Below are positions 1 to 35,709 of a stretch of 35,709 bases of DNA, in pieces. The notes beneath the pieces were generated by a model that made no database searches, was not told where the DNA came from, and saw only the letters and a list, made by a program, of their open reading frames with translations. The stretch is from the NCBI GenBank assembly GCA_902771785.1, contig CACXYH010000020.1, forward strand, positions 1-35,709, read 5' to 3'. The first letter of the stretch is position 1. Every line of letters starts with the position of its first letter. Made by a program: the position numbers and the translations under genes. The stretch comes from an uncultured Prevotellaceae bacterium (GTDB lineage: Bacteria > Bacteroidota > Bacteroidia > Bacteroidales > Bacteroidaceae).

Positions 1-16
1 CTGTCAGTTTTTCCAT
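1..16 (-). CDS. 5' end of a gene leaving the window (first codons only)
   Basis: Read on the minus strand, an ATG at 16-14 opens a frame starting M-E-K-L-T that runs off the left edge. A Bacteroidetes -7 box lies about 29 bases upstream on the same strand (45-52), a normal leader length for this genome. Only five codons are visible, so the product cannot be identified. The start call rests on the promoter spacing alone. Confidence 0.3.
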
Positions 17-44
17 ATTTGCATAATCTTTAAAAATGAGTATG

Positions 45-52
45 CAAAGGTA
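45..52 (-). promoter_or_regulatory. Bacteroidetes -7 promoter box (TACCTTTG)
   Basis: The minus strand reads TACCTTTGCATAC here, matching the TAnnTTTG box used by the primary sigma factor of Bacteroidetes. It would drive the gene starting at base 16. No clear -33 TTTG was found. Confidence 0.5.
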
Positions 53-110
53 GAAACTTGTCAGAAGAGCTGCAAGGCGTCAAAGCGGATACGCTTACTG
101 AAAAAGCGCT

Positions 111-257
111 GAATCTGTCACTCTATCACCCCATCTATCACCCTATCTGTCACCAACCTAACGCGCTCTATGCCAGTCGGTTAAGTCGTTTTGGTGACAG
201 AGTGACAGATATTATTGCAAAAACTTTTTTGATATATGCTGATTGTTTGTAGCTTTG
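111..257 (+). repeat. TGTCAC-rich dispersed repeat ending in a promoter box
   Basis: This stretch carries repeated CTGTCAC/TATCACC units, then GGTGACAGAGTGACAG (193-208), an AT-rich run with TTTTTTGAT, and TAGCTTTGCGACCGAT. It contains an internal inverted repeat (115-130 against 193-208, 15 of 16 bases). By eye it lines up in order with 17774-17908: TCTGTCACTCT, TATCTGTCACC, AGTGACAGAT, TTTTTTGAT, then TAnCTTTGCGAnCGAT. It therefore looks like a third, more diverged copy of the element that forms the inverted repeat near 17.3-17.9 kb. No convincing protein is encoded. Confidence 0.6.
250..257 (+). promoter_or_regulatory. -7 promoter box (TAGCTTTG) with no obvious gene
   Basis: TAGCTTTGCGA matches the TAnnTTTG consensus and points rightward. 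The next plus-strand gene is far away (3781) and the first gene downstream (407-1054) is on the opposite strand. The box may be a passenger at the end of the repeat or may drive an untranslated or antisense RNA. Confidence 0.4.
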
Positions 258-406
258 CGACCGATAGTCACGAAGCTACTCCGTCTCGGCAAACAAACGA
301 ACAAATTCTTTTCGTGACCGGTGCAAAATACCTGATGGCGGAGCGCTGACGGAGCAGAATTCAAAAGGGGCGAGAGAAAGGAGGAAAGGGATTTAAATGT
401 CTGCCA
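258..406. other. Intergenic stretch with interleaved inverted repeats
   Basis: Two perfect inverted repeats interleave: GTCACGAA (267-274) with TTCGTGAC (311-318), and CTCCGTC (279-285) with GACGGAG (348-354). The crossing order is that of a pseudoknot rather than nested hairpins. No gene is recognised. The stretch is also the 3' flank of the minus-strand gene ending at 407. No T-rich terminator tail was seen for that gene. Confidence 0.3.
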
Positions 407-1054
407 TTACTTCACCCGCTTCCGCTTGTAGCATTTCTCGAAGTTGCAAAGACCGCAGGTGTAGTCGAGGTGGCGAACATCCGGGCCCACGCCGATGATA
501 CCGCTGACACTCTTGATGGGGAGCATAAGCGACGACTCGGTCAGGCTGACACCGCAGGTGTGACCCTGAAAGAGGGGAAACAGGAGCTGCTGCTGAGAGA
601 CGTGCCAGCCGCAATAGCCTGGCGAGAAGCGGTTGGTGTGGTGCCAGCGCAGCTTGTCGATGCTCTGCTGCAGGTGCTGCTCCATCTGGTCGGCACAACG
701 CTCGGCAACGACCGAGCCCAGCGCATCGGCAATGAAAATGCGCACCATGTCGGCCTGCTCCTTCAGCCGTTGCTGATAGCGCTCGTACTCCGCGCCGCTG
801 GTACAGATGAACAGCACGTAGGCTTCGCTGCCACGCAGCTGGCGCAGAATGATGTTGCCCATGTCGAAGGCAGGCAACTCGCGACTGACGAAATAGCAGA
901 ACTGCGGACGCAGCCACGGACGCACCTCGCCGATGACGGCCGAGACCTCAGAACGAGTGGCCTCGTCGGGCTGCTCGCCATGATAGCCCATCTGCTCGTA
1001 GACGTGGGCAGGGGTTATCAGCAGGTCGTCGTAGGTCAGCTGTTTCTCGGTCAT
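407..1054 (-). CDS. MetH-activation-domain-like protein (corrinoid reactivation)
   Basis: The 215-aa protein resembles the C-terminal activation domain of B12-dependent methionine synthase, the part that binds S-adenosylmethionine when oxidised cobalamin is reductively remethylated. The best landmark is RFSPGYCGW (residues 142-150), matching the R-(Y/F)-SPGY signature of that family. The C-terminus carries C200, C203 and C208 next to a basic tail (KRKR), which MetH lacks and which could bind metal or Fe-S. The B12-binding and substrate domains of MetH are absent, so it must act on a separate protein. Its ATG overlaps the stop of the upstream methyltransferase gene (ATGA at 1054-1051), which implies translational coupling. 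By inference it services the corrinoid used by that enzyme. Confidence 0.8.
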   Translation of the reverse strand: MTEKQLTYDDLLITPAHVYEQMGYHGEQPDEATRSEVSAVIGEVRPWLRPQFCYFVSRELPAFDMGNIILRQLRGSEAYVLFICTSGAEYERYQQRLKEQADMVRIFIADALGSVVAERCADQMEQHLQQSIDKLRWHHTNRFSPGYCGWHVSQQQLLFPLFQGHTCGVSLTESSLMLPIKSVSGIIGVGPDVRHLDYTCGLCNFEKCYKRKRVK

Positions 1055-2058
1055 AAACGGTTATAGGCAGCCAGGGCTTCGAAGAAAGCATCGATGTTGG
1101 CCAGGGGCGTATGGGGCGGCGTGTCGCAACCGCTGCTGAGCACGAAGTTGGGATAAGGGCGCATCTTCTCCAGCAAAGCGGCAACGGCCGTTCGCATTTC
1201 GTCGGGCGTACCGTCCTTGAACAGGCTGACGGGGTCGATGTTGCCCATGGCGAGCGCCGTCGGGGGCACCTCACGAATGACGTCCTCCATCTGGCACTTG
1301 TTGCCAAAGTGATAGGCCGCAGCTCCCGTAGCAACCATCGCCTCGGTGCAATGGCCCGTGTTGCCGCAGTTGTGCAGCACGACGATAAAGTGGTCGTCCT
1401 GCACCCGCTCTACGATCTGGCGCACATACTGCGACGAGAACACCCGACAGTCGTCGTTCGACATCAGGCCTGCGGCCGGCTCTGCCATCAGCACGCCATT
1501 GGCACCCGTCAGCTTCAGGGCCTCGCAATACTTCAGGATAAAGTCGGTACACTTCTGCAGCAGCAGGTGGGCAGCGTCGGGATGTTCGTAGATGAGCACC
1601 ATGATTTCCGACATATCGTAGAGTCGGCCGGCCAAGGAGAATGGGCCAATGCAGCCGCTCAGCAACGGCCGGTCGTTGATGGCCTTTGCTGCCAGGAGGT
1701 TGGCTTTGAGATATTGGGGAATACGGCCTGCCGAAAGCGAGGGCACCTGCAGCCGGTAGATGCTCTCTACATCGGGCAGCAGACGGCTGGAGACGGCAGG
1801 CACGGCCTCGTCAGAGAAAGCGATAGCCGAGCCGAACGCCTCGGCCTCGGTCGTCAGGTCCATAATGGTGGCGGCAGCCACGCTGGGATAGCGCCTCGTC
1901 AGGGTCATCACGGCCTCGTAGTGGATGCGTCCGTTGCTGACGGCCTGGCGGACGGTATTTCCATTCTGTTCTATTCCCGGGTGGGTCATCACGGGCAGGG
2001 CCGTCACCTCTCGGCGCGCAATCACGTCGGCCACCCATTGCCTCATGTTCATTTTCAT
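1051..2058 (-). CDS. Uroporphyrinogen-decarboxylase-family methyltransferase (MtaA/CmuA-like)
   Basis: This 335-aa protein belongs to the UroD superfamily but looks like the methylcobamide methyltransferase branch (MtaA/MtbA/CmuA) rather than haem-pathway HemE. It has the zinc site typical of that branch: H229-N-C231 in VVLHNCGNTG and C311 in LSSGCDTPPH. Such enzymes move methyl groups between a corrinoid protein and a thiol. The acceptor here is unknown, since coenzyme M is not expected in Bacteroidetes. It starts 14 bases after rsgA and overlaps the MetH-activation-like gene by four bases. That pairing supports a corrinoid role. No corrinoid-binding protein is present in the window. Other in-frame ATGs follow closely (residues 3 and 5), so the start could be a few codons later. 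Confidence 0.8.
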   Translation of the reverse strand: MKMNMRQWVADVIARREVTALPVMTHPGIEQNGNTVRQAVSNGRIHYEAVMTLTRRYPSVAAATIMDLTTEAEAFGSAIAFSDEAVPAVSSRLLPDVESIYRLQVPSLSAGRIPQYLKANLLAAKAINDRPLLSGCIGPFSLAGRLYDMSEIMVLIYEHPDAAHLLLQKCTDFILKYCEALKLTGANGVLMAEPAAGLMSNDDCRVFSSQYVRQIVERVQDDHFIVVLHNCGNTGHCTEAMVATGAAAYHFGNKCQMEDVIREVPPTALAMGNIDPVSLFKDGTPDEMRTAVAALLEKMRPYPNFVLSSGCDTPPHTPLANIDAFFEALAAYNRL

Positions 2059-2072
2059 AGTTTGTTTTTTGC

Positions 2073-3002
2073 TTAATACGCTTCGCGATACTTGCTCTCA
2101 TCCTTGTCGTCGAGCATGGAGAGATAGCTCTGATAGCGGCTTTGGGCGATGTAGTGCTCGTCGAGCGCCTTGAGCACGGCGCAGCCCGGCTCATGGGTAT
2201 GCGTGCAGTTGCTGAAGCGGCAGTCCTTCGAGTAGTGGAAGATTTCGCGGAAGTAGCTGGTCAGCTCCTCGGGCTCCATGTCGAAAGTGCCGAAGCCCTT
2301 GATGCCCGGAGTGTCGATGAGGTAGCCAGGGGCCGACGATGAGGGAATGGGTATCATCTCGGAGAAGGTGGTGGTATGCATGCCGGTATTGTGGGCGTCG
2401 CTCACCTCGGCAGTACGCAAGTTGACTCCCGGCACAAGGCGGTTGATGAGCGTTGACTTGCCCACCCCGCTATTGCCGCTCAGCAGCGTTATCTTGCCCT
2501 GAAGCAACGGTTGCAGCTCTGCCACGCCATCGCCCGTAGCGGCCGACACCTGCCGGCACTCGTAGCCCACGGTTTCGTAGAGGTCGACCATCATCTGCTG
2601 CAAGCGGCGCTCATCCTCATCGAGCACGTCGCTCTTATTAAAAATAAGTATGACGGGCACGCGATAGGCCTCGGCTGAAGCCAGGAAGCGGTCGATGAAG
2701 GTTGTGCTGGTCTGCGGCTTGCTGATGGTGACCACCAGCAGCGCCTGGTCTACGTTGGCAGCAATGATATGGCTCTGCTTCGAGAGGTTGATGCTCTTGC
2801 GAATGATGTAGTTGCGACGGTCGTCGATTTCCGTAATGAAGCGGGCGTCATCTACGCTCACATGATCGCCGACGGCCACGGGATTGGTGCTCCGGATGCC
2901 ACGCAGGCGGAAGTTACCCTTTATTTTACACTCAATAAGCTGGCCATCGTCCGTCCGGACGGTGTACCAGCTTCCTGTATTCTTGACGACGAGACCTTTC
3001 AC
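2073..3002 (-). CDS. rsgA: Ribosome small subunit-dependent GTPase A
   Basis: RsgA (YjeQ) is a circularly permuted GTPase that checks late maturation of the 30S subunit. The 309-aa product shows the permuted order: an N-terminal OB-fold (about 1-70), G4 NKSD (122-125), G1 P-loop GNSGVGKST (176-184), a threonine-rich switch (about 206-212), and G3 DTPG (230-233). It ends in the zinc knuckle C261, C266, H268, C274. Length is normal for the family. The start is a GTG that directly abuts the frr stop codon (TAA then GTG). [13 protein letters not shown] matches the usual N-terminus of Bacteroidetes RsgA, so the GTG is preferred. It is probably cotranscribed and coupled with frr. Confidence 0.95.
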
Positions 3003-3563
3003 TTAGACTGTCATGATTTCCTTGTTCTTGGCCTCAATCAGGTCGTCGAGCTTCTTGATAAACTTGTCGTGCAGTTTCTGCAGCTCCAGTTCGGCATCCT
3101 TCTCGTTGTCTTCTGAGAGGCCGTCCTTGATGGCCTTCTTCAGCTTGTCCTTGACGTCGCCACGCACGTTGCGCACTTCTACCTTGGCCTTCTCAGCAAT
3201 CTTGTTGCATTGCTTCACCAAGTCGCGACGACGCTCTTCGGTAGGCTGCGGAATACCCAGACGGATAATCTCGCCGTTGTTCTCGGGCGTGATGCCTACA
3301 TCGCTGTCCATGATGGCCTTTTCTATATCCTTGATTTGCTTGCGGTCCCAAGGCTTGATAGCAATCGTACGCGCATCGGGGCAGCTCACGTTAGCAACTT
3401 GGTTCAGGGGAACCCTCGAACCGTATGACATGACTCGCACTCCGTCGAGAATGGCCACATTGGCACGGCCTGCACGGATGCGGTTCAACTCTTCTTCGAG
3501 GTACATGGCAGCCATCTCCATGCGCTCCTCGGCTCCTTGCAATGTTTCTTTTACGTCTAACAT
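3003..3563 (-). CDS. frr: Ribosome recycling factor
   Basis: RRF splits the post-termination ribosome together with EF-G. The 186-aa product has normal family length and typical features: the RAGRANVAILDGV segment (about residues 27-39), VPLNQVANVS, the IAIKPWDRKQI region and the long charged C-terminal helices. A longer in-frame reading back to 3746 exists. The ATG at 3563 (MLDVKETLQ) is preferred because it gives the family length and sits 28 bases downstream of a -7 box (3591-3598). It is the first gene of the leftward run frr-rsgA-methyltransferase-MetH-activation protein. Confidence 0.96.
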   Translation of the reverse strand: MLDVKETLQGAEERMEMAAMYLEEELNRIRAGRANVAILDGVRVMSYGSRVPLNQVANVSCPDARTIAIKPWDRKQIKDIEKAIMDSDVGITPENNGEIIRLGIPQPTEERRRDLVKQCNKIAEKAKVEVRNVRGDVKDKLKKAIKDGLSEDNEKDAELELQKLHDKFIKKLDDLIEAKNKEIMTV

Positions 3564-3590
3564 AGTTGTATAGCTATTAGTTTCTGTTGA

Positions 3591-3598
3591 CAAAAATA
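3591..3598 (-). promoter_or_regulatory. -7 promoter box of the frr operon (TATTTTTG)
   Basis: The minus strand reads TATTTTTG, matching TAnnTTTG, 28 bases before the frr ATG. No good -33 TTTG is visible at the expected spacing. Confidence 0.5.
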
Positions 3599-3723
3599 CG
3601 GCTTTTCTTTCGAATACGCAAGCATTTTGGCGTTTTTTTGTCCGTCGCTGCGCAAAATCCTTATTCTTTACACCGCAAAACCAGCATAAAAAGGAACAAA
3701 AGCAAAGAATTTTCAACAAAACC

Positions 3724-3754
3724 TTTGCTGTTTGATATATTTTCATTAACTTTG
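3724..3754 (+). promoter_or_regulatory. Promoter of the four-kinase operon
   Basis: A -33 TTTG (3724-3727) and a -7 TAACTTTG (3747-3754) are separated by 19 bases, the expected Bacteroidetes arrangement. The ATG of the first kinase follows 26 bases later. This is the only clear promoter before 15944, which supports one long transcript for the kinases and the AraC gene. Confidence 0.7.
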
Positions 3755-3780
3755 CGAGCGACTAACCACGCACGTTGAAA

Positions 3781-6567
3781 ATGAAATTACTGTTAGAAAA
3801 GCTGGGACTTGCAGTTACCATAGCATTCTTTAGCTTCGTATACGCATCGGCTCAGAACGACTCTTCTGAGGCCAGAAGGCAATATACCGAAAAATACCCG
3901 CTCGTCTATCTTGACACCTGGGACCTGCCGCCCTATGTCTTCCTGAACGAACGAGGAGAACCCGACGGATATACCGTCGAAGTGCTGAAGATGATGTTGC
4001 AAGAGCTGAAAATCCCCTACGTCATCAAGCTGAAGCCCACACTCGAGGCTCAGGAGGAATTCAGCAAGGGAAAAGCCGACCTGCACGTCGGCAGCGTGCT
4101 CTTGCCCCAAAAGTTTTACAAAAGCAAGAACATCATCGTACACTATACCTTCAGCGTGGCTTACCCCAAGACGATGAACATCAACATCTCATCGCTCGAA
4201 GACCTGAAGAGATATCAGTTCTACGTGCGAAGCGGCAGCCGATACTATGAAATTGTGGAAAGAGAAGGACTGGAGAACAACGCCATCAACATCAACGACA
4301 TGTCGGATGCCATCAAGAAAATCAGCGCCGACAAGAAAGGCCTCATTCTCTGGAACACGCCATCCATCAAGTGGACCTTGAAGAAGTTCAAGATTGAGAA
4401 CCTTCAGGTTGACGAAATCAAATTCCCGCAAGTAGGCTACCGCATCTATTCCCAAGACAGCGTGCTCATCAGCAAGCTCGACAGCGTCTATTCCGTGCTC
4501 AACCTGACCGAGCGGCTGGGGCCCATACAGGCAAAATGGTTCTTCCCTGAGCGCGTGCAGCCCGACAGCCGCATGCCCCTCTGGGTGTGGCTCGCCATGA
4601 TTCTGGCAGCATCCATCGCCCTGATGATGGCGGTCTACTCCTTCATCTATCGCAGAGAAGAGAAAAAAGCCATCGCCCTCACCAAGCAGCGCCGCAGCCG
4701 GCTCAGCCTCGTCCTGCAGGTGAGCGAGGTAAGAATATGGACCTTCGACGTGGCAAAGCGCATCTACACGTGGTACGACGCTGCGGGAAATCCGCAATAC
4801 CATTTCACCCCTGCCGAGGTAGCCAGCCGATGCCATCCCAGCATGTTCGACAAGATTGAAGAATGTATCGGCAAGATTGTCAGGCAAGAAGGCAAGGAAT
4901 ACTCTTTCGAGGTGAGGGAGAAGAACGTGCTCGACCCTACCGACCCCACCGACCACGACTACATGGTCGACATCTCGGTGCTCCGCTGGAAGGACAATAA
5001 GCCATCGGTCATCTTCGGCGTGAAGAGCGACCTCACCGAAGAGCGCAACAAGCAGCGATACTCCCGCCGCATGCTGGCCCGCTACCAGGCCATCTTCAAC
5101 ACCTCGATGGTCGACATGATGCTCTACGACAAGGACGGACGGGTTGCCGACATGAACGAGCGAGCCCAAAAGACCTTCAACACGACACCCGAAACCATGA
5201 AGAGTCAGGAACTGACGCTGACAAAGACGCTCGGTATAGAGGCTGACAAGCTTCCTCAGCTTGACTACTATTATGCCACAATGCTCGAAAGCAACAGTAT
5301 CAAAGAGACGAAGTACAACAAAGACGACTTCTACGAGCTGCAGCTTGTTCCTATGCGCGACAAAGGCAACCAGCTGGAGTACATCTTAGGAACGGGCAGA
5401 AACGTCAGCGAGGTGGCCAAATCGTATGGCAGCATCCTGGAAGGTGTGAAGCAGCTGAAGAAGGCCCATGAGAACATCACCAATTATATCAAGAACATCA
5501 ACTACGTGATGAAGAACGGCGGCGTACGCCTGCTTACCTATTCGCCCGACACCCACATGCTCAGCCTCTACGAGCAAGCCGACCAAGTGCAGCTCGAACT
5601 CACCCAGACGCGATGCCTCTACTTCATAAGCGAGGCATACAAGCAGAAGGCCATGAGAATACTCAACAGCATGGACAACAGAACCGACCGCCAGTTTGAA
5701 GTCGACCTGCAAACCACCATCAAATACGGACAACGAGAGCAGCTGCACCTGCTGTTCCACTTCGTGCCAAGATACGATGAGAACGGAAAGCTGCTCAACT
5801 ACTTCGGCATGTGCCGCGACGTAAGCAGCATCAAGGCCGCCGAACACCGGCTGCAATTAGAGACGACGAGGGCACAGGACACAGAGAACCTGAAAAACAA
5901 TTTCCTCAGGAACATGAGCTACGAAATCCGTACGCCGCTCAACACCATCATGGGCTTCGCAGAGCTGCTCGACATGGAGCACACCAACGAGGAGGAAGAA
6001 ATCTTCGTCAAGGAAATGAAGGAAAACTCCAGCCAGCTGCTCAGCCTCATCAACGAAATCCTGTTCCTCTCAAGGCTCGACGCCCACATGATTGAAATCA
6101 AACCGCAGCCCTCAGATTTTGCGCTCACATTCGAGGTATATTGCTATCAAGGCTGGGGCGGCAATGAGCCGGCAGGCGTCCACTTCGTGGTACATAATCC
6201 CTATGAGCACCTCGTTGTGAACATCGACGATGCCAACGTGGGGCGCATCATCGAGCAGGTGGTGGCAAACGCCGCACAACACACCACCAGCGGAAGCGTC
6301 AGCGCACGCTATGAATACGTTGCCGACAAGCTCATCATCACCATCGAAGACACAGGATGCGGCATGAACAAGGAAACACTCAGCCGTATCTATAAGCGCT
6401 TTGCCAGCAGCAAGCCTAACGGCTCAGGACTGGGCATGCCCATCTGCCAGGAGCTGGCCTCACAAATGGGTGGAAGCATCGACGTCAACTCGGAGGAAGG
6501 AAAGGGTACTACCGTATGGATTACCATCCCCTGCGAAGCTCCGACGATAGGACGAAAGATTGTGTAA
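3781..6567 (+). CDS. SBP-PAS sensor histidine kinase 1, phosphoacceptor His replaced by Tyr
   Basis: This 928-aa membrane sensor has a signal peptide (about 1-23, ending ASAQ), a periplasmic SBP_bac_3-like Venus-flytrap domain (about 35-255, with the family-like DGYTVEVLKMML), a transmembrane helix (about 266-288), three PAS-like regions (about 310-420, 432-545 and 580-690), a DHp helix pair (about 700-765) and a HATPase_c domain (about 815-925). The DHp motif reads NMSYEIRTPLN: residue 714 is Tyr where the autophosphorylated His belongs, while E, R, TPL and N are kept. In the ATPase, DTGCGM and GSGLGM are present, but the N-box reads QVVANAAQHT, with Gln in place of the first Asn. It is closest to kinase 3 in the sensor domain. 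ATG 3781 is chosen over an in-frame TTG two codons earlier. Ligand and partner are unknown. It may bind ATP but should not autophosphorylate in the usual way. Confidence 0.9.
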   Translation: MKLLLEKLGLAVTIAFFSFVYASAQNDSSEARRQYTEKYPLVYLDTWDLPPYVFLNERGEPDGYTVEVLKMMLQELKIPYVIKLKPTLEAQEEFSKGKADLHVGSVLLPQKFYKSKNIIVHYTFSVAYPKTMNINISSLEDLKRYQFYVRSGSRYYEIVEREGLENNAININDMSDAIKKISADKKGLILWNTPSIKWTLKKFKIENLQVDEIKFPQVGYRIYSQDSVLISKLDSVYSVLNLTERLGPIQAKWFFPERVQPDSRMPLWVWLAMILAASIALMMAVYSFIYRREEKKAIALTKQRRSRLSLVLQVSEVRIWTFDVAKRIYTWYDAAGNPQYHFTPAEVASRCHPSMFDKIEECIGKIVRQEGKEYSFEVREKNVLDPTDPTDHDYMVDISVLRWKDNKPSVIFGVKSDLTEERNKQRYSRRMLARYQAIFNTSMVDMMLYDKDGRVADMNERAQKTFNTTPETMKSQELTLTKTLGIEADKLPQLDYYYATMLESNSIKETKYNKDDFYELQLVPMRDKGNQLEYILGTGRNVSEVAKSYGSILEGVKQLKKAHENITNYIKNINYVMKNGGVRLLTYSPDTHMLSLYEQADQVQLELTQTRCLYFISEAYKQKAMRILNSMDNRTDRQFEVDLQTTIKYGQREQLHLLFHFVPRYDENGKLLNYFGMCRDVSSIKAAEHRLQLETTRAQDTENLKNNFLRNMSYEIRTPLNTIMGFAELLDMEHTNEEEEIFVKEMKENSSQLLSLINEILFLSRLDAHMIEIKPQPSDFALTFEVYCYQGWGGNEPAGVHFVVHNPYEHLVVNIDDANVGRIIEQVVANAAQHTTSGSVSARYEYVADKLIITIEDTGCGMNKETLSRIYKRFASSKPNGSGLGMPICQELASQMGGSIDVNSEEGKGTTVWITIPCEAPTIGRKIV

Positions 6568-6592
6568 CGAAAGAACAGAAGCAAAGAAAGTT

Positions 6593-9391
6593 ATGAATAC
6601 GACATACTTGAAAGCCCTCAGAAACATCACAGCTGTTGCATGCCTCTTGCTTGCGCAGGCGCTGTTCTTGACGGCAAACATAAGCGCTGCAAAAAACACC
6701 AAGCGCGCCTACACCAAGGAGAATCCGCTCATCGTTGGCTGCAACTGGGACTTCGCGCCTTACCAGTTCGTATCAGACAAGGACGAAGCAACTGGCTTCG
6801 ACGTCGAACTGATATCAATCATCCTGGAGAAGAACGACATTCCCTATAAGTTCGTGGTCACAGGATGGAGAAACCTCATCGACGGGCTGAACAACGAAAC
6901 AATCGACCTCATCATCACCCCACGCTCCAAAAGGCTGGCAAACGAATTCTACACCACAAGAAACGCCTACACCTACTACGAAATCAAGGCCGCAGCGCTC
7001 ACAGACACCAAGAGCATCAACTCGTATGAAGAACTGGCCGATGTCAACGGTACCATCGCACTCGAGATTTCAAGTCCTTCGCTCTACGACTTCATCGAAG
7101 AAAATCTGCCAGACCTGAAGACGGTTTCATGCTCATCGAACGATGCACTTGCGGGCGTCAGAAGCGGAGCCTTCAAGTACTTCCTTTGGGGAGAAATACC
7201 GCTCAAGAGCAAGATCAAGCAGCTGAACATTGAAAACATCAAGCTCTGCAATACCGGTATTCCTCCCGTTGAGCTGAGGGGCTTCAGCCACGACGGCACC
7301 CTCATCGAAATCATCGATGCCGAGTACACTAAGATGGAGCACAACGGCGACCTCGAGGAGCTGCACAACAAGTGGTTCCACCCGGAGCGAATCAAGCACC
7401 ATTTATCGCCAAAAGCCATCATCGGCATTTTGCTCGTGCTTGCTACGCTCATTGTGTTGATGCTTCTGGCTAATCAGTTCATGAAGAAAAACATCAGGAA
7501 GGCTGTCGTCAGAAACGCTGACCTGATGAACATGATGTCGATGGCTGTGAAGAAAGGCGACTTCATCGTCTTGCAGTACGACATCAAGAATAATCGCCTG
7601 ACCAATCAGCAGGGAAACATTCTGCCAAAGGAGGGCATCACCTTCGAGGAGTTCATCGATCGCCTGGCCGATGAAGACAAAGGGCACTTTACGCAGAACA
7701 GTAACGACATGTTTAGCAAGCAAATCACCTCGAAGGCCATCAAGATCAAATGGAACAGCGGCACCAAGGAGAAACCCAACTGGCGCCACTTCAGAGGTCA
7801 CGCCGTGCTGGAGCTCGACGATTTCGGAAGACCGCGATACACCGTCAATGCCGTCAAGGACATGACCGAAAGCGTGGGGCACCGCTACTCCGACGACGCA
7901 CTCACGCAGCAGTTCTGGAGAATGTTCGACACATCGCTCATCGCCATGTCGTTCTACGACAAAGACGGCAAGCTGCTCGACCTGAACAGGAAGATGAAGG
8001 AAATCTGCGGCATCACGGAAGATAACCTCGAGTTTTTCAGAGTGTCGCGCTTGCAGGATGTGCCCATCTTCGCCAAAGACTTCGACCCCACGAGCCACGA
8101 TGTCATGCATTGCTGCCAGCACATGCATTATCCGGAGATGGGCATCGACAGGTACCTCGAGCTCCGCATCCGTCCCATCTTCGACGTCAACGACGAACTG
8201 CTCTACCACACCGTCACGGCACGCGACATTACCGACGAGCGCAACATGTACCTCACGCAAATCAACAACGAGCACGAACTGCAGAAAGCCAATGATGCAG
8301 TCACACAATATGAAAACGAGCTGCGCTACCTGCTGGAGAAAAGCGACACCTATGTGTGGACCTTCAACCTTATCACACAAGAAATCACTTTCTCACGCAC
8401 GTTGTCACACGTCGTCTTTGTAAAAGCCAAAAACGATTACCTGAGCTGGATGCCGGAGGAAGACCAAAAGGAAGCCGAACAAAATATGGTGGAGACCATC
8501 ATGCAAGGCAAACCTTTCAATGCCACCCACCACTTCAACTATACACCCGTCACACCCGCCACCTCTTGGTTTGTGCTCAGCGGCCTTCCCTCTTTCGACG
8601 AGAAAGGAAACATGACGGGCTACTTCGGCATAGCCCGCGACATCACCAAACTGATGGATACTCAGGAGAAACTGAAGCAAGAAACGGTACGTGCCGATGA
8701 ATCGGGCAAGCTGAAGAGCGTGTTCCTGGCCAACATGACCCACGAAATCCGCACCCCGCTGAACTCCATCGTGGGCTTTGCCGACTTACTGCAGATGGTA
8801 GAATCGCCCGAAGACAAGCACGAGTTCATTCGAATCATCCGCAACAACTGCGACATGCTCTTGCGCCTCATCGACGATATCATCGAGGCATCGAACATGA
8901 ACCAGGGGCCACTCTACATCGAGATCACCGACGTAGACTTTGCACAAGTGTTCAACGATATCTGCCAGACGCTGGCACAGCGCGTCCAGGAGCCTGGCGT
9001 TGCCTTCATCGTCGACAACCCCTACAACAGCTTCCCCACTCGGCTCGACAAGGGACGCATGCAGCAAGTCATCACCAATTTCGTAACCAACGCCGTCAAA
9101 TACACCCACGAAGGCCACATCAAGGTGGGCTATCGCTATGAGAACGGCGGCATCTATATGTATTGCGAAGATACCGGAGCAGGCATTCCCAAGGACAAGC
9201 AGGCCTCGGTCTTCGAACGCTTTGTCAAGCTGAACGACTTCATACAAGGCACCGGTCTCGGACTCTCCATCTGCAAATCGATAGCCGACCGCTGCAACGG
9301 AAAGATTGGAGTCGACAGCGAAGGCGAAGGCAAGGGTTCAACCTTCTGGATCTGGATTCCCTGCGAACGAAAAGAAAACAACCAAGCCTAA
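6593..9391 (+). CDS. SBP-PAS sensor histidine kinase 2, canonical His
   Basis: This 932-aa sensor starts at ATG 6593, 25 bases after kinase 1. It has a signal-type N-terminus, a periplasmic SBP_bac_3-like domain (about 45-265; GFDVELISII, then DLIITPRSKR), a transmembrane helix (about 274-296), three PAS-like regions (about 315-425, 440-565, 580-695), a DHp and a HATPase_c domain. The DHp carries His717 in NMTHEIRTPLN. The ATPase has a full N-box (NFVTNAVKYT), G1 DTGAGI, F-box VFERF and G2 GTGLGL, so it should be an active kinase. There is no receiver or HPt domain. It pairs in sequence with kinase 4 rather than with its neighbours. By inference it could trans-phosphorylate a response regulator encoded elsewhere. 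Confidence 0.9.
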   Translation: MNTTYLKALRNITAVACLLLAQALFLTANISAAKNTKRAYTKENPLIVGCNWDFAPYQFVSDKDEATGFDVELISIILEKNDIPYKFVVTGWRNLIDGLNNETIDLIITPRSKRLANEFYTTRNAYTYYEIKAAALTDTKSINSYEELADVNGTIALEISSPSLYDFIEENLPDLKTVSCSSNDALAGVRSGAFKYFLWGEIPLKSKIKQLNIENIKLCNTGIPPVELRGFSHDGTLIEIIDAEYTKMEHNGDLEELHNKWFHPERIKHHLSPKAIIGILLVLATLIVLMLLANQFMKKNIRKAVVRNADLMNMMSMAVKKGDFIVLQYDIKNNRLTNQQGNILPKEGITFEEFIDRLADEDKGHFTQNSNDMFSKQITSKAIKIKWNSGTKEKPNWRHFRGHAVLELDDFGRPRYTVNAVKDMTESVGHRYSDDALTQQFWRMFDTSLIAMSFYDKDGKLLDLNRKMKEICGITEDNLEFFRVSRLQDVPIFAKDFDPTSHDVMHCCQHMHYPEMGIDRYLELRIRPIFDVNDELLYHTVTARDITDERNMYLTQINNEHELQKANDAVTQYENELRYLLEKSDTYVWTFNLITQEITFSRTLSHVVFVKAKNDYLSWMPEEDQKEAEQNMVETIMQGKPFNATHHFNYTPVTPATSWFVLSGLPSFDEKGNMTGYFGIARDITKLMDTQEKLKQETVRADESGKLKSVFLANMTHEIRTPLNSIVGFADLLQMVESPEDKHEFIRIIRNNCDMLLRLIDDIIEASNMNQGPLYIEITDVDFAQVFNDICQTLAQRVQEPGVAFIVDNPYNSFPTRLDKGRMQQVITNFVTNAVKYTHEGHIKVGYRYENGGIYMYCEDTGAGIPKDKQASVFERFVKLNDFIQGTGLGLSICKSIADRCNGKIGVDSEGEGKGSTFWIWIPCERKENNQA

Positions 9392-9393
9392 CA

Positions 9394-12213
9394 ATGAACC
9401 GTAAAAAATTGACGACAGTCATCCTGTGTCTGTCGGCAGTCCTGAACATCACGGCACAGGACACGCTCAAAAGCAGAGCCTACACACAGGAGCGCCCCCT
9501 CATCTACGAGGGAGCACAGGACCTATGGCCCTATAGTTTCCTGAACGACAACGGACAGCCCGACGGCTACAACATCGACCTGATGAAGCTGATGCTGGGG
9601 CGGCTGGGCATTCCCTATGTCATCAAGCTCAAGCCACGCATGGCGGCCTTCAGAGACATGAAAGCAGAAAAGTCGGACCTGATGATCGGACTTACTGCCG
9701 GATTCCACGAACAGTATGGCTACTACAGCGAGAACTCCGTCACGCTGTTCACGCAGAGCATCCTGTCTCCCAAAAGCTCGCCTACAAAAATCCACAACTT
9801 CCGCGACCTGGCCACACACAAGGTCTACGTCAACGACAGCAGCCTGTGCCACCACCTCATGGTCGACTACGGCTGGGGCAACAACGCCATTCCCACCAGC
9901 ACCATTGGCGAGACCATCAAACAGATGAGCACCGAAGAGAAGGGCGAACTGGTGTGGAACACGCTCTCGCTGAAATGGATGCTCAGGAAGTTCCAGATAG
10001 ACAACCTCGAGATAACGCCCGTCGACATGCCCCACGGCGAATATAAGTTCATGTCGGGCGACAAGCATCTCATCAGCCAGCTCGACAGCGTCTTCGTACT
10101 CCTTAACTCAACCGACAAGCTCTTGCCGCTGCAAAACAAATGGTTCTACCCCGAGCGGCAGGAGGAGCACACACCGGTATGGGTATGGTATGCAGCAGCA
10201 GGCATTGGCGCCCTGCTGCTCGTCATGCTCATCTTCATACTGGCCTACCGGCATAAAGCCACACGCATCACCGCCGACAACATCAAGCGCAACCGACGAC
10301 TGGCTCTCATCCTCGAAACGAGCGGCGTGCGCATCTGGACCTACGACCTGAGAGCTCGCCAGTTCACCTGGCGCAACGAGTACGGACAGCCAGCCTACGT
10401 CTACAGCCGCGAAGAGTTTGCCACACGCTACAGCCCCGACGACTTCGAACGGCTGAAAGATGCCATCAAGCAACTGGCCGAGCTACCCCCATGCGAGGAT
10501 GGTGCAGAAGAACAGACCATCACACTCGACATCAAAGCCAAGGACGCGCGCGAAGACGGCGACACCGAGATGCACGACTTCGTCATCGCCCTCTCGGTGC
10601 TGCACCGCAACCAGCACGGCAAACCGACGGTCATCATCGGCACCAAGAAAGACGTCACGGAGAAACGCCGACGCGAACAGAAGGCCGAAGAAGAGGCCAT
10701 GGACTACTGGGCCGTGTTCTACACACCGATGGTGGCCATCCTGTTCTTCGACAAGAACAACGTGCTCACCAACATCAACTGGAAGGGCTGCGACCTGTTC
10801 GAGTGCGACCGCGACGAGCTCATTGAGGAACAAGTCACCCTGAAAGACTTCTTCGAAATCGACATCACGGAAGAGGAAGCCAACAACTTCTACGCCACAA
10901 TGATTGTCGACATGACTCGCATACCCAGCAGCCAGCGCAAGGTAAAGTCAATCAAATGCGAGGGAAAGCTCATCGTCGACTACCGATTTATGACAGCCTA
11001 CGACGAGAACCACGAGCTGCTGGGAACCTTTGCTATCTGTTCCGACTCGCACTACAAGACGCTCCTGCAGGAAAAGCAGAAAGAATGCCTGCAACGCCTT
11101 CAGGACATCAAGGCAAAGGAAGAAGAATACATCGGCACCATCGACGAGTTCATCAGCGGCGGACTGTCGCGCATCGTCAGCTACTCGCCCATCTCTCACG
11201 TGCTCACCATCTTCAAAGGTGTCAACAAGGTGCAGATGAAACTGACGCAGACGCGACTCATGACGCTCATCGACAGCCGCATGAGCAACAAGGCCATGCG
11301 CTTCGTCAGCAGCATGGACAGTCTGACGCTCACCCCCATCACGGGCGACTTGCGCACCATCCTGCGCATCAAGGGCCAGCGCATACTTCACGTGGACTTC
11401 CACCTGATTCCGCAGCTCGACCGGAACAAGAACGTTACTGAGTATATAGGAATACTGCGCGACATCTCGGAAGAGAAAGACGTCGAACAGCAGCTGGCCC
11501 GACTTGAAGCCAAAGCACAGGAGATTGAGGACACCAAGACGCTCTTCGTCAGAAACATGATGCAGGAAATCACAACGCCCCTGAGCAAAGTGACCGACAA
11601 TGCTGCCCTGCTCAATGCAAACAAAAACGACGAGACCGACATGGCCACCATCAACACCATCATGGAGAATGCCGACCAGCTGACCCACATCATCAACAAC
11701 ATTCTCTACCTGTCGCGCCTGGAAGCCCACATGGTAGAGATAACGAAGAGGCCCACCGACCTGGCCGAAATCTTCGAAAGCTACTGCCGCAACGGATGGG
11801 AGAAGCACATGAACAGCGACGTGAACTACATTGTCGACAATCCCTACAAGGAACTTGTGGTCGACATTGACGGCGAGCACCTGGGCTACCTCATCTCACA
11901 GCTGACGCTGAATGCCGCCCAACACACGCAAAAGGGCTACATCCGCACACGCTACGACTACGTAGGCCGACGACTCACCATCTCGGTGGAAGATACTGGC
12001 GAGGGCATTGACTCTGAAAAGCTCGAAGAGCTCAACCGCAACTCTGGCGATGAAGACCACACCAGCAGCGGACTGGGACTGACCATCTGCAAAGAACTGG
12101 CCCTGCAGATGGGAGGCTCCATGGAAATAAGCTCCGAGCAAGGACTGGGCACAACCATCTGGGTGCTGCTTCCCTGCCATGCCGACGTCATCAAGCGAAA
12201 GAAGACCGTCTAA
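9394..12213 (+). CDS. SBP-PAS sensor histidine kinase 3, phosphoacceptor His replaced by Gln
   Basis: This 939-aa relative of kinase 1 starts only two bases after the kinase 2 stop. It has a signal peptide (MNRKKLTTVILCLSAVLNITAQ region), an SBP_bac_3-like domain (about 35-255; DGYNIDLMKLML, IPYVIKLKP as in kinase 1), a transmembrane helix (about 260-285) and three PAS-like regions. The DHp reads NMMQEITTPLS: residue 724 is Gln instead of His and the usual Arg is Thr. The ATPase keeps DTGEGI and SSGLGL but has QLTLNAAQHT for the N-box, and the F-box region (about LNRNSGDEDH) has no recognisable FERF motif. It is the most degenerate of the four, yet the reading frame is intact over its whole length, which argues for a retained function rather than decay. 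Confidence 0.9.
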   Translation: MNRKKLTTVILCLSAVLNITAQDTLKSRAYTQERPLIYEGAQDLWPYSFLNDNGQPDGYNIDLMKLMLGRLGIPYVIKLKPRMAAFRDMKAEKSDLMIGLTAGFHEQYGYYSENSVTLFTQSILSPKSSPTKIHNFRDLATHKVYVNDSSLCHHLMVDYGWGNNAIPTSTIGETIKQMSTEEKGELVWNTLSLKWMLRKFQIDNLEITPVDMPHGEYKFMSGDKHLISQLDSVFVLLNSTDKLLPLQNKWFYPERQEEHTPVWVWYAAAGIGALLLVMLIFILAYRHKATRITADNIKRNRRLALILETSGVRIWTYDLRARQFTWRNEYGQPAYVYSREEFATRYSPDDFERLKDAIKQLAELPPCEDGAEEQTITLDIKAKDAREDGDTEMHDFVIALSVLHRNQHGKPTVIIGTKKDVTEKRRREQKAEEEAMDYWAVFYTPMVAILFFDKNNVLTNINWKGCDLFECDRDELIEEQVTLKDFFEIDITEEEANNFYATMIVDMTRIPSSQRKVKSIKCEGKLIVDYRFMTAYDENHELLGTFAICSDSHYKTLLQEKQKECLQRLQDIKAKEEEYIGTIDEFISGGLSRIVSYSPISHVLTIFKGVNKVQMKLTQTRLMTLIDSRMSNKAMRFVSSMDSLTLTPITGDLRTILRIKGQRILHVDFHLIPQLDRNKNVTEYIGILRDISEEKDVEQQLARLEAKAQEIEDTKTLFVRNMMQEITTPLSKVTDNAALLNANKNDETDMATINTIMENADQLTHIINNILYLSRLEAHMVEITKRPTDLAEIFESYCRNGWEKHMNSDVNYIVDNPYKELVVDIDGEHLGYLISQLTLNAAQHTQKGYIRTRYDYVGRRLTISVEDTGEGIDSEKLEELNRNSGDEDHTSSGLGLTICKELALQMGGSMEISSEQGLGTTIWVLLPCHADVIKRKKTV

Positions 12214-12240
12214 AGGAAACTAAAAAAACAACCGTTAAAC

Positions 12241-15054
12241 ATGAAGAAGACCTATTATATAATATATAAGGTGGCAACAGCACTCCTCCTGCTGTTTGCC
12301 CTCGGCCTGACAGCCTTGCCAGCCTCCGGGCAGAACAGGGGAAGGCAATATGACGCCGACCATCCCCTGACCATCATTGGCGACTGGGACAAGCCGCCCT
12401 ACGAATTTCTGAACGACCATGGAGTGCCCGCAGGAACCAACATCGACCTGATGAAGCGCATTGCCCAGAAAATGGGCATCCCCTGCCGCTTCATCCTGAA
12501 GGAATGGAGCAGCGCGATGAAGGCCTTCGAACGCGGCGATGCCGACCTCATCCTGGCCAATGTGCGCCGGTACCGTTCGCCGGCCTACCACAGCACCCAA
12601 AACATCATAAACTACGACCGCATCTGCGCCGCCACCCTGGCCGACACCACCGGCCATACTGTGTCGAACAAGGAGCTCATCAGCGGAGGCTTGGTGCTGA
12701 AACCTGGCGACTACACAAGCATGTTCTTCCGCGACGTCACCCCCGAAGAGGCCGCCAACATAGAATACCAGTCACCCAAAGTGGCATTACAGGGTGTTAT
12801 AGCCGGCGACTACAAGTATTTCGTGTGGGGCGAGGAACCGCTGAAAAGGAAAATCAAGGAGCTGAACCTGGAAGGTCTGGAGCTCAAGGATGTCAGCCTC
12901 CCCGTCAGCGAAATCCATATCATCGGACACGACAAGGACCTCATCTACGAAATCGACGACATCTACTCGCGACTGAAACAGAGCGGCGAGGTGCAGCGCA
13001 TCAACGACCAGTGGTTGCACCCCGAACGCATCAAAGAGACATGGAACTTCTGGCCCTTCGTCTACATATTCATAGGCCTGATGCTGCTCACAGCCATCTT
13101 CTACGGCATGACACGCATGGCCAGGAAACACCTGCGCCACGCCACCCGCAACTCTCGCGACCTGTACGACATGATGTACAAGGCCCTGCACATGGGCAAC
13201 TTCCACATCGTGGAATACGACATCAAGCGCGACCTCTTCACCAACAGCTACGGAATGCCCATTCTCCCGAGCGAAGGCATCAGCCTGAAAGAGTTCACTG
13301 AGCACATACACCCCCATGAAGCACAGGAATTCACCCAAAAGATGAACATGCTGCTCAGCGGACGCGAGCGAAAGTTTGAACTGAGGAAGCGGTGGAAAGC
13401 CTTCGGCGAAGACGACCGTTGGCTCAACCTGGAAGGCCACGCCATCGTGGAGCTGGATGCCGACGGGCAGCCCGCCTTCGTCATCAATGCGGTCAACGAC
13501 CTGACAAAGAACATGGAGGACGACCGCGACACCCGCGAGATGGAACAGCTGTTCCACACGCTATCGAACCTGCCTTTCGTAGCTCAGTCGTTCTACGACA
13601 AGGATGGCTGGCTGATAAGCCTCAACGATGCCATGAAGCAGCTGTGCGGCATCAGCAGCGAAAACCCGGAAACCGAGCGCTACTGGAAGAGCCTCAACCT
13701 CTTCGATACACCTCAATTCCACGGCATCTTCACGCCCGAGGACCGCGAGGACATACTCATGTGCCAGCACATGAAATACCCAGAAATCAACGTCGACCGC
13801 TACATTGAGTTCCAAATCCATCCGCTGTTCAGCGCCACCGGCGACATCTACTCCTATTTCGTGTCAGCCATCGACATCAGCGACGTGCGCCAACGCCACT
13901 TGAAAGTAAACCGGCTGAAACGCGAAATACAACAGACCACAGCCAGAAACGAGCTCCACGAGCAATGGCTGAAGTTCCTGACCAGACAGGGAAACACATT
14001 CCTCTGGCACAGCGACGTGAGACAGCAGACGGCCTACTTCTACCGCTCGCTCGAGGCAAAAGAAAAAGACGAATACGTCGAGCTGCCCTTCGCCACACAC
14101 ATCTCCTACATGCCCGAATCGGAGCGCACGCAGGCCATGGAACTGTACAACAACCCCAAGCCCTACGACAGCATTCAGCACTTCACCAACACCATCTTCG
14201 ACACCGGCGAGTCGTGGTATCACATGACCGGACAACCCATGTTCGACGACCAAGGCAACTTCATCGGGCATCGAGGCTATTCGCTCGACATCACCCGCAA
14301 AATGAGTCTGAAGAGCCGGCAGGCCGAGAAGGAGATGCTGGTGAACGACAGCGCACGGCTGAAGAGCAGCTTCATGGCGTCGATGACCCACGAGCTGCGC
14401 ACGCCACTCAACTCCATCGTAGGCTTCACCGACGTGCTCAGGGTTGTCGACGACAGCACCGAGCGCGGCGAGTACCTGCGCATCATCCGAAACAACTGCG
14501 ACATGCTGCAGCGACTCATCAGCGACATTCTCGTGGCATCGTCGCTCCACGACGGACCTACCTCGATAGAGCCCGCCGACATAGAGTTCTCCAAGGCCTT
14601 CGACGACCTCTGCCTCACCATGCAGCAGCGCGTGGAGGAAGCAGGCCTTGAGTTCCAGAAGGACAATCCTTACGAGACTTTCTACACGACGCTCGACATG
14701 GATCGCATCGTCCAGGTCGTCACCAACTTCGTGACCAATGCCGTGAAGTTCACCAAGCAGGGGCACATCAAGCTGGGCTATACCTACACTCAACACGGCC
14801 TGCGCATCTACTGCGAAGACACCGGTGCCGGCATTCCCAAGGACAAGCAGGAAGTCATCTTCGAACGCTTCGTCAAGCTCGACGAGTTTGTGCAGGGCAC
14901 CGGCATGGGTCTCAACATCTGCAAGAGCATTGCCGAGCGCTGCGGAGGCAAGATTGGCGTCATCAGCGAGGGGCCTGACACAGGTTCTACTTTCTGGATA
15001 TGGATACCCTGCGAGCGAAAGCTGTCGCCCGTCACATCAACAAGCAATCAATAA
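12241..15054 (+). CDS. SBP-PAS sensor histidine kinase 4, canonical His
   Basis: This 937-aa relative of kinase 2 begins 27 bases after kinase 3. It has a signal-type N-terminus (hydrophobic about 10-30, ending near SGQ), an SBP_bac_3-like domain (about 40-260; GTNIDLMKRIAQKMGI), a transmembrane helix (about 270-292), three PAS-like regions, a DHp with His717 in SMTHELRTPLN, and a HATPase_c domain with N-box NFVTNAVKFT, DTGAGI, IFERF and GTGMGL. All catalytic boxes are intact and the His has the same residue number as in kinase 2, so the two are recent-looking paralogues. No receiver domain follows. The gene is 17 bases ahead of the AraC-type regulator and almost certainly cotranscribed with it. 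Confidence 0.9.
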   Translation: MKKTYYIIYKVATALLLLFALGLTALPASGQNRGRQYDADHPLTIIGDWDKPPYEFLNDHGVPAGTNIDLMKRIAQKMGIPCRFILKEWSSAMKAFERGDADLILANVRRYRSPAYHSTQNIINYDRICAATLADTTGHTVSNKELISGGLVLKPGDYTSMFFRDVTPEEAANIEYQSPKVALQGVIAGDYKYFVWGEEPLKRKIKELNLEGLELKDVSLPVSEIHIIGHDKDLIYEIDDIYSRLKQSGEVQRINDQWLHPERIKETWNFWPFVYIFIGLMLLTAIFYGMTRMARKHLRHATRNSRDLYDMMYKALHMGNFHIVEYDIKRDLFTNSYGMPILPSEGISLKEFTEHIHPHEAQEFTQKMNMLLSGRERKFELRKRWKAFGEDDRWLNLEGHAIVELDADGQPAFVINAVNDLTKNMEDDRDTREMEQLFHTLSNLPFVAQSFYDKDGWLISLNDAMKQLCGISSENPETERYWKSLNLFDTPQFHGIFTPEDREDILMCQHMKYPEINVDRYIEFQIHPLFSATGDIYSYFVSAIDISDVRQRHLKVNRLKREIQQTTARNELHEQWLKFLTRQGNTFLWHSDVRQQTAYFYRSLEAKEKDEYVELPFATHISYMPESERTQAMELYNNPKPYDSIQHFTNTIFDTGESWYHMTGQPMFDDQGNFIGHRGYSLDITRKMSLKSRQAEKEMLVNDSARLKSSFMASMTHELRTPLNSIVGFTDVLRVVDDSTERGEYLRIIRNNCDMLQRLISDILVASSLHDGPTSIEPADIEFSKAFDDLCLTMQQRVEEAGLEFQKDNPYETFYTTLDMDRIVQVVTNFVTNAVKFTKQGHIKLGYTYTQHGLRIYCEDTGAGIPKDKQEVIFERFVKLDEFVQGTGMGLNICKSIAERCGGKIGVISEGPDTGSTFWIWIPCERKLSPVTSTSNQ

Positions 15055-15071
15055 CTAAAGTTTTTCAGACT

Positions 15072-15944
15072 ATGCAGAAGAGCAAATACATGTTAGCAAG
15101 CGAACGCGACGAGCTGTGGGGGCTCACCGTAACCACCATCGGCTACGAAGAGATCGGCCCCGGCGACACCTACCCCACCCGCGGTCATGCCGACGGCTAC
15201 TACTTTGAAATAGACAAAGGCCGCGAGTTCCGCGACGAATACCAGTTGCTCTACATCACTGAAGGCCAAGGTGTGTTCCACAGCCACACCGTCAAAGAGG
15301 CCACACTCCACGAAGGCGACCTGTTCCTGCTTTTCCCCGGCGAATGGCACAGCTACCACCCGCTGCCGCAACGTGGCTGGAAAAGCTACTGGATTGGATT
15401 CCGCGGACGCAACATCGACGACCGTGTCAGGGCCGGCTTCCTACTTCCCACCAAGCCCATCTATCACGTGGGCTTCAGCGATGCCATCGTCAGGCTCTAC
15501 CGCAAAGCCTTCGACACCGCAATAGAAGAGGCAGCCTACTCGCAACAGCTCATGGCTGGCATCGTCAACCACCTCATCGGCATGATGTACTCGCTGGAAC
15601 GCAACATCGAGCTGAGCCGTAACCAGCAGCATGTCGACATGGTGAACCGGGCCCGTCTGCGCATTCGCGAGTCGCTCGAAAGCTCACTCACCATCCAGCA
15701 GGTGGCCGAAGAGATGGGTGTCAGCTACAGCAACTTCCGCAAACTGTTCAAGGAGCACACGGGCCTTTCGCCCGCCACCTATCAGCAAGACCTGCGTCTG
15801 CAGCGGGCCAAAGAACTGCTCACCACGACCGATGCCAGCATCAAGGAGATTGCCTACCGGCTGAACTTCGACTCGCCCGACTACTTTTCGGCCAAATTCA
15901 AGCAGAAGACGGGACGCAAACCCAGCGAGTTAAGAAGCAAATAG
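15072..15944 (+). CDS. AraC-family transcriptional regulator with cupin-like sensor
   Basis: This 290-aa regulator has an N-terminal AraC_binding/cupin-like domain (about 52-98: DEYQLLYITEGQG, then LHEGDLFLLFPGEWHSY) and a C-terminal pair of helix-turn-helix motifs (about 207-226 and 257-277, with the family-typical IKEIAYRLNFDSPDYFSAKFK). It has no receiver domain, so it does not look like a direct phosphotransfer target of the kinases. It more likely binds a small molecule, often a sugar in this family. ATG 15072 is used because it gives a normal AraC N-terminus, although an upstream in-frame ATG exists at 15000 inside kinase 4. It is the last gene of the kinase operon. Its targets are unknown; the rhamnose-type operon at 21.5 kb is one candidate. 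Its last 15 bases overlap the convergent nhaD gene. Confidence 0.9.
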   Translation: MQKSKYMLASERDELWGLTVTTIGYEEIGPGDTYPTRGHADGYYFEIDKGREFRDEYQLLYITEGQGVFHSHTVKEATLHEGDLFLLFPGEWHSYHPLPQRGWKSYWIGFRGRNIDDRVRAGFLLPTKPIYHVGFSDAIVRLYRKAFDTAIEEAAYSQQLMAGIVNHLIGMMYSLERNIELSRNQQHVDMVNRARLRIRESLESSLTIQQVAEEMGVSYSNFRKLFKEHTGLSPATYQQDLRLQRAKELLTTTDASIKEIAYRLNFDSPDYFSAKFKQKTGRKPSELRSK

Positions 15945-17267
15945 CAGCGTACGCTCCAGCCAATACACCAGGATTCCGGCAAGATAGCCCAAGAATACAA
16001 TCCAGGTTATCTTCTTCATGTACCAGCCAAACGTAATCTTCTCCAGACCCATGACCACCACACCGGCGGCCGAACCGATAATCAGCATCGAGCCGCCCAC
16101 GCCGGCACAGTAGGCCAACAGCTGCCAGAAAATGCCGTCGACAGCCATCGGACCCGTCTCGGCCACGGGATACATACCCATGCAACCAGCCACCAGCGGC
16201 ACGTTGTCGACAATCGACGAGAGCACGCCGATGATGCCATTAATCAGGTAGTAGTTGCCCGAGAAGGCCTCGTTCAGCCCCTCGCCCATCGCGGTAAGCA
16301 CGCCCACCTCCTGCAGCACGGCCACCGCCATCAAGATGCCCAGGAAGAACATAATGGTCGAGAGGTCGATTTTCGACATGATGTCGCTCACGCGCTTAGC
16401 CATCGTGTCGTCCTCAGAGGTGTTGTAGTGGAAAATCTCGGTCGTTGTCCAAAGCACACCCAGCACCAGCAAGATGCCCATGAACGGCGGCAGATGGGTC
16501 AGCGTCTTGAAAACAGGCACGAACACCAGTCCACCTACGCCCAGCCAGAAAATAATGTTGCGCTGCGTCTTCGTAAACTGGCTGACTGCCGCCTTCGGCA
16601 AGTTCTGCTCCTTGTCGAATTTTCCCTCCAGCTGCAAGCTCAGGATTGCGGCCGGCACGACCATCGAGATGAGGCTCGGAATGAAGATTTCGGTGAGCAC
16701 GCCCTGCGTCGTAATCACGCCCTTAATCCATAGCATGATGGTAGTCACATCGCCGATAGGCGAAAAAGCGCCGCCCGAGTTAGCCGCAATAATCACCAGT
16801 GCAGCATAGATGATGCGGTCTTCGCGGGCCTGTACCAGCTTGCGGAGCACCATAATCATGACGATCGACGTGGTCAGGTTGTCGAGAATGGCCGAAAGGA
16901 AGAACGTCATGAAAGCCACTCGCCACAGCAGCTTGCGCTTGGAGCGCGTCTTCATCGTGTCGCGAACGAAGTTGAAGCCGCCATTCGAGTCGACAATCTC
17001 GACAATCGTCATGGCGCCCATCAGGAAGAACAGCGTGCCGGCCGCATCGCCCAGGTGATGCTCAATCACCTCGCTGATGTGGTGGAGCAGCCCGTCGGGA
17101 GCCACCTCCGGATAGTAAGCTCCGGGCCCCATCATGAGCAGGGTCCAGCAAAAAACACACATAAGCAGCGCGATGGCCGCCTTGTTCACTCGTGTCACGC
17201 TCTCCAAGGCTATGCACAGATAGCCAATCACGAAGATGGTGACAATCATAATCGTTAGTGTTGACAT
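15930..17267 (-). CDS. nhaD: NhaD-type Na+/H+ antiporter
   Basis: This 445-aa inner-membrane protein of many hydrophobic segments belongs to the ion-transporter superfamily that includes NhaD. Such antiporters expel Na+ in exchange for protons. Landmarks are LSAILDNLTTSIVMIMVLRK, the NSGGAFSPIGDVTTIMLW loop, and a second IVDNVPLVAG half-motif in the C-terminal half, as expected for the inverted-repeat fold. It has its own promoter box (17309-17316) in the left arm of the inverted repeat. Its 3' end overlaps the AraC gene tail-to-tail by 15 bases, so no terminator separates the two convergent transcripts. Na+/H+ antiport is the family function. Other ions cannot be excluded from sequence. Confidence 0.9.
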   Translation of the reverse strand: MSTLTIMIVTIFVIGYLCIALESVTRVNKAAIALLMCVFCWTLLMMGPGAYYPEVAPDGLLHHISEVIEHHLGDAAGTLFFLMGAMTIVEIVDSNGGFNFVRDTMKTRSKRKLLWRVAFMTFFLSAILDNLTTSIVMIMVLRKLVQAREDRIIYAALVIIAANSGGAFSPIGDVTTIMLWIKGVITTQGVLTEIFIPSLISMVVPAAILSLQLEGKFDKEQNLPKAAVSQFTKTQRNIIFWLGVGGLVFVPVFKTLTHLPPFMGILLVLGVLWTTTEIFHYNTSEDDTMAKRVSDIMSKIDLSTIMFFLGILMAVAVLQEVGVLTAMGEGLNEAFSGNYYLINGIIGVLSSIVDNVPLVAGCMGMYPVAETGPMAVDGIFWQLLAYCAGVGGSMLIIGSAAGVVVMGLEKITFGWYMKKITWIVFLGYLAGILVYWLERTLLFAS

Positions 17268-17308
17268 AGTTTTTTAAATAGTAGTCCTTATTGTTTTTAT
17301 AGTGGATG

Positions 17309-17316
17309 CAAAGTTA
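17309..17316 (-). promoter_or_regulatory. -7 promoter box for nhaD (TAACTTTG)
   Basis: The minus strand reads GAGGTAACTTTGC at the outer end of the left inverted-repeat arm, 41 bases before the nhaD ATG. The upstream sequence is identical to that of the lipoprotein promoter in the other arm. Confidence 0.65.
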
Positions 17317-17442
17317 CCTCTTTTTTCTGAAATAGCCCTAAAAATTTTATCAAAAAATCTGCAAATCTGTCACTCGCGCCGCAAACGACTGGAAAACAAT
17401 GGGTTGTGAGGTGACAGATATGGTGGCAGAGTGACAGATTCT

Positions 17443-17773
17443 GCGCTTTCCATGCATAGACTTATCGCTTTTCATGCTTTTTTCGCAGCGGTCATGGACG
17501 CATGCTCCAGCCAGAAGCGAGGCCTCTTGACCTCCAATTTAATGCGGAAACCATCAGTCTGTTCAGAGGAATCCATCGGTTTCTACGGCGGAAAACAGTG
17601 GTTTCCACGCGAGAAACCGATGGTTTCCGCCGTGGAAACCGATGGTCTACAGCGTAAAAAACCGATGGTTTCCCACGAGGCACAAGGGTCTGCCGTGGGG
17701 TCACTGGCAGCAAAACGGATGGGGTTGGATGCAAAAAAGGCCGAAAAAGCTACATTTCTGGCTCATTTTGCCA
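17443..17773. repeat. Spacer with GAAACC-GAT-GGTTTC palindromes
   Basis: Three near-identical palindromic units, GAAACCGATGGTTTC or close variants, begin at 17613, 17635 and 17658, spaced 22-23 bases. An inverted partner at about 17572-17591 (CCATCGGTTTCTACGGCGG) pairs with 17626-17645, and GTGGTTTCCAC is itself palindromic. Any reading frames through this region owe their repeated KPSVS-like peptides to the DNA repeat, so no protein is called. The region is noncoding as far as can be seen. Confidence 0.6.
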
Positions 17774-17899
17774 AGAATCTGTCACTCTGCCACCATATCT
17801 GTCACCTCACAACCCATTGTCTTCCAGCCGTTTGCGGCACAAGTGACAGATTTGCAGATTTTTTGATAAAATTTTTAGGGCTATTTCAGAAAAAAGAGG

Positions 17900-17907
17900 T
17901 AACTTTG
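17900..17907 (+). promoter_or_regulatory. -7 promoter box for the lipoprotein (TAACTTTG)
   Basis: GAGGTAACTTTGC at the outer end of the right inverted-repeat arm lies 27 bases before the ATG at 17935. Confidence 0.65.
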
Positions 17908-17934
17908 CGAGCGATAAAGGAAGAGAAGAAGATT

Positions 17935-18360
17935 ATGCAAACGACACAACGCTTTCTGAGCACCATCGCGACTGTCATCGTAGGCTTGCTGCTGGCGGCC
18001 TGCGACAAGCTGGAAGACGGCAATGCCATCAACGAAATACTGCCCGGCATGTGGGGCGTCAGCTACACCATGAGCGAAGAAATGGACGTCAGCTACGACA
18101 TCGACCACCTGACTTTCGGAGACGACGGCCAGTGTACCATCGTCAGCGGCGAGGAGAACATGACCGGAACCTACCGGGCCAGCGATGCCGTCATTCGCAT
18201 TGACTATTCCTATAACAACGAGGAACGCACCATGTTGTGGCGCGTGCTGTCGATGTCGCCCTATAAGATTGTGACGGAATATGACTTTGATACCGGAAAG
18301 CAGACCGTCACCGCTACGGTGACCTTAGACCGCATTGCAGCTACTGTGCAGCCTCAATAG
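17935..18360 (+). CDS. Small lipoprotein, function unknown
   Basis: The 141-aa product begins with a lipoprotein signal peptide: basic start, hydrophobic core IATVIVGLLL and lipobox LAAC with C23. The rest is rich in beta-strand-like sequence (GMWGVSYTMSEE, DGQCTIVSGEENMTGTYRAS, EYDFDTGKQTVTATVTL), reminiscent of small lipocalin-like domains of Bacteroidetes lipoproteins, but no family is assigned. The frame stays open back to 17431. The start at 17935 is chosen because it gives the signal peptide and sits just behind a promoter box, while the upstream part lies inside the inverted repeat. It is convergent with the DUF4249 gene, 20 bases apart, and no terminator is visible between them. Confidence 0.75.
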   Translation: MQTTQRFLSTIATVIVGLLLAACDKLEDGNAINEILPGMWGVSYTMSEEMDVSYDIDHLTFGDDGQCTIVSGEENMTGTYRASDAVIRIDYSYNNEERTMLWRVLSMSPYKIVTEYDFDTGKQTVTATVTLDRIAATVQPQ

Positions 18361-18380
18361 ACAAGAGCTGCTGAAGCAGA

Positions 18381-19232
18381 CTACTCCTCTTCTTCCACGT
18401 CTGCGCGGTGGAAGACGACGAGACGCTCACTCCCGATGAAAGCCGAGAAGTAGCCCAACATGCCACCCGTGAAGTTGGGCAGCGGATTGGTGTTGCTCGA
18501 CGTGGCGAGCTGCAGCGAATAGAAATAGTCGTAGGAAGCTTTGTCGATGGAACGGATTTCCAAACGTATTTCATCACCTTCGCGCAAGGCATCGGCATCG
18601 CTGCCGTCGTTCATGGCTCGCTCGGTAGAGCAGGTGAAGAGCTGTGACAGCTCGGCTCCCGGGTTCTCGCTGTCGCGCATCACAGCCCATCGATAACCCA
18701 CATCGTTGCGATACAGGTGCATGAAGTAGTAGTTGTTTTCGTTAGGCGTGTCTTGCAGGCGCAAGTCAATGAAGAGCATGCGCTCGGTCATCATCTTTTT
18801 CCACACAAAACGCATGCTGTTCAGCTGCGGAGGCGTCATGACGGTCGACGAAGAAGTGTAGTGCTGGCCGTCAATATCAATGTCAAGATGATAGGTCGCC
18901 CCTTCCATTGCCACGACCGGCGACTCGTAAATGCCCTTGCCCTTGTAGGTCAGGGTGCTTTCTATGGGAAGTCCGTCGATGCTTACCACGACCATCGCTC
19001 CATCCACATAGGTGCCGGCAGGCGAATTGACCGTGACGGGACGTGTCGTTGTCAGCCTGACTTGTGTGCCACCTGACGTAACCGTGGCCTCAGCGACATA
19101 GAGTCGTTCGGCCTCATGATAGTCGATGTCTATTTCTTTCTCGCAGCCGGTAAGGACAGACACGAAGGCATAAAGACACAGAAGCAATAGCCTCTCTGCC
19201 GCCTTGACTGCTGTATGCTGTTTGGTCATCAT
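18381..19232 (-). CDS. DUF4249 family lipoprotein
   Basis: The 283-aa product has a lipoprotein signal peptide (LLLLCLYAFVSVLTGC, lipobox C30) followed by a beta-rich region typical of DUF4249: VAEATVTSGGTQVRLTTTRP, then DGAMVVVSIDG and a later LEIRSIDKASYDYFYSLQ. DUF4249 proteins commonly sit beside TonB-dependent receptors in Bacteroidetes and are thought to be surface or periplasmic partners of the transporter. The biochemical role is unknown. The start is uncertain. ATG 19232 or 19229 gives a compact signal peptide. ATG 19280 overlaps the receptor stop as TAATG, which would suggest coupling but leaves an unusually long n-region. Confidence 0.8.
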   Translation of the reverse strand: MMTKQHTAVKAAERLLLLCLYAFVSVLTGCEKEIDIDYHEAERLYVAEATVTSGGTQVRLTTTRPVTVNSPAGTYVDGAMVVVSIDGLPIESTLTYKGKGIYESPVVAMEGATYHLDIDIDGQHYTSSSTVMTPPQLNSMRFVWKKMMTERMLFIDLRLQDTPNENNYYFMHLYRNDVGYRWAVMRDSENPGAELSQLFTCSTERAMNDGSDADALREGDEIRLEIRSIDKASYDYFYSLQLATSSNTNPLPNFTGGMLGYFSAFIGSERLVVFHRADVEEEE

Positions 19233-19279
19233 CGTTTCTGCTGTTTTCTTCACCTTATTTATAAATAGGACTCCCATCA

Positions 19280-21358
19280 TTACCACTTCAGACTGAATGC
19301 CACCGACGGCACGATTCCAAAGAGACTATACTGCATGGCCTTAGTGCGGGCTCCGCTCTCGCTGTCCTCGAAGTTGATGAGGAAGGGGTTGTAGCGATTG
19401 TAGAGGTTGTAGATGCCAAAGGTCCACTCACGCGTCAGTTTTCCGCCCGCAATGCTTTTTGTCCACGTAGCACTCACGTCGAGCCTATGGTAGTCGGGCG
19501 CCCGATAGCCATTCCGCTCGGCATAGTAGTAGATGTAGTTGTCAATCAGTTCGTACTTCCCACTGGGCGCCGTGAAAGCCTGACCCGAGTTGTAGACCCA
19601 GACGGCGCTGAGCTGCCAGGCAGGCGAAAGGCGATACATGGCCACGATGTCCACATCATGACGGCGGTCGTTGCCTGCCGTATACCAGCGTCCGCCATTA
19701 ATGCCGGGAATCTTGTTCTCTGTCCATGCCAGCGTGTAGGCCAGCCAGCCCGTAAGTCGGCCAACATTCTTGCGCAGGCACAGTTCGGCACCATAGCTGC
19801 GCCCCTTTCCCTGCAAGACCAGGCGCTCTATCTCAATGGCCGAGCTGAAGCTGACGCCGTCACGATAGTCGAGCACGTTGCCGACGTGGCGATAGTAGCC
19901 TTCGAGCGACAGGTCGTAGTCCTGACGCGGCGTCATGGCATAAACTCCCAGACTCAACTGGTCGGCCACCTGTGGCTTCACCACATTGCTGCTCATCGTA
20001 TAGCGGTCGAAGGGCGTCGACGTGTTTTGTCCGCGCAGGGCATGCAAGCTCTGGGCCGAACGGCTGTAGCCTGCTTTCACGCTAAGGTTGTTCAGCGGCT
20101 GGAAGACAATGCTCAGACGCGGTTCGAGCACGGCCTGTGTGTAGACGATGCGGTTGCGGCGTGTCTTGTAGAGCCACTCTATGCTGCCATCCTCACCTAT
20201 TTCATAATAATAAGGGCCGCCCAGCGACGAGAAGGCCGACAGGCGCAAGCCTGCCTGAGCCTGCCATTGCGGCGAGAAGCGCATGGCGACATTGGCCCAG
20301 AGCGAATTGACCCACGACTTGCGCTGCTCCTTCTGATGGTCGCTCACGTGCTGCCATTCGGCCGACTTGACGCTCATCAGCATCGACTGCCCACCCAGAT
20401 TCAGCTCGTGCGGACCTTTAACGATGCGGAAGTTCTGGCGAAGTCCCGCCTGACGGATATGGCCCGAGAACGACAAGTCCATGCCAAGGAGGTCAATGCC
20501 GTTGTCGGTAGCATAGTTAGAATAAACCAAGGAAGTCTGTGAAGTGGAGCCTCCGCTGAAAAGATGGAGCCAGCTGAGGCTCACAGCCTCGTTGCTCCAC
20601 TGCAGACTGGCCATCTTCTTCATGGCAATCTTATCGTTGCTAAAGAAGAGCGAAAGCATCAATTGGTTGCGCTCGTCAAGCTGATAGTCGGCCTTGGCAT
20701 TGACGTCGTAGAAGTAGAGCGTGTTGTCTTTGAAATCGTCGAACAGCTTCAAAAACATATCGGCATAAGAGCGTCGTGCCGTCACCAGCACCGATGCCTT
20801 GTCGCCCACAGGTCCTTCGAGCAGTCCCTTGGCCGAAAGCAGTCCCACGGTAGCCGCCCCATGCCATCCTGTCCTGTCGCCGGTACGCCCCACCACATCG
20901 AGCACTGCCGACGAGGCATCGCCATACTGCGCCGGCACCAGTCCTTTGTAGAGGGTAGCCGTGGCCAGGGCATCGTCGTTGAAAGCTGAGAAAAGACCAG
21001 CCAAATGGCCTACGTTGTAGACGGGAACATCGTCATAGAGAATAAGGTTCTGTGACGAAGTGCCGCCACGCACCTGAAAACTGCTTGAGGCATCGCTCTC
21101 TGCCTTGACGCCTGGCAACAACTGCACAGAGCGCATGATGTCGCGTTCGCCGAAAAGAGCAGGCGTGCCGGTCAGTTCCTTCATCTGCAGCTGTTCAGCT
21201 CCGATTTGCATATTACGCACCCTTCGCTTGGCCGACTGAGCGCTGATAATAACCTCATCGAGTTTCTGCTCCTTCACGCCAAGTGTGTCTTGCGCAGAAA
21301 CCCGAAAGCTGATTGTCAGCAACACCAAAAGAAGTGACAGTTTTCGTTTTGTATTCAT
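19280..21358 (-). CDS. TonB-dependent outer-membrane receptor
   Basis: The 692-aa product has a signal peptide (MNTKRKLSLLLVLLTISFRV, then SAQ), a TonB-box-like LDEVIISA near residue 32, a plug domain (about 45-170: GERDIMRSVQLLPGV, SSFQVRGGTSSQNLILYDDVPVYNVGH) and a beta-barrel that ends in an aromatic residue (FSLKW). It imports a substrate across the outer membrane using TonB energy. The substrate cannot be told from sequence. The carboxypeptidase-regulatory-like N-terminal domain found on many Bacteroidetes receptors is missing. It forms an operon with the DUF4249 gene. ATG 21358 is chosen because it begins the signal peptide; its promoter box lies only 9 bases upstream. Confidence 0.92.
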   Translation of the reverse strand: MNTKRKLSLLLVLLTISFRVSAQDTLGVKEQKLDEVIISAQSAKRRVRNMQIGAEQLQMKELTGTPALFGERDIMRSVQLLPGVKAESDASSSFQVRGGTSSQNLILYDDVPVYNVGHLAGLFSAFNDDALATATLYKGLVPAQYGDASSAVLDVVGRTGDRTGWHGAATVGLLSAKGLLEGPVGDKASVLVTARRSYADMFLKLFDDFKDNTLYFYDVNAKADYQLDERNQLMLSLFFSNDKIAMKKMASLQWSNEAVSLSWLHLFSGGSTSQTSLVYSNYATDNGIDLLGMDLSFSGHIRQAGLRQNFRIVKGPHELNLGGQSMLMSVKSAEWQHVSDHQKEQRKSWVNSLWANVAMRFSPQWQAQAGLRLSAFSSLGGPYYYEIGEDGSIEWLYKTRRNRIVYTQAVLEPRLSIVFQPLNNLSVKAGYSRSAQSLHALRGQNTSTPFDRYTMSSNVVKPQVADQLSLGVYAMTPRQDYDLSLEGYYRHVGNVLDYRDGVSFSSAIEIERLVLQGKGRSYGAELCLRKNVGRLTGWLAYTLAWTENKIPGINGGRWYTAGNDRRHDVDIVAMYRLSPAWQLSAVWVYNSGQAFTAPSGKYELIDNYIYYYAERNGYRAPDYHRLDVSATWTKSIAGGKLTREWTFGIYNLYNRYNPFLINFEDSESGARTKAMQYSLFGIVPSVAFSLKW

Positions 21359-21367
21359 TATGGTGTG

Positions 21368-21375
21368 CAAAAGTA
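21368..21375 (-). promoter_or_regulatory. -7 promoter box of the TonB receptor (TACTTTTG)
   Basis: The minus strand reads GTTACTTTTGC, matching TAnnTTTG. The box ends 9 bases before the ATG at 21358, so the mRNA leader would be only a few bases long. Confidence 0.55.
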
Positions 21376-21449
21376 ACACTTTTTCCGTCGGCTGCCAAAA
21401 AATTCAGTGACAAAATCAAAAAATTATGCTGCTTGAAACGTTTTTATAG

Positions 21450-21457
21450 TAACTTTG
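21450..21457 (+). promoter_or_regulatory. -7 promoter box of the rhamnose-type operon (TAACTTTG)
   Basis: ATAGTAACTTTGCAG lies 36 bases before the kinase ATG. Just upstream, CAAAAAATT occurs twice as a direct repeat 21 bases apart (21396-21404 and 21417-21425), a spacing suited to an AraC-type activator. The sequence is A-rich, so chance is possible. Confidence 0.6.
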
Positions 21458-21493
21458 CAGACAATAAATCAGCTAATCAAACTAAAACTATAT

Positions 21494-22975
21494 ATGAACA
21501 ACAAAAAGTATTTCTTTGCCGTTGACCTTGGTGCCACCAGCGGACGCACTATCATCGGCAACATAGAAAACGAGAAATTCGAACTCGAGGAAATCACTCG
21601 TTTCCCCAATAATCTCATCGAGCAAGGCGGACACTATTACTGGGACATCTACGCCCTGTACTTCGAAATCATTCGCGGACTGAAAGAGGTAGCAAAGCGC
21701 GGACTCGAAATCACCTCCATCGGTATCGACACGTGGGGTGTCGATTTCGTGTTTATTGGCGACGACGGAGCTATCCTGCGCAATCCTCGCTCCTATCGCG
21801 ACCCCATCACATTCGACGCAATGGACGACTACCTGAAGCACGTCATCTCGCGACGTGAAGTCTACGACGTGACGGGTATCCAGTTCATGAACTTCAACTC
21901 GATTTTCCAGCTGTATGCCATGAAGCGAGAAGGCAACTCCGCCTTGAAGCATGCATCGAAAATCCTGTTTATGCCCGATGCCCTGTCGTGGATGCTGACA
22001 GGCAACGAAGTGTGCGAATACACGATAGCATCGACTTCGCAGCTGCTCGACCCTCGCAGCAAGCAGCTCGACGAACGCCTGCTGGCTTCGCTGGGTCTGA
22101 CGCGTTCCAAGTTTGGCAAAATGGTTAACCCAGGCACCCTGATTGGCGTGCTCACCGATGAGGTGCAGCGGCTGACGGGATTAGGCCCTGTGCCTGTGAT
22201 TGCCGTTGCTGGCCACGACACGGGTTCGGCTGTTGCTGCCGTTCCAGCCAAGGACGAAAAGTTTGCCTACCTTTCAAGCGGCACATGGAGCCTCATGGGC
22301 ATTGAGACGAAGGATGCCATCATCAGCGACCTGAGCTATGAGCGCAACTTCACCAACGAAGGCGGCATTGAGGGCACCACACGCTTCCTGAAGAACATCT
22401 GCGGCATGTGGCTCTACGAGCGTTGCCGCCTGGAGTGGCCCGAGGATGTGCGCAAGCTATCGCATCCGGAACTGCAGGGTTCGGCCATGAAGGTCGAAGG
22501 TTTCCGTTCGATCATCAACCCCGACGACCCCTTGTTTGCTGCCCCGGCCTCGATGATTGGTGCCATTCAGAAGTACTGCCGCGACACCAATCAGTATGTG
22601 CCGCAGACACCGGCCGAAATTTGCCGCTGCATCTTCGACTCGCTGGCCCTGCGCTATCGTCAGGTGTTCCAGTGGATGCAAGAATTTGCGCCCTTCCGCC
22701 TGGAGGTGCTTCATATCATCGGTGGCGGCTCGCTCAACAAATATCTCAATCAGTTTACGGCCAATGCGACGGGTGCAACCATCCTGGCAGGACCGCAAGA
22801 AGGAACCGCTATCGGCAACATCATGCTGCAGGCCAAGGCTGCCCACTTAGTAGGCGACATCTGGGAGATGCGCCACATCATCGCCAACTCGATTGAACTG
22901 GTGAAATACGAACCCAAAGACAAGGCCGCATGGGATGCTGCCTACGACAAGTATCTAAACATTATTAATAAATAA
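21494..22975 (+). CDS. rhaB: Rhamnulokinase (FGGY family)
   Basis: The 493-aa product matches E. coli RhaB along its length: DLGATSGR (11-18) for phosphate binding, IDTWGVDFVFI (79-88), YRDP (101-104), GIQFMNFNSIFQL (128-140), the catalytic-base region AGHDTGSAV with D242, SSGTWSLMG and IIGGGSLN. It phosphorylates L-rhamnulose at O1. L-fuculokinase is a close alternative in this subfamily, but the resemblance to RhaB and the presence of a RhaD-type aldolase nearby favour rhamnulose. ATG 21494 is selected because it places the N-terminal ATPase strand at the start and follows the promoter box. It is the first of three plus-strand genes, 9 bases before the isomerase gene. Confidence 0.9.
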   Translation: MNNKKYFFAVDLGATSGRTIIGNIENEKFELEEITRFPNNLIEQGGHYYWDIYALYFEIIRGLKEVAKRGLEITSIGIDTWGVDFVFIGDDGAILRNPRSYRDPITFDAMDDYLKHVISRREVYDVTGIQFMNFNSIFQLYAMKREGNSALKHASKILFMPDALSWMLTGNEVCEYTIASTSQLLDPRSKQLDERLLASLGLTRSKFGKMVNPGTLIGVLTDEVQRLTGLGPVPVIAVAGHDTGSAVAAVPAKDEKFAYLSSGTWSLMGIETKDAIISDLSYERNFTNEGGIEGTTRFLKNICGMWLYERCRLEWPEDVRKLSHPELQGSAMKVEGFRSIINPDDPLFAAPASMIGAIQKYCRDTNQYVPQTPAEICRCIFDSLALRYRQVFQWMQEFAPFRLEVLHIIGGGSLNKYLNQFTANATGATILAGPQEGTAIGNIMLQAKAAHLVGDIWEMRHIIANSIELVKYEPKDKAAWDAAYDKYLNIINK

Positions 22976-22984
22976 AAAGAAATC

Positions 22985-24415
22985 ATGGCAAAACCATTAG
23001 TTGAAACAAAAGCAAGGGTGGGTGTGTTCTCCATCGCATTAGGAGCCTACCTGCCACAGTTCCCCCAACTCGTTCCTGAATTTGAAGCTCAGTATGCTGC
23101 CTTCAAGAAAACCCTGCCCGACACCATTGAGATCATCGATGGTGGCATGGTGACCACCAAGGAGCAGTCAATGCAGGCCGGCGACAAGTTCCGCGCTGCC
23201 GACGTTGACCTCGTTATCCTCCAGATGCTGACCTATTGCACCAGCTACAACATGCTGCCTGCCGTGCGCGACCTTGACGTGCCCGTGGTGATTGTAAACG
23301 TGCAGAAGAAGCTGGCTCCCGACTATGCCAAGACCGACATACCTATCTGGCTGGGCGAGCTTTATGCCTGCGGTGCCATCGGCGAGATGGTGGCCGACCT
23401 GAACCGTGCCGGAAAGCGTTCGGCGGTGATTACGGGCGTTGTCGAGGGTGGCGATCCCGAAGTGCAGCATGAAATCGAAGACTGGTGCCGTGCTGCACAG
23501 GTACGCCGTCGTTTCCGCGACACGAACATTGCACAGATTGGACGTCCCTACCCCGGTATGATGGACCTCTACATCGACGAGACCAACCTGTACCACCGCA
23601 TGTTCGTCTACACCAAGCAGTTCGACTGGGAACAGATGTGGGCTATTGCCGACAACATCACCGATGAGGATGCCATCCGCGCCAAGGCTCAGGACATTCT
23701 CGACACCTTCGAAATTGAAGGCGGCGGTACCATCGAGAAAGTTTGGGACATGGCTAAGTATGTAGTAGCCTTCGAGCAGTGGGTGAAGGACGAGCAGCTG
23801 GGCATGATTGCCTCGCACTATGCTGGTTTTGCACAGGGCGTGGCAGGCAAGCTCGACTCGATGCTCATCCCCGCTTTCTCCATGCTCATCAAGCAGCACA
23901 CCGCCTGCGCTGTGGAAGGCGATATGAAGGTGGCCATGGCCATGTCTATCCTGAAGACCATTTCCGGAACTGGCACGTTGGCTGAGATGTACTCGATTGA
24001 CTTCCCGAAGGACATCTGCATCATCGGCCACTCTGGTTCTGGCGACTTCGACATCTCACAGGCCCACAAGCCCACGATGAAGATTGTGCCCGTGTTCCAC
24101 GGCAAGACTGGCGGCGGCTATCTGACGCAGTTCTATCCTCCCACAGGTCCTGTGACCTATCTGGCTATTACGCAGGACAAGAACGGTGTGTTCAAGTTCG
24201 TGGCTGCCGAGGGTGTCAACGAAGAAGGCCCCATCTTCATGTTCGGCGACACCAACATGCGCACGAAGTTCTCGTTGCCTTGCCGCGAGTTCGTCAACAA
24301 GTGGAGCGAGGCCGGTCCTACTCACCACATGGCAGCTGCCGTAGGTCATCACATCGACACCATCCTGAAGGTGGCCAAGATTCTGAACATCGAGTGCGAT
24401 GTTGTGTGCAGATAA
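22985..24415 (+). CDS. L-fucose/L-arabinose isomerase family protein
   Basis: The 476-aa product belongs to the AraA/FucI fold family of Mn-dependent aldose-ketose isomerases, not to the TIM-barrel L-rhamnose isomerases. Comparison by eye with E. coli AraA suggests that all four metal ligands are kept: E311 in AVEGDMK, E334 in LAEMYS, H349 in IIGHSG and H447/H448 in GPTHHMA. The N-terminal half (RVGVFSIALGAYLPQFP onward) is the Rossmann-like domain. It sits between a rhamnulokinase and a sugar transporter, so it probably performs the sugar isomerisation of this pathway. Whether the substrate is L-rhamnose, L-fucose or another sugar is inference from neighbours. It is shorter than FucI (about 590 aa) and near AraA (500 aa). 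Confidence 0.85.
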   Translation: MAKPLVETKARVGVFSIALGAYLPQFPQLVPEFEAQYAAFKKTLPDTIEIIDGGMVTTKEQSMQAGDKFRAADVDLVILQMLTYCTSYNMLPAVRDLDVPVVIVNVQKKLAPDYAKTDIPIWLGELYACGAIGEMVADLNRAGKRSAVITGVVEGGDPEVQHEIEDWCRAAQVRRRFRDTNIAQIGRPYPGMMDLYIDETNLYHRMFVYTKQFDWEQMWAIADNITDEDAIRAKAQDILDTFEIEGGGTIEKVWDMAKYVVAFEQWVKDEQLGMIASHYAGFAQGVAGKLDSMLIPAFSMLIKQHTACAVEGDMKVAMAMSILKTISGTGTLAEMYSIDFPKDICIIGHSGSGDFDISQAHKPTMKIVPVFHGKTGGGYLTQFYPPTGPVTYLAITQDKNGVFKFVAAEGVNEEGPIFMFGDTNMRTKFSLPCREFVNKWSEAGPTHHMAAAVGHHIDTILKVAKILNIECDVVCR

Positions 24416-24445
24416 CGTAATAACCACATAACGCAAAAATGAATT

Positions 24446-25780
24446 ATGGCAAATAGTGGAAGTCTGAAGAGCACCATCGCGGTGTCTCTCACTAATTATC
24501 TCGATGCCGGCGCCATCGTAGCAGGAGCCAGTGGACTGACGCTGTGGCAGAACTATCTGGGACTGTCGGAGGTACACCTTGGATGGCTCAACTTCATCTC
24601 GGCCAACTGCCTGGGTGCTGCTTTGGGCGCTATCATCGGAGGTTTCCTGGCTGATAAATATGGACGTAAGTTCATCTTCACCTACAATCTGCTGGTCTAC
24701 ATGCTGGGCGTTCTGCTCATCATGCTCAGCGTGAACTTCCCCATGCTGCTCGCCGGCTTCCTCGTCACGGGCATCTCCGTCGGCGTGGGTGTTCCCGCCT
24801 CATGGACGTACATCTCCGAGTCGTCAGAAGTGAACAACCGCGGCCGCAACATCTGCATCTCGCAGATGTCATGGGGCTTCGGACCTATGTGCATCCTGCT
24901 GTTAGGCATGCTTTTCGCTCCTGGCGGCTACCTGTTCGGATGGGTAGAAGCTGTGGCTCATGCCATTGGTGGTGCCGACCTCTCGACTGAAGCCGTCAAT
25001 GCCTTCTCGTCGCGCATCGTGTTCTTGTCGCTTTTCATCGTGGCTTTCATTGCATGGAACCTGCAACGCGGGCTACAGGAAAGCGCAGAGTTCGAGGCTA
25101 CCAAGGCACAGGGACAGAAGAACGGGCTGCTCGACAACATCAAGGTGCTGTTCCAGAACAGCATTGCCGTGAAGACCGTGGCCTTCCTCGCCACTATCTA
25201 CCTGACATGGAACCTCGTTGCCTCGGTCATGGGCTTCTTCCAGCCCCACATTTATGAAACGGCTGGCGGCGTGAGCAACGAGCAGGCCAACTGGATGAAC
25301 TGCATACAGTGGGCCATCATCGTGGGTGTGACATTCATCGTTTCGAAACTCATCGACAAGACACAGCACAAGCTCATCTACGTGTTCGGACTGCTCGTAG
25401 CCATCTCGGCCTGGGTGGTCATCGTAACGGTGGGGGTCAATGGCTCAGCAGGCCTCTGGCTCTTCGCCATCCTGTGGGGTATCCAGGGCGGTAGCTCGCC
25501 TCAGATATTCTATGCTCTTTGGGGCAGCGAGCTGTTCCCTGCCAAGTTCCGCGCCGGTGCTCAGGGCTTGATGTTCTTCATTGTGCGTGGTCTGTCGGCC
25601 GTATGGGGACTCGTCTTCACCTATATCTACGGTGAGAACGGCGAAGGCTTCACTATTGCAGCCTTCTGCATGATTGCCCTGCTGGCCATTTCGCTCATTG
25701 TGGGTATCATCGGTTGTCCGAACACTCGTTGCCGAGCCCTTGACGATATTGTAAAGGAGCGCTACGGCGATAACTATTAA
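24446..25780 (+). CDS. MFS sugar porter
   Basis: The 444-aa membrane protein has about 12 hydrophobic segments and the sugar-porter signatures: GGFLADKYGRKFIF after the second helix, and GSELFPAKFRAGAQG in the C-terminal half, resembling the PxEIFPxxxRGxG motif. It should carry the operon's sugar across the inner membrane, probably with protons. A short alternative ATG at 24440 leads to an immediate stop, so ATG 24446 is used. It lies 30 bases after the isomerase and is followed by a strong terminator, ending the operon. Substrate assignment as L-rhamnose is by context only. Confidence 0.88.
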   Translation: MANSGSLKSTIAVSLTNYLDAGAIVAGASGLTLWQNYLGLSEVHLGWLNFISANCLGAALGAIIGGFLADKYGRKFIFTYNLLVYMLGVLLIMLSVNFPMLLAGFLVTGISVGVGVPASWTYISESSEVNNRGRNICISQMSWGFGPMCILLLGMLFAPGGYLFGWVEAVAHAIGGADLSTEAVNAFSSRIVFLSLFIVAFIAWNLQRGLQESAEFEATKAQGQKNGLLDNIKVLFQNSIAVKTVAFLATIYLTWNLVASVMGFFQPHIYETAGGVSNEQANWMNCIQWAIIVGVTFIVSKLIDKTQHKLIYVFGLLVAISAWVVIVTVGVNGSAGLWLFAILWGIQGGSSPQIFYALWGSELFPAKFRAGAQGLMFFIVRGLSAVWGLVFTYIYGENGEGFTIAAFCMIALLAISLIVGIIGCPNTRCRALDDIVKERYGDNY

Positions 25781-25820
25781 ACCATCCAAAGGCAACGATA
25801 GTTGCTTATTGAAAGAAGAT

Positions 25821-25875
25821 AAGTGCCGCTTTCGCCTGGAGTTCACGTAACTCTTTTCTGGCGAAAGCGGCACTT
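25821..25875 (+). terminator. Long hairpin terminator of the rhamnose-type operon
   Basis: AAGTGCCGCTTTCGCC (25821-25836) pairs perfectly with GGCGAAAGCGGCACTT (25860-25875), a 16-bp stem. The 23-base loop contains a second small hairpin, GAGTT-CACGT-AACTC (25839-25853). TTCTTAA follows. It separates the transporter gene from ompA. Confidence 0.8.
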
Positions 25876-25979
25876 TCTTAAACTGCTTTCACCTTCTATA
25901 TAGGCTGCACATTCGTCATGAAATAGCGGCTATTCGTCACTTTTCGGAAGAAAAATGAAGGACTTTAGAAAAAAAACAG

Positions 25980-25987
25980 TACCTTTG
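25980..25987 (+). promoter_or_regulatory. -7 promoter box of the OmpA-family gene (TACCTTTG)
   Basis: ACAGTACCTTTGCAACG matches TAnnTTTG, 39 bases before the ATG at 26027. The leader is AT-rich. Confidence 0.6.
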
Positions 25988-26026
25988 CAACGATTTATAA
26001 TGACTATTTTATTAAATTAACAAATT

Positions 26027-27127
26027 ATGAAGTACAGAATGATTGTATCACTCGTGGCACTGATGATGACGGCCACGACATTCGCTCAGAAAACAGAGCG
26101 CAATTACGAACTTGCTCCCTATGGCTTTGTAGGCGTGCAAGGCGGTGTGCAGAAGACTTGGTCGAACCCTGGCGTACGCGACTGGAAACCCATGTTCGGA
26201 CTGCAGGGAGGTTACTTCTTCACTGAGGTTTTCGGAGCTCGTCTGCAAGGAACATACTCGAAGTGGGACGTAGACCTCGACAACAACACTACTTACAACA
26301 GCTCTCGCCTGGGCATTGACATGGACCTGCTGTTCAATTTCTCGAACCTTTTCTTCCCCCATCGCAACAACTTCATCAACGTTATTGGTGTTGCTGGTGT
26401 GCCTTTTGAACTGGCTGTTCCTCATACGAAGGTCGACGTGCCTGCTACCTGCGAGAACAGCAAGTACACCAACTGGAAGACGGGATGGAAAGGTGGCGGT
26501 ATCATCCAGCTGAACCTGACCAAGAATTGGGCCATCGACCTGGAGGCAGGTACCAACTACATTGCAAAGCGCTCGAGCGACGCAAACTTCAAGAGCCGCT
26601 GGTGGCCTTATGCCATGGCAGGTATCACCTATAAGTTCGGCCACAAGAAGATTGCCAGCGACGCTCCTGTTGCCATGCCCGAGCCTATTGAGCCGGTTGT
26701 AGAGACCAAAGTAGAACAGGCTCCCGTACCTGCTACTGCTGCCGTTGAGAAGAAGCCTGAGCCCAAGCCTCAGCCCAAACCCGCTGCTCCGAAGATTGCA
26801 GCCAAGACCACACAGAACGTATTCTTCGAGCTGGGCAAGGCCGACATCTCTGCCAACGAGGCTCAGAAGATTAACGAAGTGGCTGAGTGGGCCAAGCAGA
26901 ACAGCGATGCTACCATCACACTTACTGGCTATGCTGATGCCGAGACTGGTAATGCAGAACTGAACAAGAAGCTTTCAGAGCGCCGTGCTGCTGCCGTGAA
27001 GGACGCACTGGTAAAGAATGGTGTAAGCGCAAGCCGTATTACCACCGACGCTAAGGGCGACACCGTTCAGCCGTTCTCTGCCAACGACAAGAACCGCGCC
27101 GTGATCATCATCGGCCAGGGCAAGTAA
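26027..27127 (+). CDS. OmpA-family outer-membrane protein
   Basis: The 366-aa product has a signal peptide (MKYRMIVSLVALMMTATTFAQ, about 1-20), an N-terminal beta-barrel-like domain (about 25-215, alternating aromatic strands such as YGFVGVQGGVQKTW and MAGITYKFGHK), a proline/lysine-rich linker (about 228-262, PEPKPQPKPAAPK) and a C-terminal OmpA domain (about 268-364). The last contains NVFFELGKADIS, the LTGYADAETGN segment with its Asp, and LSERRAAAVKDAL with the Arg that binds peptidoglycan. It probably anchors the outer membrane to the cell wall. It stands alone between two terminators, so its place between the rhamnose operon and rhaD is likely incidental. Confidence 0.92.
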   Translation: MKYRMIVSLVALMMTATTFAQKTERNYELAPYGFVGVQGGVQKTWSNPGVRDWKPMFGLQGGYFFTEVFGARLQGTYSKWDVDLDNNTTYNSSRLGIDMDLLFNFSNLFFPHRNNFINVIGVAGVPFELAVPHTKVDVPATCENSKYTNWKTGWKGGGIIQLNLTKNWAIDLEAGTNYIAKRSSDANFKSRWWPYAMAGITYKFGHKKIASDAPVAMPEPIEPVVETKVEQAPVPATAAVEKKPEPKPQPKPAAPKIAAKTTQNVFFELGKADISANEAQKINEVAEWAKQNSDATITLTGYADAETGNAELNKKLSERRAAAVKDALVKNGVSASRITTDAKGDTVQPFSANDKNRAVIIIGQGK

Positions 27128-27158
27128 ACAAAGAAAGAATATCATAACAACAAACGAA

Positions 27159-27188
27159 AATCCCCGGCGCTTCGCAGCGGCGGGGATT
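27159..27188 (+). terminator. Hairpin terminator after the OmpA-family gene
   Basis: AATCCCCG (27159-27166) pairs with CGGGGATT (27181-27188), with further GC pairing inside around a TTCG tetraloop-like turn. It lies between convergent genes and may serve both. The following T-run is weak. Confidence 0.65.
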
Positions 27189-27259
27189 ATCTTAATCTCA
27201 ACAATAGTAATAAAATTGATTTGTTATTAATCAGTAGTAGTTGTTTTGAGAAACCTTGC

Positions 27260-28093
27260 TTATCGGGGCAGGTTGAATGCACGCGTCATCTCTGCCATCT
27301 GCTCGTCGCTCATTCCTTCCGGCTCGAAGCCCATTGCGCGAGCATTAATATAAATCTTAGCACTCTTCGAGAGCACGTCAATCTGGTCGAAAGCATCCAT
27401 CACGTCTGTTCCCTTGGCAAAGACACCATGCTTTTCCCACATCACTACGTCGTACTCCTCAAGTTCCTTCAGCGTAGCATCGGCCAGTTCGTTTGAACCA
27501 GGCAGCGTGTAGGGCACGATGCCGAGACCAAGCGGGCAGAATGCCTTTGTCTCAGGTATCATCGACCACAAAATCTTTGTCAGAACGTCTTTACCCAAGA
27601 ACTCACGCTTGTGGCTCATGGCTACCAACTCAATGGGATGTGTGTGCACGGTTGCCTTATAGCCCGAACCTATTTCAATTTGGTGGGCGTGTACCGTGAG
27701 GTGACTGGGCAGCTCACTCGTAGGCATCACTGCATTATCGGCAATAATCACATAAGATGCGCAGTCGTCGAGAATACGGATTACACTACCATTGTCCATC
27801 GGCCAGCGTGCCAAATCGCGCATACGCTTACCAGTACCTTTACAATAGAAATAGCAGCCTTTGAGGGCAGGCAATGTCACACCGATCTGCTTCACGTCGC
27901 TAATAGCTGGCATGTGGCGAATCTCATCGTCGACATATTCCGTAATATTCACAGTAATATTACCACCATTGCGCTCAGCCCAACCGTTCTGCCACAGATA
28001 GCCGGCGACCTCTGCTACTTTTTCAATCTCCGCTTTCAATGCGGGGCGGCCTTCCAAAATACTTTTCATGCTAACTTTCAAAAAATTATTCAT
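27260..28093 (-). CDS. rhaD: Rhamnulose-1-phosphate aldolase
   Basis: The 277-aa product is a class II (zinc) aldolase that cleaves L-rhamnulose 1-phosphate to dihydroxyacetone phosphate and L-lactaldehyde. It aligns with E. coli RhaD (274 aa) throughout: WAERNGGN (38-45), PTSELPSH with catalytic E127, zinc ligands H150 and H152 in VHTHP, and H222 in WEKHGVF. This is clearly RhaD rather than the shorter FucA. It lies about 1.5 kb from the kinase-isomerase-transporter operon, on the opposite strand behind the ompA gene, with its own promoter box. A second ATG at 28069 is possible, but the first gives a fit to the E. coli N-terminus. Confidence 0.93.
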   Translation of the reverse strand: MNNFLKVSMKSILEGRPALKAEIEKVAEVAGYLWQNGWAERNGGNITVNITEYVDDEIRHMPAISDVKQIGVTLPALKGCYFYCKGTGKRMRDLARWPMDNGSVIRILDDCASYVIIADNAVMPTSELPSHLTVHAHQIEIGSGYKATVHTHPIELVAMSHKREFLGKDVLTKILWSMIPETKAFCPLGLGIVPYTLPGSNELADATLKELEEYDVVMWEKHGVFAKGTDVMDAFDQIDVLSKSAKIYINARAMGFEPEGMSDEQMAEMTRAFNLPR

Positions 28094-28106
28094 TCTAATT
28101 TGCGTG

Positions 28107-28114
28107 CAAAGGTA
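28107..28114 (-). promoter_or_regulatory. -7 promoter box of rhaD (TACCTTTG)
   Basis: The minus strand reads TATACCTTTGCACG, 13 bases before the rhaD ATG. Confidence 0.6.
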
Positions 28115-28175
28115 TACCTAATTATTGTGAAAACCCTCGAATTTTTGATTTTAGCACTAAGAAAAATGATTTTAC

Positions 28176-28197
28176 AATTGATTTATATCAATCAATT
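28176..28197. promoter_or_regulatory. Candidate operator dyad between rhaD and DUF6621
   Basis: AATTGATT (28176-28183) and AATCAATT (28190-28197) form a perfect 8-bp inverted repeat with a 6-base centre. It lies about 62 bases upstream of the rhaD -7 box and 90 upstream of the DUF6621 -7 box, a position that could suit an upstream activator of either gene. Function is not shown. Confidence 0.35.
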
Positions 28198-28286
28198 CCG
28201 TCGGCTCCACAATAGTCCAAGCAGGCTTCCCTAACCAGTTAAAACAAATTAACACGTATGAATTCTATTTTTACAGCAACATTTCG

Positions 28287-28294
28287 TACCTTTG
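28287..28294 (+). promoter_or_regulatory. -7 promoter box placed five bases before a start codon
   Basis: TACCTTTG is followed by CAGTC and then the ATG at 28300. Transcription from this box would begin at or next to the ATG, giving a leaderless or nearly leaderless mRNA. It is the only clear promoter ahead of the DUF6621-mscS-dehydrogenase-recA run. Confidence 0.6.
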
Positions 28295-28299
28295 CAGTC

Positions 28300-28872
28300 A
28301 TGAGCAAAAATGTGATATTAGTAGATGCCGACTACGTCGACAAAGTGGTATTCGAGCTGACCGTCAACTTCGAAAGAATGATTGGGCGCCGCATTCCCCA
28401 AGCCGACATGGCACGCTGGATAGACTGCATAGCACTCGACGGAGGGTTGCGGCAGGGCGAACATGAGACGCAGGTGGTGTTAATTCACGACAAAGGTATT
28501 GCGTCGCTGAAGAACTTTATCCCCGGCGACTACCAAAAGGAACTCAACGGAATGGCCTTCAAGGACAACCTTGGCGAGTTCGTCTTTGAGCATCACCCCG
28601 TTGAAGAAATAACAACCAAGACCGACTTCTTCATCGATGCACTACAGACCATCTGCCAGCAAACGGAGGTAGAGCGCATCATGGTCATTCCCGATGCCGA
28701 GCATATATATAATAATGTACGCGCAAGTCTGCGCCATTTCAACAACGACAAGCAAATCACCGTCTTCACAATGCAACCCATGGAAGGCGGTCCTTTCCGC
28801 CAAGAGATACTTGGCTATTCGCTGATGGCAGCACTCGGCGTACGCTCTGAAGAGCTGCAGCCTACCTCCTGA
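28300..28872 (+). CDS. DUF6621 family protein
   Basis: The 190-aa product starts MSKNVILVDADYVDKV and resembles a Bacteroidetes protein family of unknown function (recalled as DUF6621). The opening hydrophobic strand with acidic residues (ILVDADYVD) and the later strand RIMVIPDAEHIY recall PIN/NYN-like nuclease folds, but this is only a visual impression. It is soluble, with no signal peptide or membrane segment. An ATG 14 codons upstream exists, but the promoter box would lie inside that reading, so ATG 28300 is preferred. It heads a likely operon with mscS (38-base gap). Confidence 0.75.
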   Translation: MSKNVILVDADYVDKVVFELTVNFERMIGRRIPQADMARWIDCIALDGGLRQGEHETQVVLIHDKGIASLKNFIPGDYQKELNGMAFKDNLGEFVFEHHPVEEITTKTDFFIDALQTICQQTEVERIMVIPDAEHIYNNVRASLRHFNNDKQITVFTMQPMEGGPFRQEILGYSLMAALGVRSEELQPTS

Positions 28873-28910
28873 AAAATAAAAAACAATAAAACAATAACTT
28901 CTAGAAGAAA

Positions 28911-29759
28911 ATGGAAAAATTTTTGTCTACACTGCCCTATGACCAGCTTTGGACCTGGGCTTTAGGGTTCTGCAAGAATCTGATTCTAGCCATCGTCGTC
29001 TACTTCATAGGCCGTTGGCTCATCAAGTGGATTATCAAGCTTATCACCAAGATGATGGAGCGGAGCAAGGTCGACAGTACCCTCTACTCCTTCCTGAGCA
29101 GCATTGCCAATGTAGTGCTCTGGTTCCTGCTTATCATCGTTATCATCTCTATTCTTGGCATAGAAACCTCGTCGTTCATCGCCCTCTTCGCCTCGGCTGG
29201 TGTTGCCATTGGTATGGCTATGAGCGGCACTCTGCAGAACTTCGCCGCCGGTGTCATGATATTGCTGTTCCGCCCCTATAAAGTGGGCGACTTCATCGAA
29301 GCACAAGGCTATGCCGGTGTAGTGAAGGAAATACAAATATTCAATACCATCATCCGCACGGGCGATGCTCAGATTATCATCATCCCAAATGGACTGCTTT
29401 CTAACGGCACGATGAAGAACTCTTCGAAAGAGCTTTACCGCCGCGTCGACCTGGAATTCCAGTTCGAGTACGGAGCCAGCTATACTGAAGTGCAAAATGC
29501 CATTATGAGCATTCTGCAGAGCCACCCGCAGGTCATTCAAGGTCCCGTCAAGGACTCAAACATTGTGGCCGCACCTTGGATTGGTCTTCTGAAGCTGGGC
29601 GACAGCGGTGTAACAGTCGTCACCCGCTCGTGGTGTAAGGGAGAAGACTATTGGAACGTCTACTTCAACCTGAACGAAACCGTCTACCAGATGCTGAAGG
29701 AGCGTGGCTTCATGTTCCCCTTCAACCGTGTCGATGTAAACATTCTGAACAACAAATAA
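28911..29759 (+). CDS. MscS-family mechanosensitive channel
   Basis: The 282-aa inner-membrane protein has three hydrophobic helices, the third being the pore-lining, Gly/Ala-rich SFIALFASAGVAIGMAMSGTLQNFAAG. This is followed by the beta domain with RPYKVGDFIEAQGYAGVV and the PNGLLSNGTMKN segment typical of MscS. It releases solutes on hypo-osmotic shock. Length is close to E. coli MscS (286 aa). The next gene begins 9 bases downstream, so the two are cotranscribed. Confidence 0.93.
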   Translation: MEKFLSTLPYDQLWTWALGFCKNLILAIVVYFIGRWLIKWIIKLITKMMERSKVDSTLYSFLSSIANVVLWFLLIIVIISILGIETSSFIALFASAGVAIGMAMSGTLQNFAAGVMILLFRPYKVGDFIEAQGYAGVVKEIQIFNTIIRTGDAQIIIIPNGLLSNGTMKNSSKELYRRVDLEFQFEYGASYTEVQNAIMSILQSHPQVIQGPVKDSNIVAAPWIGLLKLGDSGVTVVTRSWCKGEDYWNVYFNLNETVYQMLKERGFMFPFNRVDVNILNNK

Positions 29760-29768
29760 AGAACAAAT

Positions 29769-31007
29769 ATGGCAAGAGTACTAATGATTGGCGCCGGAGG
29801 CGTCGCAACGGTAGCGGCATTCAAGATTGCACAGAACGCCGATGTGTTTACCGAGTTTATGATCGCAAGCCGTCGCAAGCAAAAGTGCGACGCTATCGTC
29901 GAGGCCATCCACAAGGCCGGATATAAGCTCGACATCAAGACCGCACAGGTTGATGCCGATGAGGTGGAGCAGCTGAAAACGCTCTTCAACGACTACAAGC
30001 CCGAGCTGGTGATAAACCTGGCTCTACCCTATCAAGACCTTACTATCATGGATGCTTGTCTGGCTTGCGGATGCAGCTATCTCGACACAGCCAACTATGA
30101 GCCAAAAGACGAGGCTCACTTCGAATACTCCTGGCAGTGGGCCTATCGCGAACGTTTCCGTGAGGCAGGTCTGACTGCCATTCTCGGTTGCGGTTTCGAC
30201 CCTGGAGTTACGAGCATATTCACAGCTTACGCTGCCAAGCATCACTTCAAGGAGATACAGTATCTCGACATCGTCGACTGCAATGCCGGCGACCACCACA
30301 AGGCTTTCGCCACAAACTTCAACCCAGAAATCAACATTCGCGAAATAACACAGAAGGGTCTCTACTGGGAAGACGGCAAATGGGTGGAGACAGAACCTCT
30401 CGAAATCCACAAGGACCTGAATTACCCCAACATTGGTCCACGCGACAGCTACCTGCTGCACCACGAGGAAATCGAATCGCTGGTCATCAACTACCCCATC
30501 ATCAAGCGGGCACGTTTCTGGATGACCTTCGGACAGCAGTATCTGAAGCACCTCGAAGTAATTCAGAATATCGGCATGAGCCGTATCGACGAGGTAGAGT
30601 ATGAAGCACCTCTGGCCAACGGCACTGGCACAGCCAAAGTGAAGATTGTGCCCCTGCAGTTCCTCAAGGCCGTGCTACCAAACCCGCAGGATTTGGGCGA
30701 GAATTACGAAGGCGAGACCTCAATAGGCTGCCGCATCCGTGGCATAGGCAACGATGGCAAGGAGCACACCTACTACGTTTACAACAACTGCAAGCATCAG
30801 GATGCCTACAAAGAGACTGGCATGCAGGGCGTCAGCTACACCACAGGTGTGCCAGCCATGATTGGTGCCATGATGTTCTGTAAGGGATTGTGGAAGAAAC
30901 CTGGAGTTTTCAACGTTGAGGAGTTCGACCCAGACCCCTTCATGGAGCAGCTCAACAAGCAGGGACTGCCCTGGCACGAAATTCACGACGGCGACCTGGA
31001 GCTTTAA
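29769..31007 (+). CDS. Carboxynorspermidine synthase-type dehydrogenase (saccharopine dehydrogenase family)
   Basis: The 412-aa product has an N-terminal dinucleotide-binding fold (VLMIGAGGVATVAAFKIAQ) and the conserved DTANYEPKDEA and LGCGFDPGVTS segments of carboxy(nor)spermidine dehydrogenases. These condense aspartate semialdehyde with a diamine and reduce the product, in the alternative polyamine pathway common in Bacteroidetes. True saccharopine dehydrogenase is less likely on these motifs. The decarboxylase partner is not in the window. It lies between mscS and recA in an apparent operon. Confidence 0.85.
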   Translation: MARVLMIGAGGVATVAAFKIAQNADVFTEFMIASRRKQKCDAIVEAIHKAGYKLDIKTAQVDADEVEQLKTLFNDYKPELVINLALPYQDLTIMDACLACGCSYLDTANYEPKDEAHFEYSWQWAYRERFREAGLTAILGCGFDPGVTSIFTAYAAKHHFKEIQYLDIVDCNAGDHHKAFATNFNPEINIREITQKGLYWEDGKWVETEPLEIHKDLNYPNIGPRDSYLLHHEEIESLVINYPIIKRARFWMTFGQQYLKHLEVIQNIGMSRIDEVEYEAPLANGTGTAKVKIVPLQFLKAVLPNPQDLGENYEGETSIGCRIRGIGNDGKEHTYYVYNNCKHQDAYKETGMQGVSYTTGVPAMIGAMMFCKGLWKKPGVFNVEEFDPDPFMEQLNKQGLPWHEIHDGDLEL

Positions 31008-31046
31008 TCTACACACAAAACAATAAAAACCTTTAAGAAATTTACT

Positions 31047-32081
31047 ATGGCAAAAAAAGAAATGGAGAGTGGCGATGTCTTTAATCCACAACAGGAGAAA
31101 CTGAAAGCCCTACAGGCAGCCATGTCGAAGATTGAAAAAGACTTTGGCAAGGGTTCTATCATGCGTATGGGCGAGGAAAAGATAGAGAACGTAGAAGTTA
31201 TTCCTACCGGAAGCATCGGCCTGAACGCCGCACTCGGCGTTGGCGGCTACCCCAAAGGGCGTATTATTGAAATCTATGGCCCCGAATCTTCAGGTAAAAC
31301 AACACTGGCTATCCATGCCATTGCCGAAGCCCAGAAAGCAGGCGGCATTGCAGCCTTTATCGATGCCGAGCATGCCTTCGACCGATTCTATGCACAAAAG
31401 TTAGGTGTCGACATCGACAACCTCTACATGTCGCAGCCCGACAACGGCGAGCAGGCACTGGAGATTGCCGATCAGCTCATTCGCTCTGCTGCTATCGACA
31501 TCATCGTCATTGACTCGGTTGCTGCCCTGACGCCAAAGAAGGAGATTGAAGGCGACATGGGCGACTCGGCCGTTGGTCTGCATGCCCGTCTGATGAGTCA
31601 GGCCCTGCGCAAGGTGACCTCTACTATCGCCAAGACCAACACGACCTGTATTTTCATCAATCAGTTGCGAGAGAAAATCGGTGTCATGTTTGGCAACCCC
31701 GAGACCACGACTGGCGGTAATGCACTGAAGTTCTACGCATCTGTTCGCCTTGACATTCGCAAGGTGACCACGCTGAAAGACGGCGACCAGCCCATTGGCA
31801 ATCAGGTTCGCGTGAAAGTAGTAAAGAACAAGGTTGCTCCTCCCTTCCGAAAGGCCGAGTTCGAAATCACTTTCGGCGAGGGTATCTCGAAGATTGGTGA
31901 GATTGTAGACCTGGGCGTTGAGTACGACATCATCAAAAAGAGTGGCTCTTGGTTCTCCTATGGCGACTCGAAGTTGGCCCAAGGCCGTGATGCCACTAAA
32001 CAGTTGTTGAAGGATAATCCCGAACTGTGCGAAGAGTTGGAGGCAAAAATCATGGAGGCCATCACCAGCAATCAGGGTTAA
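31047..32081 (+). CDS. recA: Recombinase RecA
   Basis: The 344-aa product is a typical RecA: Walker [10 protein letters not shown] (78-86), Walker [13 protein letters not shown], loop L1 region [22 protein letters not shown] split by the usual residues, and L2 region [22 protein letters not shown]. It carries out strand exchange and SOS coprotease functions. Its C-terminal tail is short and ends TSNQG. No LexA-like box is evident in the 39 bases upstream. It appears to be transcribed with the dehydrogenase gene, although an internal promoter cannot be excluded. A strong bidirectional terminator follows. Confidence 0.98.
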
Positions 32082-32101
32082 TCCCTGGGCTGACAACAAT
32101 A

Positions 32102-32147
32102 AAAGTTAGAGCGGTTGCCCCGTCACTGGGACAACCGCTCTAACTTT
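32102..32147. terminator. Bidirectional terminator between recA and convergent gene
   Basis: AAAGTTAGAGCGGTTG (32102-32117) pairs perfectly with CAACCGCTCTAACTTT (32132-32147), with extra CCC/GGG pairing inside and T-runs on both outer sides. It can end recA and the leftward gene that stops at 32174. Confidence 0.9.
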
Positions 32148-32173
32148 TTGACTGATATGTGGCACAGCAGCTT

Positions 32174-33544
32174 TTACTTTGTCTGCAAGGCTTCGCCACT
32201 CGTCTGATAGCTCTCAACACGTCCAAGGCGGTTGAAGTTTACGATGAGCGACTTGCCCTTCGACCGCAGATAAACCCACTGGTATTTACCTCCATGCATG
32301 TTGTTCTTACCGTCAGGCTCCTCACCCATTGCCAGAATAACCTCATCTTCACTCATGCCAACAATCACACGACCAGCACGGATGGCTGCACGAGCCTGAG
32401 GTGTGGTCTCCTTGCGGTCGCCCTCACCCATGGCAAAAATATAGCCAAAGTACTCGTTCCTTGAAATCTCCACCACGCTTCGGTTCTCTTTGTCGTCAGG
32501 ATCCAGGAATGTCACCTTCACAAAGTACTCACGAAGCGATTCTTGCTCTTGGAGTGCCAAAATGACATATGGTGTGCCTTTCTGTGGTGACACTTTTTCA
32601 ATTTTGAATGTCAGCATACGCGGCACCTTCACTTCACGCTCCTTACCGTCGCCATAGGTAGTCATCGGCGTCACCTGCACCGTATGAACAATCTTGCCCT
32701 CGTAGCTCGCAATATCCTTCGACACTGACATTTCTTCGTCCATCAGTTCAAAAGCGCCATAGAAAGTATGCTTGATGCTGTCAACACCAAACTCGTCGTC
32801 ACGCATGCCGCTGTTCGTCTTTGACATAGCGACAGTCTGGTAGAACTCATTTCCATCCTTATCTTCAACGATAATCTTCACAGGGAAACTACGCGAGCCC
32901 ACGCCGACCTTCGTCACTTTCACTTCCTGATTGAGATCTTTGAGCATAATCTCACGATAGCCGTCGCCATCATTTTCGGTATCAACGCGATAAACTTTGG
33001 TCTTCGTGTACATCGTTTTTCCTATGAGCAGTTCGCGGGCAATGTCGACGTCGCCCAGATAAGCCAGCGTCGGCACGCCGTACTTACCACCACAGTAGTC
33101 CTCAAACGATTTAGCGCCAGGAAGTTCGAAGTAGTACGTCTTCTTATCGTCCTGACACAGGAAGTTGATGCGTGCCCTGCCATTGGGGCCTTCATAATGA
33201 CCTTTGTATATCATGATATGATGGCGCAGCTTCATACTACTCACCTCTTTATTAAGAGCTGAATCGGTGAAGGTGTTAACCACCAAGTCGTATTTCTCTG
33301 GCATCACCATGAACTTCATGCCCTTTTTCCAGTTGCAAAGACTGTAGTACTTAAAATTCTTGCTCACAAAATTCAGCGCCGTTTCCTCTTCCTCTACAGC
33401 AGCTGAGTCAGCAACTCCTTCCTGTGCAGTCACCACTGGTTTCTCCACATTGCGGGTTTTCACGATGTAGGATTTTTCCTCTGTCTGTGCGGTGACCAAC
33501 GAGAAAAACAGAGCTAGTCCTGTTGTCAAAAACACCTTTTTCAT
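32174..33544 (-). CDS. Exported protein of unknown function with BamE/SmpA-like C-terminus
   Basis: The 456-aa product has a signal peptide (MKKVFLTTGLALFFSLVTAQ) and no lipobox. Most of it (about 50-380) is beta-rich and unrecognised. The last 60 residues, VGMSEDEVILAMGEEPDGK onward with YQWVYLRSKGKSLIVNFNRLGRVESY, have the G-M-s-xx-V-xxxx-G-x-P pattern and following strands of the SmpA/OmlA (BamE) or BLIP-like fold. In other proteins that fold mediates protein-protein contacts at the envelope. ATG 33544 is chosen because an earlier in-frame ATG at 33583 would fall inside the promoter box. It is a single-gene unit, divergent from dnaK and convergent with recA. Confidence 0.75.
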   Translation of the reverse strand: MKKVFLTTGLALFFSLVTAQTEEKSYIVKTRNVEKPVVTAQEGVADSAAVEEEETALNFVSKNFKYYSLCNWKKGMKFMVMPEKYDLVVNTFTDSALNKEVSSMKLRHHIMIYKGHYEGPNGRARINFLCQDDKKTYYFELPGAKSFEDYCGGKYGVPTLAYLGDVDIARELLIGKTMYTKTKVYRVDTENDGDGYREIMLKDLNQEVKVTKVGVGSRSFPVKIIVEDKDGNEFYQTVAMSKTNSGMRDDEFGVDSIKHTFYGAFELMDEEMSVSKDIASYEGKIVHTVQVTPMTTYGDGKEREVKVPRMLTFKIEKVSPQKGTPYVILALQEQESLREYFVKVTFLDPDDKENRSVVEISRNEYFGYIFAMGEGDRKETTPQARAAIRAGRVIVGMSEDEVILAMGEEPDGKNNMHGGKYQWVYLRSKGKSLIVNFNRLGRVESYQTSGEALQTK

Positions 33545-33580
33545 ATCTAAGAAATATCGTTTTAGAATTAATTCCACGTG

Positions 33581-33588
33581 CAAAGGTA
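33581..33588 (-). promoter_or_regulatory. -7 promoter box of the exported protein gene (TACCTTTG)
   Basis: The minus strand reads CTACCTTTGCACGTGG, 36 bases before the ATG at 33544. Confidence 0.6.
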
Positions 33589-33723
33589 GAAAATTTTTTT
33601 GATACTTGTGTCAGTTTGACGTGACAATCAGTCATTTTTTCACAAAAAAAACATTTTTGGCATACGCTTTGCAGGAAATTAAGCGACAATCCAAAGAAAT
33701 TAACAATTAAAAATAATACAATT

Positions 33724-35637
33724 ATGGGAAAGATTATTGGAATTGACTTAGGAACAACCAACAGCTGCGTTGCCGTTTTCGAAGGTAACGAGCCAGTAGT
33801 GATTGCTAACAGCGAAGGTAAGCGCACCACGCCTTCGGTTATCGGTTTCGTCGATGGCGGCGAACGCAAGGTGGGCGACCCCGCCAAGCGTCAGGCCATC
33901 ACCAACCCGCAGAAGACGATTTATTCGATTAAGCGCTTCATGGGCGAGACTTGGCAACAGACCGAAAAGGAAATCTCGCGCGTACCTTTCAAAGTAGTTA
34001 ACGAGGGTGGCTATCCCCGTGTCGACATTGACGGACGTAAGTACACCCCGCAGGAAATCTCGGCCATGGTACTTCAGAAGATGAAGAAGACCGCAGAGGA
34101 CTATCTGGGACAGGAAGTGACCGAGGCTGTGATTACCGTGCCTGCCTACTTCAGCGACTCTCAGCGTCAAGCCACGAAGGAAGCCGGACAGATTGCCGGA
34201 CTGAACGTGCGCCGTATTGTCAACGAGCCTACAGCTGCCGCTTTGGCATACGGTATTGACAAGACCAATAAGGACATGAAGATTGCCGTCTTCGACCTCG
34301 GTGGCGGTACGTTCGATATCTCAATTCTCGACTTTGGCGGTGGCGTATTCGAAGTGCTGTCAACCAATGGTGACACTCACCTCGGTGGCGACGACTTCGA
34401 CCAGGTAATTATCGACTGGCTGGTACAGGAGTTCAAGAACGACGAGGGTGCCGACCTGAAGTCCGACCCGATGGCCATGCAGCGTCTGAAAGAGGCTGCC
34501 GAGAAAGCCAAGATTGAACTGTCGAGCTCTACCTCGACCGAAATCAACCTGCCGTACATTATGCCAGTAGGCGGTGTACCCAAGCACTTGGTGAAGACTC
34601 TGACACGTGCAAAGTTCGAGCAGCTGGCCCACGACCTCATCCAGGCATGCCTCGTGCCCTGCCAGAATGCCGTTCGCGATGCAGGCATCCAAACCAGCGA
34701 TATCGACGAAGTAATTCTCGTAGGCGGTTCAAGCCGTATCCCCGCTGTACAGACGCTCGTCAAGAACTACTTCGGTAAAGAGCCTTCAAAGGGCGTGAAC
34801 CCCGACGAAGTTGTGGCCGTAGGTGCTGCCATTCAGGGTGCCATCCTCAATCAGGAGACCGGTCAGGACATCGTGCTGCTCGACGTAACCCCGCTGACGC
34901 TGGGTATCGAAACCCTCGGTGGCGTCATGACCAAGTTGATTGAAGCCAACACGACCATCCCCTGCAAGAAGAGCGAGACCTTCTCTACTGCAGCCGACAA
35001 CCAGACCGAGGTGACCATCCACGTGCTGCAAGGCGAGCGTCCTATGGCAGCTCAGAATAAGAGCATCGGCCAGTTCAACCTCACCGGCATTGCTCCCGCC
35101 CGTCGTGGAATTCCTCAGATTGAGGTCACTTTCGACATCGATGCCAACGGCATTCTGAAAGTAAGTGCCAAGGACAAGGCCACCGGCAAGGAGCAGGCCA
35201 TCCGTATCGAAGCCAGCTCGGGCCTGTCACAGGACGAAATCAACCGTATGAAGGCCGAAGCCGAGCAGAACGCCGAAAACGACAAGCGCGAGCGTGAGCG
35301 CATCGACAAGCTCAACCAGGCCGACTCCATGATTTTCCAGACAGAAAATCAACTGAAGGAAATTGGCGACAAGATTCCTGCCGACAAGAAGCCAGCCATT
35401 GAGCAAGCCCTGCAGCAGTTGAAAGATGCCCACAAGAGTGGCGACGTCAACGCTATCGATACGGCCATCGCAGCCCTCAACAATGCATGGCAGGCAGCAA
35501 GTGCCCAAATGTATCAGGGAGCTCAGGGACAGCCTGGCGGCAACACCTACCAAGGTGGACAACAGGCTGGCGGCCAGCAGACGCAGACCGGTTCCGACGA
35601 GACCATCCAAGACGCCGACTTCGAGGAGGTTAAATAA
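33724..35637 (+). CDS. dnaK: Chaperone DnaK (Hsp70)
   Basis: The 637-aa product is a standard DnaK: ATPase domain starting [16 protein letters not shown], the [14 protein letters not shown] and [13 protein letters not shown] motifs, the linker region [12 protein letters not shown], substrate-binding beta-domain, helical lid and a Gly/Gln-rich tail ending DADFEEVK. It folds and protects proteins with DnaJ and GrpE, neither of which is in the window. No CIRCE (HrcA) element was found upstream. The best upstream promoter candidate, CATACGCTTTGC at about 33662-33672, has one base too many for a perfect TAnnTTTG box. Confidence 0.98.
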
Positions 35638-35682
35638 TTCTCCAAAAACAACGATAAGTAAAAATAAGAATCTATAAGGAAA

Positions 35683-35709
35683 GTGGTGTAATCCAAGCGG
35701 TTACGCCAC
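35683..35709 (+). terminator. Hairpin after dnaK, cut by the window edge
   Basis: GTGGTGTAA (35683-35691) pairs with TTACGCCAC (35701-35709), with one G-U type pair and a 9-base loop. The expected T-run would lie beyond the window end, so the terminator role is inferred. Confidence 0.6.

Follow-up and report, generated by a model that had tools for sequence, protein, structure and literature searches.

Tandem pairs of degenerate and canonical histidine kinase genes in a Prevotella-group bacterium and its relatives

Both kinase/pseudokinase pairs (FasB-FasC and DivL-CckA) and a regulatory heterodimer of two kinases (RetS-GacS) are known among bacterial sensors. The gene for DivL is unlinked to that for CckA, and RetS is a hybrid kinase whose gene is unlinked to gacS; we know of no repeated arrays for RetS-GacS. 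Heterodimers of two histidine kinases are called rare in one recent report (PMC12675982), which describes FasB and FasC of group A Streptococcus, encoded by two adjacent sensor-kinase genes in an operon with a response regulator, as forming heterodimers and, by two-hybrid analysis, no homodimers. FasC is proposed there to be a pseudokinase; it retains its phosphoacceptor histidine and its kinase domain is dispensable (PMC12675982). In the same text, RetS and GacS of Pseudomonas are two different sensor kinases that heterodimerize, one inhibiting the other (PMC12675982). DivL of Caulobacter has a tyrosine at the phosphoacceptor position, shows little or no kinase activity and acts via a partner kinase and the receiver DivK (PMC4211667). 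In Corynebacterium, a kinase-dead ChrS variant that arose as a laboratory-evolved frameshift alters signaling by the paralogous kinase HrrS, and the report saw ChrS/HrrS heterodimers for the native forms but not for truncated ChrS (PMC9491836). What is new in the locus described here is a repeated array that is conserved through part of a genus. It consists of one to three pairs in a row, whereas Fas is a single pair, and each pair joins a class A gene (kinases 1 and 3 of the array and their homologues), which has typically lost the histidine that FasC keeps, to a complete class B gene (kinases 2 and 4 and their homologues). A also differs from the ChrS variant in being a natural family, and from DivL, a single gene, in being a sensor with a periplasmic domain, present as several paralogues that each stand next to a B of their own; one A subclass mostly carries glutamine. 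A targeted literature search returned no paper combining Prevotella, histidine kinase and pseudokinase, and no tandemly repeated kinase/pseudokinase family with matched live partners.

The window, by which we mean the whole 35,709-nucleotide stretch of DNA that was analysed, comes from a gut bacterium of the Prevotella group. Its four kinase genes follow one another on the forward strand: kinase 1 (positions 3781..6567, 928 aa), kinase 2 (6593..9391, 932 aa), kinase 3 (9394..12213, 939 aa) and kinase 4 (12241..15054, 937 aa). Translation confirmed what a sequence-only reading had stated, namely that all four frames are intact and uninterrupted and that their DHp motifs are MSYEIRTPL, MTHEIRTPL, MMQEITTPL and MTHELRTPL in kinases 1 to 4. 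Counted from the frame starts, the phosphoacceptor position is occupied by Tyr714 in kinase 1 (codon 5920..5922), His717 in kinase 2 (8741..8743), Gln724 in kinase 3 (11563..11565) and His717 in kinase 4 (14389..14391). Because the intergenic gaps are 25, 2 and 27 nt, the four genes are likely expressed as a single transcript. SBP_bac_3, HisKA and HATPase_c domains were matched above the Pfam cut-offs in all four proteins, as were PAS models. Kinases 2 and 4 are canonical HisKA enzymes that possess His717 and the N, G1, F and G2 boxes, whereas kinases 1 and 3 lack the phosphoacceptor histidine and do not carry the two N-box asparagines together: the first is replaced by glutamine in both, as had been noted earlier, while the second and the D-x-G-x-G box are retained. 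The F-box, previously described as weak or absent in kinases 1 and 3, is indeed lost in kinase 3 but is nearly normal (Tyr/Phe) in kinase 1. No Response_reg match was found at E<=0.001 in kinases 1-4, which sets them apart from hybrids of the BvgS/EvgS or HTCS type, and no C-terminal HPt domain at the same threshold; the chains stop right after the CA domain, unlike RcsD-like proteins. A and B are homologous along their entire length, and since kinases 1 and 3 (35% identity) and kinases 2 and 4 (39%) resemble each other more closely than do the cross pairs (22-25% in long alignments), an A-B pair was duplicated.

The domain plan of kinase 1, assembled from Pfam matches and a predicted structure, comprises a periplasmic SBP_bac_3 domain, a membrane helix, PAS-like folds, a DHp domain and a CA domain. 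The model (mean pLDDT 80.1, pTM 0.33) contains a periplasmic-binding-protein domain, a helix in the membrane region, three PAS-like segments recognized from secondary structure, DHp helices spanning residues 682-730 and 736-767, and a CA domain. Foldseek matched the kinase end of the model to YycG (4zki_A, target-normalised TM 0.88) and its front to the kinase sensor domain 3h7m (TM 0.81). The match to DivL gave a TM-score of 0.78 normalised to DivL for chain 4q20_B and 0.68 for 4q20_A. By motif, model and Foldseek match, kinase 1 therefore shares with DivL a tyrosine on an intact DHp-CA fold, while kinase 3 has glutamine at this position. In the tree described below, A clusters with the B proteins from its own genomes, which suggests that it arose independently of DivL.

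A profile built from kinases 1 and 3 matched 45 of 100 same-genus genomes, the window's own included (E<=1e-60); the match in G008 covers just part of the periplasmic domain, and this genome was counted with the 56 without A-B, leaving 44. In the same-genus, family and order profile searches, scoring was confined to the 3 or 8 top-ranking kinases of each genome, and several of the sampled genomes are incomplete. A first set of cores from 60 stretches of same-genus genomes and the window was joined by 20 more stretches from a family-wide search, giving a final set of 194 cores, of which 91 are A and 103, with the outgroups counted in, are B or B-like. The phosphoacceptor histidine is missing in 83 of the 91 A cores (Y56, Q16, H8, F7 and one each of E, G, K and L), and it is present in 102 of the 103 B or B-like cores, the exception (L086_4) lying off the family. 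When 15 outgroup or off-family rows are removed, all 88 paired-family B cores have both the histidine and the first N-box asparagine (N1). N1 is gone from 86 of the 91 A cores, and the combination of histidine with both N-box asparagines occurs in 0/91 A as against 101/103 B or B-like cores. With histidine absent from 83/91 A and present in 88/88 paired-family B cores, the difference between the classes is not a matter of chance. Had homologues of kinases 1 and 3 usually carried histidine, the earlier proposal that these two are pseudokinases would have been undercut; only 8 of 91 do, all of them without N1, and kinases 1 and 3 instead belong to one conserved clade with degenerate catalytic residues.

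The A and B clades were found in the window's genus and in one other genus (g195). An order-level search gave no match at E<=1e-100 in 294 other genomes (only 3 from the window's own family; scoring limited to the top 3 candidates in each), and among the 20 stretches fetched in the family search, A-type loci came from these two genera only. A contig scan returned 80 loci, mostly partial matches to other kinases, and we examined the four (L185-L188) that match most of the query, all on Prevotella or Prevotellaceae contigs: L186 and L188 read A-B-A-B, L185 reads A-B-A up to the end of the stretch, and L187 reads A-B, although it may be the same locus as G087:C58 and hence possibly not independent.

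As the sequence-only reading had led us to look for, A-B and A-B-A-B orders are widespread in relatives. Among 58 stretches with a scored core, the order is AB in 30, ABAB in 22, ABABAB in 1, A in 2, and B, BB and ABB in 1 each, the BB and ABB rows including fusion frames. The next kinase downstream (same strand, <=600 nt) is a B in 85 of 89 unfused A genes, so that, as in FasB-FasC, two different sensor-kinase genes form the pair; the median A-to-B gap is 6 nt by longest-ORF calls. Three of the four A genes without a B (L053_5, L034_12 and L089_1) have less than 2.4 kb of contig remaining downstream, with L034_12 followed by a cut B frame, and in the fourth (L129_8, from g195) A is split across two frames and the neighbouring B is reduced to part of its CA domain, a joint breakdown that fits a partnership of the two. 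The pairs are also matched by subclass (46 A1-B1, 21 short-short and 16 A3-B3), and the 2 apparent mismatches are ORF-length artefacts, one a fusion frame and the other an over-long frame call. Two genomes have a short B that runs on in frame into the A of the following pair (L055_5, 1583 aa; L052_0, 1378 aa and cut by the contig start). These B-A frames, which had not appeared in the earlier account, could be real fusions or assembly errors; as they link neighbouring pairs, they give a ground for considering that subunits might mix between pairs.

Class A divides into three subclasses, and residue patterns indicate that the ATP site has eroded differently in each. A1 (48 rows, window kinase 1 among them) has Y36, F7 and H5 at the phosphoacceptor position, has lost N1 in 43 rows, retains the second N-box asparagine (N2) in 40 and mostly keeps the F-box. 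A3 (19 rows, with window kinase 3) has glutamine in 16 and N2 in 18, and has lost the F-box and the first G2 glycine in all. The short A (24 rows: frames of <780 aa, two of which are fragments, and one over-long frame) have tyrosine in 20, N1 in none and N2 in 5, and aspartate replaces the third G2 glycine in 19/24. In complete members of this last group the alignment to the A profile starts only near position 265, so that the periplasmic domain is lacking; they form a subclass of which the first reading of the window made no mention.

A tree of 44 hand-chosen rows, including 8 solitary His-bearing kinases, recovers A as one clade (100/100) and B as another, and separates A + B from the 8 solitary kinases with support of 98/88; with the root placed among these 8, A and B would be sisters. 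The solitary kinases of related genera (SBP_bac_3-PAS-HK and HK-receiver forms) have homologous cores and, unlike A, keep the histidine; no A partner lies in the fetched stretches, seven forms from g190 have a C-terminal receiver, and the SBP-PAS-HK plan is the same as that of A/B in 2 of 10 scanned. The A stem is the faster one (0.89 vs 0.28 changes per column). The earliest A branch consists of three rows (Y, F and F) grouped with modest support (83/62), two of which retain N1, as do three other A1 cores. Since early-branching A rows without histidine partly retain N1, parsimony indicates that the histidine was probably lost before N1, and the residue patterns suggest an order of loss in A of histidine, then N-box, then, in A3, the ATP lid.

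To gauge constraint on the two classes, 17 hand-picked whole-protein comparisons (9 A and 8 B) were taken from 73 found. The dN/dS ratios are 0.08-0.17 for A and 0.07-0.17 for B (7/8, one undefined), values that are rough as dS exceeds 1 in many; they indicate purifying selection on A as on B and argue that A is maintained. Covariation between A and B, with shuffles within subclass as the null, placed 10 DHp-DHp cells in the top 200, compared with 0-8 (mean 3.7) in 20 null runs. This DHp-DHp signal is modest, because PAS-DHp and CA-DHp cells are raised too. The within-subclass version replaced an unstratified one, which was set aside as partly driven by differences between subclasses. The mirror-tree correlation between A and B is 0.79 overall, as against a within-class shuffle maximum of 0.56, but cognate pairs (0.60 and 0.65) exceed non-cognate A/B of the same loci (0.46 and 0.53) by a small amount, and in two comparisons of 6 loci the outcome goes either way; we did not use it as evidence of contact, the signal being mostly shared ancestry. 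With covariation modest and non-cognate A/B correlating almost as well, physical contact between A and B is no more than plausible.

We think it somewhat more probable than the reverse that A is a dedicated non-catalytic partner of the B encoded directly downstream, a judgement that leaves the phosphate acceptor aside. A, a full-length sensor that has lost the phosphoacceptor histidine and part of the ATP site, would most likely heterodimerize with B via the DHp helices, an A-B DHp bundle being the simplest assembly. The sequence-only reading had likewise proposed modulation or heterodimerization, and beyond it an array that integrates several ligands, a step that is conjectural. Its periplasmic ligand-binding and PAS domains would supply a second, separately evolving sensor input, and A would set the conformation of B, with control presumably running in this direction. 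B, as the sole subunit with a phosphorylatable histidine, would autophosphorylate and hand the phosphate on; the A3 and short A sites suggest that these proteins do not bind ATP, and if so, B would be autophosphorylated in cis. So arranged, the pair would resemble RetS-GacS and the ChrS variant with HrrS. A more elaborate version, which we hold tentatively and at rather less than even odds, has A and B as obligate kinase/pseudokinase heterodimers: an ancestral duplication would have frozen a non-catalytic sensor subunit, and the pair would have multiplied into A-B-A-B(-A-B), with subunits maybe mixing and possibly one shared stand-alone receiver. Histidine kinases are typically homodimers; a natural family with a nearly always dead partner and a matched live one would, if this is true, allow asymmetric sensing, the choice of the chain that is phosphorylated and the mixing of paralogous pairs to be examined, and its matched live partners and His-bearing outgroups make it a test case.

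Other roles for A deserve to be weighed against that of a partner bound to B. Phosphatase activity usually requires the E and T of the E-x-x-T stretch that follows the phosphoacceptor. Both are mostly retained in A, with T present in 46/48 A1 and 23/24 short A, so that a phosphatase or DivL-like role is conceivable for these two subclasses; in A3, T is found in just 13/19 cores. A might then pair with itself, as DivL does, and be a repurposed kinase fold whose target is a phosphorylated receiver, to be bound, sensed or dephosphorylated, this receiver being its sole route to B. Kinase 1 has indeed undergone the same His to Tyr change as DivL, which is described as a binder of the receiver DivK (PMC4211667). 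Such a homodimer by itself leaves both the A-then-B adjacency and the subclass matching unexplained, and the candidate receiver discussed below is absent from some A-B genomes; we regard this account as unlikely, though worth keeping in view. It is a good deal less probable that A is still catalytic, its CA domain binding ATP and phosphorylating the histidine of B in trans with donor and acceptor roles split between the subunits. The frequent retention of N2 (40/48 A1 and 18/19 A3) and of the D-x-G-x-G box would fit such a role, and for FasB-FasC the authors propose that the kinase domain of one partner phosphorylates the histidine of the other (PMC12675982). Nevertheless, nearly all A cores are without N1, A3 has neither F-box nor first G2 glycine, 19/24 short A are without N2, and B possesses complete catalytic sites itself.

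Pseudogene decay or sequencing error as the explanation of kinases 1 and 3 has next to no probability. The faster A stem, one g195 A-B pair that is breaking down and the stops found inside some of the profile matches listed, in A and B alike, are what decay would produce, but the frames of kinases 1 and 3 are free of internal stops, dN/dS in A is far below 1 and similar to that in B, and non-His codons recur in A cores across many genomes. As a general account, recent decay or error was ruled out by the loss of histidine across the A clade and by purifying selection.

If B is the phosphorylated subunit of an A-B partnership, its phosphate requires an acceptor. No response regulator lies in the window's array, and none is a recurrent neighbour of A-B loci, except that an OmpR-type regulator and a kinase lie upstream in a few of them. 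Among 22 receiver matches in the window's genome, the best candidate is a stand-alone protein of 118 aa (G000:C46:6431-6784) that is unlinked to the array, had not figured in the earlier account, and lies near an arabinofuranosidase-like gene, identified by eye, in 12 of 14 fetched stretches. We consider its assignment as acceptor of the B phosphate doubtful. Across the 100 same-genus genomes it stands alone in 39/44 with A-B and in 0/56 others, and further genomes of the genus follow suit (4/4 with A-B, one in a 386-aa frame, vs 0/9 without). Ancestry explains this match equally well, and co-occurrence was rejected as proof of a link: an unrelated receiver (C7) is equally restricted, all 29 of its genomes having A-B, as is a cytoplasmic HK-receiver protein (40/40 with A-B), while a control regulator (C61) occurs in 92/100 genomes, and only one independent well-supported contrast emerged from a marker tree built on 80 of these 100 (30 with A-B, 50 without). 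The 118-aa receiver is also absent from 5 of the 44 A-B genomes, including G034 (93% complete) and G066 (88% complete), and from all 4 g195 genomes, which have pairs of the A3-B3 type. Of 27 genomes from other genera of the family (neither the window's genus nor g195), 18 have a receiver match whose frame spans 119-167 aa, with 8 of the matches at 50-58% identity; as these genomes are without A-B, receivers of this type predate A-B and are not bound up with it.

The solitary hybrid kinases of g190 branch beside A + B (92/89), and among the 22 receiver loci of the window's genome, their receivers are closest to the 118-aa protein in 7/7 cases, a hint that receivers of this type are substrates of B-like cores. 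The cores of all 12 outgroup queries, hybrid or not, match kinase 2 best, so that this match is unspecific and adds little. Together, the confounding by ancestry, the g195 genomes without the receiver, the similar receivers without A-B and this unspecific match account for our low confidence in the acceptor step. We abandoned the notion of a hybrid ancestor from which the receiver had separated, since 3 of the 7 g190 genomes with examined hybrids (G554, G582 and G595) also have their own match of stand-alone size and similar receivers are widespread without A-B. The gene directly downstream of kinase 4 encodes an AraC-family regulator (15072..15944, forward strand) whose 25 best matches include no receiver-type family. 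It was discarded as a specific partner of the kinases, with a homologue in 47/100 genus genomes, some of them without A-B, and it possibly regulates nearby sugar genes rather than serving as a kinase target.

Related genomes show possible fusions between genes of the pseudokinase (A) and the canonical histidine kinase (B), and in one case the decay of a pair. Two loci contain a single reading frame that encodes a short B kinase followed by a full A pseudokinase (L055:6442-11190, minus strand; L052:2-4135, plus strand), and these frames are possibly natural B-A fusions that join two neighbouring pairs. In a genome of g195, a second genus with A-type loci, the coding sequence of A is divided between two frames, and the neighbouring B gene retains only part of its CA domain (L129:7347-11182, minus strand); this is a pair whose members are breaking down together.

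Upstream of the array, the gene for an RsgA-like GTPase and frr, which encodes ribosome recycling factor, are transcribed divergently (window 2073-3746, minus strand), and they recur as array flanks in 18 and 12 loci, respectively. By eye, TAACTTTG is present just 5' of kinase 1 (window about 3747-3754), with TTTG ~19 nt further upstream; together they resemble the Bacteroidetes -7/-33 promoter motif. Directly past the array lies an AraC-type regulator (window 15072-15944), and window 21455-25780 contains genes for a rhamnulokinase-like FGGY kinase (TIGR02627, score slightly under the cut-off), for a protein that weakly matches an isomerase and for an MFS transporter. In 11 loci, a gene for a sugar kinase, called rhamnulokinase by eye, lies on the downstream side of the array, which hints at deoxysugar metabolism nearby.

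The genome encodes other receiver proteins. A 423-residue protein joining a kinase core to a receiver (L179; G000:C9:91935-93203) is present in 40 of the 100 same-genus genomes, all 40 of which contain A-B pairs, an association that is confounded by ancestry. A stand-alone 122-residue receiver (L152; G000:C7:44777-45142) is present in 29 of the 100 genomes overall; with 96-99% identity in other carriers, it is far more conserved than the 118-residue receiver, the candidate phosphate acceptor.
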